Shown here: positions 1-64,000 of the stretch, in pieces
Layout: each line of letters opens with the position of its first letter
Position numbering within the stretch: the stretch's first letter is position 1
Assembly (NCBI RefSeq): GCF_016811235.1
Contig: NZ_JAFBID010000006.1
Location: 62,001 to 126,000, forward strand
DNA length: 64,000 bases
Reading direction: 5' to 3'
Source of the DNA: Microvirga arabica
GTDB taxonomy: Bacteria; Pseudomonadota; Alphaproteobacteria; Rhizobiales; Beijerinckiaceae
Position numbers and translations under genes: made by a program
Notes under the pieces: model-generated
What the model saw: the letters and a program-made list of their open reading frames with translations, nothing else
Told to the model about the DNA's origin: nothing
Database searches by the model: none

Positions 1-222
1 GCGCTGGGGCTGGATTTCCACCAGCCGGGTCTTGGCCAGGCCGATCAGGGCCTCGCGGACGGGCTGACGGGAAACGCCGTGGCGCTCGGCGATATCCTGC
101 TCTGAGAGCCGGCTGCCCGGCGGAAGCTCCAGGGCAATGATGAGGCGACGCAACTCGCTTTCGATGCGCTGGGCTGCAGAACCTTGGCCGGTGGAGAAGG
201 GGCTGTTCACAACGGATCTCAT
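1..222 (-). CDS. GntR-family transcriptional regulator, N-terminal part (cut by window start)
   Basis: The leftward frame from the ATG at 222 stays open to base 1, giving 74 residues. They form a GntR-type winged helix: an amphipathic helix (about residues 17-31), then LPPGSRLSEQDIAE and the recognition helix VSRQPVREAL. The C-terminal effector domain, probably FCD, lies outside the window. The gene is divergent from the TRAP/kduI/kduD/kdgF operon, and an inverted repeat sits between them at 251-266, so it is probably the local repressor, answering to an unsaturated uronate or 2-keto-3-deoxygluconate. The role is inferred from position; the HTH is seen directly. Confidence 0.85.
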   Translation of the reverse strand, partial: MRSVVNSPFSTGQGSAAQRIESELRRLIIALELPPGSRLSEQDIAERHGVSRQPVREALIGLAKTRLVEIQPQR

Positions 223-250
223 TCTTTTGGCGAGTTGCGAGATATATTAG

Positions 251-266
251 TGTATACTACCATACA
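251..266. promoter_or_regulatory. Candidate GntR operator upstream of the TRAP/kdu operon
   Basis: Imperfect inverted repeat: arm TGTATA, spacer CTAC, arm CATACA (five of six positions pair). It lies 28 bases above the GntR start codon and 140 bases before the TRAP binding-protein gene, in a short AT-rich patch of a GC-rich region. Short TGTA/TACA half-sites are usual for FadR-type GntR proteins. The assignment to this regulator is inferred. Confidence 0.5.
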
Positions 267-406
267 ATCATCGACCAAGTAAGCCGCGAAAGACGGCTGC
301 CGGGTCTCTACCAAGGCGCGAGAGGCACTTGGGAGCGAGAATGATTGGTCCGGAAGGGCGGATCTGAAATAAAGGTACATCCGAGGAAGCCTAAAGGAGG
401 AAGAGA

Positions 407-1387
407 ATGCTGACAAAAAGAACATTCGCCGCTGCCGCCGTCAGCCTGTGCGCCGCATTGCTGAGCGGCACCGCCAGTGCCCAGACCACGCTACGCTCGG
501 CCGACATCCATCCAGATGGATACCCAACCGTCGAAGCCGTCAAGCATTTCGGCTCCCTGCTGGAGAAGAAAACCAACGGCCGGTACAAGGTGCAGGTCTT
601 CCACTCTGCCCAGCTGGGCCAGGAAAAGGACACCATCGAGCAGACCCGCTTCGGCGTCATCGATCTGAACCGGATCAATATGGGTCCGTTCAACAACCTG
701 ATCCCTGAGACCCTGGTGCCCGGCCTTCCCTTCATCTTCCGTTCCGTCGACCATATGCGCAAGACCATGGACGGCCCCATCGGCGACCAGATCCTGAAGG
801 CGTTCGAGCCTCATGGCCTCGTGGCGCTGGCCTTCTACGACTCGGGCGCCCGGTCCTTCTACAACTCCAAGCGCCCCATCAACACGCCGGCCGACCTGAA
901 GGGCATGAAAGTTCGGGTGATCCAGTCCGACCTCTTCCTCGATATGGTCAACGCGCTCGGAGCCAACGCGACCCCGATGCCTCCGGGAGAGGTCTACTCG
1001 GCCCTGCAGACGGGCGTGGTCGATGGAGCCGAGAACAACTGGCCGAGCTACGATTCCTTCCGTCACTCCGAGGTGGCGAAGTATTACTCGCTGACCGAGC
1101 ATTCCATGTCGCCGGAAGTGCTGGTGATGTCGAAGAAGAGCTTCGACAAGCTCTCGCCCGAGGACCAGAAGGCGGTGCGCGAAACCGCCAAGGAATCGGT
1201 CGCGAAGATGCGTGAGCTCTGGGAGGCCCGCGAGAAGCAGGCCGAGGCGAAGATCCGGGCCGGCGGCAGCCAGATCAACAACGTCGACAAGCAGCCCTTC
1301 ATCGATGCGATGAAGCCTGTCTATGAGAAGTACGCCAAGGACGCGAAGGTGAAGGACCTCGTGTCCCGCATCCAAGCGATGAACTGA
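407..1387 (+). CDS. TRAP transporter solute-binding protein (DctP family)
   Basis: 326 residues with a Sec signal peptide (about 1-25, ending ASA) after a strong AAAGGAGG ribosome site at 393-400. The DctP signature region is present: PADLKGMKVRV, containing the conserved carboxylate-binding Arg, followed by YSALQTGVVDGAENN. It is the periplasmic receptor of a three-part TRAP importer whose membrane subunits follow. Because kduI, kduD and kdgF share the operon, the ligand is probably a uronate such as an unsaturated monouronate or 5-keto-4-deoxyuronate (inference). A terminator-like hairpin directly after the stop may keep this subunit more abundant than the permeases. Confidence 0.93.
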   Translation: MLTKRTFAAAAVSLCAALLSGTASAQTTLRSADIHPDGYPTVEAVKHFGSLLEKKTNGRYKVQVFHSAQLGQEKDTIEQTRFGVIDLNRINMGPFNNLIPETLVPGLPFIFRSVDHMRKTMDGPIGDQILKAFEPHGLVALAFYDSGARSFYNSKRPINTPADLKGMKVRVIQSDLFLDMVNALGANATPMPPGEVYSALQTGVVDGAENNWPSYDSFRHSEVAKYYSLTEHSMSPEVLVMSKKSFDKLSPEDQKAVRETAKESVAKMRELWEAREKQAEAKIRAGGSQINNVDKQPFIDAMKPVYEKYAKDAKVKDLVSRIQAMN

Positions 1388-1410
1388 GTTCGGTCCTCCC
1401 GAACCAAACT

Positions 1411-1436
1411 GGGCCGGCTACGGCCGGCCCCTTTTT
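1411..1436 (+). terminator. Intrinsic terminator inside the TRAP operon
   Basis: Perfect 8-bp stem (GGGCCGGC, loop TACG, GCCGGCCC) followed by CTTTTT. It sits 24 bases after the binding-protein stop and 20 bases before the small-permease start. In this place it should act as a partial terminator that lowers expression of the membrane subunits and kdu genes relative to the binding protein. Confidence 0.8.
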
Positions 1437-1455
1437 CCGCTGGAGATCTTGATCG

Positions 1456-1995
1456 ATGCGCGATGGTCTTGCCGCGCTGTCCCGAATCCTGGCTGTCGTG
1501 AACCGCGCGGCGCTTTGGATTTCCGGAGTCGGGCTCATTTTGATGACGGCCTTCGTCGCCTGGCAGGTATTTGGACGATATGTGCTGAACCAGTCCCCGA
1601 GCTGGACCGAGCCGGCGTCTTTGCTGCTGATGAGCTGGTTCATTCTTCTCGGCTCTGCCGTCGGCGTGCGGGAGGGCAACCATCTCGGCTTCGAGATCGG
1701 CCTCCATCATGCGCCCTCCGGCCTGCGGCAGGTCATGCTCGCCGTCACCGAGGTGCTGGTGATGATCTTCGGAGGAGCCATGGCGTGGTACGGCACGATG
1801 CTGGCCATGGAAACCTGGTCCGCCGCCATGCCGGGTCTGCCCATCCCCCAGGGCCTCGATTATGTGCCCCTCGCCGTGGGTGGTGCGTTGATTGCTCTTT
1901 TTTCCTTTGAAAAGCTCGTTCGCCTTCTCCTGGCCGGGGAAGAGGCGCCGATGGTCCGCCCGGGCGAGCCTCATCTCGTTGCCGTGAAGGAATGA
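1456..1995 (+). CDS. TRAP transporter small permease (DctQ family)
   Basis: 179 residues with four predicted membrane segments (about 16-36, 52-68, 90-108, 136-150), the DctQ layout. The motif QVFGRYVLNQSPSWTEPASLLLMSW is the usual DctQ consensus (split here: QVFGRYVL around residue 37, then WTEP around 50). It partners the large permease that starts 4 bases after its stop. A shifted-frame ORF covering the same DNA was dismissed. It follows a hairpin that may reduce its transcription. Confidence 0.9.
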   Translation: MRDGLAALSRILAVVNRAALWISGVGLILMTAFVAWQVFGRYVLNQSPSWTEPASLLLMSWFILLGSAVGVREGNHLGFEIGLHHAPSGLRQVMLAVTEVLVMIFGGAMAWYGTMLAMETWSAAMPGLPIPQGLDYVPLAVGGALIALFSFEKLVRLLLAGEEAPMVRPGEPHLVAVKE

Positions 1996-1999
1996 CCTC

Positions 2000-3280
2000 A
2001 TGGAAATCTGGGTTCTCTTCGGCGTCTTCACGCTGCTGCTTCTGATTGGCACGCCCGTCGCATTCTGCCTCGGCATCGCCTCCCTGGCGACCGTCCTTTA
2101 CATGGGGCTTCCTCCTGTCGTTGTGTTCCAGCAGGTCAATTCCGGCATGAACGCCTTCGCCATGATGGCGATCCCGTTCTTCATCTATGCCGGCGACCTC
2201 ATGATGCGGGGCGGCATCGCCGACCGACTCATTCGCCTCGCTGCCGGCTTCGTCGGACATCTGCGCGGCGGCCTGGGTCAGGTGAACATCGTGGCCTCCA
2301 CCCTGTTCGGCGGCATCTCGGGATCGGCCGTGGCCGATGCCTCGGCTATCGGCGGCATCATGATCCCGCAGATGGAGAGGCGGGGCTATGCACGCGACTA
2401 CAGCGTCAATGTCACCGTAAGCTCGGCGATCATCGCGCTTCTGATCCCGCCTTCGCACAACATGATCATCTACTCGATCGCGGCAGGTGGAACGATTTCG
2501 GTCGCGGACCTGTTCACGGCCGGCACCGTTCCGGGATTCCTCCTCGCCGTCGCCTTGATGATCACGGCATATATTATCGCCCTGCGCCGCGGGTACCCGG
2601 CAGATCCGTTCCCCGGATTTCGGCTGCTGGCCTATTTCTTCGTTTCGGCCGTGCCGGGCCTCCTGCTCATCTTCATCATCTTCGGCGGCGTTCGGTCGGG
2701 CGTGTTCACGGCGGCGGAGAGTTCGTGCATCGCGGTTGTCTATGCCCTGCTCATTACTCTCCTCGTCTATCGCGAGCTGAACTGGCAGGGCTTCGTCGAG
2801 GCGACCCTTGGGGCGGTGCGCACCACGGCCATGGTCCTGCTGGTCATCGGCGCGGCCAGCGCCTTCGGCTGGCTCATGGCCTTCCTGCAGGTGCCGCAGG
2901 CGACGATCTCCCTCATGAAGGCACTGTCCGACAATCCCATCGTCGTCCTTCTCCTGATCAACGTCATCCTGCTGGTGCTCGGCACCTTCATGGACATGGC
3001 GCCGCTGATCATCATCTGCACGCCGATCTTCCTGCCCGTGATCAAGGCGTTCGGCATCGACCCGGTCCATTTCGGCGTGATCCTGATCCTCAACGCCGGT
3101 ATCGGCCTCAACACGCCGCCAGTGGGCTCCGTCCTCTTCGTCGGTTGCGCGGTCGGCAAGATCTCCATCGGCGAGGCCATGAAGACCATCTGGCCGTTCC
3201 TGGGCGCAAGCGTCCTGGTGCTGCTCCTCGTCACCTACATTCCCGGGCTGTCGCTCTGGCTGCCGGCCCTGTTCCGCTGA
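2000..3280 (+). CDS. TRAP transporter large permease (DctM family)
   Basis: 426 residues, almost wholly hydrophobic with about 12 membrane segments, the normal DctM length. Family hallmarks seen include the GGISGSAVADASAIGG segment near residue 107 and LNAGIGLNTPPVG near residue 365. It is the Na+-coupled translocation subunit, paired with the DctQ and DctP proteins before it. The start is ATG at 2000, 4 bases after the DctQ stop. Confidence 0.93.
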   Translation: MEIWVLFGVFTLLLLIGTPVAFCLGIASLATVLYMGLPPVVVFQQVNSGMNAFAMMAIPFFIYAGDLMMRGGIADRLIRLAAGFVGHLRGGLGQVNIVASTLFGGISGSAVADASAIGGIMIPQMERRGYARDYSVNVTVSSAIIALLIPPSHNMIIYSIAAGGTISVADLFTAGTVPGFLLAVALMITAYIIALRRGYPADPFPGFRLLAYFFVSAVPGLLLIFIIFGGVRSGVFTAAESSCIAVVYALLITLLVYRELNWQGFVEATLGAVRTTAMVLLVIGAASAFGWLMAFLQVPQATISLMKALSDNPIVVLLLINVILLVLGTFMDMAPLIIICTPIFLPVIKAFGIDPVHFGVILILNAGIGLNTPPVGSVLFVGCAVGKISIGEAMKTIWPFLGASVLVLLLVTYIPGLSLWLPALFR

Positions 3281-3303
3281 TCCAGCTACTGAAAGAGGCA
3301 ATG

Positions 3304-4140
3304 ATGACCATCGAAATCCGGCAGGTATGCCATCCCGAGGCCGTGCGCCACTTCAGTGCCGCCGAGCTGCGCCGCCACTTCCTGATCGAGACGCTCTTCG
3401 TTCCGGGTGAAGTGAAGCTGACCTACAGCCATATCGATCGCCTCGTGGTCGGCGGCGCGACCCCGACCTCTGGGGCCATCAAGCTGGAATCGCACAAGCA
3501 GATCGGCTCTCCCAACTTCCTCGACCGGCGCGAACTCGGCGTCGTGAACCTCGGTGGTGCGGGCCGCGTCCATACGGACAGGGCCGTTCACGATCTCGCG
3601 CCCCGCGATGCTCTCTACATCGCCATGGGCACCAAGGACGTCCGCTTTGAGAGCCTGGATGCCGCGACCCCGGCCAAGTTCTATCTCGTCAGCACCCCGG
3701 CGCATGCGCGCTTCGAGACGGTGAAGATCGGCCTCGACCGCGCCCGCCGCGTGGATCTCGGCGACGCGGCGAACGGCAATGTCCGCACCATCTTCCAGAT
3801 GATTCATCCGGAGGTCTGCCGTTCGGCTCAGCTCGTCCTCGGCATGACGCAGCTCAAGCCCGGCAGCATGTGGAACACCATGCCGGCTCACGTCCACGAC
3901 CGCCGCTCCGAGGTCTATGTCTATTTCGACATGCAGCCCGACACCCGCGTGTTCCACTTCATGGGCGAGCCTGACGAGACCAAGCATCTTGTGGTGTCGA
4001 ACGAGCAGGCCATCCTCTCGCCGGGCTGGTCGATCCATTCCGGCGTCGGGACCAGCAACTACACCTTCGTGTGGGCCATGGGCGGCGACAACCAGGACTT
4101 CACCGACATGGACATGGTGCCCATGGACGCCCTGCGCTGA
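3304..4140 (+). CDS. kduI: 5-dehydro-4-deoxy-D-glucuronate isomerase (4-deoxy-L-threo-5-hexosulose-uronate ketol-isomerase)
   Basis: 278 residues from the second of two adjacent ATGs (3301, 3304). The second is preferred because GAGG at 3295-3298 is then 5 bases away, and the length equals the E. coli enzyme. The zinc-binding set is visible: His and His in PAHVHD (196, 198), Glu at 203 and His at 245 in SIHSGVG. KduI turns 5-keto-4-deoxyuronate (from pectin, alginate or other unsaturated uronates) into 3-deoxy-D-glycero-2,5-hexodiulosonate in the cytoplasm. It lies between the TRAP transporter and kduD, which takes the next step. Confidence 0.95.
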   Translation: MTIEIRQVCHPEAVRHFSAAELRRHFLIETLFVPGEVKLTYSHIDRLVVGGATPTSGAIKLESHKQIGSPNFLDRRELGVVNLGGAGRVHTDRAVHDLAPRDALYIAMGTKDVRFESLDAATPAKFYLVSTPAHARFETVKIGLDRARRVDLGDAANGNVRTIFQMIHPEVCRSAQLVLGMTQLKPGSMWNTMPAHVHDRRSEVYVYFDMQPDTRVFHFMGEPDETKHLVVSNEQAILSPGWSIHSGVGTSNYTFVWAMGGDNQDFTDMDMVPMDALR

Positions 4141-4151
4141 GGAGGATGGCG

Positions 4152-4910
4152 ATGACGTTCTCCTTCGATCTGGCGGGCAAGACCGCTCTCGTGACCGGGG
4201 CCAACACGGGCCTCGGTCAGGGCATCGCGGTGGCGCTGGCTCAAGCCGGCGCCTCCATTGTGGCGGTCGGTCGCTCGAGCATGGACGAGACGGAGCGCCT
4301 GTGCCGCGAAGCGGGCGCCGCGTTCCACAGCGTGCAGGCGGATCTGTCCTCCCTGGAGCCCATCGAGCGCATCGTTGCGGAGGCCGTCACACTGACCGGC
4401 CGGATTGGTATTCTGGTCAACAACGCCGGCATCATCCGTCGGGCCGACGCCATCGACTTCACGGAGAAGGATTGGGACGACGTGATGAACGTCAACCTCA
4501 AGTCGACCTTCTTCCTGTCCCAGGCCGTGGCGCGCACGATGATAGCCGATGAGCAAGGCGGCAAGATCATCAACATCGCGTCGCTCCTGTCCTTCCAAGG
4601 CGGGATTCGGATTCCCTCCTACACGGCGAGCAAGAGCGGGCTTGCCGGACTCACGCGGCTGCTGGCCTGCGAATGGGCGGCGAAGGGCATCAACGTCAAC
4701 GCCATCGCGCCGGGCTACTTCGTCACCAACAATACCGAGGCTCTGCGCAGCGATCCGAAACGGAGCAGCGAAATTCTCGGGCGGATCCCGGCGGGACGCT
4801 GGGGTAATCCATCGGATCTCGGCGGCGCCGCGGTGTTCCTGGCCTCGCCTGCAGCAAACTACATCCACGGCATCGTCCTGCCCGTCGACGGCGGATGGCT
4901 TGCCCGATAA
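4152..4910 (+). CDS. kduD: 2-dehydro-3-deoxy-D-gluconate 5-dehydrogenase (SDR)
   Basis: 252 residues from the ATG at 4152, with GGAGG at 4141-4145. An upstream ATG at 4146 overlaps that ribosome site and is unlikely. It is a classical short-chain dehydrogenase: TGANTGLGQG nucleotide motif, NNAGI, and catalytic YTASK. The N-terminus (FDLAGKTALVTGANTGLG) is typical of KduD. It reduces 3-deoxy-2,5-hexodiulosonate to 2-keto-3-deoxygluconate with NAD(P)H, directly after KduI. Confidence 0.92.
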   Translation: MTFSFDLAGKTALVTGANTGLGQGIAVALAQAGASIVAVGRSSMDETERLCREAGAAFHSVQADLSSLEPIERIVAEAVTLTGRIGILVNNAGIIRRADAIDFTEKDWDDVMNVNLKSTFFLSQAVARTMIADEQGGKIINIASLLSFQGGIRIPSYTASKSGLAGLTRLLACEWAAKGINVNAIAPGYFVTNNTEALRSDPKRSSEILGRIPAGRWGNPSDLGGAAVFLASPAANYIHGIVLPVDGGWLAR

Positions 4911-4927
4911 TTCATTTGGAGACGATC

Positions 4928-5278
4928 ATGACTCGCAAAGGTTTGGCCTTCGCTTTCGACCGTGACACCGCCTGGGAGGCGGCCGGCGAGGGCATCCGTC
5001 GCAAGGTGCTGACCTACGACACGGGCGTGATGATGGTGCGTGTGGCGTTTGAGGCGGGAGCCGTCGGCGTCCCCCATTCGCATCCGCACATCCAGTGCAG
5101 TCTGGTCGAGCAGGGCGTCTTCGACGTGACCATCGACGGCCGCACCGAGCGGCTGAGGCAGGGAGACAGCTTCCTTGTCCCGCCGAATGCCGTGCATGGC
5201 GCGGTTGCCATAGAAGCCGGCGTTCTCCTCGATGTCTTCACCCCGATGCGAGAGGATTTCGTCGCAGCGGGCGCCTGA
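4928..5278 (+). CDS. kdgF: Unsaturated-uronate linearising cupin KdgF
   Basis: 116 residues, a single small cupin. The start is ATG at 4928 with GGAG just upstream. The metal-binding pattern is clear: HSHPHIQ (His50, His52, Gln56) and His90 in PPNAVHG, with the family-typical tail VLLDVFTPMREDF. KdgF speeds conversion of cyclic 4,5-unsaturated monouronates from pectin or alginate into the linear ketone used by KduI or DEH reductases. It closes the TRAP-kduI-kduD operon, which fits this role. No transcript end is visible in the 12 bases before the converging gene. Confidence 0.9.
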   Translation: MTRKGLAFAFDRDTAWEAAGEGIRRKVLTYDTGVMMVRVAFEAGAVGVPHSHPHIQCSLVEQGVFDVTIDGRTERLRQGDSFLVPPNAVHGAVAIEAGVLLDVFTPMREDFVAAGA

Positions 5279-5290
5279 GGAAGGGCATTC

Positions 5291-6073
5291 TCACGGCCTT
5301 CCGGATAGTTCGGAAAGCCAACCCAACCCGTCCTCGGTGCGCCCGCGTGGCTTGTACTCGGCACCGATCCAGCCCTGGTATCCTAGGCTGTCGAGGGTTT
5401 GGAAAATCTCCCGGTAGTTCACCTCGCCCTCGTCAGGCTCGGCGCGGCTCGGCACTGCGGCAATCTGCACATGGCCGATGAGGTCCAGGTGGGTCTTGAT
5501 CCGCGTGATCAGATCGCCCTGCGTGATCTCCACGTGGTAGCAGTCGAACATGAGCCTGATGTTGCGACGCTCCGCCTGTCCGATGTTGGCAGCCGCCTGC
5601 TCCACGTGCTGGAGAAAGTATCCCGGCCTGTCGCGACGGTTCATCGGTTCGATCAGGATCGTCATGTCGGCCTCGCCGGCCCTGTCAGCCGCCATCTGCA
5701 GGTTGGCAATGAATGTGCGCTCGGCCGCCGCCCGATCATCGGGGGAGACAATCCCGGCAAGGCAATGGATCGCCGAGGCCCGGATCGTGCTACCGTAGGA
5801 TAGCGCCTGAACAAGCGCATTCTGGAACTCGTTCTGCCGGCTTGGTAAGGCGGCCAATCCAAAATCGCCTGCAGGGGCATTGCCGACCGGCATGTTCAGG
5901 CCGAGCATGGTGAGCTTGTGGGCTGCCAGCGCCTCCCGCATGTCGAGGGCGGGTACGTGATAGGGCCAATGCATCTCGACCGCCTTGAAGCCGCAGGAGG
6001 CCGCAGCGGCGACCCGCTCGATCTCAGGGCGGTCGGAGAAGAGAAAACCGAGATTGGCCGAGAAACGGGGCAT
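5291..6073 (-). CDS. Hydroxypyruvate isomerase-family TIM-barrel protein
   Basis: 260 residues from the ATG at 6073, with AGAAAGAG just upstream. A TTG five codons earlier is less likely. It is an AP-endonuclease-2-like TIM barrel of the Hyi/OtnI group: LIEPMNRRD, FDCYHVEITQGD, GHVQIAAVPSR and IGAEYKP supply the metal-binding Glu, Asp, His and Glu. Members isomerise hydroxypyruvate with tartronate semialdehyde, or 2-oxo-tetronates. It converges on the kdgF operon and may handle a uronate-derived acid; this link is only positional. Confidence 0.8.
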   Translation of the reverse strand: MPRFSANLGFLFSDRPEIERVAAAASCGFKAVEMHWPYHVPALDMREALAAHKLTMLGLNMPVGNAPAGDFGLAALPSRQNEFQNALVQALSYGSTIRASAIHCLAGIVSPDDRAAAERTFIANLQMAADRAGEADMTILIEPMNRRDRPGYFLQHVEQAAANIGQAERRNIRLMFDCYHVEITQGDLITRIKTHLDLIGHVQIAAVPSRAEPDEGEVNYREIFQTLDSLGYQGWIGAEYKPRGRTEDGLGWLSELSGRP

Positions 6074-6148
6074 GGCTCTTTCTGCCAAGATCTTTAGGAT
6101 CTCAGGCTAGTCACTCGACTTGCATTCGGGAAGCGGTATTTAGTTCGT

Positions 6149-8203
6149 ATGGTCTCGTCGCGAAGCTACACCATTCGCCAGTGCTTGATGGCTTTCGGCG
6201 CCGCCCTCGTGCTGCCGGGCCTTGTCTTCGCGGCCATCCTGCTGTGGCGCTATGCGAGCGCGGAGCGCCATCACTATGAGGAGGAGACCCTCGGCACCGC
6301 CCAGCGCATCATGGCTTCGGTCGACCGCGAACTCGTCGGGATTCAAGCCGCCGCTCAGGCTCTTGCAACCTCCTCGACCCTGCTCGAAGGCAATTTCGAG
6401 GCGTTCCAGCGTCAGGCCCAGTTGACCCTCCAATCCTGGTCGCGGACAAAGCCGGACGACTATGCCATCGTGGTTCGCGACACCATGGGCCAGCAGGTTG
6501 CCAACACGCGCCTGCCCTGGGGCTCGCCTCTGCCGAAGGGGGCCAACCTCCCGATCGACCAGCAGGTGATCGCAACCAAGCGTCCCGTGGTCCAGGACAT
6601 CTTCACCGGCGCAACGGCCGGGCGGTCGATCATCAGCGTCAGGGTTCCTGTTCTCAGGGACGATACGGTCACCCACGTCCTGTCCATGGCCGTCGAACCC
6701 CGGCGGCTTGCGGATGTTCTGCAGGCCGAGGGCCTTCCTGGCCAATGGGTTGCCACAATCATCGACAGGGCGGACCGCGTGGTGGCCCGTTCCCGCCGGC
6801 ACGAGGCGTTTGTTGGAACGCCTGCCCCTGACGAGTTCCTCCAGGCAGCGCGCGATACCGACGGCATCTGGGAAGGACGCAATCTCGAGGGAACCGAAGT
6901 TCTCGGAGCCTATGCCCGTTCCGAGCTGTCAAACTGGACGACCTTCGTGGGTGTTCCCGCCGAGATCGTCCAAGCCCCCCTGCACCGCTCCCTCTGGACC
7001 ATGTTCGGGCTTGGGATCAGTTTGCTCGTGCTCTCCTTCCTCCTTGCCCGCGGGTTCGGCAAGCGCATCGCCGAGCCTGTCCAGGGATTGGCCGGCCTGG
7101 CGCAGCGCCTCGGCCGCGGCGAGCCGATTGCCGTGGGATCGACAGGACTGATGGAGATCGACCGGGTCGGCGAGGCCCTGGCAGGCGCTTCGGCAGAGTT
7201 GCGCAGCAGGGAGGCTGCGCTGGCTCAGAGCGAGGCCCGCCTGCGCGCCACCCAGAACAATGCCGCGGTGGGCATCGCCGAGGTGGACCGGGAAGGGCGG
7301 TTCATTTCGGTCAACGAGGCACGCTGCAGGCTGACCGGCCACTCTCTTGAAGAGCTGATCGGCCTGCACTTCGGCCACGCGGCCGATTCCTCGACGCTCG
7401 AACAGGATCTAGACCTGTTCAGGCGGCAGGTGGCGGGGGAACTCGATGCCTATACGACCGACAGCAAGTTCCGCCGCAAGAACGGCATGGGCGGCTGGGC
7501 CCGTGTGACCAGCACGGCAGTCCGGGATGCCGGCGGAGAGTTTCTCTATGCGGTGCGGGTGGTCGAGGACATCACGGAACGCCGCGAGGCCGACCGGCGC
7601 CAGAGGCTCCTGATCGACGAACTGAATCACCGGGTGAAGAACACGCTTGCAACCGTTCAGTCGTTGGCCTGGCAGGCGGCTCGTCCGGGCGTGCCACCTG
7701 AGGTGGCGCAGCAGCGTTTTCAGGAGCGCCTGCTGGCACTCTCTCGCACACACAACCTCCTCAATGAGACGCACTGGGAAGGAGCATCCTTCAGGACAAT
7801 CCTGGAAACTGAGCTCCAGCCTTACGCAACGGCTCCCTCGCGCATCCGGCTCCATGGGCCGGAGGTGCAGCTTTCCCCGAAAACGGCGGTCGTGCTGGGC
7901 ATGGCCATTCACGAACTTGCCACCAACGCCGTCAAGCACGGGGCCCTGTCTCAGGCAGCCGGTCAGGTGCAGGTGGATTGGACAATGGGTGAAGCGAGAG
8001 GTGAGGTCGTTCTTGCCATCGAATGGTACGAGAGGGGCGGCCCCCTGCTTGAAGGTCAGCCGAATTCCGGATTTGGCTCGCGTCTGCTGCGGCAGACGAT
8101 CATTCAGGAACTCGCAGGCGAACTGGACGTCAGGTTCGAGCGTGAAGGAATGTGCTGCAGGATTGCTGTTCCGGTCGGATCAGCCAGTCAGCAGGCGGCC
8201 TGA
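6149..8203 (+). CDS. HWE-family sensor histidine kinase with extracellular sensor and PAS domain
   Basis: 684 residues. One membrane segment (about 12-35), a periplasmic Cache-like region (about 36-278), a second segment (about 280-302) and a HAMP-like stretch, then PAS (about 360-480) and kinase. The phospho-acceptor is His494 in ELNHRVKNTLATVQ, the HWE-type H box. The N box HELATNAVKHG and the IEWYE motif supply the W-x-E that names the family. HWE kinases in Alphaproteobacteria often signal through stand-alone regulators or general stress. No response regulator lies next to it. It is divergent from the TIM-barrel gene, 75 bases apart. Confidence 0.9.
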   Translation: MVSSRSYTIRQCLMAFGAALVLPGLVFAAILLWRYASAERHHYEEETLGTAQRIMASVDRELVGIQAAAQALATSSTLLEGNFEAFQRQAQLTLQSWSRTKPDDYAIVVRDTMGQQVANTRLPWGSPLPKGANLPIDQQVIATKRPVVQDIFTGATAGRSIISVRVPVLRDDTVTHVLSMAVEPRRLADVLQAEGLPGQWVATIIDRADRVVARSRRHEAFVGTPAPDEFLQAARDTDGIWEGRNLEGTEVLGAYARSELSNWTTFVGVPAEIVQAPLHRSLWTMFGLGISLLVLSFLLARGFGKRIAEPVQGLAGLAQRLGRGEPIAVGSTGLMEIDRVGEALAGASAELRSREAALAQSEARLRATQNNAAVGIAEVDREGRFISVNEARCRLTGHSLEELIGLHFGHAADSSTLEQDLDLFRRQVAGELDAYTTDSKFRRKNGMGGWARVTSTAVRDAGGEFLYAVRVVEDITERREADRRQRLLIDELNHRVKNTLATVQSLAWQAARPGVPPEVAQQRFQERLLALSRTHNLLNETHWEGASFRTILETELQPYATAPSRIRLHGPEVQLSPKTAVVLGMAIHELATNAVKHGALSQAAGQVQVDWTMGEARGEVVLAIEWYERGGPLLEGQPNSGFGSRLLRQTIIQELAGELDVRFEREGMCCRIAVPVGSASQQAA

Positions 8204-8245
8204 GCACAGAGGTGCAGGCCGCCCGCCTTCGTCAATGCTCGAAGG

Positions 8246-8956
8246 CTACTGCCGCGGCGTGTTCGCCGGGACGTTGCCGGGTGTGTTCACGGTCTGCGGA
8301 GGCGGATTGGTATTGCCTGCGGAACCTGCGCGGCTGGCATCCGTACTGTAGCGGAACTCGGGTGCGTTCTGCAGGTCGGCCTTGGTCATTTTCACCATGG
8401 CGCGAGCAGGAGTATTGGGGTCGCTTCCGGAAGCCGCCGTGCCGGCTCCGGCAGTCGTTCCTCCTGTTCCCGCACCGCCCAGGGTTCCGGCCGCTCCGGG
8501 GGAGCCGGTGGTGCCTGCGGCTGTGCTGCCGGTGGTGGCCGGCTGGCCCGCTCCACCGGTTGCGGTGCTCGGCACGGTCGTGTCGGCCGTGTTCGTGCCA
8601 CGCTGACCCGCACTGGCGGAGGCCTGAACCTCCTGGTCCGACATCCACTGCACCTGATCGAACGGAATGGCCACGTCCTTCCGGCCAATGCCCAGGAAAC
8701 CGCCAACTCCCACGACGAGACCGTGGATCTTGCCTTGGCGGTCCACCAGAACCTCGTCGATGTCGCCGATCTTCTGGTTATCTGCCCCATAAACGTCGAT
8801 GCCCATCAGCTGCGAGCCGCGCATCAGGTCAGCGGGCATCTGAGTCATGACTTGGCCGGGTCCGGCGGGCTGAGTGGGCGCCGTCGTCTGGGCCAGGGCC
8901 GATCCGGTCAACAATGCGGTTGCGGCAAGGCCTGCCGTAAGCTGCATCCTCAGCAT
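8246..8956 (-). CDS. Exported PRC-barrel domain protein
   Basis: 236 residues starting at an ATG with AAAGGAGGAATAG before it. A signal peptide (about 1-22, ending ALA) is followed by a PRC-barrel of about 80 residues (MRGSQLMGIDVYG, then IGDIDEVLVDRQGKI and GRKDVAIPFDQVQW). The C-terminal 110 residues are low-complexity Gly/Ala/Thr-rich. PRC-barrel proteins of this type are common, poorly understood envelope proteins of Hyphomicrobiales. It lies 95 bases beyond the PL15 lyase on the same strand but has its own ribosome site and probably its own promoter. Confidence 0.85.
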   Translation of the reverse strand: MLRMQLTAGLAATALLTGSALAQTTAPTQPAGPGQVMTQMPADLMRGSQLMGIDVYGADNQKIGDIDEVLVDRQGKIHGLVVGVGGFLGIGRKDVAIPFDQVQWMSDQEVQASASAGQRGTNTADTTVPSTATGGAGQPATTGSTAAGTTGSPGAAGTLGGAGTGGTTAGAGTAASGSDPNTPARAMVKMTKADLQNAPEFRYSTDASRAGSAGNTNPPPQTVNTPGNVPANTPRQ

Positions 8957-9051
8957 CTATTCCTCCTTTGAGCAGGGCGTCTTGCGACGCTCACAAGAGG
9001 AACGGATGAGGGCGGACAAGGTTCTGACAGAATCCAGGACCTGTTGCGCCT

Positions 9052-11388
9052 TCAGAACTCCTTTGGCAGCACCACCGAGAACTCCTGATCGTTCTCATCG
9101 ACAAAATAGAGGTCCGTGCTGAAGCCCTGATCGTCAATGAAATGCAGGACACGTGACGGCTCATGGAGAGGATAAGGAACGAGGAGAGTCACCAGGTTGT
9201 GCTGTCGGGCAGCGGGTACTTCGGCGGCAAGATGCCATTGCAGCGGAAGGCCCTCGATCTCCGCCGGATCGACATCCAGAAAGCCTTGATGCTGCCGGAG
9301 AACGGGCTTGCCCGCGCTGCTGAAGACGAAGTGGCCGTAGAGGCCTGCCTGCTTGCCAGTCACCCGGAAGGTCTGGCCACCGATCTCCATTCTGTTCTCG
9401 GTGTGGAACAGGAACGTGATCGGCTCCGGCTCGGCGAGCGAGACCCGGTCGACGATCACAAAGTAGCGTTCACGCACGAAATGCACGTCGCGTTGTGCCA
9501 GCCTCACTCCGGGATTGAGGGACCGGTAGGCGGCGGTGGCGTCCCCGCTCATGAAGATGCTCGTGGCATCCTGCTTCACGGCGAGAAGTTTGCCTGAGGC
9601 TGCTTTGCCCAGGGCCTTGTCGCGCTCCGCGTACTGGCCTTTGCCGCCGATCAGGATGGCATTCTTTGAGCGCGTCTGACGGCGCCACAGGCGGTGCATA
9701 GAGGAATTAAACGCCACATAATAGCCGCCCTGGATGGCCAGGTCCTCGCCAAAGGCGCGCAACAGGAACGCATTCTGGTCACCATGGCTATGGCTCAGGG
9801 AGCCATAGGGACTGCTCTTGAACACAAACTGGATGTGACGTGCCGGATCGCTCATGTCTTTCTGAAGCGCAACCCAGCCGACATCGTGGAAGACATGCAG
9901 CAGCGCGAGATCCGTTGGTGGTTTAGCCTCGACTGCTATGAGGTCATGGGCGTATTGCAGATCCTCGAAGGCGAAGTCCCACCAGCCGTAATTGTAAAAC
10001 AGATCTTCGGTGCCTGGATCGTCGCGCCTTACCTGCTCGAAATACCACTGGTAATGCCCGTTGCCCGTTGCTCCAGCGAACTGGCGCATGTTGTAGCCGG
10101 TCTTGAGGCTTGGCGGATCACCCATGGTGGAATCATCGCCGAAGCAGGTGCGGCGCACCCCTGGCGCCTTGGTGTAGAGGGGGAAGTTGCCGGTGGCCTG
10201 GAAAAAGGGTCGTTGGAGAACGTCAACTCCGTAGTAGTTGCGGATGAGACCGGCGGCTTCCAGCAGATAAGCCATGCCGGTGGTCCAGTAATGCGGCCCT
10301 TCCGCCCAGCCGCCATCCTTGGCGCCCCACGGCGAGTAGATGCTGAACAGATACTCGACCGTGTAATCGAGCCAGTCGCGAACCTCCTTATCTTCATCGT
10401 CCAGCAGAGCGATGCAGCAGGGCGTCAGCACGGCCGACAGGGCCCGCACCGCGTGACTGTCATAAGGAAAGATGTGGATGCGGGCATGGCCGATGACATG
10501 ATCGGCGATTTCCCGGGTCCTCGCGAGGAGGGCCGCCCGGACGATCGTCCGCTCCTGCGCATCAAGACAACCATAAAGCCAATCGTAACCCCAGGCGAGG
10601 GCGCTCGCCACGCGAAAGGCAGCCTCGTCGTTGTAGGCACGCGATGTCGGGCCGAGCACATCCCAATCGGCGACAGCGAGAAGCCATTCCTTCGCCCGCA
10701 CGAGAAGTTCCTCATCTTCCAGCAGGCGACCAGCGATCGCCAAGTGCCGTATGGCGTAGATCACCTCCTGGCAATCGATGTACATCTGCCGCCACAGGGA
10801 GGCGACCCGTTTGTTGTTGGGATAGGGGGCGGGCTCGGCGATGATCGGCCTGTCGATCCATGTCTTGACGGATCGTTCGTAGAAATTCCGGAAGCCGCAA
10901 TGGTCCGGATTATCCTTCAGAGCCGCGGCGAAGGCGCGGGCCTTATCCTGATTCAGCCAGAGCCGCGGATGGGACAGAAGGGCGGCCTTGGCCCGGGCCA
11001 TGCCGGACGGGAGCGGCACCGGATCCAAGCCTGTTGGCACAGTGAAGCAGCGGCTCTCGCTCCAGGCGCTCGCAGGAGCGCTCTCGTCGGGATCCCAAAC
11101 GGCATAAGCCCATGAATATTCGCCCGGAGCATAGGCGTGATCCGGCGTGAAAAAGTTTCTCGGCAGGTTCTCGTAGATGAAGAGGGGCTTGCCGTTCACG
11201 CTGCCGCCCTCTGTTACTTTCAGAACGTAGTGTGATCCCTCGTCCAGAGTCGGAAGCCATACGAACCGCGGCGGATTCTCATAGACCTCTTCGGCATCCG
11301 GCGTGTACTTCACCGTCAGCGTACCGGCCTTCGGCTGGTCGAGGATGGTCTGCTTGACGGCGGAATGCGGGGAGACGCTGGTCGACAT
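9052..11388 (-). CDS. Exo-type oligoalginate lyase, polysaccharide lyase family 15
   Basis: 778 residues with no signal peptide, so probably cytoplasmic. An N-terminal beta domain, an alpha/alpha barrel (about 130-470) and a heparinase II/III-like beta-sandwich follow one another as in the PL15 exolyase Atu3025 of Agrobacterium, recalled as 776 residues. The four residues I recall as catalytic there (Arg199, His311, Tyr365, His531) have counterparts at Arg200 (SLWRQMY), His312 (YDSHAVRA), Tyr367 (EGPHYWTT) and His533 (LSHSHGDQN), with a constant small offset. It would release unsaturated monouronates from imported oligomers. It is the last gene of the regulator-permeases-binding-protein operon. 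Confidence 0.88.
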   Translation of the reverse strand: MSTSVSPHSAVKQTILDQPKAGTLTVKYTPDAEEVYENPPRFVWLPTLDEGSHYVLKVTEGGSVNGKPLFIYENLPRNFFTPDHAYAPGEYSWAYAVWDPDESAPASAWSESRCFTVPTGLDPVPLPSGMARAKAALLSHPRLWLNQDKARAFAAALKDNPDHCGFRNFYERSVKTWIDRPIIAEPAPYPNNKRVASLWRQMYIDCQEVIYAIRHLAIAGRLLEDEELLVRAKEWLLAVADWDVLGPTSRAYNDEAAFRVASALAWGYDWLYGCLDAQERTIVRAALLARTREIADHVIGHARIHIFPYDSHAVRALSAVLTPCCIALLDDEDKEVRDWLDYTVEYLFSIYSPWGAKDGGWAEGPHYWTTGMAYLLEAAGLIRNYYGVDVLQRPFFQATGNFPLYTKAPGVRRTCFGDDSTMGDPPSLKTGYNMRQFAGATGNGHYQWYFEQVRRDDPGTEDLFYNYGWWDFAFEDLQYAHDLIAVEAKPPTDLALLHVFHDVGWVALQKDMSDPARHIQFVFKSSPYGSLSHSHGDQNAFLLRAFGEDLAIQGGYYVAFNSSMHRLWRRQTRSKNAILIGGKGQYAERDKALGKAASGKLLAVKQDATSIFMSGDATAAYRSLNPGVRLAQRDVHFVRERYFVIVDRVSLAEPEPITFLFHTENRMEIGGQTFRVTGKQAGLYGHFVFSSAGKPVLRQHQGFLDVDPAEIEGLPLQWHLAAEVPAARQHNLVTLLVPYPLHEPSRVLHFIDDQGFSTDLYFVDENDQEFSVVLPKEF

Positions 11389-11441
11389 GGGGGCGGATCC
11401 AATGGTGGGGAGCCGCCAGCCCGGAGGCTGGCGGCAGACGT

Positions 11442-12989
11442 TCAGCGATATTGACGGTCGTAGGCTTTCTGCATGACGGCGAGAACCTGATCCAGGCCGA
11501 GCTTCTTCAGCTGGGCGTTGTAGGTCTCCCAGTCCTTGTCCACATCTCGTGAGCCCAGGATCCAGGCCTGCATCTGCTCGATCATGAAGGTCTGTATATT
11601 GGGCATGTGGCGGTCAAAGACCTGGCGCTCGTCCGTTGTCATGCTCACGCCGAGGAACTCGTCGATGAGATAATTGCCTTTCTCGTAGAGCTCGATGCCC
11701 TTGAGTGCGTTCTCGTCGGTCCATTGGCGCTCGTACTCATAATCCTGCCAGAAGCCGATCGGGATCTGCGCGCCGATGTCCCACATCTGAGCATTCACGG
11801 GCGCCTTGGCGCTCAGGATCTCCGGCTTGTAGCGCGGCTTTCCGTCAACCATGTCATAGTGCTGTCCCTCGACGCCGAAGTTCGAGAGAACACGGCCTTG
11901 CGGCGTGAAGTAGAAATCGAAGAGTTTGACCGTCTCAACTGGATGCTTGTTGGCGATGGTAATCGCCCAGCCATCCGGCCGCATACGCGAGCGGCGGTTC
12001 TCGTTGATGCGCTTGCCCGAGGCGCTGGCCGGCGGGGCAATTGCCAGGAACTTCATGCCCGGCACCTTGTCCTTGAGGCTTGTGTTATAGCTGGCGGTCG
12101 AGGCAAACCAGTCATAGGTCATGCCGCCTTGGTTGGCGCCGAGAAGCGCCTCGCGGGCGCGAGCGCGGCGGGTATAGACCTCCTTGTCGATGAGGCCCTC
12201 CGCATACCATTTGGCGATGTTGCGGATGCCGGTCCGATAATTGTCGCCCGTATAGGGATGCCTGACCTTGCCGCTGTCGATGTAAAAGTCGTGCGCGGCG
12301 TCAGAGCCGCTGGAGCGGCCGTCCCAGAGAACCACAAGGCGTGGGAGTTCCGAGTCGGGCTCGCGGATGAAAAGCGGCACCTCGTCCTTCTGACCGTTCC
12401 CGTTCGGATCGCGCTCGCGGAAGGCCTTCAGCACCGCGTAGAGCTCATCCACGGTTTGCGGCGGCTGAAGACCGAGCTTCTCCAGCCAATCGTAGCGGAT
12501 GAACCAGCCGCGGGCGAACTTGCCGTCGGGCACGTAAGGAATCCAGTAGATGTTGCCGTCTGGTGCCGTGATGGCTTTGCGCACCGTCTCGTTCTCGGCA
12601 AGGAAACGCTTCAAGTTCGGGGCGTGCTGGTCGATCAGCTTGTTGAGGGGCTGAAATGCTCCCTCCATCCCGTAGCGCACGAAATCGTGGCGGAGCTCAT
12701 TGCCCGCAACGATGTCCGGCAGGTTGCCGGAGGCCATCAGGAGGTTGAACGCCTCCCGGCTGAGGGTGGTGGCCTTCGACGCGACGTTCTTCAGCTTGAT
12801 GCCAGTGAGCCGGTTCAATTCCTTGGCCACGGGCCAGTCGTCATTCCACACGTACTTGTCGCGAAAGTGCATGTGGATCGTCAGTTCGAGCGGTTTGTCG
12901 GTGATTTTAGTCGTCTTGGCGTCCTGAGCCGCAGCGGGCGCTCCTGCCAGCAAGGCCGACAGCAGCGCGGCCGTCATCATCCTTTTCAT
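11442..12989 (-). CDS. AlgQ-type ABC transporter solute-binding protein (alginate oligosaccharides)
   Basis: 515 residues from the ATG at 12989, with GGAGG 6 bases upstream; the longer frame to 13100 lacks such support. A Sec signal peptide ends AAAQ near residue 22. The length and fold class match AlgQ1/AlgQ2 of Sphingomonas sp. A1. The loop DPNGNGQKDE near residues 194-203 resembles the calcium-binding loop of AlgQ2. It would capture alginate oligomers in the periplasm and deliver them to the two permeases encoded just upstream. Distinguishing alginate from another polyuronate needs binding data. Confidence 0.85.
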   Translation of the reverse strand: MKRMMTAALLSALLAGAPAAAQDAKTTKITDKPLELTIHMHFRDKYVWNDDWPVAKELNRLTGIKLKNVASKATTLSREAFNLLMASGNLPDIVAGNELRHDFVRYGMEGAFQPLNKLIDQHAPNLKRFLAENETVRKAITAPDGNIYWIPYVPDGKFARGWFIRYDWLEKLGLQPPQTVDELYAVLKAFRERDPNGNGQKDEVPLFIREPDSELPRLVVLWDGRSSGSDAAHDFYIDSGKVRHPYTGDNYRTGIRNIAKWYAEGLIDKEVYTRRARAREALLGANQGGMTYDWFASTASYNTSLKDKVPGMKFLAIAPPASASGKRINENRRSRMRPDGWAITIANKHPVETVKLFDFYFTPQGRVLSNFGVEGQHYDMVDGKPRYKPEILSAKAPVNAQMWDIGAQIPIGFWQDYEYERQWTDENALKGIELYEKGNYLIDEFLGVSMTTDERQVFDRHMPNIQTFMIEQMQAWILGSRDVDKDWETYNAQLKKLGLDQVLAVMQKAYDRQYR

Positions 12990-13047
12990 CGTAGTCCTCC
13001 AATAGCGTTTCCCTTGGGGTTCGCCGACCCGGCGCGGCGCTCCCTCG

Positions 13048-13962
13048 TCATTCTTTGACTCCGCCGAGTGTGATGCCTTTGTTGAAGTATTTCTGGACAT
13101 ATGGAAAAACGATCACGATGGGCAGGATCGACACGACCATGATGGCCGCCGTGATCGTCTCGAATGAGTATTCCGTCGACATGAGCCCGCTGGCGAAGCT
13201 GTCGTCGCTGCGCATGTCGACGATCGTCCGCTTCAGGTAGACCTGAAGGGGAACCTTCTCCTCGCTGCGCAGAAGCACCATGGCCCAGAAATAGCCGTTC
13301 CAGCGGGAGACGAGGCACAGGAGCGCAACCGTCATGATCGCCGGCTTGGCGAGCGGAATGAAGATCTTCCACAGCAGCTGGAAATCGCTGGCACCGTCGA
13401 TCCGGGCGGCCTCCTCGAACGAGGCCGGCACGGACTCGAAGTAGTTGCGCAGGAGGATCACGCTGAAGGCATTGCAGGCGAATGCCAGGACGATGCCGAT
13501 CCGAGCGTCGAGCAGCCCGAGATCGCGGATGTTGAGGAAGAACGGGATGAGGCCCGCATGGAACCACATGGTGAAGGCCACCAGGAAGCCGATGATGCGG
13601 CGCCCCCTGAGCCGCGCCCGCGACAGCGCGAAGGCGCCCGGCACCATGATGAGGAGGCTCGTGAGCGTGCCGAAGAAAGCATAGAAGAGCGTATTGCCAT
13701 AAGCGATCCAGAACTTCTGGTCCGCCAGCACATACTCGTAGGCCGCGAGCGTGACGTCCACCGGCCAGAGCGTGACCTGGCCTGACGTGACCGCAAAGCC
13801 GGAACTCAGGGATGCCGACAGAATGTAGACGAAGGGATACAGGGTGCTGAGCACGAACAGCAGGAGGAGAGCCGTGTTGGCGAAGCCGAAGATCCTGTCT
13901 CCCCGGGTATAGAGATTGAAGGGCTCATGTGAGGTGTCGGAAGTGAGCGCACGAGCAGACAT
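13048..13962 (-). CDS. ABC transporter permease, AlgM2-like
   Basis: 304 residues with six membrane segments. The permease EAA loop is present as FEEAARIDGASDFQLLWKIF, near residue 195, ending in a conserved IPLAKP. It belongs to the MalG/LplC/YtcP group, as AlgM2 does. It starts 10 bases after the other permease and is followed, 58 bases on, by the AlgQ-type binding protein, making a standard importer core. Confidence 0.88.
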   Translation of the reverse strand: MSARALTSDTSHEPFNLYTRGDRIFGFANTALLLLFVLSTLYPFVYILSASLSSGFAVTSGQVTLWPVDVTLAAYEYVLADQKFWIAYGNTLFYAFFGTLTSLLIMVPGAFALSRARLRGRRIIGFLVAFTMWFHAGLIPFFLNIRDLGLLDARIGIVLAFACNAFSVILLRNYFESVPASFEEAARIDGASDFQLLWKIFIPLAKPAIMTVALLCLVSRWNGYFWAMVLLRSEEKVPLQVYLKRTIVDMRSDDSFASGLMSTEYSFETITAAIMVVSILPIVIVFPYVQKYFNKGITLGGVKE

Positions 13963-13971
13963 GCTGAAACC

Positions 13972-15012
13972 TCACCAGACCGAGTGCTGGCTGTAGCGAC
14001 GGCTCAGCCAATTGGCGCCCACCACGAGGACGAGTGCCACGACCGCGTTGAAGAGATCCGCCGCCGTGCCGAGCGCATATTGGTTGTTCTGGAGGCCCGC
14101 ACGGTAGATGAAGGTTGAGATCACATCGGCCGTCTCGAAGGTGGCGGGCTGGTAGAGCAGGATGATGTACTCGAAATTGACTTCGATGAGCTGGCCGACG
14201 CGGATGATCAGCATGATCATGATCACCGGGAGGAGCGACGGCAGCGTGATGTAGCGGATCATCTGCAAGCGCGAAGCACCGTCCATGCGGGCGGATTCGT
14301 AGAGTGCCGGATTGATGCCGGCGATGGCCGCCAGGTAGACGATGGAGTCGAAGCCGGCCTCCTTCCAGATGTTGGAGCCGATGAAGATCGGGCGGAAGTA
14401 TTCCGGAATCGTGAGGAAATAGATCTTCTCAAAGCCGAGGCGGTCCAGGATGATGTTCACAATGCCGGTCGTGGGCGACAGGAAGCTCACCACGAGACCG
14501 GCGATGATCACCACCGAGATGAAATGCGGCAGGTAGGTGATGGTCTGAGCGATCCTGCGAAATCCTTGATGGTGAATTTCATTGAACATCAGGGCCAAAA
14601 TGATCGGAATCGGAAAAGCGAAAACGAGCGAGTATAAGCTGATGAGGAGCGTGTTCTTGACCGCCCGCAGGAAGTACTCGTTGCTGAAGAGAGCTACGAA
14701 ATTGTCGAAGCCGACCCACGGGCTCCCCTCGATCCCACGGAAGAGGCTGTACTGCTTGAAGGCGATCTGAAGCCCGTACATCGGGGTGTAGAGGAAAACC
14801 ACAAACCAGATGATCATGGGGGCGAGCAGCACATAGAGCTGCCAGTCCCGGCGCATGTCGCTGAGCAGAGTGCGAACCGCCTTTCGGATGCCGGATCCTT
14901 GATGGGTCGAGCGAAGGGCCGGCGGCGCGGCAAGCTCAGGCGTGGCGATGACGCCATCCATGACCCTCACGGATCCGCCGCCGCTCTCCCTGTCGAGTGC
15001 CGCGTCTGCCAT
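13972..15012 (-). CDS. ABC transporter permease, AlgM1-like
   Basis: 346 residues from the ATG at 15012, preceded by GGGAGGAGG; the frame extends further upstream but overlaps the regulator gene. About 80 N-terminal cytoplasmic residues precede six membrane segments. The EAA loop reads YESARMDGASRLQMIRYI, followed by TLPSLLP. It belongs to the LplB/YtcO and AlgM1 group of ABC-2-protein sugar importers. No ATPase gene lies in this operon, so the transporter must borrow an MsmX/AlgS-like ATPase encoded elsewhere. Confidence 0.88.
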   Translation of the reverse strand: MADAALDRESGGGSVRVMDGVIATPELAAPPALRSTHQGSGIRKAVRTLLSDMRRDWQLYVLLAPMIIWFVVFLYTPMYGLQIAFKQYSLFRGIEGSPWVGFDNFVALFSNEYFLRAVKNTLLISLYSLVFAFPIPIILALMFNEIHHQGFRRIAQTITYLPHFISVVIIAGLVVSFLSPTTGIVNIILDRLGFEKIYFLTIPEYFRPIFIGSNIWKEAGFDSIVYLAAIAGINPALYESARMDGASRLQMIRYITLPSLLPVIMIMLIIRVGQLIEVNFEYIILLYQPATFETADVISTFIYRAGLQNNQYALGTAADLFNAVVALVLVVGANWLSRRYSQHSVW

Positions 15013-15050
15013 CCTGGCCTCCTCCCTTCGCCTCCGCTTGTGTTCTTGGC

Positions 15051-15812
15051 TTATGCGGAGAGTCTGTACCGTGGGCGTTCCCGGTTGATCGCTTCGAAGA
15101 GCGCCCAGAATTCCGGGTTCTCCCCAAGCTCCCAAACTTTGGTCTCGATGCTGCCGAGATGGGCTCGCATGGCCTCCTCGGCTTTCGCCGGTTCCTTGTC
15201 GGCAATTGCCGACGTGATCGACCGATGCTGGGCCAGAACCCGATCCGTGGCACGGATGTTCAGGCGCTGCTTGAGACTCCGGATCCGGTCGATCTCGATC
15301 TTCGCAGTCTCAAGGAGCTGAATGATCCCTGGCAATTTGGCGGCTTGGATAAGCAGGGAGTGAAACTCCTCGTCGAGGTGCCTGAAGGCTGTGTAATCCT
15401 CGGCCGCTATGGCCTCCTCCTGCCGGGCGAGGCAGGCTTTCAGGTTGCAGACGTCCTCGAGACTCCGCTCCGCAGCGGCGCGCTTGGCTGCGCCGCTCTC
15501 GAGTTGCAGGCGGACGAAGCACCCTTCCAGGAAACGATCAAGATTGATGGGCGCCACATAGGTCCTGCTTTTCGGGACAACCGTGACGAGCCCTTCCTCG
15601 GACAACCGGATGATCGCCTCGCGCACGGGCGTCTTGCTGACCTCCAGGCACGCGGCCACGTCTTTCTCTGACAGGGTCTGCCAGGGAAGCAGAACGGTTT
15701 CGAGGATGAGGTTCCTCAAGGCCCTGTGAATCTGCACGACGAGCGGACCGCTCCCAGCCAGGAGACTGGGTTGAAGGACGTTCGTGAGCGGTTTTTCCAA
15801 GGGCAGTGCCAT
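15051..15812 (-). CDS. GntR-family regulator with FCD effector domain
   Basis: 253 residues from the ATG at 15812; a TTG at 15872 is possible but weaker. The winged helix covers about residues 25-90, with recognition segment VSKTPVREAIIRL. The helical FCD domain follows, with metal-binding features (HLDEEFHSLL and a C-terminal HRSITSAI). It heads the AlgM-AlgQ-PL15 operon and is divergent from the SDR gene. Two AGATATCA repeats lie just above its start. It probably represses the operon until a uronate breakdown product binds; this is inferred. Confidence 0.88.
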   Translation of the reverse strand: MALPLEKPLTNVLQPSLLAGSGPLVVQIHRALRNLILETVLLPWQTLSEKDVAACLEVSKTPVREAIIRLSEEGLVTVVPKSRTYVAPINLDRFLEGCFVRLQLESGAAKRAAAERSLEDVCNLKACLARQEEAIAAEDYTAFRHLDEEFHSLLIQAAKLPGIIQLLETAKIEIDRIRSLKQRLNIRATDRVLAQHRSITSAIADKEPAKAEEAMRAHLGSIETKVWELGENPEFWALFEAINRERPRYRLSA

Positions 15813-15817
15813 GACAG

Positions 15818-15846
15818 AGATATCACGTTGTACTTCTAAGATATCA
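15818..15846. promoter_or_regulatory. Paired AGATATCA sites in the regulator/SDR divergent region
   Basis: AGATATCA occurs at 15818-15825 and again at 15839-15846, 21 bases apart, about two turns of B-DNA. Each holds the palindrome GATATC. They lie 6 bases above the GntR/FCD start codon and 74 bases before the SDR gene. They are a plausible operator pair for the adjacent GntR protein controlling both directions. No experimental support is available here. Confidence 0.45.
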
Positions 15847-15919
15847 GTTGACGAGGCCCTGGCAAGAGCCAATTGATGGCAAAAGAGTTCACAAGCGCAT
15901 TGCCTGCAGGGAGGCCGCC

Positions 15920-16687
15920 ATGTCGTCAGAGTTCCAGTTTGCCGGAAAGACCGTCCTGATCACCGGCGGGGCATCCGGGATCGGTGCCGCCACCACCCGG
16001 GCGTTCGCCTCGAATGGAGCGAAGGTGGCTTTCACCTATGTGACGAGCACCGAGGAAGCCGGAACCTTAGAGCGCAACTTCAACGGTTCGGAGCGCCAGG
16101 TCATGGGCATCAAAGCCGACATGACCGATCCCGTCAGCGTTGCCGATGCGTTCGGGAAGGCCGAGGAGGCGTTTGGACCGGTCGATATTCTGTTTGCCAA
16201 TGCTGGCGGCCTGCTCAAGCGCAGCCGCTGTGTCGATACGTCTCTGGAGCTCTGGCAGGAGGCGATTGCCGTCAACCTGACAAGCACGTTTCTCGCCTGC
16301 CAACTGGCACTGCGCAGCATGGAGCCGCGGAAATCCGGGACTCTCGTGCTGATGTCCTCGCTCGCCGCGTTCGACGGCGGTGGGCCCGGCGCCTCCCATT
16401 ACGCGGCGACCAAGGGCGCGGTTGCGACTTATATCAGGGCACTGGCGAAGGAGGTCGGCCCGCTGGGGATCCGCGTGAACGGCGTAGCGCCAGGCCTTAT
16501 CGGCACGCGCTTCCACGATGTGTTCAGCACGCCCGAGGGACGCAAGGCGACGGTTGAGCGAACCCCTCTCCGCCGGGAGGGGACTCCGGAGGATGTGGCC
16601 GAAGCCGTGCTCTTCCTGGCATCAGAACGCGCCTCTTATCTGTCCGGAGAAATCCTCCAGATCAACGGCGGCCTCGGCATGATCTGA
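15920..16687 (+). CDS. SDR oxidoreductase, candidate DEH (4-deoxy-L-erythro-5-hexoseulose uronate) reductase
   Basis: 255 residues from the ATG at 15920, with GGGAGG at 15909-15914. Classical SDR motifs are TGGASGIGAA, NAGG and catalytic Tyr with YAATK. The best-known neighbour of PL15/AlgQ operons in Alphaproteobacteria is an SDR that reduces the linear alginate monomer DEH to 2-keto-3-deoxygluconate (A1-R in Sphingomonas, Atu3026 in Agrobacterium). The divergent position supports this role, but the sequence alone cannot separate it from other sugar-acid SDRs. Confidence 0.75.
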   Translation: MSSEFQFAGKTVLITGGASGIGAATTRAFASNGAKVAFTYVTSTEEAGTLERNFNGSERQVMGIKADMTDPVSVADAFGKAEEAFGPVDILFANAGGLLKRSRCVDTSLELWQEAIAVNLTSTFLACQLALRSMEPRKSGTLVLMSSLAAFDGGGPGASHYAATKGAVATYIRALAKEVGPLGIRVNGVAPGLIGTRFHDVFSTPEGRKATVERTPLRREGTPEDVAEAVLFLASERASYLSGEILQINGGLGMI

Positions 16688-16690
16688 CGA

Positions 16691-16707
16691 AGGGCGCGCC
16701 TCGCCCT
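16691..16707. terminator. Weak hairpin between converging SDR and PL5 genes
   Basis: AGGGCG and CGCCCT form a 6-bp stem around a 5-base loop in the 39-base gap between two converging genes. There is no T-tract on either side, so terminator function is doubtful. Confidence 0.3.
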
Positions 16708-16726
16708 CTCGCATCACGCGCAGGTG

Positions 16727-17830
16727 TCACTGGCTGCCGTGAAAAAGCAGCGTCAGGTCTCCGCCGAGTCCGCTTGAGGCGAGGGGACGTTTCGATTCCA
16801 GCACCGCCTCGATCCTGGGCGAGGGGAAGCGGCTCTGGTAAATTTCAAGCCAAGCGATGCGGTTGGGCGGCACGGTGCCGTTATCGGGGAAAGACTCCTG
16901 CTTCGTGCCCGTGGCCTTCTCGAAGAAGGACGGATCGTCAAGGGATGCCACCACCCGGTCTGCCAGCCGCTTCAAGGCACCCTTGTTGTCCGCATAAAGG
17001 TCGACACCCCGGCTGCGCGCCAGTTCCGCAGTCGCAACGAGCGGTTCCGCCGCGTAGATATGATAGTCACGGGCACGCTTGCCTCGGCTGATTTCGAGAG
17101 GCAATGTGCCTTCCGGGGTGATCTGCGAAAGGCCGATGCGGGCGCTCTCAATACCCCATTCGGCCAAGCGCTTGTCATCGGCGGCGATGCCGGCCGCAGT
17201 GGCGGCAAGGCCTGCCCAGTAGCGGTGGTTGTTCCGCCCTGAGACCTCGTTGTTTTGATCCATGAAGTTGACCACTTGGTGGCCGAGTGCCTTGAGCCAG
17301 GCTTCAATCCGCTTTTTCTTGTCCTGCTGCAAGTCTGGAGAATTCCGGATCTGGAGATACGCCAGCGCGAAACCGCCGAGCGTCTGGCCCAGATTGAACA
17401 GGGCTTGCTTCGAGCGCATGTCGGTCATTGCGTTGGCCGATGCCCAATGCTCTAGCCAATTGAGCGCACAAGCGGCTGCCGTCGGATTTCTCGGGTTTGA
17501 GCGCACATAATCGTTGGCGATTTGCACCAGCCCTTTGGCGTAAGCCCGAAGTGGCACCACAGCCTTCAGATAGCTCTCGTTGGCGGTTTCATCGATCGTC
17601 GCGCGGGAGCTATCGGCCTGCTTGTACTTGCTCTGCGTCTCAAGAGTGATCACGGGCGTTCCAGGCACCTCGCATTTATATTCCGGCTCCGCCTGCCCCT
17701 TGTCTTTGCCGGGAGCCGGCACGAGGTACCCTGCCCCTTGCGCATGACCCGGGGCTGCCTGCAAAAGGGCGAGAAGAACCGCAGTGAGTCGGACACCGCA
17801 CAAGACCCGATCGCCGGAACCGAGAGGCAT
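16727..17830 (-). CDS. Secreted alginate lyase, polysaccharide lyase family 5
   Basis: 367 residues from the ATG at 17830, with AGGAGCAGGAT upstream. A signal peptide ends GHAQ near residue 31, so it is periplasmic or secreted. The PL5 core motif is NNHRYWA (Asn201, His202) and the second catalytic residue is Tyr256 in RARDYHIY. The 54-residue gap between His and Tyr equals that recalled for the Sphingomonas A1-III enzyme (His192, Tyr246). PL5 enzymes cut mannuronate-rich alginate endolytically. No alginate biosynthesis genes are near; the context is uptake and catabolism. Confidence 0.88.
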   Translation of the reverse strand: MPLGSGDRVLCGVRLTAVLLALLQAAPGHAQGAGYLVPAPGKDKGQAEPEYKCEVPGTPVITLETQSKYKQADSSRATIDETANESYLKAVVPLRAYAKGLVQIANDYVRSNPRNPTAAACALNWLEHWASANAMTDMRSKQALFNLGQTLGGFALAYLQIRNSPDLQQDKKKRIEAWLKALGHQVVNFMDQNNEVSGRNNHRYWAGLAATAAGIAADDKRLAEWGIESARIGLSQITPEGTLPLEISRGKRARDYHIYAAEPLVATAELARSRGVDLYADNKGALKRLADRVVASLDDPSFFEKATGTKQESFPDNGTVPPNRIAWLEIYQSRFPSPRIEAVLESKRPLASSGLGGDLTLLFHGSQ

Positions 17831-18003
17831 ATCCTGCTCCTGTTGCACCTGCCTTGGAAAATGTGACGCCGTTAGCAGCCAGCTTCCAGGCGGATTTTGA
17901 CCTGCCATTCAGAGATTAAGGGGAACTAGGGCCTGCAGAGCCCATGAGAAGCAGTCCTAGCGGTTGTTGCCATATGGTGTGGCCGCTCCCATCTCTCCGA
18001 TGA

Positions 18004-18918
18004 ATGGACATCGCGCTACCCCATCCAAACCCCCTTGAAGCCGCCGCAATGCTCGCCGCGGACGGCAGCGCGCGACGCGTGGGTGTCGAGGTGGAGTTTC
18101 TCGGTCCCAGCGTCAGTGCGGCGGCTGCCGCCCTTGCCCGGGATTTGGGCGGGGTTGTCGAGCCCGAGGATCCTCACGCCGTCAAGGTGCGCGGCACCCG
18201 CTTGGGCAATCTCTCGATCGAATTGGATCTCCGTCATATCCATCCCGCTCGCCACCCGGACCTGGATGTCGGGCTTGGTCGCCGCGGCGCTGCATTCCTG
18301 GGAACCCTCGTCTCGCCCTTTGTCCCGCGGGAGCTGATCACCGCACCCATCCCTGCGGCTCAGCTTGGCGATGTGGACAAGGCTCTTGCAAGCGTTCGGT
18401 CCGTGGGCGCCCGGGGCCGTGGCGTCATCTTCCAGAACTCACTCAGCCTGCACTTCAACATCGATCCGCCGAGCCTCGACGTGCGGACACTCACGGCCTT
18501 CCTGAAAGGATTTCTTCTGGTCAGCGACGATCTCAGACGGCAGACGGCTCGGGGCAGCCTGAGGCTCGCGCTTGCACTCCCACCCGATTACCCTGAGAGC
18601 TACAAGGAACGCGTCCTTGCTCGGGATTATTGGCCTGGTCTGCCGGACCTCACCGCCGATTATCTGGCGGCCAATCCGACCCGCCAGCGTGCCCTCGACC
18701 TCCTGCCGGTGCTTGCCCATCTGAACGAGGCCCAGGTGCGCCAAGCGCTTCCGCGGGAGAAGATCGGTCCGCGGCCCGTGTTCCATTACCGGCTTCCGCA
18801 CGCCTATCTCAGCGATCCGGATTGGAGCATCCTCCCGGATTGGTATGGCTGGCTCAAGGTAGAGCGCATCGCTGCCGAACTTGTTCGAGGCGAGGACAAT
18901 CCAAGGGAGTTCGTCTGA
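18004..18918 (+). CDS. Amidoligase-family protein (ATP-grasp-independent COOH-NH2 ligase)
   Basis: 304 residues. The start RRVGVEVEFLGP and the later segment GNLSIELDLRHIHP give the paired acidic motifs of the Amidoligase_2 family, which has a glutamine-synthetase-like fold and is predicted to form amide bonds to peptides or cell-wall components. Such genes usually sit beside a class I glutamine amidotransferase; none is seen here. The gene is divergent from the PL5 lyase and converges on a ParB-like gene. The substrate is unknown. Confidence 0.75.
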   Translation: MDIALPHPNPLEAAAMLAADGSARRVGVEVEFLGPSVSAAAAALARDLGGVVEPEDPHAVKVRGTRLGNLSIELDLRHIHPARHPDLDVGLGRRGAAFLGTLVSPFVPRELITAPIPAAQLGDVDKALASVRSVGARGRGVIFQNSLSLHFNIDPPSLDVRTLTAFLKGFLLVSDDLRRQTARGSLRLALALPPDYPESYKERVLARDYWPGLPDLTADYLAANPTRQRALDLLPVLAHLNEAQVRQALPREKIGPRPVFHYRLPHAYLSDPDWSILPDWYGWLKVERIAAELVRGEDNPREFV

Positions 18919-19019
18919 CCCGGCGAACATGACTTTCAGACGAGCTGGAACATGAGTTGTTTTGGATCAAGCCGCTCGGAGACAGCAGGCCGGAGCAGTA
19001 GATCTCCACGGGATGCGGG

Positions 19020-19268
19020 CTAATGCTTGCGGGCTTGCACCAGGTAAACCGGCACCGTTGTCTCTCCGAGAGCCTTGCAGGCTTCCAGGCGATGCAAGCC
19101 CTCGACCAGGACAAAACGCTTGCCGTCCGGCCGCACGAGGATAGGCGCCTCCTGCCCTTTGGCCAGCATGCTCTCGGCAAGGGCCTCAACCTTCTGCGGA
19201 TCAAGTGTTTGCCGCCGTTGGACAGGCACATAGACATCTTGGATGGCAACCATCTGCTTCTTCATCAT
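19020..19268 (-). CDS. Small ParB N-terminal-domain protein
   Basis: 82 residues from the ATG at 19268, with GGAG 8 bases upstream; a start at 19301 is possible. It consists only of a ParB/sulfiredoxin-like domain: VQRRQTLDPQKVEALAESM, then APILVRPDGKRFVLVEGLHRLEA (the GxHR nucleotide-binding box reads EGLHR). There is no HTH or dimer domain, so it is not a partition ParB. Its function is unknown. Confidence 0.7.
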   Translation of the reverse strand: MMKKQMVAIQDVYVPVQRRQTLDPQKVEALAESMLAKGQEAPILVRPDGKRFVLVEGLHRLEACKALGETTVPVYLVQARKH

Positions 19269-19414
19269 CTGTGCTGCTCCTGTTCCAAGTCTCGTGTCCA
19301 TGGGTGCTTATCCTGACCATGTTCCGGGCAGGGAATGTCATCGAAGCAAGCAATTCGGCGTAACAGTTGCGCGGTGGCTTCGATGAGGGACGAAGTCCAC
19401 ACGACGTTGTCCCT

Positions 19415-20119
19415 TTAGCTTCGTGCCTGCGAGACCGGTGTTCCTCCTGGCTTGGTCGCAATCCAGATCGTGTGTCTTGCGCCACCGCGTGCTCCATTGG
19501 CGCGTGCACCGACCTCGTCAACGCCAAACCCCACATTACGCAGGCGCCGGGTGAAGGCAGGGTTCGGTGCCGATGACCACACGGCCAGGACGCCACCAGG
19601 TGTGAGCGCCGCTCGGGCAGAGCTGAGCCCCGGCAGGTCGTAGAGGCTGTCATTGGACTTGCGGGTCAGGCCTTCGGGGCCGTTGTCGACGTCGAGAAGG
19701 ATCGCATCGTAAGCAGACCGGCTCGATCTTATCAGGCGCCCGACATCTCCCTCATAAATGCCGACACGCGGATCTATGAGGCTGTCGCCGAAGACTTCGG
19801 CCATGGGACCGCGCGCCCATGCCACAACGGCGGGCAGCAGCTCAGCCACTGTGACCTGGGCTTCAGAGCCGAGTTCGGCGAGCGCGGCGCGCAACGTAAA
19901 GCCCATCCCCAGTCCACCGATGAGAATCTTCGGCCGCTCGCGATCCTGAAGTCTCAGGCAAGACAGTCTGGCCAGTGCCTCCTCTGAGCCGCTCAGGCGG
20001 CTGTTCATCAGCTCGTTGCTGCCCAGCATGATGGAGAATTCGGCACCACGCTTTTTGAGACGCAGATCGCCTCCATCACCAGGGATTTTTGCCGTGTCGA
20101 TTAACACCCAAGGGATCAT
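19415..20119 (-). CDS. Spermidine-synthase-like methyltransferase-fold protein
   Basis: 234 residues with a Rossmann core: ILIGGLGMGFTLRAAL near residue 66 (the GGLGMG nucleotide loop), then VTVAELLPAVVAW with the acidic residue after strand 2, and YDAILLDVDNGP. This matches spermine/spermidine synthase-like proteins that lack the N-terminal tetramer domain. True polyamine synthase activity is unproven. It lies 38 bases after a small coiled-coil gene on the same strand. Confidence 0.72.
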   Translation of the reverse strand: MIPWVLIDTAKIPGDGGDLRLKKRGAEFSIMLGSNELMNSRLSGSEEALARLSCLRLQDRERPKILIGGLGMGFTLRAALAELGSEAQVTVAELLPAVVAWARGPMAEVFGDSLIDPRVGIYEGDVGRLIRSSRSAYDAILLDVDNGPEGLTRKSNDSLYDLPGLSSARAALTPGGVLAVWSSAPNPAFTRRLRNVGFGVDEVGARANGARGGARHTIWIATKPGGTPVSQARS

Positions 20120-20157
20120 GAATAGCCGGTGCCTGCAAGTTCGTCGGTGGGATCATC

Positions 20158-20463
20158 TCAGTCCCGAGGCGCCTTGTCGAGCAGATGATCGAAGTCGGCT
20201 AGGACGCGGTCGATGAGCTTGCGGCGACGCAGATCGCTTGCATCCAGGCTCTGCGCAAAGAGGCCGAGGAGGTAGCGTGCCTTCTCGACCGCCTCATGCC
20301 AATCGCTGGCGGGTGCGGCGGCCAGCAGGTCTTCGAGTTCCGCCTGTCTCGTTCGCAGAGCCTCCTGGTCGGCTTCGACCTCGGACCGGAGACGTCGAAG
20401 GTCGGTTGCCTTCTGGGCCGCCATGCCGCGGTGAGCATCGAGATTGGTCGGTTGATCACCCAT
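20158..20463 (-). CDS. Small coiled-coil protein of unknown function
   Basis: 101 residues from the ATG at 20463, chosen because GGAGG lies 8 bases upstream; the ATG at 20478 has none. A charged heptad-like region (about 15-50) suggests a coiled coil, followed by a helical Leu-rich end. No family is recognised. The following gene on this strand encodes the spermidine-synthase-like protein. Confidence 0.6.
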   Translation of the reverse strand: MGDQPTNLDAHRGMAAQKATDLRRLRSEVEADQEALRTRQAELEDLLAAAPASDWHEAVEKARYLLGLFAQSLDASDLRRRKLIDRVLADFDHLLDKAPRD

Positions 20464-20514
20464 TGCCTGTTCCTCCATATCCGCTGCCTGGGTATCCCTG
20501 AGTGTGTCGACTGC

Positions 20515-20808
20515 TTATGCACGCTCGATCAGCAGGCGGGCCAGCGTCTTGGCCAAGCGCTCATTCTGTCCAACGGGCTCGGGCATTACATCGTGCCATT
20601 CATGTGCGCGAAGCGACCAGCCGATGTCCGAGAGACTGCCAAGCGGCTCATGCGGCCAAGCAGGCTCGCCAGTCGATGTCAGAATCATGAACTGTCGTGA
20701 GGCCTTCATGCCCACACGGGTGACGTACAGAACTTCTTCGTTCCGCCGAAGCAGCGCAATCGGATCGTAGATCTGAGATTCTTGAAAGAAGGCGTCCCCG
20801 CTGGTCAA
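20515..20808 (-). CDS. Hypothetical protein, 97 residues
   Basis: The ATG at 20808 overlaps the stop of the preceding gene by 4 bases, which supports a real translationally coupled gene. The middle holds EVLYVTRVGMKASRQFMILTS, a beta-rich stretch, and a Trp-rich part (PAWPHEPLG, IGWSLRAHEW). No signal peptide or membrane segment is seen. No family is recognised. Confidence 0.55.
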   Translation of the reverse strand: MTSGDAFFQESQIYDPIALLRRNEEVLYVTRVGMKASRQFMILTSTGEPAWPHEPLGSLSDIGWSLRAHEWHDVMPEPVGQNERLAKTLARLLIERA

Positions 20809-21014
20809 ATCTCGGATGCCCGGGCTGCGATCTCGCTTTCGCGCACGGCGCGCTCGCCGAAGCCGGACGATTTGATCCGGTACGAGACTTCACCGGTCTG
20901 GTCGGCCGGCATGAGGCGGGTCACCTCGTAGATGCCGCTCGCACTTGCACGCTTGTCCGAAATCCGCGGGTGGATGATCCGGACCAATTGATGAATCTGA
21001 TACTTATGGGACAT
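20805..21014 (-). CDS. Hypothetical protein, 69 residues
   Basis: Small basic protein beginning MSHKYQIHQLVRI, with GEVSYRIKSSGFGERAVRESEI near its end. The beta-strand pattern resembles small SH3-like or hypothetical proteins common in Hyphomicrobiales, but I cannot name a family. It is read into the 97-residue gene by a 4-base overlap. It lies beyond the cspA terminator, so it needs its own promoter, which I could not place. Confidence 0.55.
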   Translation of the reverse strand: MSHKYQIHQLVRIIHPRISDKRASASGIYEVTRLMPADQTGEVSYRIKSSGFGERAVRESEIAARASEI

Positions 21015-21090
21015 TCGTTCCTCGTGGAATTCAGTTGCCGTTGGGCAGGGCAGCGTAGGTCGCTGCTAAAAGGTGTCTGCCGGTCAAACG

Positions 21091-21116
21091 AAAAAGCCGC
21101 TCCGGAGGGAGCGGCT
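21091..21116 (-). terminator. Intrinsic terminator of cspA
   Basis: Read leftward, an 8-bp GC-rich stem (AGCCGCTC paired with GAGCGGCT, 6-base loop) is followed by TTTTT. It sits about 50 bases beyond the cspA stop at 21164, in the correct orientation. Confidence 0.85.
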
Positions 21117-21163
21117 TCAAGGCTCAGCGGCGCAGGTGTGTAGCCTGCACCCATCATCAGCGA

Positions 21164-21373
21164 TTAAGCCATCTCGATGTTGTTGACGGCGCTCTTGCCG
21201 GAGCGGCGGTCTTCAGCGGTGTCGAAGGAGACCTTTTGGCCCTCAACGAGGCCGCGCATTCCGGCGCGCTCCAGAGCAGTCGCGTGAACGAACACGTCCT
21301 TGCTGCCATCGTTCGGCTGAATGAAGCCGAAGCCCTTCATGTCATTGTAGAATTTTACTGTGCCCATAATCAT
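21164..21373 (-). CDS. cspA: Cold-shock protein, CspA family
   Basis: 69 residues from the ATG at 21373, with AAAGG upstream; the second ATG at 21367 also fits. It is a single cold-shock domain with both nucleic-acid motifs: KGFGFIQ (RNP1) and VFVHATAL (RNP2), and the typical end AVNNIEMA. It binds single-stranded RNA or DNA as an RNA chaperone. A good promoter (21536-21564), a leader of about 155 bases with a hairpin, and a terminator make this a complete single-gene unit. Confidence 0.95.
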   Translation of the reverse strand: MIMGTVKFYNDMKGFGFIQPNDGSKDVFVHATALERAGMRGLVEGQKVSFDTAEDRRSGKSAVNNIEMA

Positions 21374-21416
21374 TGGGGTAACCTTTCGCGATTGTTGCAG
21401 ATGCACGTGAGCGGCG

Positions 21417-21432
21417 CCACGCAAAAGCGTGG
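21417..21432 (-). promoter_or_regulatory. Hairpin in the cspA leader
   Basis: A perfect 6-bp stem (CCACGC/GCGTGG) with a TTTT loop in the leader transcript, 44 bases before the start codon. Long structured leaders are usual for cold-shock genes and can act in temperature-dependent mRNA stability or translation. Confidence 0.5.
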
Positions 21433-21535
21433 TTTCAACCCGGTTCGTCGATGTGATGGTAAGAAAGTCCGAACGTGCGCCTGGAAGAACCAAAAGCGAA
21501 ACGACCCGATTGTCCGGCCAAAATCCGATAAGAAC

Positions 21536-21564
21536 TATATAGATCTTTTCCTGATCATTAGCAA
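21536..21564 (-). promoter_or_regulatory. Sigma-70-type promoter for cspA
   Basis: Read leftward: TTGCTA (-35, 21559-21564), 17-base spacer, TATATA (-10, 21536-21541). Transcription would begin near 21528, leaving a leader of about 155 bases before the cspA start. Confidence 0.75.
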
Positions 21565-22300
21565 GCGCTTATAATTATTTAATTTATCTACGCGGATGGC
21601 AGCAGAACTCGACGTAGGAGAGAGGCGAAAATGTATTGGGCAAAGATTGCAACTGCCAGATATTATTGATCCCGTCCATGGCATGCTCTTCATGCGCCTC
21701 GAGGAGGGCTATCCAGCCTCCCGGTTGCCGCTCGGCCCTGCTGGCAGTCAAGCTCTTCAGGAATGGCATGCTCAGCGTATAGCAGGGCCTTCCGCGCGGG
21801 ATGTGCACCACGCACCCGGAGATCATCAATCCAGATCTTCTTGGCCTCATTCAAAGCTGATCGGGCCATGAGGCTCGTGATGGATTAAGGGTTAAGCCTC
21901 ACGTCGTGACGCAATGATCCGCCGAGCCCAAGTTCACAACGAAGCGCCTGCCTTGCCAAGCGAGGCAGGCTCCTTCTCTGCAAAACTTCACGTGCTTGCT
22001 CATTCCGGGAGAGCCATGGCGGCATGATCCTTTAGCTGGATCGGCTGGTCACGCGCCAACAACGGTTTTCATATTGGGCCGATACACGGTTGGAGCATGG
22101 CCCTCTACGTTACGGAAGCCTTTTGAGATCGACCCTGAGCTGTCCTTCAAGTCATGGTATTTGCGCCATGCATACCTTGCTTGGGGCTCGGCTAAGCCTA
22201 TAAGAGTCTCACTCCTCTCTATGTCGTTCGACAAAGCCGGAAAGCTGGCTTACGAAATGGAGCGGTGTCAGAGTACCATATAAAGCTTCAAGGGACCCCA
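21565..22300. other. Intergenic region between cspA promoter and chemosensory operon
   Basis: About 735 bases with only unconvincing short frames (a leftward 88-codon frame at 21584-21850 and a rightward one at 21996-22283); neither has a ribosome site or a recognisable product. The AT-rich end near 21565-21600 belongs to the cspA promoter area. The operon promoter is expected near 22200-22290, but I cannot place it with confidence. Confidence 0.5.
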
Positions 22301-24247
22301 ATGGCATTGGTCAAGACGTCCGAACTCGCGGGCAAGGGCAACTCACGTCCAGCCGGCGATGAAGCTGCCAATTCCAGCATGCCGCCTCCCTCTGTAAGGG
22401 GAGCGGCGTCCCAACGCCGGAACCTGGAGCGTGTCAGAGCCAGGCAACAGAAAGCTGCCGAACGCATCGGTGCTGCAACGGAGGAACTGGCGAGCGGCGT
22501 GGCCGAGGCTTCGTCGGCGGCCGAGGAGCTCCGGCGCTCCATGGAGCAGATCGCCAGCGGAGCCGAGGAAGCTGCCGGCGCCTCCCAGCAGTCGCTCTCG
22601 GCCATCGTGAGCCTCAGTGCCTCGTTTTCCGAGGCGCGCGCCCATGCTGAGGCGACGCGCACCAAAACCGCGGACCTTCAGAGCCTTCTCACCGAAACGG
22701 GAGCCCAGATCGGCACGTCCGTCACAGCCGTAGAGGCTAATGCGTCGCGCCAGCGGGTGATGGTCGACATCGTCTCGCTCCTCGAACAACAGGCAGCCGA
22801 GATCGGTGAGATCACCCGTGTGGTCGGAGACATTTCCGATCAGACCAATCTTCTGGCGCTGAATGCAGCCATCGAGGCGGCGCGGGCCGGAGAGAGTGGG
22901 CGCGGTTTTGCGGTCGTGGCCGACGAGGTGCGGGCTCTCGCCGGCGCTTCGGAGAAAAGCGCACAGGATGTCCAGACCCTCGCAGAAGGCATCGTCAGCG
23001 AGGTTCGTTCCGTTGCGGAACGGATCAGGGCGGCAGCCGAAACGGCATCGGGAGAGGCCCAGATCGGCCGTGCCGTGGTGACGGCCTTGGACAAGATTCG
23101 AACCGATGTGTCCCTTCTGACCGAGGGGAGCCAGGCCATCCTTGTGGCAGCTGTCGAAGCCGAAGCTGCCATCCGCGAGGCGCAGCGCGGGGCCGAGCAA
23201 GTGGCGAGTGCCGCCGAGGAGCAGGCCGCCGCCGCCGCCGAGGCTCAGCGGGCCGTCCAGCAGCAGAGTGCATCGCTCGATCAGAGCCAGCAGACCGCGC
23301 AGGCATTGGCTGCTCTCGCGGACGATCTTCAGGAGGGCGCGGCCGGTGCTGCCAGTGCCGAGCAGGTCGGTTCTGCCGCTGAGGAGTTGTCTGCGGCCAT
23401 TCAGGAACTCTCCGGGGCTTCCGGCGAGATCATGACGGCTGTCGATCAGATCAGCCGAGGCGCCCAGATGCAGGCTGCGGCCACGCAGCAGGCCAATGTG
23501 GCGATGGAGCAGATCGAGCGCGCGACCGCCGCATCGCAGGATGCGGCGAGCACCGCCATCAAACGGATCGAGACTCTTGCAGCCGATCTTCAGGATAATC
23601 GCACCACGACCATGAGGCTGGCCTCGGGCGTCGAGGAGGGCTTACGGGAGACGCAGGCCATGATCGGCCTCATGAGCGGCCTGGACGATTCCGGACGCCG
23701 CATCGAAAAGATCGTCGATGGCATCGCCCTCGTGGCCGTTCAGACCACCATGCTGGCCGTGAGCGGCTCCATCGAGGCCGCCCGAGCCGGCGAGGCCGGG
23801 CGTGGCTTCGCGATCGTCTCCGGCGACATCCGCAATCTGGCGCGGGATGCTTCCGAGAATGCCGACCGGATCAAGGATGTGGTTCGCCAGATCCGCGACC
23901 AGATCACCATCGTCAGGCGAGACCTAGAGCAGAGCGCTGCCATTGCCGCAGCCGAGGTTGCCAGGAACGCTCTGACGGCGGAGCGGCTGGGTGCGGTGGA
24001 GGCCGGCGTGCAGGCCATCCGTCAGGGAAGCGTCGCCATCCTGTCCGGCTCTGAGACGATTCTGACGGCAGTGCGCGAGGTCCGGCTCGGCACCCAACAG
24101 GTTGCCGCCGTGGCCGAGCAAGCCGGCAGTGCCGCCGCCCAGGCTGCCACCGCGGCGCGCCAGCAGGCGCGAGGAGCCGAGGATCTGGCAGCTGCAATTG
24201 AAGAGATCGCCTCTCTGGCCGACGAACTCCAGATGGCGGAGACTTGA
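22301..24247 (+). CDS. Cytoplasmic methyl-accepting chemotaxis protein with two signalling tips
   Basis: 648 residues from the ATG at 22301, with AGGGA 5 bases upstream. There is no membrane segment or sensor domain; almost all is Ala/Glu/Gln-rich coiled coil. A canonical CheA/CheW contact tip lies near 168-212 ([19 protein letters not shown], then [12 protein letters not shown]). A second, altered tip lies near 469-517 ([19 protein letters not shown], then [15 protein letters not shown]). The layout suggests two fused hairpins. It heads an operon with a triple CheW, CheB, CheR and CheA, and is presumably their dedicated receptor. Confidence 0.9.
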
Positions 24248-24251
24248 AGCC

Positions 24252-25718
24252 ATGACCCAGGCGGCCTCTGCGGCTGTCGCCCAGTCGTTTCTGACCGTTC
24301 AGGTCGGCGATGAGCGCTTCGCCCTTCCGACATCCGATGTGGCCGAAGTGATCCGTCCCCCGGCCGTGACCCGCGTCCCCCTCGGGCCCTCAAGCCTGCT
24401 CGGGGTAGCCAATCTGCGAGGTGCGGTGATGCCTGTGGTGTCGCTGCATCGCCTTCTCGGAGGCGAGGCTAGCCCCTCGTCGCATGCGCGCGTCGTGGTG
24501 ATCGACCGCGGCACCCCGGTCGGCCTCATGATCGACAGAGTGACCTCGCTTGGAGAAGCGGGTGTCGCTTCCTCAGACTCGGCTGCCGATGACAGCATGG
24601 GCACGCCTGCGCGGATGATCGATCTGGATACGCTGCTGGCCAAAGACTTCGGCAGCTTCACCCGCCGGGCTCAGCACCGGCAGGCTCAAGCTGCGACCGA
24701 CGGGCGGGATCGAACGGCTGCGGAGCAAAACCAGGTTGCGCTGGTGTGCTTTGCCGTGGCCGGGCAGGATTTCGCCCTGCCCCTCACCTCCGTTCGCGAG
24801 GTGGTGGCCCTGCCGGATGGTGTCGCCGTCGTCCCGCAGACGGACTCTGTCATGCTGGGTGTAACGTCCCTGCGCGGGCAGCTGCTGCCGCTGGTCTCCC
24901 TGCGCGCGCTCCTCGGGCTCCGGGCTGGCGGGCAGGGCGGTGAGCGATCCCGCGTGGTGGTGGCACGGATCGGCCAAGGGCTCGTGGGACTTGTCATCGA
25001 TGGCATGAAGGAAATCCTTCGCCTTCCTGACAGCGCCATCGATCCTGTGCCGGCCATCCTGACACGGGGGAATGCGGAGGCTCAGATCCAGGGCATCTGC
25101 CGTCTCGAAGGCGGACGGAGGCTGGTCTCGGTGCTGTCCACAAACCACCTGTTCAGGGATCAGGCGCTGATCGAGCAGATCACATCGCAAGCGGGGAAGA
25201 ACCACGACATGGACACAGCGGATGGTCCATCAAAGGGCGATGAGCAGTTCATCGTGTTCCAACTCGGCGGCGAGGAATACGGGCTGCCCATCGGGGTTGT
25301 CGATGAAGTGGTGCGCGTGCCCGACACGCTGACACGGCTGCCTAGGGCTCCCGCTTTCATCGAAGGCGTCATGAACCTGCGGGGCCGCGTCATTCCCGTG
25401 ATCGATCAGCGGCGGCGCTTCAGGTTCGAGGGCCACGGAGAACGGCGGCGCGAGCGCGTCGTCGTCGTCAGGATCGACCAGATGCAGGCCGGCTTCGTCG
25501 TCGATACCGTGTCGGAGGTTCTCAGCATTCCCCAAAGCCAGCTTCGCCCGACTCCCGATCTCGCCGCGGACGGGAGCCAGGTCATCGACCGCATCGCCAA
25601 TATCGAGGTCGAGGGAAGAATGATCCTCCTGCTCGATCCACGCGAGTTGCTGGACAGGGCGGAGAAGGATCTGCTCGCAGCCATGGGCCAGAGCGACCCG
25701 GAGCGGCCCGCTTCGTGA
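24252..25718 (+). CDS. Adaptor protein with three CheW domains
   Basis: 488 residues from the ATG at 24252, 4 bases after the receptor stop. Three CheW domains follow each other: about 10-135 (GVANLRGAVMPVVSLHRLLG), 160-305 (GVTSLRGQLLPLVSLRALLG) and 330-480 (GVMNLRGRVIPVIDQRRRF). Each keeps the NLRG-type core. CheW normally links receptors to CheA as one domain, so a fused trimer would fix the stoichiometry of an array. It overlaps the cheB start by 4 bases. Confidence 0.92.
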   Translation: MTQAASAAVAQSFLTVQVGDERFALPTSDVAEVIRPPAVTRVPLGPSSLLGVANLRGAVMPVVSLHRLLGGEASPSSHARVVVIDRGTPVGLMIDRVTSLGEAGVASSDSAADDSMGTPARMIDLDTLLAKDFGSFTRRAQHRQAQAATDGRDRTAAEQNQVALVCFAVAGQDFALPLTSVREVVALPDGVAVVPQTDSVMLGVTSLRGQLLPLVSLRALLGLRAGGQGGERSRVVVARIGQGLVGLVIDGMKEILRLPDSAIDPVPAILTRGNAEAQIQGICRLEGGRRLVSVLSTNHLFRDQALIEQITSQAGKNHDMDTADGPSKGDEQFIVFQLGGEEYGLPIGVVDEVVRVPDTLTRLPRAPAFIEGVMNLRGRVIPVIDQRRRFRFEGHGERRRERVVVVRIDQMQAGFVVDTVSEVLSIPQSQLRPTPDLAADGSQVIDRIANIEVEGRMILLLDPRELLDRAEKDLLAAMGQSDPERPAS

Positions 25719-26815
25719 TCCGGCTGCTCATCGTCGACGATTCTCCTCTGATGCGACGTCTCCTTGGCGGGGTGTTTACTGCCGAAGGCGATTTCGAGAT
25801 CGCCTTTGCCCGTAACGGTGTTGAGGCACTGGAGCAATTGCAGGCATTCAAGCCGCACGTGATCACGCTTGATGTGCACATGCCCGAGATGGATGGCCTT
25901 GCCTGCCTCGACCGGATCATGCTGGAGCGCCCCTGTCCGGTGGTGATGATCTCATCCCTCACGGAGGCAGGCGCAGGCGTGACTCTTGAGGCCTTCGCGC
26001 TCGGAGCCGTCGATTTCATCACCAAGCCTGACCGAGCCATCTCGTTGGAAATGGAGACGCTCGCCCCCAAGCTCGTCGAGACGGTGCGCGCCGCGTCGCG
26101 GGCTCGTCTGCCCAGCAGTCTGAGACTGGCCGAGCGGGTGCGGCTGCGCAGCGGCTTGGGGCAGGCACCTTCTGTTCAGGCGCCACGCCGGCGCGCGCCG
26201 GTCTCGGCGCCGAGGCGACGGATCAAGGCTGCGCCAGCTCACGGTCTTGTTCTGATCGGTGTCTCCACCGGAGGTCCTCCGGCGCTCGATACGGTGCTGT
26301 CACGGCTGCCGGCCGACTTTCCGTGGCCGATTGTGGTGGCACAGCACATGCCAGGCTCATTCACCGGTCCCTTGGCCCGGCGGCTCGACAAGCTGTGCGC
26401 TCTCACCGTGATGGAGGCTGCCCTGCCGATGCAGCTTGCACCCGGACATGTTTATATCGGCAAGGGCGATGCCGACGTCATTGTCAGCGTTCGGGCGGAC
26501 GGTCCCGTGGTGCTGGCCGCACCCACGCTGCCGGAGCACCGTTGGCATCCGAGCGTCGATCGGCTGGTGGACAGCGCCATGCAGCATTTCGCCCCCGAGC
26601 GCCTGCTCGGGGTGCTGATGACCGGCATGGGCAGCGATGGAGCCGAGGCTATGGCGCGGCTGAAAGGGCAGGGTGGCCGCACCATCGCCGAGGCGGAAGA
26701 GAGCGCGGTCGTGTGGGGCATGCCCGGCGAACTGGTTCGACGCGGCGGCGCGGGGGTCATTGCGCCCCTGGAGGAGATTGCCGACCGGATCATGGATATG
26801 GTGGAGCGCTCATGA
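25715..26815 (+). CDS. cheB: Chemotaxis protein-glutamate methylesterase CheB
   Basis: 366 residues from a GTG start at 25715 that overlaps the preceding TGA. N-terminal receiver domain with acidic pair VDDS and phosphorylation Asp53 (TLDVHMPEMDG), then a basic linker (about 135-175). The C-terminal methylesterase has the catalytic triad contexts GVSTGGPPAL (Ser), AQHMPGSF (His) and TGMGSDGAEAM (Asp). It removes methyl groups from receptor glutamates for adaptation, opposite CheR encoded next. Confidence 0.95.
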   Translation: MIRLLIVDDSPLMRRLLGGVFTAEGDFEIAFARNGVEALEQLQAFKPHVITLDVHMPEMDGLACLDRIMLERPCPVVMISSLTEAGAGVTLEAFALGAVDFITKPDRAISLEMETLAPKLVETVRAASRARLPSSLRLAERVRLRSGLGQAPSVQAPRRRAPVSAPRRRIKAAPAHGLVLIGVSTGGPPALDTVLSRLPADFPWPIVVAQHMPGSFTGPLARRLDKLCALTVMEAALPMQLAPGHVYIGKGDADVIVSVRADGPVVLAAPTLPEHRWHPSVDRLVDSAMQHFAPERLLGVLMTGMGSDGAEAMARLKGQGGRTIAEAEESAVVWGMPGELVRRGGAGVIAPLEEIADRIMDMVERS

Positions 26816-27669
26816 GCAGGCCGCGCAAGGCCCAGGCGCTCACGGCCGACGAGATCCGCCGCCTCGGCGTGTTCCTCCACCATCGCACCGGCATGATTTT
26901 CGGTGAGGCCAAGCGGTACTACATCGAGAGGCGCATCGCAGATCGCATGGCTGCGACGGGGATGCGCACGTTCAACGCCTACTTCGCGCATGTCGAAGCC
27001 GACCGCCGCGAGGTCGAGCAGCTGATCAATATCTTCACGGTGAACGAGACCTACTTTTACCGCGAGGAGCATCAGCTCCGCTGCCTGAGCCGCTCACTCC
27101 TGCCGGGGATCATCCAGGACAGGGAGCCCGGCGATCTCGTGCGGATCTGGTCCGTGCCATGTTCGACTGGTGAGGAGCCCTATTCCATCGCCATATGGCT
27201 GCTTGAGAATTGGCCGCTGGTCGATGCCTATCATATCGAGATCGTCGGCTCGGATATCGACACGCAGGTTCTGCTGGACGCTCAGGCGGGAGATTATGGC
27301 GAACGTGCCCTTTCGCGTTTGCCTCCCGACGTGGTCGAGCGCTATTTTGAACCATCTCACGATGGACAGCGCAGTCTGATCCAGGATTTGCGTGAATCGG
27401 TGAAGTTCACATCGGCCAATCTCGTCGATCCAGCGTCCGTTGCGGCGCAGGGACAATTCGACGTCATCTTCTGCCGCAACGTTCTCATCTATTTCGACGA
27501 TTCCTCCCGCCTTCTCGCGGTCGACAATCTCTATAGGTCCCTGCATCCGGGAGGCTACATCTGTCTCGGCCATACTGAGTCGATGACCCGGATCTCGAAG
27601 CGTTTCAGCCTTCGCCGCTTCGAAGATGCGATCGTCTATCAACGGCCTGGGAGCGACCGCGATGGATGA
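26812..27669 (+). CDS. cheR: Chemotaxis protein methyltransferase CheR
   Basis: 285 residues, with the ATG at 26812 overlapping the cheB stop. N-terminal helical CheR domain with NETYFYRE, then the SAM-binding domain (WSVPCSTGEEPYSIA) and CRNVLIYFD, all family signatures. It methylates receptor glutamates. It overlaps cheA by 8 bases, in line with tight co-expression. Confidence 0.95.
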   Translation: MSRPRKAQALTADEIRRLGVFLHHRTGMIFGEAKRYYIERRIADRMAATGMRTFNAYFAHVEADRREVEQLINIFTVNETYFYREEHQLRCLSRSLLPGIIQDREPGDLVRIWSVPCSTGEEPYSIAIWLLENWPLVDAYHIEIVGSDIDTQVLLDAQAGDYGERALSRLPPDVVERYFEPSHDGQRSLIQDLRESVKFTSANLVDPASVAAQGQFDVIFCRNVLIYFDDSSRLLAVDNLYRSLHPGGYICLGHTESMTRISKRFSLRRFEDAIVYQRPGSDRDG

Positions 27670-29656
27670 TCTTCTTCAGCATTTCATCGTCGAGGCCCAC
27701 GAACTGATCCAGCAGGCGACGGACGACCTTTTGGTCCTGGAGCGCAACCCCCAGGCGACTGCGCCCATGGACAGCGCCTTTCGTGCCGTCCACACCCTCA
27801 AGGGATCGGTCGGCCTCTTCGACTTCGCCCCGATGGGAATTGCCCTGCATGCGGCCGAGGACCTGCTGGGCGCTCTCAGGGAGAGGCGGGCCGGTATCGA
27901 CAGCCAGATAATTGACAGCCTGCTCGCCTGCATCGCTCAGGCCGAGCGGTGGGTTGCCGTGATCGAGCAGACAGGACAGTTGCCGTCGGACGCTGCGGAG
28001 GAAGGCTACCGCCTGGCACGGGCTCTGCGCTCGCAGCTCGATGAGGATCCTGCACAAGCCGCAGATCCGGTCCCCCAGGCCGATCTTGGCTGGATTGAGG
28101 AGCTAATGGCACAGGGCCGTGATCCGGCCGCCCTGAGGGCGCAGGATCGTCCTCTGGTGGCGATCCGTTACACGCCGCGTGCCGATTGCTTCTTTGCCGG
28201 CGATGACCCAATGGCTCTCCTGCGCTCGGTTCCCGATCTCGTGGCCGTCCGCCTCTCGGCCCGGGACCCGTGGCCGCCTGCGGCTGAGATCGACCCTTTC
28301 TCCTGTAATCTGAGGATCGAAGCGCTCTCCGGCGCTGAACTCGACAGGGTCAAGGCTGTCTTCCGGTTTGTGCCGGATCAGGTGACCCTTCACGAGATCG
28401 CCGCAACGGCTCAGGAACAGGGCTCCGATATGGCGCTCGCCAACGGAGCCACCGGCATCGCGCCGGGAGCCGCAGGTCGACCGGGCGCACGGATGCTTCG
28501 CGTGGACGCCTCGCGGATCGACCGGCTGGCGGATCTTGTCGGTGAGATGGTCATCGCCAAGAATGCGCTGGCGCATCTGGCGGGACAATTCGACGAGGGG
28601 CTGGACCGGAAGCATGCTTCGCAGGGCCTGCTTGCGAGCCAAGCCGCCATAGAACGCCTCGTGGCCGAACTGCATGGGGCCGTGATGGATGTTCGCATGA
28701 TGCCCATGCGGGACATCTTCCGACGCTTTCCCAAGGCCGTACGCGATCTCGCAGGCCAACTGGACAGAGCCATCGACTTCTCCATCGACGGAGAGGAGGT
28801 CGAGGCCGACAAGGCCGTGGTGGAAGGCCTCTTCGAGCCTCTGCTGCATATCCTGCGTAACGCGGTCGGCCATGGCGCCGAACCTGAGCGTTTCCGTCTG
28901 GAGGCCGGGAAACCGGCAAAAACCAGGATCGTGCTCAGGGCCTCTCGCGATGGCGATCGCGTCAAGGTCGAAGTCGAGGATGATGGGCGCGGCATTGATC
29001 CGGCGGCAATCCGGGAGGCGGCGCGCAAACGCGGCATCGCTTCAGCGGATGACCTCGACCGCATGAGCGATTCGGAGGTCATCGACCTGATCTTTGCTCC
29101 AGGCTTCTCGACCGCCTCGGAGGTGACCGACCTGTCGGGCCGGGGGGTCGGTATGGATGCCGTTCGTTCCGCGGTCGAGCGCCTGGGCGGGCAGGCCGGC
29201 GTTCGAAGTCGGCCTGGTCATGGCACGACGATCCGCCTGTCTCTGCCGTTGACCATTGTCATGACGAAGGTCATGGCCGTCCGGCTGGGCCGCGAGCTCT
29301 ACGGCATTCCCCTCGACGGGATCATCGAGACTGCCTTCGTGCCGGCCTCGCGGGTCCTTCCCGTTCGAGACGCGGAGGCCTTCGTCTGGCGTGACAGGAC
29401 GCTTCCTCTGGTGAGGCTTGTCGATCTCTTAGGGATACGGCCCCCAGTGGAGTCCCCTCAGCGCCTGAAGGTCGTGGTCATGGCAGCGGGTGACGACTTG
29501 GTCGGGGTCGTGGTGGATGGATTTGCCGAGCGGATGGACGTTCTGATGCGGCCCATGACCGGCATTCTCGCGGGCATGCCGGGCGTGATGGGGACAACCC
29601 TGCTTGGCGATGGCAGCGTCCTCATGATTCTCAATATCCCGGAGCTGATCGGATGA
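27662..29656 (+). CDS. cheA: Chemotaxis histidine kinase CheA
   Basis: 664 residues from the ATG at 27662. Order: Hpt domain with phospho-acceptor His44 (HTLKGSVGLF); variable linker region (about 130-280); dimerisation region (about 290-360) with MVIAKNAL; ATPase domain with N box around Asn400, DDGRGID and GRGVGMDAV; and C-terminal CheW-like P5 domain (about 530-664). The N box reads RNAVGHG where the usual sequence is RNAxDHG (Gly403 for Asp). All other ATP-lid glycines look intact, so activity is likely but not certain. Confidence 0.93.
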   Translation: MDDLLQHFIVEAHELIQQATDDLLVLERNPQATAPMDSAFRAVHTLKGSVGLFDFAPMGIALHAAEDLLGALRERRAGIDSQIIDSLLACIAQAERWVAVIEQTGQLPSDAAEEGYRLARALRSQLDEDPAQAADPVPQADLGWIEELMAQGRDPAALRAQDRPLVAIRYTPRADCFFAGDDPMALLRSVPDLVAVRLSARDPWPPAAEIDPFSCNLRIEALSGAELDRVKAVFRFVPDQVTLHEIAATAQEQGSDMALANGATGIAPGAAGRPGARMLRVDASRIDRLADLVGEMVIAKNALAHLAGQFDEGLDRKHASQGLLASQAAIERLVAELHGAVMDVRMMPMRDIFRRFPKAVRDLAGQLDRAIDFSIDGEEVEADKAVVEGLFEPLLHILRNAVGHGAEPERFRLEAGKPAKTRIVLRASRDGDRVKVEVEDDGRGIDPAAIREAARKRGIASADDLDRMSDSEVIDLIFAPGFSTASEVTDLSGRGVGMDAVRSAVERLGGQAGVRSRPGHGTTIRLSLPLTIVMTKVMAVRLGRELYGIPLDGIIETAFVPASRVLPVRDAEAFVWRDRTLPLVRLVDLLGIRPPVESPQRLKVVVMAAGDDLVGVVVDGFAERMDVLMRPMTGILAGMPGVMGTTLLGDGSVLMILNIPELIG

Positions 29657-29922
29657 GCGTGCGGCTGGACGGCAATGTCATCATCCTGGAAGGATCATGC
29701 CGGGTCGAGGATGCGGAGCCGCTGCTCGGCTGGCTTCAGGCCGACAGGGGACGGATGGTCGATCTGGCGGGTGCCGAACATCTCCACGCTGCCGTTCTCC
29801 AGGTTCTGATGGCTCTGCGGCCGTCTATGCGGGGAATGGCCGGGGATGCCTTTCTTCGAGACTGGATCGCTCCGGCTTTGATGGGAAAAACCCCTCCTGA
29901 ATCAGGCCGTCAGGGAGGCTGA
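29653..29922 (+). CDS. Small STAS-like protein in the chemosensory operon
   Basis: 89 residues, with the ATG at 29653 overlapping the cheA stop by 4 bases. The region DLAGAEHLHAAVLQVLMAL matches the STAS-type strand-helix unit around the phosphorylation site of anti-sigma antagonists, but the usual Ser/Thr is replaced (LHAAV). STAS-like proteins are found in some non-flagellar Che clusters. Its role here is unknown. Confidence 0.65.
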   Translation: MSVRLDGNVIILEGSCRVEDAEPLLGWLQADRGRMVDLAGAEHLHAAVLQVLMALRPSMRGMAGDAFLRDWIAPALMGKTPPESGRQGG

Positions 29923-30023
29923 AACGTTGTCATTCTCCCGGTATACTCTAAAAGGGACTTACAGCCTTCTCCTCCTAGGCGGTCCGGCTATCCCGGGAAG
30001 TCTATCCCCAGCGGAGTATCTGA

Positions 30024-30407
30024 GTGGTGACAACGGTTCTGATCGTCGACGATAGCAAGCTTGCGCGCATCGTCGCAGCCAAGGCTCTGGCCGCTCTCCA
30101 GCCTGAGTGGGACAGAGTCGAGGCCGGCAATGCCCAGGAAGCCCTCGCCATCCTGGGCGAGCGGAAGATCGACGTGGCCATGGTCGACTTCAACATGCCG
30201 GAGAAGGATGGGCTCGAATTGGCTACAGAGATCCGCTCCAGCCATCCGACGATGCCGATCGCGATCATTACGGCCAACATTCAGGACGAGGTGATCGCTC
30301 GGGCGCGCGAGGTGAACGCCACTTTCGTCAGCAAGCCTCTGACGGAAGAGGGATTGAGAGGGTTCATTTCCGGAGCAGCCCTGCGCCTGCGGTCGAGTGC
30401 GGCGTAA
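30024..30407 (+). CDS. CheY-like response regulator
   Basis: 127 residues from the GTG at 30024, with GCGGAG at 30011-30016; the next codon, GTG at 30027, is an equal candidate. Single receiver domain: acidic pair VDDS, phosphorylation Asp55 (VDFNMPEKDG), TAN switch region and Lys in VSKPL. No output domain. It lies between the STAS-like and CheC genes and is the likely CheA target and CheC substrate. The 100-base gap before it may hold a secondary promoter. Confidence 0.9.
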   Translation: MVTTVLIVDDSKLARIVAAKALAALQPEWDRVEAGNAQEALAILGERKIDVAMVDFNMPEKDGLELATEIRSSHPTMPIAIITANIQDEVIARAREVNATFVSKPLTEEGLRGFISGAALRLRSSAA

Positions 30408-30457
30408 CAAGTGTCAGTCCGGAAGAATCCAGCGACGTATGACGGCCGAGGTTTGAG

Positions 30458-31105
30458 ATGAGCATGTCAACGATCTCGGAAGTGCTCAACGAGCTGGAGC
30501 TTGATGCTCTGACGGAACTCGTGAACATCGGTGTCAGCCGTGCCGCCTTCAGCCTCCGCGAGATGATCGGTGAGCAGGTTCATCTGTCCGTGCCGGCCGT
30601 CGATCTTGTGCATCGTACGCAGGCTATTGAAATCCTCAATGGACGCGAGGCCGGTCCGCTCGTAGCGGTCCATCAAGTCTTCGAGGGTGACATCACGGGG
30701 CGCGCCCTGCTGATCTTTCCCGAGACCAAAAGCCTTGAACTCGTCAGAGCGGTCACAGGTGGCGAACTTTCCCTCGAAGACATCATTGAGCTGGAGCAGG
30801 AGGCGCTGGCCGAGACCGGCAACATTTTGCTGAACGGCTGCCTGGGCACGATCGCCAACATGCTCCAGCGCAGCCTGAGGATGTCTCTGCCGGAGATCAT
30901 CCGGGGGAAGGGGCAGGAACTCTTCAGCCTTGCGCCTCCACCCGAGGCTGCCGACGTGGTGATGTTCCTCTACATCAACTTCACGGTCCGGCAACGGGAT
31001 ATCAGCGGCTACATCGTCATGCTGATGGATATTCCTTCCCTGACCGTGCTCAAGAACCTGCTCGGCGAGTTTATCGAGCGGACGACCGATGGCATGGCAT
31101 CCTGA
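30458..31105 (+). CDS. CheC-type phosphatase
   Basis: 215 residues. Two copies of the CheC/CheX active-site pattern are visible: Glu20-x2-Asn23 with Pro46, and Glu119-x2-Asn122 with Pro145, so both sites look competent. CheC proteins dephosphorylate CheY-P and can inhibit CheD; no cheD is in this cluster. It follows the CheY gene by 50 bases and overlaps the hybrid kinase by 17 bases. Confidence 0.85.
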   Translation: MSMSTISEVLNELELDALTELVNIGVSRAAFSLREMIGEQVHLSVPAVDLVHRTQAIEILNGREAGPLVAVHQVFEGDITGRALLIFPETKSLELVRAVTGGELSLEDIIELEQEALAETGNILLNGCLGTIANMLQRSLRMSLPEIIRGKGQELFSLAPPPEAADVVMFLYINFTVRQRDISGYIVMLMDIPSLTVLKNLLGEFIERTTDGMAS

Positions 31106-33104
31106 TCATATGCATCAGCTTGATGATAAACTCCTACTTACGGTCTTCGACGCCGTAGATACGGGCCTGATCGTGCTCGATGGCAGCATGCGGGTGGTCG
31201 CTTGGAACGCGTGGTTCGCCTCGGCCAGTGGGGTCTCCTGTCAGGAGGCTACTGGTCGACAGTTGGATGAACTGTTTCCGGGAGCGGTTTCGCCCAGACT
31301 CAAATCCGCTATCACGGACACATTGGAAGCAGGCTCCTCAAGGCTCCTGACCCATTCCCTGCACCCTTTCCTCCTGCCGCTGCAGACCCGCTCCGGGAAA
31401 CAGCTCATCCACAACGTCTCCGTGCGCCCGCTGGGAACGCCGCCCGATCTCCGATGCCTCGTGCAAATCGTCGATGTGACAGTTGCGGTCCAACGCGAAC
31501 AGGTCCTGCGCGAGCGGCAGAACGCCCGTTACGATGCCGTGGTGAACAGCGCTCCAGACGCGATTCTCACCCTCGATGCTCAAGGCGTCATCCAGCTCGC
31601 CAATCCCGCAGCCGCACGGGAATTCGGGTATGCTCTGCGCGAACTCATCGGCTTGGAGATGACTGCACTTCTGAACGTGCCGGAGGCATGGAATGTGCTC
31701 TGGACAAGTGTCCTGGCAGGAAACGTCATGCACCGTCCCCTGCAGGTCACAGCCAAGCGCAGGGACGGATCGATCAGTTTCATGGAGGTTTCTGCCGCGC
31801 GCTGGCAGAGCGATACGCGCGTTTTCGTGACGGCCATTCTCCGCGATGTGAATGAGCGCCGGGCGGCCGAGGAAGCGCTGCGGCACCTGAACCAGACCCT
31901 GGAAGAGCGTGTCGAAGAACGGACACAGGAGCTTCTGAGAGCCGAAGAGCAGCTTCGCCAGGCTCAGAAGATGGAGGCGGTCGGGCAATTGACAGGTGGT
32001 ATTGCCCACGACTTCAACAATCTCCTCGCGGGCATCGTCGGCTCTCTCGATCTGATGCAGACCCGTATTGCGCAAGGACGTACAGAACACGTTGGGCGCT
32101 ATGCCAAGGCCGCGATGAACTCGGCGCAGCGGGCCGCCGCGCTCACCCACCGACTGCTCGCCTTCGCACGCCGGCAGCCGCTTGATCCGAAGCCGGTCAA
32201 TGCCAACCAACTCATCGCCTCCATGGAGGATCTGCTCCGCCGCACCATTGGTCCGTTGCATGCCCTGGAGATCGTAAACGCTGGCGGTCTCTGGACGACC
32301 CTGTGCGATCCCAACCAGCTTGAGAGCGCCATCCTGAACCTTGCGATCAATGCGCGCGATGCCATGCCGGATGGTGGCAAGCTCACGATCGAGACGGCGA
32401 ATGCCTCTCTCGACGACGCCTATGCGGCAGCTCACCTTGACGTCGCGCCGGGACAGTACGTGGCGATCTGCATCACGGATACCGGCACGGGCATGCCGCC
32501 GGATCTGATCGAGCGCGTCTTCGAGCCCTTTTTCACCACAAAGCCCATAGGCCAGGGCACTGGGCTTGGGCTCTCAATGGTCTATGGCTTTGCCAAACAA
32601 TCCGAAGGGCATGTCAAAATCTATTCGGAGGAGGGACAGGGCACAACGATCAGAATCTACCTGCCGCGGCACCGCGGCGCCGCCCAGGAGGAGCCGTCCC
32701 CGGCTTCCCATGCCGAGGTCCCTCGGGCAGAGGCGGGCGAGACGGTGCTGGTGGTCGAGGATGAGCCCGTCATCCGCAACCTGATCGTCGAAGTGCTCCA
32801 GGATCTGGGCTACCGTGCCCTCGAAGCGCCTGACGGTCCCGCAGGTCTCAAGATCCTGCAGTCGCGGCAACACATCGATCTGCTCGTCACGGATGTCGGT
32901 TTGCCCGGTATCAATGGGCGACAACTCGCCGATGCCGCGCGAGAGACGCGACCCCACCTGAAGGTGCTTTTCATCACCGGCTATGCCGAGAATGCCACAC
33001 TGGCAAACGGCTTCCTTAATCCGGGGATGGAGATGATCACTAAGCCCTTTGCGGTTGAAGCTTTAGCAAATCGCATCCGGAATATTATCCAGGGCACGAG
33101 GTAA
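31089..33104 (+). CDS. PAS-PAS hybrid histidine kinase with C-terminal receiver
   Basis: 671 residues from the ATG at 31089 (another in-frame ATG is at 31110). Two PAS regions (about 14-130 and 150-260), a coiled-coil linker (EERVEERTQELLRAEEQL), a HisKA with GGIAHDFNNLLAGI, and an ATPase with NLAINARDAM and GTGLGLSMVYGF. A receiver domain ends the protein (VVEDEP, VTDVGLPGING). No membrane segment, so a soluble kinase. It overlaps cheC, which suggests a link to the array, perhaps as an extra input or output. Confidence 0.92.
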   Translation: MAWHPDHMHQLDDKLLLTVFDAVDTGLIVLDGSMRVVAWNAWFASASGVSCQEATGRQLDELFPGAVSPRLKSAITDTLEAGSSRLLTHSLHPFLLPLQTRSGKQLIHNVSVRPLGTPPDLRCLVQIVDVTVAVQREQVLRERQNARYDAVVNSAPDAILTLDAQGVIQLANPAAAREFGYALRELIGLEMTALLNVPEAWNVLWTSVLAGNVMHRPLQVTAKRRDGSISFMEVSAARWQSDTRVFVTAILRDVNERRAAEEALRHLNQTLEERVEERTQELLRAEEQLRQAQKMEAVGQLTGGIAHDFNNLLAGIVGSLDLMQTRIAQGRTEHVGRYAKAAMNSAQRAAALTHRLLAFARRQPLDPKPVNANQLIASMEDLLRRTIGPLHALEIVNAGGLWTTLCDPNQLESAILNLAINARDAMPDGGKLTIETANASLDDAYAAAHLDVAPGQYVAICITDTGTGMPPDLIERVFEPFFTTKPIGQGTGLGLSMVYGFAKQSEGHVKIYSEEGQGTTIRIYLPRHRGAAQEEPSPASHAEVPRAEAGETVLVVEDEPVIRNLIVEVLQDLGYRALEAPDGPAGLKILQSRQHIDLLVTDVGLPGINGRQLADAARETRPHLKVLFITGYAENATLANGFLNPGMEMITKPFAVEALANRIRNIIQGTR

Positions 33105-33459
33105 GTGAACCTGTTTCCTCAGAAATTTGGCGATCCTGCCTTAGACTTGAGAATCCGGTGCCGGCACGCTCGGGTCGTCGGTCGTTTGGCTGCTTAAGCC
33201 TCAGGTCCGTACCTTGCCGTTAATAGACAGGCCGTACGCTCTTGCCAGATCCGATAGTTTAGTCGGCCGCAACTGGCGGAGTTGTGACAGGTCAGACGGC
33301 CATACTGGGGATAGTTACCCAAGTTGTCTTGTGAGTGCCTGAGGAATTCAGACACGTACTCAACCTGCCCCAGGCTTGCGGACAAGCCGCAATCCTGTGG
33401 CGAAATGGGTCTGATCAGAATCTTCCCGATTGACGTGTTCGACTGACCTGGCCCAACGA
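33105..33459. other. Intergenic gap between chemosensory operon and ABC importer
   Basis: 355 bases between converging genes. A 63-codon leftward frame at 33194-33385 has no ribosome site and no recognisable product. No clear terminator was found for either side. Confidence 0.5.
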
Positions 33460-34482
33460 CTAGCTCGCGGCCTGCTTCACGAAGCGGTCTTCAAACGTTG
33501 CAGAGAGATCAACCTTGGCATCTTTCAGCTCAGGGTCGAGCTGCTTCAGCATATCCATGACGCTCTTCATGCCATCGGGCGGGACAATGCCGTCACGCGA
33601 ATAGCTCTCGAGAGAATTCTGCACAGCCTTGAGGTACAATGGGCGATCGCCGAGATGGTACTCTGGCGGAACTGTTGCGGCGACATCCTCCGGCTTCGCT
33701 GTCTGGAGCCATTTGAGCGACTTCATGAAGGCGTTCACGAGGCGCTGGGTCGTCACTGGGTTGGCGTCGATGAAGTCCTTCTTGGTGTAGAGGGTTGCTG
33801 CCGGGTTCGAGCCGCCGAAGAGCGCCCGCGTTCCAGCCTCTGTGCGCGTGTCGATCAGGATCATGATATCTCCTTCCGACTCGAGCTTGGAAATGACTGG
33901 ATCGAGATGTGAGATCACGTCGATCTCACCCTTCTGCATGGCGGCAACGGCGCTCGCACCGGAGCCGACGCCGATGAAGGCGGCGTCAGTTGGCTTCAGC
34001 CCCGCCTTCACCATGGCATATTGTGCGGTCAGCGCGGTGGAGGATCCCGGGGCTGTCACGCCAATCTTGAGACCCTTGAAATCGGCCGCGGATTTGATCT
34101 GCCCAGCTTTGTCTTTCTTTGCTGCGATCACGATGGCTGGAAATCGGCCTAGTTCGGTGATGGCGCGAACATCCTGACCTTTGGCTTGCATGCGAATGGT
34201 ATGTTCATAGGCCCCGGTGACGATGTCGACGGAGCCGCCGATCAGGGCCTGGAGCGACTTGGCGCCGCCGCCGAAATCGTTGATCTCCACCTCGAGCCCT
34301 TCTTCCTTGAAGAACCCCTTCCGTTCAGCAATGGTCAGCGGAAGGTAATAAAGTAGCGGTTTGCCGCCCACACCCAGCGTGACCTTGCTCTTTTCCGGCT
34401 TCGCCTGTGCGAAGGCGCTGCGACTCAGCCCGGTGGACAGAGCAACAGCGCCCGTCCCAATGAGAAATGTACGGCGTTCCAT
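33460..34482 (-). CDS. ABC transporter substrate-binding protein (NMT1/SsuA-like)
   Basis: 340 residues from the ATG at 34482, with GGGAG 7 bases upstream; the longer frame to 34605 runs into the permease gene. A twin-Arg-like signal peptide (MERRTFLIG, cleaved near AFAQ). The body is the NMT1/THI5 fold (GGGAKSLQALIGGSVDIVTG), used for sulfonates, nitrate, taurine or pyrimidine precursors. The ligand cannot be read from sequence. It is the last gene of an ATPase-permease-binding-protein operon. Confidence 0.88.
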   Translation of the reverse strand: MERRTFLIGTGAVALSTGLSRSAFAQAKPEKSKVTLGVGGKPLLYYLPLTIAERKGFFKEEGLEVEINDFGGGAKSLQALIGGSVDIVTGAYEHTIRMQAKGQDVRAITELGRFPAIVIAAKKDKAGQIKSAADFKGLKIGVTAPGSSTALTAQYAMVKAGLKPTDAAFIGVGSGASAVAAMQKGEIDVISHLDPVISKLESEGDIMILIDTRTEAGTRALFGGSNPAATLYTKKDFIDANPVTTQRLVNAFMKSLKWLQTAKPEDVAATVPPEYHLGDRPLYLKAVQNSLESYSRDGIVPPDGMKSVMDMLKQLDPELKDAKVDLSATFEDRFVKQAAS

Positions 34483-34528
34483 CCTCGTTCTCCCTGCTTC
34501 GATGCAGATTGTGGACGAGAAGGATTGC

Positions 34529-35320
34529 TTAACCTTGCCCGTTTGTCGATGGGGCAGGGCGCCAGACCAGGAGGCGCCTCTCGATAAGAGTGACCACGTA
34601 GTCAATGAGAATGACGAAGATCGACAGGATTACCATGCCGGCGAAGACTCCGGTGACGTCGAACACGCTCTCGGCCTCATGGATCTTATAGCCGAGCCCT
34701 GCGGAGGAGCCGAGATACTCACCCACGACCGCGCCGACGAGGGCGAACCCCACAGAGGTGTGCAGGGAAGAGAACATCCATGTCAGCGCTGCCGGCCAAT
34801 AGACGTGCCGCAGCAGCTGACGCTCGTTCATGCCGAGCATCCTGGCATTCGCCAGCACGACCGGGCTCACCTCGCGCACGCCCTGGTACACGTTGAAGAA
34901 GACAATGAAGAAGACCAGCGTGAAGCCAAGAGCCACCTTTGACCAGATCCCAAGGCCGAACCAGAGGGCAAAAATCGGCGCGAGCACCACCCGCGGCAGC
35001 GCGTTTGCCGCCTTGATATAGGGGTCAAACACGGCAGCCAGGAGTTCGCGGCGGGCGAACAGGAAGCCGAACAGGATCCCCCCGCCTGCACCGAAGGCGA
35101 AAGCCAGAATAGTCTCCACAAGCGTGATCCAGAGATGCCGCCATATCTCGCCGGAAGCGAACTCCTTCCAGACCCTCGTCAGCACGTCGAGAGGAGTCGA
35201 GAAGAAGAACTGGGTCTGACGCGTCGGCGCGAGAATGGGGTAGGCGGTCAAGACATGCCAGAGCAACAGGAAGCCAAGGCCTACGGCAACCTGGAGGAGA
35301 ATGAGCTTCAAGCGGTTCAT
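34529..35320 (-). CDS. ABC transporter permease (SsuC/TauC-like)
   Basis: 263 residues with about six membrane segments. The permease loop appears as SPVVLANARMLGMNERQLLRHV and ends with YWPAAL. Its start overlaps the ATPase stop by 4 bases. It belongs to the nitrate/sulfonate/taurine class of permeases. Confidence 0.88.
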   Translation of the reverse strand: MNRLKLILLQVAVGLGFLLLWHVLTAYPILAPTRQTQFFFSTPLDVLTRVWKEFASGEIWRHLWITLVETILAFAFGAGGGILFGFLFARRELLAAVFDPYIKAANALPRVVLAPIFALWFGLGIWSKVALGFTLVFFIVFFNVYQGVREVSPVVLANARMLGMNERQLLRHVYWPAALTWMFSSLHTSVGFALVGAVVGEYLGSSAGLGYKIHEAESVFDVTGVFAGMVILSIFVILIDYVVTLIERRLLVWRPAPSTNGQG

Positions 35321-36135
35321 GAGGAGGCTCCCTCTCCCTGTGCGTAGGCCTTCTGCACCTCGGTGCGAAGGCTCGCCCAGATCTCCTTGTGAATGTGATG
35401 GAAGGCGGGTTCGAGCCGCACCTCCGCGATGTCGCGCGGGCGCGGCAGCGGCACGGGAAACTCCCCGATGATACCGGCCGCAGGGCCGGCCGACATCACC
35501 ACCACCCTGTCGGCGAGGGCAATCGCCTCCTCGAGGTCGTGCGTGACGAAGAGAACGGCCTTGCGATTGGCTGCCCAGAGCTCCAGCAGCAGGTTGCCCA
35601 TGATCTGCCGGGTCTGGGCATCCAGCGGGCCGAAAGGCTCGTCCATCAGAAGGATCTCAGGATCGCGGATCAGCATCTGTGCCAAGGCGACCCGCTTTCG
35701 TTGGCCGCCTGAAAGCATATGCGGGTAGCGGTCGACGAAGGCAGCAAGCCCGACCCGTCGCAGCCAGTCCCGGGCTTTCGCCTCGGCCTCCTTTCGGGAA
35801 ACGCCCTTGGGCTCCAGGGCGACGGCCACGTTCTGGAGGGCTGTCTTCCAGGGCATCAGGGCGTCCTGCTGAAAGAGATAACCCGCACGGCCGTTGAGGC
35901 CATGCAGGCGCGCACCGAAGATCTCGACCTCGCCATAGGACGGCTTAAGCAGCCCCGCGGCTGCGTTGAGCAGGGTAGATTTTCCGCATCCGGTCGGCCC
36001 GACGATCGCGATGAATTCCCCAGGGGATGCTGTAAGGTCAATATTCTGAACGGCCGTGTAGCCACCCACTTTTGGCCCGAAGGTGATGGCCACGCTGCGG
36101 AGCGAAACGGCTGCGGTACTCGGTGATGCAGGCAT
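35317..36135 (-). CDS. ABC transporter ATP-binding protein (SsuB/TauB-like)
   Basis: 272 residues. Walker A GPTGCGKSTL near residue 45, Q loop FQQDALMPW, signature LSGGQRKRV and Walker B LLMDEPFGPLD followed by the His switch FVTHDLEEA. It heads the importer operon. It should not be taken as the missing ATPase of the AlgQM system, because it belongs to a different ABC subclass and has its own permease. Confidence 0.92.
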   Translation of the reverse strand: MPASPSTAAVSLRSVAITFGPKVGGYTAVQNIDLTASPGEFIAIVGPTGCGKSTLLNAAAGLLKPSYGEVEIFGARLHGLNGRAGYLFQQDALMPWKTALQNVAVALEPKGVSRKEAEAKARDWLRRVGLAAFVDRYPHMLSGGQRKRVALAQMLIRDPEILLMDEPFGPLDAQTRQIMGNLLLELWAANRKAVLFVTHDLEEAIALADRVVVMSAGPAAGIIGEFPVPLPRPRDIAEVRLEPAFHHIHKEIWASLRTEVQKAYAQGEGASS

Positions 36136-36397
36136 GAGAGTTGATCGTTCCCTGCGCCTGTGAGCGGCGCTTCGAGCTATCCTAATGGCTCAGCCTTCCA
36201 TAGCAAGAGCAGGGCAGATCCTTGATCAAGCTGACAAGGACCTTACAGCATCAGCAGGCGACACCGCAGGCTTAAGTCGAGGCATACGCCATAGCGGCGT
36301 GTCAGCCCCGACTGACGTCACCCAGTAATTCGATGAATGCCAGGCCCGCGTCTGCAGACGTTTGACCATCTTGGTCGGCGAGAACACGCGCGCGGCC

Positions 36398-36592
36398 TTA
36401 GTCCTTAGGATCTACAAGAGTCGCGCGCAGCAACGGTAGATCACGCTCCGACAGGGAGAACGAAACCTGCAAGGGTGACATCAGTGTGATGGTGACCAGT
36501 CCACCCCCGGTCAGATCGGAGCCGAGCACGACATGACCCTTGCTATCCTGCACGGTGCCGTGATCCTGATGTGCTCCAGCTTCAGGGAATAA
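36398..36592 (-). pseudogene. Possible gene fragment, unknown family
   Basis: 64 open codons leftward, preceded by an in-frame TAG at 36593-36595 and ending TAA at 36398. The only internal starts are a GTG at 36553 and later codons. The amino-acid mix looks coding, but no family is recognised and the N-terminus is missing. Confidence 0.3.
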
Positions 36593-36633
36593 CCCAGAGC
36601 AGACCTACTAATCTCGTGAGAGAAACCCTCAAT

Positions 36634-36671
36634 CGTTGGAGAACCACTTCGAGTGCAGTGGTTCTCCAACG
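36634..36671. repeat. Perfect 15-bp inverted repeat with 8-base loop
   Basis: Arms CGTTGGAGAACCACT (36634-36648) and AGTGGTTCTCCAACG (36657-36671). It lies 45 bases beyond the stop of the leftward TRAP permease gene. Read leftward it is followed by ATTGAGGGTTTCT, a poor U-tract, so it may be a weak terminator, an mRNA 3-prime stabiliser, or a palindromic repeat element. Confidence 0.7.
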
Positions 36672-36715
36672 TGCTCCCGCCTTACGGCAGTCGCATGGAG
36701 ATCTTTTAGCGGACT

Positions 36716-38584
36716 CTAAAGGAAAGCCGTCGACAGCCCCGGGATCATGGCGATGACGAGGAGTCCCACGAAGAGCGCTCCAATGTATGGCCAGATGGCA
36801 CCCATCGCTTCATCCGGAGAGACGTTGCCGATCTTGCAGGCAATATAGAAGCCGATGCCGATGGGCGGCGCCATTAGGCCCACATTCATGGCCGTCACGA
36901 CGACCATGGAATAATGGATGTCATTAATTCCGAGGTTCTTCGCAATTGGGAACATAATAGGCGCCATCAGCACGATGGCCGGCAGGCCCTCGAGCACGCA
37001 GCCGAGCACCATGAAGACTGCGATCGTCACCAGCATGTAGGTCACCCAGCCGCCCGGCAGGTCGGTGACGATCGCCGCCATCTTGAAGGCGAAGCCGGTC
37101 TGGGTCAGCGCCCAAGCCATGGCCGAGGCGGTGCCAAGGATGATCAGAATCGCGCCTGAGAGAGCCGCTGTTTCGACCAGCATGTCGTAGATCTTGCCGG
37201 GGCGGATGCCACCGTAGAGTACCATGCCGATGATCAGGGCGTAGAGCACGGCAATAGTTGAAACTTCAGTCGCTGTTGCCACGCCGCCGCCGACAGCGCT
37301 CCGGATCAGGAATGGCAGCACGAGTGCTGGGCCGGCGACCGCAAGCGCCTTGCCTACAGTTCGTAGGGGAGCGCGCCGGATGCCATCCATAACCTCGCCG
37401 CGTGCCTTCCAGCGCGCGAGGATGGCGAGAACGAGGAGGAGCACCATTGCGATAACAAAACCGGAGGTGAACAGACCTGCGATGGAGACGCCCGCCACCG
37501 AGCCGAGAACGATAAGGACAATCGACGGCGGCACCGTGTCGGCCATGGCGGCACCGGTCGCCAGCAGCGCAATCATCTCCTTCGGCTTGTGGCCGCGACG
37601 CTTCATCTCAGGGAAGAGGGCCGGTGCGACCGTGGCCATGTCGGATACCTTGGAACCGGAAATGCCGGAGACCAGGAAGAGCGAACCGAGGAGCACATAG
37701 GACATACCCGCCTTCACGTGGCCGAGCAGAGACGCGAGAAACTCAACGATAGCCCGACCCATGCCGGTCGCGTCGAGGATGCAGCCCAGGAACACAAAGA
37801 TGGGAACTGACAGGAGGATGAGGCTGGACATGCCCTCGTCGATGCGCCCGATCATCACCATCGTCGGCACGGAACTGGTGAAGGTCAGGAAAGTGAAGGC
37901 ACCGAGGCCGAAGCAGAAGGCGATCGGCACGCCTATGACAAGGAAGAACGCAACGAAGCCGACCAGGAAGATGAGGATGTTGATGTTGCCCAGCGACGGC
38001 AGGGACGGGGAGGCGAGCCACAGCAACCCACCGACGGCCAAGATCACGGCCGCCGCCATGGAGATTTCCGAAGCTCTGGCTGCCCGCACTGTTTCCCTGA
38101 GCGCCAGGAGCGCCATCAAACCAATGCCGACTGGAAGAGCGGCCACGCGCCAACTCATGGGGATGTTGAGCGCGGCCGAGGTGATATAGGATTCCTCAAT
38201 CACATACTCGATAGCAGGCGAGAGCATTCCGACCAGAAACACTGCGACGAGAAGCGGTCCCAATGCGCCGAAGAAGCCGCGCAGTCTTTCCGGGAGCATG
38301 TGGAGGAACAGGGTCAGGCGGAGGTGCTCGTTGCGGTCGATGGCGATGACTGCGCCAAGCATGGCCAGCCAGAGGAAGCAGAAGGCAGCCGCCTCATCGA
38401 TCCAGACGATCGGCAGAGAGAGCACGTAGCGTGAGGTCACGCCCATCAGGAGCAGGACGATGATCACCACCAAGATGCCGGAGGCGATCATCTCGATGGG
38501 CTTAAGGAGCGCCGACCCGCTTTTCAGGCCGGTCGGCATGTCCTCGATCTCGCCGACGCCGATGCTCTCTGTTGCCACGGTCAT
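36716..38584 (-). CDS. Fused TRAP transporter permease (DctQ-DctM)
   Basis: 622 residues from the ATG at 38584 with GGAGGAGACA before it. Residues about 25-170 form a DctQ-type four-helix unit (LPIVWIDEAAAFCFLWLAM), and about 190-622 a DctM-type unit (SGISGSKVSDMATVAPALFPEM and GLMAPPIGIGFY). Fusion of both subunits is common in sugar-acid TRAP systems. Its partner binding protein is on the other side of the LacI gene at 39813. The ligand is probably an acid sugar used by the RLP/DUF1537 enzymes. Confidence 0.92.
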   Translation of the reverse strand: MTVATESIGVGEIEDMPTGLKSGSALLKPIEMIASGILVVIIVLLLMGVTSRYVLSLPIVWIDEAAAFCFLWLAMLGAVIAIDRNEHLRLTLFLHMLPERLRGFFGALGPLLVAVFLVGMLSPAIEYVIEESYITSAALNIPMSWRVAALPVGIGLMALLALRETVRAARASEISMAAAVILAVGGLLWLASPSLPSLGNINILIFLVGFVAFFLVIGVPIAFCFGLGAFTFLTFTSSVPTMVMIGRIDEGMSSLILLSVPIFVFLGCILDATGMGRAIVEFLASLLGHVKAGMSYVLLGSLFLVSGISGSKVSDMATVAPALFPEMKRRGHKPKEMIALLATGAAMADTVPPSIVLIVLGSVAGVSIAGLFTSGFVIAMVLLLVLAILARWKARGEVMDGIRRAPLRTVGKALAVAGPALVLPFLIRSAVGGGVATATEVSTIAVLYALIIGMVLYGGIRPGKIYDMLVETAALSGAILIILGTASAMAWALTQTGFAFKMAAIVTDLPGGWVTYMLVTIAVFMVLGCVLEGLPAIVLMAPIMFPIAKNLGINDIHYSMVVVTAMNVGLMAPPIGIGFYIACKIGNVSPDEAMGAIWPYIGALFVGLLVIAMIPGLSTAFL

Positions 38585-38649
38585 TGTCTCCTCCGTTGTC
38601 TCTGAATGTTCTTGGCGTTCTTGTTCTTTGTTGTTGTGATTGCTTGCCG

Positions 38650-39705
38650 TCAGGGGAGATTTTCCCTGAAGACCACTTCGATGCGCATGGGATCAGCTAG
38701 GTTGCCGATCTTGTGCCCCTCCCTTAGGTCACGGAACAGGGCTGCGCATTTGGCGATGGTGTCTTCGGCGCTCTGGGTGATGACAGCATCCATCGTGCCG
38801 TCGAGAAGGAATTCGCGGGTGTCGCTGGTCAGGCCATGGCCGACGAACACCACGTCCCTCTCACGCCGCGCATCCTTCAGCGCGCGCCCGATGCCTGATG
38901 CGCCGCCGCCAATGTTGTAGATCCCATCCAAGTCCGGGTGGTGAGACAGGAGTGCCCTCATCTGCCGGTAGTTGAGCGCCTCGTCGTCATGCCCCTCACG
39001 CAGCCCGACCACTTCGATGTCGGGGTAGAGCTCCTGTAAGATATCGAGGAAGCCCATCTCGCGCTCTCCGTGAGCACGGTAGCTGAGGCTGCCCGCGATC
39101 ATGGCGACCTTGGCAGGGTGCTTGCTGATGAAGCGGGCAAGAAGATAGCCCGCCATGCGCCCGGCCGCCCGGTTGTCGAGGCCGAAATAAGCCATCCGCC
39201 CCGGGCTTGCCACATCGGAGATCAAGGTCACCACAGGCTTTCCTGCTGCGGCGATGCGGGTGACGGCCTCGCGCACGACGGGATGTTCGATAGCCATGAA
39301 CGCGATACCGTCCGCATGCTTGGCATGGCGGCGCAGGGCCTTGGCGAGCAGATCGGGATTGAAGCTGTCGATGTATTCTACCGTGGGCTTGATCGAGAAG
39401 CGCTCCAGTTGCGGCGCCGTCTCGGTGATCATGCGGCCGAGCATGGTGATGTAGCGGTTGGTGCCCTGGGGGAGGATGAACGAAATTTGGGTGAGAGGTC
39501 TCACATCCCGCGCCCGCTCGTCGCTCTCGTCAACATATCCAAGCTCCGCAGCGGCCTTCATGACACGCTTGACCGTTGCAGCCTTAACCCCCTGCCGGCC
39601 GTTCAGAACCCGGTCGACGGTGGCTGTCGAAACATCGGCAAGCCGTGCGATGTCCACGATGGTGGCGCGTCGGCTGAGGGGATGGGTATCGACCAGAATG
39701 CTCAT
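38650..39705 (-). CDS. LacI-family transcriptional regulator
   Basis: 351 residues. The LacI HTH starts near residue 15 (IVDIARLADVSTATVDRVLNG, shown here in full as the recognition unit of 21, of which STATVDRVLNG is the key part), followed by a hinge and a periplasmic-binding-protein-like effector domain (about 70-340). It is divergent from the TRAP binding-protein gene and lies just upstream of the fused permease on its own strand. A palindrome at 39724-39737 in the shared region is its likely operator. Confidence 0.9.
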   Translation of the reverse strand: MSILVDTHPLSRRATIVDIARLADVSTATVDRVLNGRQGVKAATVKRVMKAAAELGYVDESDERARDVRPLTQISFILPQGTNRYITMLGRMITETAPQLERFSIKPTVEYIDSFNPDLLAKALRRHAKHADGIAFMAIEHPVVREAVTRIAAAGKPVVTLISDVASPGRMAYFGLDNRAAGRMAGYLLARFISKHPAKVAMIAGSLSYRAHGEREMGFLDILQELYPDIEVVGLREGHDDEALNYRQMRALLSHHPDLDGIYNIGGGASGIGRALKDARRERDVVFVGHGLTSDTREFLLDGTMDAVITQSAEDTIAKCAALFRDLREGHKIGNLADPMRIEVVFRENLP

Positions 39706-39723
39706 ATGATTACATCAAAAAAC

Positions 39724-39737
39724 ATCAAAACTTTGAT
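39724..39737. promoter_or_regulatory. Candidate LacI-type operator
   Basis: Perfect palindrome ATCAAA-AC-TTTGAT in the 107-base gap between the LacI gene and the TRAP binding-protein gene, 18 bases above the regulator start. A nearby partial copy (ACATCAAAA at 39712) may be a second half-site. LacI regulators often bind such even palindromes. Confidence 0.5.
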
Positions 39738-39812
39738 TTGACCACATCATCAATATGACTGATTTTCTCATTCGGGAAGAGCAAAACCATCTTTTCGGGA
39801 GAAAATTACGCC

Positions 39813-40829
39813 ATGACCATCAGCAGAAGGACACTTCTCAAAGGCCTCGGGGCTGCTCCGGCTGCCATCAGCCTTTTCTCGATTCCGCGCTATGCTCACG
39901 CTGCCGAGATCACCCTGCGATACGGCAACAACCTACCCCTCAGCCATCCCCTCAATATCCGCGCAAAGGAAGCTGCTGATCGGATCGCCAAGGAGACGAA
40001 CGGGCGTGTCGAGATGCTGATCTTCCCAGCCAATCAGCTCGGCGGCGATACGGATATGCTCTCCCAAGTGCGCAACGGCGCTCTGACCTTCTTCACCCCG
40101 TCGGCACTGGTGATCGCAACCCTTGTTCCCGTCGCGGCGATCAATGCCGTGGGCTTCGCGTTCAAGGATTACAACCAAGTTTGGGCCGCCATGGATGGCC
40201 CCGTTGGGGCCTTCGTGCGCAAGGCGATTGCCGACTCCCGGCTGCACGCGCTTGAAACCATGTGGGACAACGGCTTCCGCCAGATGACCACGAGCGGTGC
40301 GCCGATCCAGAGCGCGGACTCGATGAAGGGGCTGAAGATCCGCGTGCCCGTGAGCCCGATCAGCATCTCCATGTTCTCCGGCCTCGGCGCGGCGCCGGCC
40401 AGCCTGCAGTTCAGCGAGGTCTACACCGCCCTCCAGACCAAGGTGGTCGACGCGCAGGAGAACCCGCTCCCGATCATTCAGGTCGCGAAGCTCTATGAAG
40501 TGCAGTCCTCCTGCGCGCTCACGAATCATATCTGGGACGGCTACTGGTTCATCGCGAATGGCCGCCAGTGGGCAGGCATGCCTGCGGACGTGCAGGAGGT
40601 CGTCTCGCGCGCTATTAACGAGGCGGGCTTGAAGCAACGCGAGGACATCAAGACTCTCAACGAATCGGTGCAGACCGATCTGCAGAGCAAGGGATTGTCC
40701 TTCAATCAATGCGACACGGATAGCTTCCGGGCGAAACTGCGCGAAGCCGGCTTCTACAAGGAGTGGAAGCAGAAGTTCGGCCCAGAGGCCTGGGGGCATC
40801 TCGAGAGCGTCGTCGGAACGCTCGCCTGA
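39813..40829 (+). CDS. TRAP transporter solute-binding protein (DctP family)
   Basis: 338 residues. The N-terminus MTISRRTLLKGLG is a twin-Arg-type signal, ending near AHAAE. The DctP core follows: SMKGLKIRVP with the ligand-binding Arg near residue 175, and VYTALQTKVVDAQENPL. It would feed the fused permease encoded on the other strand. It heads the VOC-RLP-kinase run, so the imported molecule is probably a branched or short acid sugar. The exact ligand is unknown. Confidence 0.9.
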   Translation: MTISRRTLLKGLGAAPAAISLFSIPRYAHAAEITLRYGNNLPLSHPLNIRAKEAADRIAKETNGRVEMLIFPANQLGGDTDMLSQVRNGALTFFTPSALVIATLVPVAAINAVGFAFKDYNQVWAAMDGPVGAFVRKAIADSRLHALETMWDNGFRQMTTSGAPIQSADSMKGLKIRVPVSPISISMFSGLGAAPASLQFSEVYTALQTKVVDAQENPLPIIQVAKLYEVQSSCALTNHIWDGYWFIANGRQWAGMPADVQEVVSRAINEAGLKQREDIKTLNESVQTDLQSKGLSFNQCDTDSFRAKLREAGFYKEWKQKFGPEAWGHLESVVGTLA

Positions 40830-40923
40830 CGAACGCCGTGCGATCCGATGGCTTACATCGGATTTTCCTCTTCATCGGGCGCGGTTCAAATGGCTGCGCC
40901 CTCATTAGACTTGCAGGTAGGAT

Positions 40924-41463
40924 ATGAGCCGATTTCTCGGGGAGATCAGGCAGGCTGGCTATGTTGTCGACGACATCGAGGCAGCCATGGATTATTGGTC
41001 GCGTGTTCTCGGCGTGGGACCATTCTTCTACAAGGAGCAGGTGCCGATCGAGAACTACACATACAGAGGCGAGACTTATCGACCGCATAATTCTGTGGCT
41101 TTGGCCAATTCCGGTTCTCTCCAGATCGAACTCATCCAAACCCGCAACGATGCGCCGTCCATGTACCGCGATTTCAAGCAGGCCGGTCATCGGGGCCTGC
41201 AGCATGTCGCCTACTGGACGGACAATTACGATGCCGATCTGGAACGGTTGATGAAGCAGGGTTTCGCTCCCGTCATGAGCGGCGAGGTAGGCGAGCGCGG
41301 CCGCTTCGTCTATTTCGACACCGAATATCATCCGGGCACCGTGATCGAGTTGTCGGAGGTGGCCGGGCCAAAGGGAAAGATGTTTCAGCTGATCAGGGAA
41401 GCTTCGGAAGGCTGGGATGGACGCGACCCGGTCCGGCCGTTCCCTGATCTCTCCCGGCTTTGA
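40924..41463 (+). CDS. VOC (glyoxalase/dioxygenase superfamily) protein
   Basis: 179 residues with the paired beta-alpha-beta modules of the vicinal oxygen chelate fold. Likely metal ligands are Gln10 (in place of the usual His), Glu69 (LQIELIQ), His94 (LQHVAYW) and Glu142 (TVIELSE). VOC enzymes include epimerases, isomerases and lyases acting next to a carbonyl. It lies between the TRAP receptor and the RuBisCO-like protein and overlaps no gene; its stop meets the next ribosome site. It may isomerise the imported acid sugar (inference). Confidence 0.82.
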   Translation: MSRFLGEIRQAGYVVDDIEAAMDYWSRVLGVGPFFYKEQVPIENYTYRGETYRPHNSVALANSGSLQIELIQTRNDAPSMYRDFKQAGHRGLQHVAYWTDNYDADLERLMKQGFAPVMSGEVGERGRFVYFDTEYHPGTVIELSEVAGPKGKMFQLIREASEGWDGRDPVRPFPDLSRL

Positions 41464-41471
41464 GGTCTGCC

Positions 41472-42737
41472 ATGCCGGATGCATTCTATGAGGCGATCTA
41501 TCTTGTTGAAACGCCTCTGCCGCTTGAGGCAGTGGCCGAGGTGATGGCTGGCGAGCAATCCTGCGGAACCTTCACTCGGGTGGAAGGTGAGACCGACGAG
41601 TTGCGGGAGCGCGCTCGCGCGGATGTCGTCGCGATCCGTGACCTGGGCGAGGTTGCGCAGCCCTCCCTTCGCAGCTCTTGGCTTGACCGCAAGAGCCTAT
41701 CGGCGTCCCCGCACCTTGGCGAGGTGGTCGTGCGGTTTCCGGTCGCGAATGTAGGGGTCAATCTGTCGACGCTTGCCGCGACTGTGGCTGGCAATCTCTT
41801 CGATCTCGGCGAGGTGACTGGCCTGCGGCTCCAGTCCCTCAAGCTGCCTGGCACCTATCGAAAACAGTATCCATTGCCGCAGCATGGCATTGATGGAACG
41901 CGACGCTTGACGGGCGTCGCTCACGGCGCACTGATCGGATCGATCATCAAGCCGAATGTCGGACTACGTTCCGAGGAGATTGCCTCGTTGGTGGAGCGCC
42001 TGTGCTCTGCTGGGCTCGACTTCATCAAGGACGATGAAATCGCCTCTAATCCCACCCATGCGCCACTGTCTACCCGTGTTCCAGCCGTGATGGCCGCCGT
42101 GCGCCGACACCAGGATCGAACCGGCAAGCATGTCATGGTCGCCTTTAATATCACCGACGAGACGGACGCCATGCGCCGTCATGCGGATCTGGTGGCAAAG
42201 GAAGGGGGAAGCTGCGTCATGGCCAGTCTGAACTGGTGCGGCTTCTCGGGTATCGAGACCCTGAGGCGCAGCAGCGATCTGGTGGTCCATGGCCACCGAA
42301 ACGGCTATGGCGCGCTCTCGCGACATCCCGCGCTCGGGATCGGTTTTCAAGCCTACCAGACGCTCTGGCGCCTAGCCGGCGTCGACCACATGCATGTGCA
42401 CGGCCTCGGGGGAAAATTCGCGCAGGCCGACGAGGAGGTAGTGGAGAGCGCAAAAGATTGTTTGGAATCGCTCTGCGACGTGGACGACCGGGTCATGCCA
42501 GCCTTCTCTTCCGGTCAATGGGCGGGAACGGTGGAGCAGACCTATCGCGCCGTGAACACGTCTGACCTTCTTTTCATGGCAGGCGGTGGAGTGATGGCCC
42601 ACCCGGGCGGTCCTGCAGAAGGGGTAGCGAGCATTCGTGAAGCCTGGCGAGCCGTGGAAGCGGGAGAAAGCATCGACAGCGCGCGTGCCAGGCATCGCTC
42701 GCTTTCGGATGCCTTCAGCTTCTTCGGCAAGCCTTAG
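41472..42737 (+). CDS. RuBisCO-like protein, probable 3-oxo-acid-sugar phosphate decarboxylase/transcarboxylase
   Basis: 421 residues from the ATG at 41472 with GAGG 6 bases upstream; a TTG at 41460 is unlikely. Large-subunit RuBisCO fold with the active-site blocks SIIKPNVGL, LDFIKDDEIASNP (the carbamylated Lys and its metal-binding neighbours), VHGLGGKFAQ (loop 6 Lys) and MAGGGVMAHPGG (phosphate binding). It is not a carboxylating RuBisCO: there is no small subunit or phosphoribulokinase. Paired with a DUF1537 kinase, it resembles the 3-oxo-isoapionate 4-phosphate enzymes of D-apiose catabolism. Substrate remains open. Confidence 0.85.
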   Translation: MPDAFYEAIYLVETPLPLEAVAEVMAGEQSCGTFTRVEGETDELRERARADVVAIRDLGEVAQPSLRSSWLDRKSLSASPHLGEVVVRFPVANVGVNLSTLAATVAGNLFDLGEVTGLRLQSLKLPGTYRKQYPLPQHGIDGTRRLTGVAHGALIGSIIKPNVGLRSEEIASLVERLCSAGLDFIKDDEIASNPTHAPLSTRVPAVMAAVRRHQDRTGKHVMVAFNITDETDAMRRHADLVAKEGGSCVMASLNWCGFSGIETLRRSSDLVVHGHRNGYGALSRHPALGIGFQAYQTLWRLAGVDHMHVHGLGGKFAQADEEVVESAKDCLESLCDVDDRVMPAFSSGQWAGTVEQTYRAVNTSDLLFMAGGGVMAHPGGPAEGVASIREAWRAVEAGESIDSARARHRSLSDAFSFFGKP

Positions 42738-42753
42738 AGGGGCGGAGGTCATC

Positions 42754-44040
42754 GTGACCCCGTCCTATGGCTGGTACGGAGACGATTTCACCGGAGCAAC
42801 GGATACGCTCGCGACAGTGGCGCGGCGCGGTCGCCGCGCGTTCCTCTTCCTGCGCGTGCCTGATCCGCAGCGGCTGGCTCAGGTCGGAGACTTGGATGCC
42901 ATAGGCATTGCAGGCGCTGCGCGTGCGATGGAGCCGGACGAGATGCAGGCCGAGCTCGCGCCCGTTGGCGCATTCTTCCGCAATCTCGGCGTTCGCATCC
43001 TGCATTACAAGTGCTGCTCGACCTTCGACAGTGCTCCGGCGCGCGGGAACATCGCGGTGGCAGCCGCGATCCTGCATGAGTATGTCGCGCACAAAACCGT
43101 CGCCATTGTCGGCGGTCAGCCATCGCTCGGTCGCTACTGCGCCTTTTCCAATCTTTTCGCGTCATTCGGCACCGATGGAGGTGTGTTCCGGCTCGACCGT
43201 CACCCAACCATGAGCCGCCATCCGGCAACACCGATGACCGAGGCAGATCTTCGGCAGCATCTTGCCACCCTCGGCATGCCCGGAGTGGAGGCGATTCACT
43301 GGCCTCTGCTGATTGGGGACACGGAGTCCCTCGCCGCCGAATGGAAGCGACTGTCGGGCGTGGCGCCGGCGGTGCTGCTCGACGCGTGCGACACGCAGCA
43401 TGTCGACACCATCGGTCACTTGCTCCGAACCGAAAGCCAGCGGCATCCGCTGTTGGCGGTGGGCTCTAGCAGCGTCGCACAAGCTTTCTTCGAGGAAGGG
43501 CAGCCGCTGGCGAATTCTCTGCCGACGCCGGCAGATGGGCCTGTGCTTGCATTTGTGGGAAGCCTTTCTCCGACAACGAGGATGCAGGTAGCAGCCACAC
43601 GGTCCTACACGCGCCTGAATGTGGATCCTGCCAGCATCCTGTCGAGTTCAGGTGCGCGCGAGCGGATCATCGAAAGTGCCGCTGCTGCGTTGGCTCGAGG
43701 CGAGCACGTCATGCTCTCGACGGCCCCTGAGACCGGCGATGCTCCGCATTCCTTGGCTGGCGATCTCGCAACTGCCAGCGCCTCTCTCGTCGAAGAGGTT
43801 CTCAAGCGTCGTCCGATCCGGCGGCTGGCGATTGCCGGGGGCGACACGTCGAGCCGGATCGTCGGTCATCTCGGCTATTGGGGGCTTGGCTATCATAGCC
43901 GGATCAGCAACGGGGTCACCGTCAGCCTCGCGCGGAGCGATGACTCATCGCGCGATGGGATGCTCGTGATGCTCAAAGGAGGCCAGATGGGACACGAGCA
44001 GCTGTTCGAGTCATTCCTGGACAACAAAACCGCTTCGTGA
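42754..44040 (+). CDS. DUF1537-family acid-sugar kinase (OiaK/OtnK-like)
   Basis: 428 residues from a GTG at 42754, chosen because GGAGG lies 5 bases upstream; the open frame begins earlier inside the RLP gene. N-terminal substrate domain with YGDDFTGATDTLATV, and the C-terminal nucleotide domain with GGDTSSRI. DUF1537 proteins phosphorylate four-carbon and branched acid sugars, including 3-oxo-isoapionate. It would supply the phosphorylated substrate for the RuBisCO-like protein encoded 16 bases upstream. Confidence 0.87.
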   Translation: MTPSYGWYGDDFTGATDTLATVARRGRRAFLFLRVPDPQRLAQVGDLDAIGIAGAARAMEPDEMQAELAPVGAFFRNLGVRILHYKCCSTFDSAPARGNIAVAAAILHEYVAHKTVAIVGGQPSLGRYCAFSNLFASFGTDGGVFRLDRHPTMSRHPATPMTEADLRQHLATLGMPGVEAIHWPLLIGDTESLAAEWKRLSGVAPAVLLDACDTQHVDTIGHLLRTESQRHPLLAVGSSSVAQAFFEEGQPLANSLPTPADGPVLAFVGSLSPTTRMQVAATRSYTRLNVDPASILSSSGARERIIESAAAALARGEHVMLSTAPETGDAPHSLAGDLATASASLVEEVLKRRPIRRLAIAGGDTSSRIVGHLGYWGLGYHSRISNGVTVSLARSDDSSRDGMLVMLKGGQMGHEQLFESFLDNKTAS

Positions 44041-44278
44041 GCAAGAGCGCACAGTCGCATTCCTTGGCCGGTTGAGGTGAGAGCGTCTGCAACTGGCACT
44101 ACTCCGAAGTAACTTGGTTGTCAGCTTTGGTCGCGCGTACCGGACGTTCCGAAGGAGCAAGGGAACTGCCGTGCCTGACCCAAAGCCGACCTCCGCCAGC
44201 TTGAGGACGTCTGTACGAGCCGTTCCGATGTCTAAGATTTCATTCCCGTAGGAGAGAATGGATTAAAGGATTATCATC

Positions 44279-44301
44279 GCATGAACCCAAGGGGTTCATG
44301 C
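44279..44301 (+). promoter_or_regulatory. Hairpin over the ribosome site of the FecR/VWA gene
   Basis: Perfect 10-bp stem: GCATGAACCC, loop AAG, GGGTTCATGC. It ends one base before the GTG start codon and contains the GGGG that would act as Shine-Dalgarno sequence. It could block translation unless opened by a protein, a small RNA, or temperature. If the start codon is wrong, its meaning changes. Confidence 0.6.
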
Positions 44302-44302
44302 T

Positions 44303-47011
44303 GTGTACCAATCTGGGGACGGCGCTACCGTATTCGACATCCAGATTGACGCTGCCGAGGCAGCGAGCCGTCGTGCTGACACCGAACCCTCGATCGTTTT
44401 TCCCGACAAGGACATACTCTTTACTGCCCAATTCAAGAGATCCGGAGCTGATCTCCTGCTCGCAAGCCAGGAGACAACGGCAGTGATCCTGGGCTATTTC
44501 AGGGACGAGCGGCGCCTGAGCATCATGACTCCTGAAGGTGCGAGCCTCACAGGTGCCACCATCGAGACGCTGGCGGGCCCTGATCATTCAGATCAGTATG
44601 CGCAGGTGAGCAATGCACCGCCAACCCGAACGACGATCGGTCGTGTCGAGAAAGTATCCGGTTCCGCAACCGTGTTGCGGAACGGCGTTTCGGTCGAGTT
44701 GCGCCTCGGCGACATGGTAGCTAAAGGCGACGTCGTGCAGACGGGAGCGGATTCCTCGCTGACGATCAAATTCAACGACGGAACAGTCTTTAGCCTATCT
44801 TCCAGCGCCCGCATGGTGCTGAACGATATGGTGTACGACGCAGATTCAAATGCGAACTCGGCCCTGTTCACCCTCATCCAAGGCGTAATCGGCTTCGTCG
44901 CCGGGCGGGTAGCCAAGTCCGGCGACCTCAAGGTGGATACCCCAGTCGCGACCATGGCGATCAGAGGTACGGCCGTCCAGACCGAAATCGCAGCATTCAG
45001 CGGAACCACGAAGTTCTCGCTTTTGACCGAGCCGGATGGAACCGTGGGCTCGTTTGTCCTTCTGGATAAGAACAACCCGGCCCGTGTGATCACGTCGCTG
45101 TCGGATGCCCGCGTTACGACTCTCTTGACGCCCGTCCCCGGCTCCGACCCGCGCATCACACAGATTGCGAAGACCGCTGATGACATCCGCGGCGAGAACG
45201 CGTTCGCGCGGGAAATATTCCAGTTCTATTCTACTGAGAACCGCCAGCCCAGGGGCAGCAGTGATTTCGACGACGCGCCTATCATTCCCGTGAACCTGCC
45301 TCAGCGGGTCGATCTGCCAGACTCAAGGCAATTTGCCATCACACCAGTTGTCCAGGAGCGTGTCGCGGAGCGTGACATTGTTCTTCCATCCGTCACGATA
45401 GTACCGGCGCCGATCCGCGGCTCGGCTTTTGAGGACGGGCCACTGGCACGGCTCAGCGCACTGATGGACGCGGCCACACCGGCTGGCACGACCTTGCCTC
45501 TTGTAATCGTCCCAGCTTTCTTGCCTCCTGGCGTGCGATATCTCGATGGAGCACGGAGTTTCTCTCTGGACCCATCGCATCCGGCCTATCAGCACCTGGG
45601 TGAGGGAGAGACCGAGACGGTCAGGGTCGACTACAATCTGCTGGTCGATGGTGCCATTCGGGTTCCGGCGTCGATCTCGTGGATCGTTGCTGGCCGAAAC
45701 GATGCTCCCACTGCAACGGGCGATCGCATTATTGGCGCAAGCGAGGCTGGTGTCAGGGTCTTGACGGTGCTTGCAAACGACCGCGACATCGACGGCGATC
45801 CACTCAACGTTATCCGCTGGACGAGCCCGCTCGAAGGCTCCGTCTTCCGCAACTCCTCCGGCGAGTTGGTATTCGACCCTGGCGACGATTTCCACGCTCT
45901 CAGCGCCGGTGAAACTGCGACGGTGTCCTTCGCCTATACGGTCTCCGACGGCAACGGAGGAGCCGATACTGCAAACATCACGGTGCAAGTCCGCGGCACC
46001 GGGACGTTTACGTCTCCTGACCAAGCAACTTCGAGCAGCGGCATCCTCGACTATAACGATCAGCCCGTCTCTCTTACCATCGAGGCGCCCTCCGCCACCA
46101 CGGCTGCAAATGCCGATCTCAGGCTGAGTGTCAACCTCGGGACGTTCCTGCAGCCGCAGATGAACATCCTTTACCTCATCGACATCTCGGGCAGCACGTC
46201 GGAACAATTCAGCGGGGCGTCTGTCGGCGATCTTAACAGCGACGGACGTGCCAATACCATCCTGGATGCAGAGATTGCCGGTCTCATCGCGCTGACGGAG
46301 CGTGTGAGAGGGATCGGCTTTTCGCCTGCCGATCTCACGGTCACGATCATCCCATTCAACGGCAGCGCCGATCCTGCCGATCCTACGGGTGGAGGCATTG
46401 TGAATGCGGAGACGTTCAGCCTTGGTCAAACCGGGGAGGATATGATCGCGAACTACCTGGGAGGGCTCAGCTCTAATGGATTGACGAATTTCACCAACGC
46501 CTTGCGAGCGGCCAACGATCGTTTGCGGATCTTGGATCAGGGGAATGAGAAAAACTTTCTCTACTTTCTTTCGGATGGCAGAGGACAGGGCGCAATTGAT
46601 GATGAGCTTGCAACGCTAAACAACGTATATGGCACGAAAATCACGGCTCTCGGCGTCGGCGAGGGCGCGAACCTCTCTCAGCTGAATGAAATCGACAACA
46701 CGGGCGGAGCATCGCTGCTGATTTCATCAGACCAGATCGACATCTCTGTCCTCGGATCGCCAGTTTCTGGTGGGGCGGTCACCGATGTCGATCTCTTTGT
46801 GAACGGCATGGAGATCGTCGGGATTGGCCCCGAGGATTTCGTCTCTACGCCGACTGGGCTTGCCCTAGACACTTCGATCGGAGGGTTGAGGCGGCTCGTG
46901 GGGGAGGGGAATACGGTGTCGGCCGTTGTCAGGTTCGCGAGTGAGGAGGTCTTGGCGGCAGAGTTGACCATTGCAGGCGCCTTACCCCGTTCCACAGATC
47001 AAATCCTGTGA
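44303..47011 (+). CDS. FecR-domain protein with VCBS-like and von Willebrand A domains
   Basis: 902 residues from a GTG at 44303. N-terminal region about 1-95, then a FecR domain (about 105-235: GRVEKVSGSATVLRNG, FNDGTVFSLSSSARMVL, VDTPVATMAIRGTAVQ). Two tandem cadherin/VCBS-like repeats follow (about 400-570, with LANDRDIDGDPLNV). A VWA domain (about 620-810) has an intact MIDAS: DISGS, a Thr in the loop near NFTNAL, and FLSDG. No signal peptide is obvious, so export may be by type I secretion or another route. It is followed by a CHASE2 cyclase, a common partnership. Confidence 0.85.
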   Translation: MYQSGDGATVFDIQIDAAEAASRRADTEPSIVFPDKDILFTAQFKRSGADLLLASQETTAVILGYFRDERRLSIMTPEGASLTGATIETLAGPDHSDQYAQVSNAPPTRTTIGRVEKVSGSATVLRNGVSVELRLGDMVAKGDVVQTGADSSLTIKFNDGTVFSLSSSARMVLNDMVYDADSNANSALFTLIQGVIGFVAGRVAKSGDLKVDTPVATMAIRGTAVQTEIAAFSGTTKFSLLTEPDGTVGSFVLLDKNNPARVITSLSDARVTTLLTPVPGSDPRITQIAKTADDIRGENAFAREIFQFYSTENRQPRGSSDFDDAPIIPVNLPQRVDLPDSRQFAITPVVQERVAERDIVLPSVTIVPAPIRGSAFEDGPLARLSALMDAATPAGTTLPLVIVPAFLPPGVRYLDGARSFSLDPSHPAYQHLGEGETETVRVDYNLLVDGAIRVPASISWIVAGRNDAPTATGDRIIGASEAGVRVLTVLANDRDIDGDPLNVIRWTSPLEGSVFRNSSGELVFDPGDDFHALSAGETATVSFAYTVSDGNGGADTANITVQVRGTGTFTSPDQATSSSGILDYNDQPVSLTIEAPSATTAANADLRLSVNLGTFLQPQMNILYLIDISGSTSEQFSGASVGDLNSDGRANTILDAEIAGLIALTERVRGIGFSPADLTVTIIPFNGSADPADPTGGGIVNAETFSLGQTGEDMIANYLGGLSSNGLTNFTNALRAANDRLRILDQGNEKNFLYFLSDGRGQGAIDDELATLNNVYGTKITALGVGEGANLSQLNEIDNTGGASLLISSDQIDISVLGSPVSGGAVTDVDLFVNGMEIVGIGPEDFVSTPTGLALDTSIGGLRRLVGEGNTVSAVVRFASEEVLAAELTIAGALPRSTDQIL

Positions 47012-47149
47012 GGGGATCATGCATCTGCCGACGATCCTGTCCGGTCCCTTTCCTCACGGTCTGACCCGATGGGAGGCGCGATCCCATCGTGACGACCAGG
47101 GTGCGAAGTTCATCGCAGCTTATGCCCACACCCCACCGGAGCGAGGGCT

Positions 47150-49330
47150 GTGACCGCTCTCCTGAAGAGGATGCACCGCTTCGGGATCGGGCGGATCGTC
47201 GGCCTCCTGCTTCTCGTCGGACTGCTCGCCTTGCGGATCTGGGATCCTGGACCTATCGAAGCTCTCCGTCAGCGATCGTTTGACATCTACCAGCTGATGC
47301 ATCCGCGTGCCGTGCGCCAGGATCTTGTCACCGTCATAGACATCGACGAGAAGAGCCTGCGGGCATTGGGCCAATGGCCTTGGCCACGCACTGTCATGGC
47401 CGAGATGCTCTCAAGGATCGTCAAACAAGGTGGCACTGTCATTGGCTTCGACGTCCTCTTTCCCGAGCCGGACCGAAGCTCACCAGAGGTCGCCGCCGAG
47501 ACATTCCGGGGGTTGGACAACGCAACACGGGAAAGGCTCCTGCGCCTGCCCGGCAACGACGCCGTCTTCGCGGACGCCATTCGGGTGTCGAAGGTGGTGC
47601 TTGGGCAGTCGGGGTATCGCGTCTCCGGCACGGCGCCAATCGAGCGGCCGACTACCCAGACGGGGATCGCGATCATCGGGTCCGACCCGCGTCCTTTCCT
47701 CGTCGACTTTCCGCATCTCCTGCGCAATCTTCCCATCCTTGACGAGGCCGCTCAGGGCCAGGGTATCTTTTCTATTATTCCTGAACAGGATGGCACTGTC
47801 CGCCGTGTCCCGGTAGTGGCGGTCGCAGATGGTACCGTTGTTCCGTCTCTTTCCCTTGAGATGCTGCGGGTCGCCACCAGATCGGGAGCCATCCTGATCA
47901 AGTCGGACGCAAGCGGCGTCCAGAGCGTCGGTGTTGATGATCTTGAAATTCCGACGGACGGCAAAGGCCGGGTGTGGATCCATTTCTCTTCCCCCAATCC
48001 TGGGAGGTATGTTTCCGCCATCGACCTCCTGCAGGGCAGGGTGCCCACGGACCGCCTCGTGGGCAAGATGGTGTTGATCGGGACCTCCGCCGCTGGCCTT
48101 CTCGATCTCAAGGTCACTCCAGTTCACCCGGCGCTGCCAGGGGTCGAGTTGCATGCCCAACTTCTGGAAAGCGCCCTCACGGGAGAGACTCTGAGCCGGC
48201 CGACCTACACGGCCTCCGTCGAGATCGTGCTTGCGATGCTGCTGAGCCTGACCCTGGTCACACTGGTGCCTCGGGTGAATGCCGGAATTCTTTTCGTACT
48301 TGGGGGGGCCACCGCCGCCATAACTTTGGGCGTGTCCTGGTTCTGCTTCTCTTTTCTCGATCTCCTGATCGACTACACCTTCCCACTGATCTCCAGCCTA
48401 CTCGTCTACGCTGTTCTGGTGTTCACGAATTACGTGACCGTTTCCGCGGACCGCTATCGGATCAGGTCAGCGTTCAGCCAGTATCTCTCACCCGATCTCG
48501 TCGAACAACTGGCGCAATCACCCGAAAAATTGACCCTCGGCGGAGAGCAGCGTGTGCTGACCGTCCTCTTCTCGGACATTCGGGGCTTCACGACGATTTC
48601 CGAGTTGTACAAGGACGATCCGAAGGGTTTGACGACCCTTATCAATCGGCTCTTTACTCCGCTGACCAAGGACATCATGGAGCGCCGCGGGACAATCGAT
48701 AAATACATGGGCGATGCCATCATGGCTTTCTGGAACGCCCCGCTCGACGATCCGCGTCATGAGATGAATGCGTGCGAGGCCGCGTGCGCGATGCTTGACA
48801 GTCTCAAAGTGCTGAACGAACAACGCCAGCGTGAAGCCGATCAGCCGGTTCCGCCGCTCAGGATCGGAATTGGTCTCAATACCGGCCTCTGTGCCGTCGG
48901 CAACTTTGGATCCGATCTGCACTTCAACTACTCGGCCCTGGGAGACACGGTCAATCTGGCGTCCCGCCTTGAGGGAATGACAAAGCACTACGGTGTTCCC
49001 ATCATCATCGGCGAGCGGACCGCGCAGGCAGTTCTGACCCATTTCGCCGTTCTCGAAATCGACCATCTGCAGGTCAGAGGAAAACGGGAGCTGGAGAGGA
49101 TCTTCACTGTTCTAGGGCGTGCCGATGTGGCCACGGGCCGTGACTTCGCGGAACTGAACGAACGGAACGGCATGATGCTGACCGCCTATCGATGCCGCGA
49201 GTGGTCCCAGGCGCTCGAGATGATCCTTCTCTGTCGAGAGTTAGGCAAGAAGTTCGGCCTCGATGACTATTTCGAGCTTTACATTCAGCGGATCCGCCAC
49301 CTGATCGACACACCGGCATCATCCAGCTAA
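47150..49330 (+). CDS. CHASE2-domain class III adenylate cyclase
   Basis: 726 residues from a GTG at 47150 with GAGGG upstream. One membrane segment (about 15-32), an extracytoplasmic CHASE2 sensor (about 35-335), then three membrane segments (about 345-425) and a class III cyclase (about 460-640). Catalytic features are present: metal Asp in FSDIRGFT and MGDAIMAFW, base-selecting Lys in DKYMGD and Asp in ALGDTVN, and Asn/Arg in VNLASRLE. Lys and Asp at the base positions point to cAMP. FecR-domain proteins are frequently encoded beside CHASE2 cyclases, suggesting a shared sensory unit. Confidence 0.9.
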   Translation: MTALLKRMHRFGIGRIVGLLLLVGLLALRIWDPGPIEALRQRSFDIYQLMHPRAVRQDLVTVIDIDEKSLRALGQWPWPRTVMAEMLSRIVKQGGTVIGFDVLFPEPDRSSPEVAAETFRGLDNATRERLLRLPGNDAVFADAIRVSKVVLGQSGYRVSGTAPIERPTTQTGIAIIGSDPRPFLVDFPHLLRNLPILDEAAQGQGIFSIIPEQDGTVRRVPVVAVADGTVVPSLSLEMLRVATRSGAILIKSDASGVQSVGVDDLEIPTDGKGRVWIHFSSPNPGRYVSAIDLLQGRVPTDRLVGKMVLIGTSAAGLLDLKVTPVHPALPGVELHAQLLESALTGETLSRPTYTASVEIVLAMLLSLTLVTLVPRVNAGILFVLGGATAAITLGVSWFCFSFLDLLIDYTFPLISSLLVYAVLVFTNYVTVSADRYRIRSAFSQYLSPDLVEQLAQSPEKLTLGGEQRVLTVLFSDIRGFTTISELYKDDPKGLTTLINRLFTPLTKDIMERRGTIDKYMGDAIMAFWNAPLDDPRHEMNACEAACAMLDSLKVLNEQRQREADQPVPPLRIGIGLNTGLCAVGNFGSDLHFNYSALGDTVNLASRLEGMTKHYGVPIIIGERTAQAVLTHFAVLEIDHLQVRGKRELERIFTVLGRADVATGRDFAELNERNGMMLTAYRCREWSQALEMILLCRELGKKFGLDDYFELYIQRIRHLIDTPASSS

Positions 49331-49742
49331 CTCCTGTCTCAGGAAGGGAGGGGAGGCCATGCGGCATTGGTCGTTCTGAGCGGTAGTTTCCTCCCCGTCT
49401 CGCGAGCTTTCACAATGGGCACTGACTCGGTGGTCGGTCCAACGGGAAGATCCGTCGATGGCTAATCGGTATCGGCTTACTGTGGAGCAATGAAGGCGTT
49501 TATACCGAGATGCGTCCGAGTCCGGCCGCCTATGGCTCGCGGATGACACGCCGCAAATCGTGAATGCTACGAGGCGATTCAACTTCCTTGAGCAGGCACT
49601 ATCAGGCTCAAGGCCAAGGAAGCTGGTGTGTTCGTAGTGAGTTCCTGAACCGGTGCAGGTGGCGCCGCTAGGGGCCTTGCTGGGACCACTCAGACGAGCG
49701 CTGCGGATAGCGCAATGCCAACAATAGCTTAGAGCGGAATAA
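49331..49742. other. Intergenic region before tRNA-Ser
   Basis: About 410 bases. A rightward frame at 49458-49637 has a start codon and protein-like composition but carries an in-frame TGA at codon 12, suggesting a decayed small gene. The rest shows nothing recognisable, and no terminator for the cyclase gene was found. Confidence 0.4.
49458..49637 (+). pseudogene. Possible decayed small gene with in-frame stop
   Basis: ATG at 49458, TGA at 49491, then open to TAG at 49635. Readable pieces are MANRYRLTVEQ and, after the stop, RRLYRDASESGRLWLADD and FNFLEQALSGSRPRKL. The family is not recognised. Chance is possible in GC-rich DNA. Confidence 0.25.
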
Positions 49743-49832
49743 TGGCGGAGAGGGGGAGATTCGAACTCCCGATACGGTTGCCCGTATGCCGCATTTCGAG
49801 TGCGGTGCATTCAACCACTCTGCCACCTCTCC
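49743..49832 (-). tRNA. tRNA-Ser (anticodon CGA)
   Basis: 90-base gene read leftward, beginning GGAGAGG and ending CCTCTCC-G-CCA with encoded CCA. Anticodon stem CCGCA/TGCGG encloses CTCGAAA, giving anticodon CGA. The long variable arm (ATACGG, loop GCAA, CCGTAT) is typical of serine tRNAs, and the T arm GGGAG/CTCCC encloses TTCGAAT. Its 3-prime end faces left, away from the restriction genes. Confidence 0.97.
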
Positions 49833-50102
49833 GGGGTGCGAAGGCCGTCAGGCCCGCTGGTTGAGGCGGGGTGGATATCATGGGCTTCTTCAGTAGACGT
49901 GCAAGCGGCTGAGGCGTGCCGGACGCGCCGCAGAAGTGCCGCTAAGCTCTCTAGCCCAGCACTGGCTTACCGAGAGAGCAATTCAGGGAGATATACCAGA
50001 GATGCAAGCGTTATGCAATAACATTGCCATATCGTTTCCGTTTCCTTGCGACCCTGCTTAGCTTATGTTCGAGCCAAGACTCGAACAAAGGTTCAGGGGC
50101 TA

Positions 50103-51668
50103 ATGCTTACGGGTGAACTAAGAAACAAGATTGACCGTATTTGGGACGCCTTCTGGGCCGGAGGTATCGCCAATCCCCTCGAGGTGATCGAGCAAATCAC
50201 TTACCTGCTCTTTATCCGTGGCCTCGACGACGTGCACACGCGGGAGGAGAACAAGGCAAATCGGCTCCGGCGCCCTATGGAAAGGGTGATCTTTCCGGGA
50301 GGGAAGGACGAGCGCGGCCTTACCTTTGAGGAGATGCGCTGGTCGCGCTTCCGCAACAAGGCCCCGGCCGAGATGTTCAATATCGTCGGCGAGCATGTCT
50401 TCCCTTTCATCCGCTCTATGGCGGACGCGGACACCGCCCATGGGGCGCACATGAAGGGCGCGCGTTTTACCATCCCGACGCCCGCACTCCTCGCTAAAGT
50501 GGTCGACCTTCTAGCAGAGATCCCGATGGATGACCGGGACACCAAAGGCGACCTCTACGAATACATGCTCTCGAAGATCGCGAGCGCCGGTCAGAACGGG
50601 CAGTTCCGCACGCCGCGCCAAATCATCGCGCTCATGGTCGAGATGACGGCGCCGGGGCCCAGGGACGAGATCTGCGACCCAGCCGCGGGCACCTGCGGGT
50701 TCTTGGTTGGAGCCGGGGAGTATCTTCGTGACAACCACCCGGAGATCTTCCGGGACGAAGCCCTACGCCGTCATTTTCACGACAGCATGTTCCATGGCTT
50801 CGACTTCGATGGCACCATGCTGCGGATCGGCTCTATGAACATGATCCTGCACGGAGTCGAGAACCCAGACATCCGCTATCGGGACTCGCTCGCGCAGGAC
50901 AACAACGGTGATGCAGAGCGCTACAGCCTAGTCCTCGCCAATCCTCCCTTTGCGGGATCGCTCGATTACGAGACGACGTCTAAGGACCTGCTGAAAGTCA
51001 TCAAGACGAAGAAGACTGAGTTGCTGTTCCTCGTCCTCTTTCTCAAGCTCCTGAAGCCCGGCGGACGCGCCGCCGTGATCGTGCCGGATGGGGTGTTGTT
51101 CGGCTCCTCCACTGCGCACAAGACGATCCGAAAGATGTTAGTTGAGGACCACCGCCTCGACGGCATCGTGAAGCTGCCGTCGGGCGTGTTCCGCCCCTAT
51201 GCGGGTGTCTCAACCGCCATCCTGCTCTTCACCAAGACCAATTCAGGCGGCACCGACCAGGTCTGGTTCTACGACTGCCAGGCCGATGGCTTCTCCCTCG
51301 ATGACAAGCGCGTCCCACTGCTACCAGACGAGAAGCTTGGGCCGACGCCGAGCCGGAGTGAGGGCTCAAATTTCGTTAGTATCCCGCTGACCAATGACGA
51401 GCAGGCGAAGAACAACCTACCTGACATTGCAGCTCGCTGGCGCGAGCGGACCGGCACTGAGCGGAAGCGCAGCCGCACGGCACAAAGCTTCTGCGTGCCG
51501 AAGGCTGAAATCGCAGCGGCCGACTACGACCTCTCGCTCAACCGCTACAAAGAGGTGGTGCACGAAGCGGCTGAGCACCGCCCACCGCAGGAGATCATTG
51601 CCGAACTGAAAATGCTCGAGGCTGAGATCGCCGAGGGATTGTTGGAGTTGGAGGCCATGCTGCCGTGA
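50103..51668 (+). CDS. hsdM: Type I restriction-modification methyltransferase subunit HsdM
   Basis: 521 residues from the ATG at 50103 with AGGGG upstream; the frame extends to 50046 without a ribosome site. N-terminal HsdM helical domain (about 1-130), then the N6-adenine methylase core: DPAAGTCGFL (motif I, SAM) near residue 198 and NPPF (motif IV, catalytic) near residue 280. It methylates adenines in the target given by HsdS and joins HsdS and HsdR in the restriction complex. It is the first gene of the defence run right of tRNA-Ser. Confidence 0.95.
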   Translation: MLTGELRNKIDRIWDAFWAGGIANPLEVIEQITYLLFIRGLDDVHTREENKANRLRRPMERVIFPGGKDERGLTFEEMRWSRFRNKAPAEMFNIVGEHVFPFIRSMADADTAHGAHMKGARFTIPTPALLAKVVDLLAEIPMDDRDTKGDLYEYMLSKIASAGQNGQFRTPRQIIALMVEMTAPGPRDEICDPAAGTCGFLVGAGEYLRDNHPEIFRDEALRRHFHDSMFHGFDFDGTMLRIGSMNMILHGVENPDIRYRDSLAQDNNGDAERYSLVLANPPFAGSLDYETTSKDLLKVIKTKKTELLFLVLFLKLLKPGGRAAVIVPDGVLFGSSTAHKTIRKMLVEDHRLDGIVKLPSGVFRPYAGVSTAILLFTKTNSGGTDQVWFYDCQADGFSLDDKRVPLLPDEKLGPTPSRSEGSNFVSIPLTNDEQAKNNLPDIAARWRERTGTERKRSRTAQSFCVPKAEIAAADYDLSLNRYKEVVHEAAEHRPPQEIIAELKMLEAEIAEGLLELEAMLP

Positions 51669-52870
51669 ATACTCACAGCAAAATCATCACGGACGTCGCC
51701 CGAAGCCGACCATTAGGGGAGCTCCTCGAATTCAGGAACGAGATCGTTCACCCGAAAGATAAGCCAGTCGGACAGGCCGTGTTCGTTGGCTTGGAACATG
51801 TTGAGAGAGATACGGGGATACGCATCGGTTCCGAGCAGATTGAACTGGGCGGGATGACGGGACGACGCGCGCGCTTCAAAGAAGGAGACATCGTCTACGG
51901 GTATTTGAGACCATATCTCAATAAAGTGTGGATTGCTGAATTCGACGGCATATGTTCAGTCGACCAGTATGTCTTCAAGGTGAGTAGTAGCGTTGACCGA
52001 AACTATGTCGCGCATTTCCTGCGAAGCGATGCCTTTTTAAGAACCGCTCCGATCGACGCAGCTCCGGGGCAACTACCTCGCATACGATCAGGCGAGATTG
52101 CAGCTACTCCGATCCCACTCCCGCCGCTCGATGAGCAGCGTCAGATCGCAACTATCCTAGACAAGGCGGACGCGCTTCGCCGGAAGCGCAGGCGCACACT
52201 GAAGTTACTCAACGAACTGCTCCATTCAACTTTTATGGAAGTCTTTGGAAACGAAATTTTTGGCGCAGACCCAGAACGCTTTCAGCCGATTGCAAGCATT
52301 TCTACACTCCAAAATGGGGCTTATTTCCCTAAAGAGAAATACAGCTTATCCAAGTCTGGAGTAGAGATGGTTCATATGAGCGATGCGTTCAATGGTATCG
52401 TCAGTAGAGGGGAACTCAAGCGGGTAAATTGTAGCGCCGCAGATGTCGCAAAGTATGGCCTGCTCAACACAGATCTCCTGATTGCACGGCGATCGCTAAA
52501 TTTTGAGGGTGCGGCCAAACCGTGTTTGATTCCAAACTCCGAAGAACCTCTAATCTATGAATCATCGTTTATCAGGATACGCCCTCATTCAGAAGCCGTA
52601 AGGGCGGAATATCTGTTTTACTATTTATCAAATTCCTACGTGCGCCAAAAATACATTCTGCCATACATTACACAGTCGACTATATCCGGAATAAACCAGT
52701 CAAACTTATCTAAGATTCCAACTCTTGTGCCGACCATAGGAGAGCAAGAACGGTTTATTAATGCTCTGAATTCGATCCAGCGCCAGCGAACGAAGTCGTT
52801 ATCCGCACTTCCTGCTGCAAACGAGCTGTTCTCATCGCTTCAGCAACGCGCTTTTTCTCAGACGCCTTGA
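51665..52870 (+). CDS. hsdS: Type I restriction-modification specificity subunit HsdS
   Basis: 401 residues from a GTG at 51665 that overlaps the hsdM stop. Two target-recognition domains, each followed by a conserved helical spacer: first TRD about 10-150 and PIPLPPLDEQRQIATILDKA near residue 145-165; second TRD about 205-360, then TLVPTIGEQERFINALNSI. Each TRD reads one half of the bipartite target. The second TRD DNA (about 52200-52800) is clearly AT-richer than the flanks, as expected of exchanged TRDs. Confidence 0.93.
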   Translation: MNTHSKIITDVARSRPLGELLEFRNEIVHPKDKPVGQAVFVGLEHVERDTGIRIGSEQIELGGMTGRRARFKEGDIVYGYLRPYLNKVWIAEFDGICSVDQYVFKVSSSVDRNYVAHFLRSDAFLRTAPIDAAPGQLPRIRSGEIAATPIPLPPLDEQRQIATILDKADALRRKRRRTLKLLNELLHSTFMEVFGNEIFGADPERFQPIASISTLQNGAYFPKEKYSLSKSGVEMVHMSDAFNGIVSRGELKRVNCSAADVAKYGLLNTDLLIARRSLNFEGAAKPCLIPNSEEPLIYESSFIRIRPHSEAVRAEYLFYYLSNSYVRQKYILPYITQSTISGINQSNLSKIPTLVPTIGEQERFINALNSIQRQRTKSLSALPAANELFSSLQQRAFSQTP

Positions 52871-52887
52871 ACAGATGACGCCATAGC

Positions 52888-55800
52888 ATGTCTAACTTCA
52901 CCTTCCTCGCGGCCGAATTTGGAAACATTCATGATGCGGCGGTCGCAGCGGAGCGGCATGTAATTTCCGATCCGACAGCGGCAGCTTTTTTCGCAGGCAA
53001 GACTGTTGAGATCGCCGTCAAATGGACGTTCCGGAACGATCCAGGGCTCTCCCTGCCTTACCAGGACAACATCGCCGCGCTGCTGCACGAGCCGAGCTTC
53101 AAGCGGCTCGCGGGCGAGGCGGTGTTCGCCAAGGCGAAGTTCATCAACCGACTGCGCAACCGAGCTGTGCATGAGGAGAAGACGATCACGGTGGCTGATG
53201 CACTCGGCGCCGTGAAGGAGCTCTTTCATGTCTGTTTCTGGCTCGCCCGCACCTATGGCAAGGTCACGCGGCCGGCGGACGGCCTCGCCTTCGACCCCAA
53301 GCACCTGACTCGGCGCGAGGATGCGCTACGCACCGCCTTTGTGCACCTCAAACAGCAGCAGGCGGCGTTAGAGGCCAAGGACGGTGAGCTCACTGCACTC
53401 CTGCGGGACAAGACCCATCTCGACGTGGAGCTGAAGCGTCTTCGCGCCGAGGTAGAGGCGGCCCGAAGAGCTAACGTGGCAATCCCTGACCGGCACGACT
53501 ACAATGAGGCCGAGACCCGCGACCGCTTCATCGATTTGCTTCTCAGAGAAGCTGGCTGGGCGCTGGACCGGCCAGAGGATACTGAGTTCGAAGTCCAGGG
53601 CATGCCGAATGCCCAGGGCATCGGCTATGTGGATTACGTGCTCTGGGGCGTGGACGGCAAGCCGCTCGGCCTCGTCGAGGCTAAGGCGACGAAGCACAGC
53701 GCCCAGAAAGGTCAGCAGCAGGCGAAGCTCTACGCTGACTGCCTCGAGAAGCGCTTCGGCCAGCGCCCAGTGATCTTCCTCTCCAACGGCTACGAGCACT
53801 GGATTTGGGACGACACCCGCTACCCGCCGCGCCAGATCGGTGGCTTTTACAAGCGTGACGAGCTCGAATTACTGATCCAGCGCCGCACGAGCCGCAAGGT
53901 TCTCGCCGCAGAGCGCATTGATCGCAAAATCGTCGAACGACCCTATCAGCACCGCGCTATCCGCGCCATCGCGAAAAGCTTCGAGGAGCATTTGGAGCGC
54001 AAAGCGTTGCTCGTGATGGCGACCGGCTCCGGCAAGACCCGCACGGTGATTGCCCTCGTGGACTTGATGATGCGGGCCGGTTGGGTGAAGCGCGTTCTTT
54101 TCCTGGCGGACCGGGTTTCCCTCGTGAACCAGGCAGTCGGCGCCTTCAAGGCGCACTTGCCGGATTCTGCACCGGTGAACCTCGTGACGGAACGGACGGT
54201 GGAGGGGCGGGTCTTCCTCTCCACATATCCGACCATGATGAACCTCATAGACGGGAAGGCACAAGGCACGCGCCAGTTCGGCCCCGGCCATTTCGATCTC
54301 GTTGTCATCGACGAGGCCCACCGCTCCGTCTATCAGCGTTACCGCGCCATCTTCGAGTATTTCGACAGCTTCCTCGTCGGCCTCACCGCGACGCCGAAGG
54401 AGGACATCGACCGGAACACCTATGCATTGTTCGACCTGGAGGATGGCGTGCCTACGGACGCCTATACCCTCGACGAGGCGGTGGCTGATGGGCACCTGGT
54501 GCCGCCGCAGGCCATCTCCGTCCCGCTGAAGATCATACGCTCCGGCCTGCGCTACGATGACCTCTCGGAGGAGGAGAAAGATCAGTGGGACGCGCTCGAA
54601 TGGGGCGAGGAGGAGATCCCCGACAGCGTTGAAGCCGCTGAAGTCAACAAGCGGCTGTTCAATGAGGACACGGCCGACCAGGTCATCGCCCACTTTATGG
54701 AAAAGGGCGTGAAGGTCGAGGGTGGTGACCGCATTGGGAAGACCATCATCTTCGCGAAGAACCAGCCCCATGCCGAATTCATCGAGAAGCGCTTCAATGC
54801 CGCCTATCCGCATTTTGCCGGGCACTTCACCCGCGTCATCACCTACAAGACCGACTACGCGCAAAGCCTGATCGATGACTTTTCCGAGAAGGACAAGGCT
54901 CCGCACGTGGCGATCTCAGTCGATATGCTGGATACGGGCATCGATGTGCCGGAGGTGGTGAACCTCGTCTTCTTCAAGCCCGTGCGCTCCAAGACCAAGT
55001 TCTGGCAGATGATGGGTCGTGGCACGCGACTCTGCCCCGACCTCTTCGGCCCCGGGCAGGACAAGGAGTTCTTCCGCGTCTTCGACTATTGCGCGAACCT
55101 CGAGTTCTTTGGCGCCAACCCGGAGCTGAAGGACGCGTCCGCAGGTAAGTCCCTGTCCGAGCGGCTGTTCCAAGCCCGGCTCGATTTGGTGCGGGCACTT
55201 GATGAAAAGCAGAGCAAGAGCAACGGCGCCGTGGAAGGCGAGGTCGAGGTGCGTCAGGATGCGCTCCGAGTTCTGCAGGAGACCGTTGCCGGGATGAACC
55301 CGGACAACTTTATCGTCCGCCAGCGCCGACGCACGGTTGAGAAATATGCCCGCGCCGAGGCCTGGGCAGTTATTGACGCCTCGGCGCACGATGAACTCGT
55401 GACCGAGCTCGCGCCGCTGCCAAGCGCGATACGGCACGGAACTGAAGAGGCCAAGCGTTTCGACCTGCTGATGTTCTCCCTTAAGCTCGCGCTTCTGCAG
55501 GGCTCGAAGCGATTCGACGGGCTGAGGAAGCAGCTAATCCAAATCGCGTCCGCACTAGAGGATCAATCCGGCATTCCGGGTATCGCCGCCCAGGCGGAGC
55601 TGATCGAGGCCGTGCAAACCGACCACTGGTGGGAGGGCGTGACGGTGCCTCTCCTAGAGTTGGTTCGTCTGCGCCTTCGTGATCTCGTCCAGCATATCGA
55701 GAAATGCTCGCGGGCAATTGTCTACTCGAACTTCGCCGATGAAGTCGGAGAAGAGGTTGAGCATACATTGCCGCAGGTTGGGGAGGTTGATTTCGTGCGC

Positions 55801-56259
55801 TTTAAGCAGAAGGCGAGGGCCTTTCTGAAGCAGCACGAGGACCATATCGCTCTCCGTAAGTTGCGCTACGGCAAACCACTGACATTGACGGACCTCTCGG
55901 AACTCGAATCCATGCTAGTCACAGCAGGCATCGCCCGCACGGAGGACATCGCGCGCGCTAAGGAGACGAGCCAGGGTCTCGGCCGGTTCATCCGGTCCTT
56001 AGTGGGGTTAGAGCGCAAGGCTGTCAGTGAAACATTCTCGGCCTTCATCGCTAACAGCATGGCGACCAAGGACCAGATCGAGTTCATCAGCATGGTCGTG
56101 GAGCACCTAACCGCGCGCGGCGTGATGGAGCCAAGTTCACTCTACGAGAGTCCCTTCACGGACATTGCGCCGCAAGGCCCGGAGCAAGTGTTTGATGAAA
56201 GCACAGTGACCCAGCTGTTTCGGACGATCGAGCAGCTCAACGATGCCGCAGTCGCCTGA
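52888..56259 (+). CDS. hsdR: Type I restriction enzyme endonuclease/translocase HsdR
   Basis: 1123 residues. N-terminal DUF4145-like helical domain (about 1-130) and a coiled coil (about 150-195), then the PD-(D/E)XK nuclease: Asp near 249 (YVDYVLWG) and VEAKAT near 264-268. The SF2 helicase motor has Walker A ATGSGKT near 378-384, DEAH at 475-478 and LTATP. Motif VI appears as QMMGRGTRL. The C-terminal helical domain binds HsdM. It translocates DNA and cuts unmodified DNA. The three hsd genes form one operon; the 18-base gap before it carries no terminator. Confidence 0.95.
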   Translation: MSNFTFLAAEFGNIHDAAVAAERHVISDPTAAAFFAGKTVEIAVKWTFRNDPGLSLPYQDNIAALLHEPSFKRLAGEAVFAKAKFINRLRNRAVHEEKTITVADALGAVKELFHVCFWLARTYGKVTRPADGLAFDPKHLTRREDALRTAFVHLKQQQAALEAKDGELTALLRDKTHLDVELKRLRAEVEAARRANVAIPDRHDYNEAETRDRFIDLLLREAGWALDRPEDTEFEVQGMPNAQGIGYVDYVLWGVDGKPLGLVEAKATKHSAQKGQQQAKLYADCLEKRFGQRPVIFLSNGYEHWIWDDTRYPPRQIGGFYKRDELELLIQRRTSRKVLAAERIDRKIVERPYQHRAIRAIAKSFEEHLERKALLVMATGSGKTRTVIALVDLMMRAGWVKRVLFLADRVSLVNQAVGAFKAHLPDSAPVNLVTERTVEGRVFLSTYPTMMNLIDGKAQGTRQFGPGHFDLVVIDEAHRSVYQRYRAIFEYFDSFLVGLTATPKEDIDRNTYALFDLEDGVPTDAYTLDEAVADGHLVPPQAISVPLKIIRSGLRYDDLSEEEKDQWDALEWGEEEIPDSVEAAEVNKRLFNEDTADQVIAHFMEKGVKVEGGDRIGKTIIFAKNQPHAEFIEKRFNAAYPHFAGHFTRVITYKTDYAQSLIDDFSEKDKAPHVAISVDMLDTGIDVPEVVNLVFFKPVRSKTKFWQMMGRGTRLCPDLFGPGQDKEFFRVFDYCANLEFFGANPELKDASAGKSLSERLFQARLDLVRALDEKQSKSNGAVEGEVEVRQDALRVLQETVAGMNPDNFIVRQRRRTVEKYARAEAWAVIDASAHDELVTELAPLPSAIRHGTEEAKRFDLLMFSLKLALLQGSKRFDGLRKQLIQIASALEDQSGIPGIAAQAELIEAVQTDHWWEGVTVPLLELVRLRLRDLVQHIEKCSRAIVYSNFADEVGEEVEHTLPQVGEVDFVRFKQKARAFLKQHEDHIALRKLRYGKPLTLTDLSELESMLVTAGIARTEDIARAKETSQGLGRFIRSLVGLERKAVSETFSAFIANSMATKDQIEFISMVVEHLTARGVMEPSSLYESPFTDIAPQGPEQVFDESTVTQLFRTIEQLNDAAVA

Positions 56260-56356
56260 GGAAGCCAGATATTACTACTGTTGCATCTTCGGCGCTCAAT
56301 GAGGTTGCGCCACCATAGACCTTATAAGCTCAATAGTTTGGGAGATTGCTTCGCAC

Positions 56357-56794
56357 CTAAACCTCGCCGGGAACTTCTAGCTTCCTTTGGTCGATTTGCC
56401 CCTCGACTACCTTCGCCAATGGGTTCCTCATCAGAGCATGCCTTGGGTCCTGCATGATTGCGAGGAGCTCACCTTTGAGTTCTCTCCATGGTTTCGGCCA
56501 AGACTGACCAGCAGGCCTCGTTATGCCGCAGTCCCGAAGTTCTCGTTTGAAAATGTCGGTGACATAGCTCTCAAGCTCGAGGCGGGAGCGAACGCCGGTA
56601 TAAGCAACCCAACTGCCATCCTTAAAGATTGATACCGTCGATTGGGGACCTATACGGGCGAATGTCCGAGGGTCGTAATGAGCAGTGGTCATATACGTCG
56701 TCTTCTTGCCCTGCCTCGTCTCATCATTGATCCATGCGCCAATCTGAATAGAGTCGTAATGTAGAGCTATCCAGTTCCATTTGGCGATTTTCAT
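56357..56794 (-). CDS. Unrecognised protein in the defence island, 145 residues
   Basis: ATG at 56794 with GGAG 7 bases upstream. Begins MKIAKWNWIALHYDSIQIGAW; later segments are YMTTAHYDPRTFARIGP and SIFKDGSWVAYTG, a beta-rich pattern, then a helical part. No signal peptide or membrane segment. I cannot assign a family. It is read opposite to hsdR and the giant helicase and is less GC-rich than the metabolic genes. With the next gene it forms a leftward pair between two defence modules. Confidence 0.6.
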   Translation of the reverse strand: MKIAKWNWIALHYDSIQIGAWINDETRQGKKTTYMTTAHYDPRTFARIGPQSTVSIFKDGSWVAYTGVRSRLELESYVTDIFKRELRDCGITRPAGQSWPKPWRELKGELLAIMQDPRHALMRNPLAKVVEGQIDQRKLEVPGEV

Positions 56795-56849
56795 ATCGAG
56801 TCTCCCAGCAGCGCACAGCTGACCTTATCGCTTCAAGCTCGAGTGGTAT

Positions 56850-57524
56850 TTAGTCAGAAGCCTCATCGTCTCCGCTGTAAAGAGCACGATATTGGTCTAC
56901 AAATTTCTGAACACGATGGCGGGAGAAGTCGTGGATGCGTTCCTCTAGGTGCGTGATTGCATTCTCCCGAGCTTCACCCTCAAATCCGGTATGCACGATC
57001 CACTGAGCTACGTTGCCCTCTGGTGTTGCGCCAGCAGTCTGGAGAGCGCCAGAGACGAGCGGCAAGCCATGCATGTGCGACCATTGCCTAGTCCACACTC
57101 GCCACCTTGTGCGCTCAATGTGATCGCGGGGTAGGCCAGAAAACGCTCCTGGCGGCAGAAAACCAACAGCGACATTGAGGATAGGAGGGCTAGTTGGGTC
57201 GCTCAGTGGCACATCCCAGAGGATGACAGCGTCTTCTCGTCCGATGCACCCATTCTGCAATCTGTCGGCAAAGCGCTCAGTAAGAAGTGTTGGGCAGCGG
57301 TCTGAGCTTTTACCGAGACCAGTCCAGCGCTCGGGCCAATCTGATGGGGGCAGCGATTCAAGCAGTTCCACAATAGCCTCCAATGAGCTGGATGTTCCTT
57401 CGCCAGCTCCGATCTCGCGAGCACGGCGACGAGAAAGGATGCCAGCATGGTCTAGAGCGGCCTGCCACACAGGACCGAATAAGGTTTCTAGCCGGGTTTT
57501 GACGTCAGGCATTTCAGTAGTCAT
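56850..57524 (-). CDS. Unrecognised protein in the defence island, 224 residues
   Basis: From the ATG at 57524 with AGGA 8 bases upstream; the open frame continues to 57605 without support. Segments seen: VKTRLETLFGPVWQAALDHAG, RREIGAGEGTSS-like basic-acidic linker, DAVILWDVPLSDPTSPPI and a C-terminal helix ERIHDFSRHRVQKFVDQY. The acidic strand ILWDVPLSD resembles nuclease or ATPase strands, but no motif set is complete. It lies 55 bases upstream of the 145-residue gene on the same strand. Function unknown. Confidence 0.6.
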   Translation of the reverse strand: MTTEMPDVKTRLETLFGPVWQAALDHAGILSRRRAREIGAGEGTSSSLEAIVELLESLPPSDWPERWTGLGKSSDRCPTLLTERFADRLQNGCIGREDAVILWDVPLSDPTSPPILNVAVGFLPPGAFSGLPRDHIERTRWRVWTRQWSHMHGLPLVSGALQTAGATPEGNVAQWIVHTGFEGEARENAITHLEERIHDFSRHRVQKFVDQYRALYSGDDEASD

Positions 57525-58082
57525 CGCAGCTATCCTAGGCGGGAGGCGCCTAGGTGTCAACGGCCGCGCGCCCGTCATAAAGCGCTTGAACAATGACGTT
57601 TGCACTAAGCTCCGCTGCTTCGACGAAGTGACCGCTCAACAGAGATCTGCGCCTTGCGATTCCTTTGGTTGGGATAAAAAGCTTTGGCAGGAGTCGCAGA
57701 GCCATCTTAATATGCCAGCACCACGCGCTGTTGCTGATACTTCCGTAAAAGAACTTGAGGAATTGAAGCGCACCAGTCATGAGCGCTTCAGCTTGTTGGA
57801 TAAGAAGAACATTCAAATCTAATGCTGTTAGGAATAAGTGCTCCGGTCACGTGTTGCACTGGGGATGGCGGCCAGTAAGCTCGCTTCAAGCGTATAGCTG
57901 ATCGCGGAGTGTTTAGACCAAAGTCTCAATTGCATGAACAGCGGCACCTCAACTTCCTTAAGCGAAAATAACCATATCTCGCTAAGCTTTGTCGCAACGA
58001 TGTTTTATCTCTGGCGCCCATTCATCTGTCGTGCTTATTTCGTAAAATCAGGCACTTAATATCGTAGACAGAAGACAGGCGC
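57525..58082. other. Intergenic region upstream of the giant helicase
   Basis: About 560 bases, moderately AT-rich, between divergent genes. It must hold promoters for both directions. Short frames on both strands (57550-57816 leftward and 57175-57822 rightward, overlapping) lack ribosome sites and recognisable products. Several TAT/ATA-rich spots lie at 57960-58060, but I cannot fix a promoter. Confidence 0.45.
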
Positions 58083-61000
58083 ATGGATGGAGCCACAACC
58101 GGGCACATTGATGATTTTCTGCTGAACCGCTGCCTTTCGATCGACCTTGAGGTTGATCCGGGTCAAGCGAAGATTTTCGCCTTTGCCGCCGTTCGCCGCC
58201 AAGACCAGGAGAAGGTGGTATTCCGAAATGGGAACCAGGCGGTCGCCCTTGACCGGCTCGAAAGCCTCGCCTCCGGTGCCGACTTCCTGCTTGGTCACAA
58301 CATTATCCGATTTGATCTCCCTCACCTCGTAGCGGTGAGGCCCCGCCTCGCGCGACTAGCCACAAAGCCAATAGACACACTTTGGCTGAACCCGCTAGCT
58401 TTCCCGCGCAATCCATACAACCATCTAGTCAAACACCATCACGATGGGCGGTTGCACGCAGGGCATGTAAATGACCCGGAGCTCGACGCGCGCCTTGTGC
58501 TCGATGTGCTGGCCAACCAGATCGCAGCCTTTGCAACCCTGGCGAAGGAGAGGCCTGCCGCTCTTATCGCCTATCACTACCTGACCACTTGCATGCAGGG
58601 GAGTGACGGGTTCGACGCACTATTTACCGACATACGCAAAGCACCTCGACCCGGCGTGGCACAGGCCGAGAAGGCGATGAAGGAGCTGCTTGATGGTCAG
58701 GCATGCGCTTCGCGTATCCACCAAACATTGAATCGCCTGTCCTCACCACAACTCAGTTGGCCGATGGCCTATGCACTTTCGTGGATCTCGGTCGCAGGCG
58801 GGGATTCCGTTATGCCACCCTGGGTGCGGGCGCAGTTCCGTGAGGCCTCGCTAATCGTTAGGCATTTGCGCGACCGCGCGTGCGACGACCCAGGCTGCCA
58901 TTGGTGCCGCGAGAAGAACAATCCGAAGAAAGCCCTATCGCGCTGGTTCGGCTTCGACAGCTTCCGACCGGAGCCAAAGGACGATGTCGGTCGCCCGCTG
59001 CAGGAGCGCATTGTCGCCGAAGCAATGGGAGGGAAATCCGTTCTCGGTATCCTGCCCACTGGCACCGGGAAGTCCGTCTGTTACCAGATTCCGGCGCTGG
59101 CGCGGTTCGACAAGATCGGCGCACTTTCCGTCGTCATCTCGCCTCTGGTCGCACTGATGGCCGATCAAGTGCAAGGCCTTGCGCGTCACGGAATCAGTGG
59201 CTGCGTTACGATCAACGGGCTTCTCTCAATGCCAGAGCGCCATGCTGCGTTGGATCAGGTGCGGTTGGGCGAAGCGGCCATGCTGCTGATATCACCCGAG
59301 CAGCTACGCAGCCCCTCAGTGCGTGCAGTCCTGGCGCAGCGCGAGGTCGGCTACTGGATCCTGGATGAAGCCCACTGTGTCTCAAAATGGGGGCATGATT
59401 TCCGGCCCGATTATCGTTACGTCTCGCGCTTCATCCGTGAGTATTCCGGGGATCAAGAGCCCGCGCCGGTGATCTGCCTGACTGCGACGGCAAAGCCGGA
59501 GGTGGTGCGCGACATCCGTGATCACTTCCAGTCCCGCCTGGGAGTGGAACTGCTTCTGCTCGACGGCGGTGCGACCCGCCAGAACCTCGCCTTCGAGGTG
59601 CACGAGACCCACCGCAGCCGTAAGCTCGCCGACATTCTTGATATGATTGAACGCGCCCTGCCGCGCGATGGTGCGTCAGGCGCCGTGGTTTATTGCGCCA
59701 CGCGTGCTACGACTGAACGCGTCGCGAGCTTCCTGCAACAACAGGGGTTAGCAGCGGACTTCTTCCATGCTGGCCTGACGCCCGAACGCAAGCACGAGGT
59801 GCAGGAGCGTTTCCGTGTCGGTGAGCTGCGGGTCATTGCGGCCACCAACGCCTTCGGTATGGGGATCGACAAACCCGATATCAGGCTGGTGGTGCATGGC
59901 GACATTCCGGGCTCCCTTGAGAATTACCTGCAGGAGGCCGGCCGGGCCGGACGTGACCGCGATCCGGCGGTCTGCGTGCTTTTGTTCACTACCGAGGATG
60001 TCGAACGGCAATTCTCTCTCAGCGCCCGCTCGCGTCTGGCGCGCCATGAGATCAGCGCGATCCTGAAGGCGCTCCGGCGCTTGGATACCCGTGGAAAGCA
60101 CAATGGTGAGGTCGTCGCCACCCCGGGCGAGATAGTTCGGGAAGAGACGGCGCAGGAATTCGAGCGCGATAACGCCACTGACGACACGCGGGTCAAGACC
60201 GCCGTTGCCTGGCTCGAAGAATCAACTCTGCTGACCCGGGAGGAAAACCGGGTGCAGGTCTTCCCTTCCTCGCTGCGTATCCGCACGCTGACAGAGGCCG
60301 AGGAAATTCTCTCCAAGATTGAGCTGACCAGAACTCGGCGTAAGCAACTACTGGATTTGGTGCGGCATCTAATGACGGCCTCCCCCGATGCTGGTGTCTC
60401 GACCGACGAGCTTTCCGGCGCCAGTGGTCTGACCGGTGGCGCACTTCGGAAGGCATTGTCCGATCTCGAAGCACTTGGTATCGCGACGGACGATACGGCC
60501 ATTACGATCTTCGTTCATGTCGGGGTCGAGGGGGCGTCGAAACAGCGGTTCCAGGTCGCTTCGGCATTGGAGGCCGCGTTGATCGACGCTATGCGCGAGG
60601 CGTCGCCAGATGCTGAGGGCGGCGAAGCGCAGCCTCTGCATCTTGCCGCGACCTGTCAGGTTCTACGCGATCAGGGCCATCTCGGCGTGCGCCCGGACCT
60701 GGTTGAGGCGCATCTGCGAAGCTTGGCGCAGGACGGGCGCGACGAGGACGGCGGACGCGGCAACATTCATTTGCGCAAGGTGAATCGAAACACTTGCTTC
60801 GTGCGACTGCAGCGGTCATGGGAAATGGTGAGCCGGACGGCGGAGATCAGGCGTCGAGGGGCGGAGCTTTTAATCCAACATCTCGAAGCGCTAGTGGCAA
60901 AAGGCACGCGCGGTAAAGATGTCCGGGTCGAGACCACGATGGGCAAGATGCAGTCCGCCATCACAGGGGACGTTTTCCTGAAGGGTTCAGTCCGGGATGT

Positions 61001-63206
61001 GACTAAGTTGCTCGGCAGGGCACTCATGTGGCTCCATGAACAGGGCGTGATCACCCTTGGACGAGGCCTGACGATCTTCCGCCCCGCGATTACCGTTCAC
61101 CTGCGCCCCGGGGGTGGACAGTTTACTCAGAAGGATTTCCTCCCTCTCGAGGATCATTACTGCGAACAGACCGTCCAGACCCATATCATGGCGGCCTATG
61201 CCGAGCGCGGGCTGACCTCGATGAAAGAGGCAGAGAGGCTCGCGCAGGACTATTTCCAGCTGGACAAAGGAGCCTTCCTGAAGCGCTGGTTGCCGCATCG
61301 AGCGGGCGATTTGGACCGTCAAACCACACCGGAAAGCTGGCGGCAGATTGTTGAAAGTCTCGGAAATTCCGTGCAGTCGAAGATCGTTGCCGATGATCGC
61401 GAACAGACCAACGTGCTGGTGCTCGCAGGACCCGGCTCCGGAAAAACACGGGTGCTGGTGCATCGCGTTGCCTATCTGATCCGGGTCAAGCGTGAAGATC
61501 CGCGTGGCATACTTGTTCTAACATACAACCGCCATGCCGCAGTCGAGATCCGCAAGCGGCTGAAGGAGCTGATCGGCGATGATGCCAACAGCGTAACCGT
61601 CTCGACCTGTCACGCTCTAGCGATGCGACTAGTCGGTGCAAGCTTTGCGGGACAGGTCGAGGCGGATACCCCACATGACTTCGACAAAATTGTAATGGAG
61701 GCCGTCACCCTGCTGAAAGGCGAAGGCCTATCGAAGGTCGAGGCCGAGGCGCTCCGCGAAACCCTGATTCAGGGCTATCGCTGGATCCTCGTTGACGAAT
61801 ATCAGGACATCGGCCCCGAGGAATATGCCCTGATCGCCGCCGTAGCAGGCCGCTCGTTCGATGACCCGGACCAGCGCCTGAGCCTTTTTGCCGTGGGTGA
61901 TGACGACCAGAACATCTATGCCTTCGCAGGTGCCTCGATCGATTACATCCGGCGCTTCGAAGCGGATTACTCAGCGAAGCCCACCTATCTGATTGAGAAC
62001 TACCGTTCGACGCGGGCAATTATCGATGCAGCAAACCGCGTGATTGCGCCAGCCGCTAATCGGATGAAGACTGGCCATGACATCACCATCAATCGCGCCC
62101 GCGCTAAAGCCCCTGAAGGCGGCGTGCTGGCCTCGCAGGATCCGGTCGCGCAGGGCCGGGTTCAGCTTTTGCGCACAGCACCGGGCCTTGCAGCGCAGGC
62201 CAACGCCGCCGTCGATGAACTGGTCCGTCTGTCACAACTGGTCCCCGACTGGTCTTGGTCAAAGGCCGCGATCATCGCACGGGAATGGCGGCTTCTAGAG
62301 CCAGTGCGGAGCTATTGTGAGGCGCTCGACATCCCGGTTCAACTCGCAAGCGAGGCCATGCCTCCATTCTGGCGTTTACGGGAAGCTCAGGAATTCCTCA
62401 ACTTCCTCAAGGCGGAGCCTGCGAAGATGATTGCGGCCGAGGCCGTGAGAGGGTTTATCTCCAGGCAGCCTTCGAACCATTGGTGGGATCGGATCTCGGA
62501 CGGTATCACGGCACTCGACGCCGAACTCGATGGGAAAGCTGTTCCGGTCGCAGATATCATCGAGCTGGTGGTCGAATGGACTCGGGACACTCGTCAGGAG
62601 CAACGAGGATTGCTGCTTTTGACCGCGCATCGCGCCAAAGGCCTAGAGTTTGACGATGTCGTCATCCTTGACGGCGGCTGGGATCGATCCTCGAAGGGGG
62701 AGGACCGCGATGCCCCACTCCGGCTGTTTTACGTCGCCATGACGCGGGCAAAGCGCAGCCTCGCGATCGTTTCAATGCAGGGTCGGCATCCGATCTTGCA
62801 AGATGCCGCAGCAACCTTACTGCAGCGGCAGATCACCCCAGATGAGAGAGCCCAGGCGGATTGTGGTTTGCAGTATCAGACCGTAGAACCACGCATGGTG
62901 GATCTGTCCTGGGTAGGCAGGCAGGCGGCAAACCACCCGGCCCATCAGGCTCTCGCTCGGATACAAACCGGTGATCCTATCGAACTGATAAAGTGCGATG
63001 GACGCTGGGAGATTCGCAATGAAAAGGGAGTGACTATTGGACGGATGGCTCAGAGCTACACGCCGCCCACCGGCTCGCGCTTCATTCGAGGCAAGGCCAG
63101 CGCAATCATCCGTTGGCGTAAGGTCGACAACGCAGAGGATTTCCGCGGCGCTCTTCGGCGCGAAGCTTGGGAGGTTGTCCTCCCAGAGTTGGTTTTCCGG
63201 CATTGA
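58083..63206 (+). CDS. Giant exonuclease-RecQ-UvrD fusion helicase
   Basis: 1707 residues. Residues about 15-145 are a DEDD-type 3-to-5-prime exonuclease: Asp21/Glu23 (SIDLEVD), Asp78 (GHNIIRFDLP) and Asp135 (NDPELDAR). A RecQ-type SF2 helicase follows with GILPTGTGKSVCYQIPA near 322-337, LDEAHCVSKWGHDFRPDYRY near 426 and a QEAGRAGRD box. A winged-helix-like middle (about 750-1100) leads to a second motor, an SF1 UvrD helicase with AGPGSGKTRVLVHR near 1115, VDEYQDIGPEEY near 1237, GDDDQNIYAFAG and YVAMTRAKRSL. Two helicases of different superfamilies plus a nuclease suggest processing of foreign or stalled DNA. It has no ordinary RecQ zinc/HRDC tail. Context suggests defence. Confidence 0.9.
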   Translation: MDGATTGHIDDFLLNRCLSIDLEVDPGQAKIFAFAAVRRQDQEKVVFRNGNQAVALDRLESLASGADFLLGHNIIRFDLPHLVAVRPRLARLATKPIDTLWLNPLAFPRNPYNHLVKHHHDGRLHAGHVNDPELDARLVLDVLANQIAAFATLAKERPAALIAYHYLTTCMQGSDGFDALFTDIRKAPRPGVAQAEKAMKELLDGQACASRIHQTLNRLSSPQLSWPMAYALSWISVAGGDSVMPPWVRAQFREASLIVRHLRDRACDDPGCHWCREKNNPKKALSRWFGFDSFRPEPKDDVGRPLQERIVAEAMGGKSVLGILPTGTGKSVCYQIPALARFDKIGALSVVISPLVALMADQVQGLARHGISGCVTINGLLSMPERHAALDQVRLGEAAMLLISPEQLRSPSVRAVLAQREVGYWILDEAHCVSKWGHDFRPDYRYVSRFIREYSGDQEPAPVICLTATAKPEVVRDIRDHFQSRLGVELLLLDGGATRQNLAFEVHETHRSRKLADILDMIERALPRDGASGAVVYCATRATTERVASFLQQQGLAADFFHAGLTPERKHEVQERFRVGELRVIAATNAFGMGIDKPDIRLVVHGDIPGSLENYLQEAGRAGRDRDPAVCVLLFTTEDVERQFSLSARSRLARHEISAILKALRRLDTRGKHNGEVVATPGEIVREETAQEFERDNATDDTRVKTAVAWLEESTLLTREENRVQVFPSSLRIRTLTEAEEILSKIELTRTRRKQLLDLVRHLMTASPDAGVSTDELSGASGLTGGALRKALSDLEALGIATDDTAITIFVHVGVEGASKQRFQVASALEAALIDAMREASPDAEGGEAQPLHLAATCQVLRDQGHLGVRPDLVEAHLRSLAQDGRDEDGGRGNIHLRKVNRNTCFVRLQRSWEMVSRTAEIRRRGAELLIQHLEALVAKGTRGKDVRVETTMGKMQSAITGDVFLKGSVRDVTKLLGRALMWLHEQGVITLGRGLTIFRPAITVHLRPGGGQFTQKDFLPLEDHYCEQTVQTHIMAAYAERGLTSMKEAERLAQDYFQLDKGAFLKRWLPHRAGDLDRQTTPESWRQIVESLGNSVQSKIVADDREQTNVLVLAGPGSGKTRVLVHRVAYLIRVKREDPRGILVLTYNRHAAVEIRKRLKELIGDDANSVTVSTCHALAMRLVGASFAGQVEADTPHDFDKIVMEAVTLLKGEGLSKVEAEALRETLIQGYRWILVDEYQDIGPEEYALIAAVAGRSFDDPDQRLSLFAVGDDDQNIYAFAGASIDYIRRFEADYSAKPTYLIENYRSTRAIIDAANRVIAPAANRMKTGHDITINRARAKAPEGGVLASQDPVAQGRVQLLRTAPGLAAQANAAVDELVRLSQLVPDWSWSKAAIIAREWRLLEPVRSYCEALDIPVQLASEAMPPFWRLREAQEFLNFLKAEPAKMIAAEAVRGFISRQPSNHWWDRISDGITALDAELDGKAVPVADIIELVVEWTRDTRQEQRGLLLLTAHRAKGLEFDDVVILDGGWDRSSKGEDRDAPLRLFYVAMTRAKRSLAIVSMQGRHPILQDAAATLLQRQITPDERAQADCGLQYQTVEPRMVDLSWVGRQAANHPAHQALARIQTGDPIELIKCDGRWEIRNEKGVTIGRMAQSYTPPTGSRFIRGKASAIIRWRKVDNAEDFRGALRREAWEVVLPELVFRH

Positions 63207-63641
63207 GGGGCGCATCATGATCTCGTTGGAACGACGAAGTGGCTGGTTGCAATTGTCAGAGTTATGAATGAGACCATGCCGCGAGAAAGATTGTGGATGA
63301 ATCTAACCAATATAAAACGTCTAGAGCCTCACCAGATTGTCCGGATCCGACAGGGCTTAACTTGCGCCAACTTCGACTCCCGCGAGAATGACTTTTTTCT
63401 GGCAATTTCCACGTGACTACCGAGTGTGACGCAGGGCATGAGCGAGAACAATCAACGGCGCGCCCGAATTAAGGCTATATTGGAGCTGAGCGAGATCCTT
63501 CATGAACCGCTTTGATCGCTACTCGTGTTAACCTATTTCACCTGAATACCGCTTCGTTTCATCATGCTGTCGTTGCCAGCAGAAGCCGGCTACGGCTTTA
63601 ATGAGCCACTTAAGCTAGATAAATTACAATCAGGTAAGATT
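63207..63641. other. Intergenic region before the partial HNH nuclease gene
   Basis: 435 bases. The only small frame of note is a 25-codon one at 63439-63516 (MSENNQRRARIKAILELSEI, then LHEPL) with AGGG just upstream, too short to call. A short repeat-like motif GCCGGCTACGGC occurs near 63585. No terminator or clear promoter was seen. Confidence 0.4.
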
Positions 63642-64000
63642 ATGCCGTGGGGACCTTTCCAAGAGCAACAACTCTACAATCGGCGACGTGATATCCACGC
63701 CGTCTATGGAGGACAACAACAAGGCGGCATCTGCACGCCGGGTGAGCACACCGTCGTAATCGTCTTCACTGGCGAGAGCGGTGAGCAGCACGGCTATGCG
63801 GACGGCTGGACGAACGAAGGCACCTTTCGCTACTTTGGCGAGGGTCAAGTTGGGGAAATGGTCTTCCAACGTGGCAATCGCGCCATCCGCGACCATCTCA
63901 TGGACGGCAAGGACCTCCTCGTCTTCCAGACGAGGGGCCGGGAAGGAGTGCGGTTTCTAGGGCAGTTCGAATGTGCTGGTTACAGCTTCGAGATGGCACC
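63642..64000 (+). CDS. Restriction endonuclease-like protein with SRA-type domain, 5-prime part (cut by window end)
   Basis: 119 codons are open from the ATG at 63642 to the window edge. The start MPWGPFQEQQLYNRRRDIHA, then GGQQQGGICTP, FTGESGEQHGYADGW, YFGEGQVGEM and GNRAIRDHLMDGKDLLVF match the YDG/SRA-like N-terminal domain found in many bacterial HNH (McrA-type) restriction enzymes, which read modified cytosine. The HNH part would be beyond the window. A leftward frame at 63630-63896 over the same DNA is a shadow. Confidence 0.8.
   Translation, partial: MPWGPFQEQQLYNRRRDIHAVYGGQQQGGICTPGEHTVVIVFTGESGEQHGYADGWTNEGTFRYFGEGQVGEMVFQRGNRAIRDHLMDGKDLLVFQTRGREGVRFLGQFECAGYSFEMA

Follow-up and report, generated by a model that had tools for sequence, protein, structure and literature searches.

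An exonuclease-RecQ-UvrD fusion protein as a possible single-gene defence system in a Microvirga island

The combination of helicase and nuclease activities is a recurrent theme in DNA repair and defence. In WRN, a 3′-5′ exonuclease domain of the DEDDy type precedes a RecQ motor on one chain, without a UvrD motor. In DinG the sole motor is an XPD-type helicase. RecBCD and AddAB unite motors and a nuclease in one machine. Helicase-nuclease defence is usually spread over several genes, as in Gabija, Zorya and the RecBCD-like machines. Gabija consists of two genes, one for the nuclease GajA and one for the UvrD-like helicase GajB; its nuclease is of a different kind and it has no RecQ motor.

In Microvirga arabica a single gene (58083..63206, + strand of the window, the whole 64,000-nucleotide stretch of contig NZ_JAFBID010000006.1 that was analysed) encodes a chain of 1707 aa which, by ORF analysis and family alignments, carries a DnaQ-like (DEDD) exonuclease, a RecQ motor, a linker of ~440 aa, a UvrD motor and a short C-terminal region, in that order. 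Domain searches and alignments confirm the original prediction of a 1707-residue reading frame with a DEDD-type exonuclease, a complete RecQ and a complete UvrD on one chain. The protein is probably a single-gene helicase-nuclease, borne on islands and plasmids, that protects the host, or else the mobile element carrying it, from foreign DNA as this enters or replicates, a reading to which we give a probability of roughly 0.6. It derives from the neighbours and the island context, the biochemistry being drawn from the enzyme families.

Three enzyme parts on one chain

The exonuclease domain (58110..58532, +; residues about 10-150) has an RNase H-like exonuclease fold with four acids, which places it among the DnaQ-like (DEDD) enzymes. 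Its conserved residues are D21, E23, G71-H72-N73, D78, K117, N130 and D135. Conservation was scored in 101 of the 111 family ORFs, those of at least 1450 aa with near-duplicates kept in, and across these long members the catalytic residues of all three enzymes are near-invariant. The four acids of the exonuclease are kept in 97/97, 97/97, 100/100 and 99/101 long members. A PDB sequence search with a less diverse alignment (A3) returned nothing better than E 0.26 for this part, and one with a more diverse alignment (A7) reached Plex9.1 at 3.8e-5 and DinG at 5.8e-4. Pfam PF03104 matches it at best at 3.2e-5 and reaches E<=1 in 8 of 24 members, and Foldseek by itself gave no match at E<=0.001.

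In DEDDh and DEDDy enzymes the general base is a His or a Tyr. The fusion family has neither: among the 100 long members with a residue at position 130, the fifth of the exonuclease, it is Asn in 99 and Lys in one, and profile alignments set Asn130 opposite the His of TREX1-like Plex9.1 and of S. aureus DinG, both solved structures. The DEDD residues first read from the sequence thus stand as regards the four acids, but they do not make up a standard DEDDh/y site. The missing general base could mean weak or absent activity. The Asn would suit a pseudo-enzyme that has kept metal and DNA binding and lost catalysis, leaving a two-motor remodeller that blocks foreign DNA without degrading it. Such a loss, which is compatible with the other readings, appears rather unlikely: near-invariance of the four metal-binding acids is unusual for a dead nuclease and argues against a dead relic, and Lys117, present in 100 of the 101 long members, could substitute as the base.

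Between exonuclease and RecQ the family alignment shows four conserved cysteines (208, 267, 272 and 275; 58704..58907, +), kept in 97-98 of the 101 long members; several of the most distant family members lack some of them. They probably form one metal site, possibly for zinc. The RecQ-type SF2 motor follows (58929..60017, +; residues 283-645), with Walker A at 325-331, DEAH at 428-431, an aromatic-rich loop at 434-444 that is conserved across the 101 long members, and motif VI at 617-625. It passes the cut-off of the RecQ subfamily model TIGR00614 (292.1 vs 219.8 bits) and falls short of that of the housekeeping equivalog TIGR01389 (340.7 vs 640.2 bits). No Pfam match to RQC or HRDC follows the motor at E<=0.01. 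The source genome has another recQ, scoring 739.5 bits against TIGR01389, and a separate recQ is present in all 30 carrier genomes tested from among the best 80 loci described below (29 above the curated cut-off and one just below). The TIGR01389 score and these separate recQ genes rule out an ordinary housekeeping RecQ.

The linker (60018..61352, +; residues 646-1090) is perhaps an array of winged-helix-like modules, as suggested by a structure model of residues 640-1096 (pLDDT 80.3, pTM 0.51). The matches of this model in Foldseek are weak, none at E<=0.001, and several are to proteins of the winged-helix type, among them Cdt1, PadR and RTP; a search of the linker against PDB sequences gave no match at E<=10. 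The UvrD-type SF1A motor (61353..62777, +; residues 1091-1565) has Walker A at 1115-1122, DEYQD at 1238-1242, GDDDQ at 1272-1276, NYRS at 1306-1309 and motif VI at 1550-1556, all invariant or nearly so in the 101 long members. It passes the PF00580 cut-off (144 vs 23 bits) and does not reach those of the UvrD-type equivalogs PcrA (170.3/911.2), UvrD (155.4/1144.45) and Rep (121.9/951.45 bits). Both motors are complete and their motifs intact. The C-terminal region (62778..63203, +; residues 1566-1707), to which no function is assigned, is among the least conserved parts of the family alignment.

The dN/dS of the gene is 0.11 against the copy of Microvirga sp. VF16 and 0.09 against that of Rhizobium altiplani, which indicates purifying selection. 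In the VF16 copy (L003:15001-20121) the annotated start of WP_246777380.1 lies 507 nt late within the ORF, so the annotated protein is without the exonuclease domain. An antisense 'hypothetical protein' is called across the true start.

Distribution, island and neighbours

The family has a fixed architecture and is widespread, occurring in Pseudomonadota, Bacteroidota, Campylobacterota and cyanobacteria. When GTDB genomes were scanned with the exonuclease part as query (tblastn E<=1e-3), at least 550 relatives were found among at least 595 candidate stretches, yet the database records examined name the protein solely as a RecQ helicase. The best 80 of these relatives (loci L015-L094) were retained and examined for the presence of the complete fusion. 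A single ORF of at least 1450 aa is present in 72 of the 80 and all six test motifs in 69, and 8 copies appear broken, which is compatible with defence genes, dispensable cargo or sequencing errors. Partial plasmid matches in Phocaeicola/Bacteroides, Pseudanabaena and Aliarcobacter, considered as split or two-gene forms, are long fusion ORFs on inspection, and one in Sphaerotilus is a lone UvrD-type helicase.

The gene is accessory, rare and patchy. With the source genome counted each time, carriers number 2/48 genomes in the genus (E<=1e-100), 1/199 in the family (E<=1e-200), and 3/397 in the order and 15/398 in the phylum (both E<=1e-150). The second carrier in the genus shares coordinates with a plasmid record of Microvirga sp. 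VF16. One other family (f81), where the fusion looked frequent and a core locus seemed promising at first, has 6 carriers in 74 genomes (E<=1e-150), which rules out such a locus there.

Among 72,556 plasmid records, 38 match (tblastn E<=1e-60), 19 of them over at least 80% of the query, and the matches run from alpha- and gammaproteobacteria to cyanobacteria. The idea of a phage gene is rejected on the phage records: of 50,697 searched, 25 have a match, never at 80% coverage, and all 20 of the matches listed cover the RecQ part only. IMG/VR yielded 26 matched loci, of which five (L095-L099, two cut by the contig end), on putatively viral contigs, hold a family ORF; the other 21 (L100-L120) gave no blastp match to a family ORF at 1e-10. 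On the Thiothrix plasmid pTfr153 (L006:19375-25091) the fusion gene lies ~4 kb from annotated Cas6 and Cas7d of a type I-D CRISPR system.

In the source genome the gene resides in an island of ~30.7 kb between two copies of tRNA-Ser. A repeat search of the contig identified the left flanking repeat of 147 bp (49741..49887, -), which contains the whole tRNA-Ser(CGA). The same 147 bp recur without a mismatch past the end of the window, at a distance of 30,690 bp (80431-80577 when counted in window positions; L134:18432-18578, L134 being a locus on the same contig). Integration at the 3′ end of a tRNA normally repeats only part of the tRNA gene. Here the identical copies comprise the whole gene and upstream DNA, and they flank an island that is presumably integrative. 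The restriction genes that the original prediction saw beside the fusion are in the same island: HsdM, the methylase of a type I restriction-modification system (50046..51668, +), its specificity subunit HsdS (51665..52870, +), its endonuclease HsdR (52888..56259, +), and an HNH nuclease gene resembling the PADLOC type IV REase (63564..64000, +, running on in L134:1565-2467). A second island protein has an HNH match below threshold (16.6 vs 21.4 bits). Further genes of the island encode a UDG-like protein, a tyrosine recombinase, an NYN protein, an SMC/LmuB-like ATPase and a topoisomerase. The ATPase gene (L134:12413-14761) adjoins the topoisomerase gene and is a possible further defence gene. 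An orphan ORF of 251 aa between HsdR and the fusion gene (56850-57605, -) has no Pfam, NCBIfam or PADLOC match at E<=0.01.

The neighbours of homologues are rich in defence models. In a first set of 20 loci with six ORFs each (120 of 140 picked), 131 PADLOC families are matched at E<=1e-20, and 117 ORFs (of 138 picked) from control regions of the same 20 contigs match two (mad3 with three members, mad2 with one); as the models overlap, family counts overstate gene counts. Among the 25 families listed for the first set are Lamassu, Hhe, DISARM DrmD, type III R-M, Gabija, RT, PD-T4-6, MkoA, mad6 and several PDC candidates, the GajA and GajB models each being matched by one of the 120 ORFs. A further 120 ORFs, which flank 24 other loci and form the second set, match 98 families, the 25 listed including Zorya, DpdE and type IV restriction. 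Together the sets cover 44 of the 80 loci and were scored for defence models only. Nor are the loci independent of one another: L016-L020 are closely related and have a neighbour in common, and over 18 kb L041 (second set) and L042 (first set) are 99.7% identical. By cluster, the five PDC-S36 matches are NOV_C proteins of the related loci L016-L020; the NOV_C-type gene lies divergently upstream of the fusion at about 8903-9778 (-), and the L016 copy matches PDC-S36 at 2.7e-128.

The original prediction had allowed that homologues might sit mainly in core loci, which this survey of their neighbours does not bear out. A self-contained, single-gene element borne on islands is supported by the patchy distribution, the defence-enriched neighbours and the separate recQ of the carriers. 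No conserved partner gene accompanies the family, the largest neighbour cluster occurring in 13 of 91 loci; an example of this cluster, read from sequence alone, resembles an ABC transporter ATPase. Of the other clusters that were checked, one is an integrase, one an HNH_2 protein and one a WYL protein. In the subgroup L021-L024 (Pfam checked for L024) a cluster of WYL-type regulators lies just upstream of the fusion. Another nuclease-helicase fusion, of RNase_H_2 and AAA_11/AAA_12, is found near the family member of L021 (L021:4251-7523, -).

The gene has also moved without its neighbours. A unit of 5392 bp (57831..63222, +) is common to the source contig and plasmid pMVF16-5 of Microvirga sp. 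VF16 at 95.1% identity, begins 252 bp before the start codon, ends 16 bp after the stop codon, and has the fusion gene as its only conserved long ORF. In VF16 it lies between a topoisomerase gene, with an IS630 transposase gene intervening, and tRNA-Ser, whereas in the source contig the counterpart of that topoisomerase gene (87% identity at the DNA level) and tRNA-Ser are adjacent without the unit between them, from which its independent movement follows. The IS630 gene (L003:13625-14581) directly adjoins the helicase unit, and two transposase genes of the IS6 family, both oriented alike (L003:8224-8922 and 23727-24425), flank the topoisomerase-helicase-tRNA stretch. These IS6 and IS630 elements may have been the vehicles of an IS-assisted movement. 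Among close relatives, 208 locus pairs have a stretch of homology that reaches 3.5 kb or more at 78% or above, and 125 of them have more than 2 kb of flank on both sides; for 106 of the 125 the longest such stretch stops no more than 500 bp from each end of the gene. As these pairs are not independent, and as divergence is faster in intergenic DNA, which by itself shortens homology at gene ends, the result is supportive of transfer gene by gene but is not proof of it.

The fusion could instead be an accessory repair or recombination enzyme of mobile elements, an exonuclease-helicase of the WRN kind to which a UvrD motor has been added and which processes forks, gaps or recombination intermediates of the island, the plasmid or the host. 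All three domain types (RecQ, UvrD and DnaQ-like) belong to housekeeping repair, the fusion occurs on large plasmids, and topoisomerase genes are found both in its island and close to the VF16 copy. Repair of this kind is nevertheless improbable, since the neighbours are strongly enriched in defence models (the only kind scored), the distribution is patchy, the carriers tested already possess a recQ and the gene occurs without shared neighbours. The defence reading is weakened in its turn, as residence in an island is guilt by association and islands also hold repair and transfer genes. The lack of a conserved partner, and of any self/non-self module found for the family, likewise tells against it.

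A proposed mode of action

The original prediction had two helicases of opposite superfamilies acting on invading DNA from both strands. Motors of the same polarity starting from one duplex end cannot act like RecB and RecD. According to one report, E. coli RecQ and UvrD both work on 3′ overhangs, with limited activity on 5′ overhangs (PMC1684258); on that account both motors of the fusion should mainly run 3′-to-5′, opposite superfamily does not mean opposite polarity, and the picture of a RecBCD-like machine, with each strand served by its own motor and both travelling in one direction, does not follow.

For a defence protein we infer a different substrate and order of action. The linker and the Cys4 modules would seat the protein on a DNA structure, not on a sequence: a 3′ tail, a gap, a fork or a D-loop. 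The RecQ motor would open the duplex 3′-to-5′, and the DnaQ-like domain, if active with Asn130, would trim the 3′ end thus exposed. Running with the same polarity, the UvrD motor would work the other arm or strip proteins such as RecA, so that the two motors might serve two arms from a gap, fork or D-loop. The foreign molecule would then be unable to replicate, recombine or circularise.

A special case of defence would be an anti-plasmid or anti-conjugation system that targets single-stranded or rolling-circle DNA from conjugation and shields resident plasmids and islands. The presence of the fusion on large plasmids and in an integrative island points this way, as does the absence of most of the fusion from phage records, and 3′-to-5′ motors with a 3′ exonuclease would suit single-strand gaps and displaced strands. 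This narrower role is doubtful, as chromosomal copies lie among anti-phage genes too. The wider version of the defence reading, to which we assign somewhat less than even odds, would be an immune protein that crosses phyla, in which one polypeptide is the whole system: a DEDD-Asn nuclease of a new type and two same-polarity motors would sense the replication or recombination structure of foreign DNA and dismantle the target, the gene spreading singly between islands and plasmids.

Comparison with described systems

Being encoded by one gene, with three conserved active sites, the machine lends itself to cloning and testing. It could reveal an immunity that recognises DNA structure without modification marks, and with it one could ask whether Asn can stand in for the general base of a working DEDD nuclease. 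The separate parts are known. A literature search (without preprints and with few subscription papers) found no description of the three-part single-gene arrangement, of its life in islands or of the Asn variant, all of which appear new as far as searched.

PADLOC 2.0.0 matches the fusion protein with 83 families at E<=0.01, and for each of the best 25 of the 83 the strongest stretch lies within one motor. The fusion resembles Gabija as a defence helicase paired with a nuclease, and its UvrD part matches the GajB models (best 5.1e-56), but the best stretches of these matches cover the UvrD part only. In the same way the RecQ part resembles DpdF of the Dpd system and PsyrT, matching their models at 1.1e-110 and 5.7e-87, whereas the matches stop short of the exonuclease and UvrD parts; the NCBIfam DpdF cut-off is not reached (201.7 of 550), and no other Dpd proteins are among the island proteins scanned. 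As in RecBCD and AddAB, motors are combined with a nuclease. In contrast to those machines, the fusion is one chain, and both its motor types act mainly on 3′ overhangs (PMC1684258). No Pfam match to the PD-(D/E)XK nuclease of AddAB and RecBCD was found in it at E<=0.01. S. aureus DinG differs in the His of its exonuclease, opposite Asn130. WRN shares with the fusion an exonuclease placed before RecQ on one chain and a similar RecQ part (phmmer E about 1e-45), and differs from it in the UvrD motor, the Asn at the fifth exonuclease position and the absence of an RQC/HRDC match. Judged from its domains, the fusion is best described as a WRN-like module joined to a UvrD motor.
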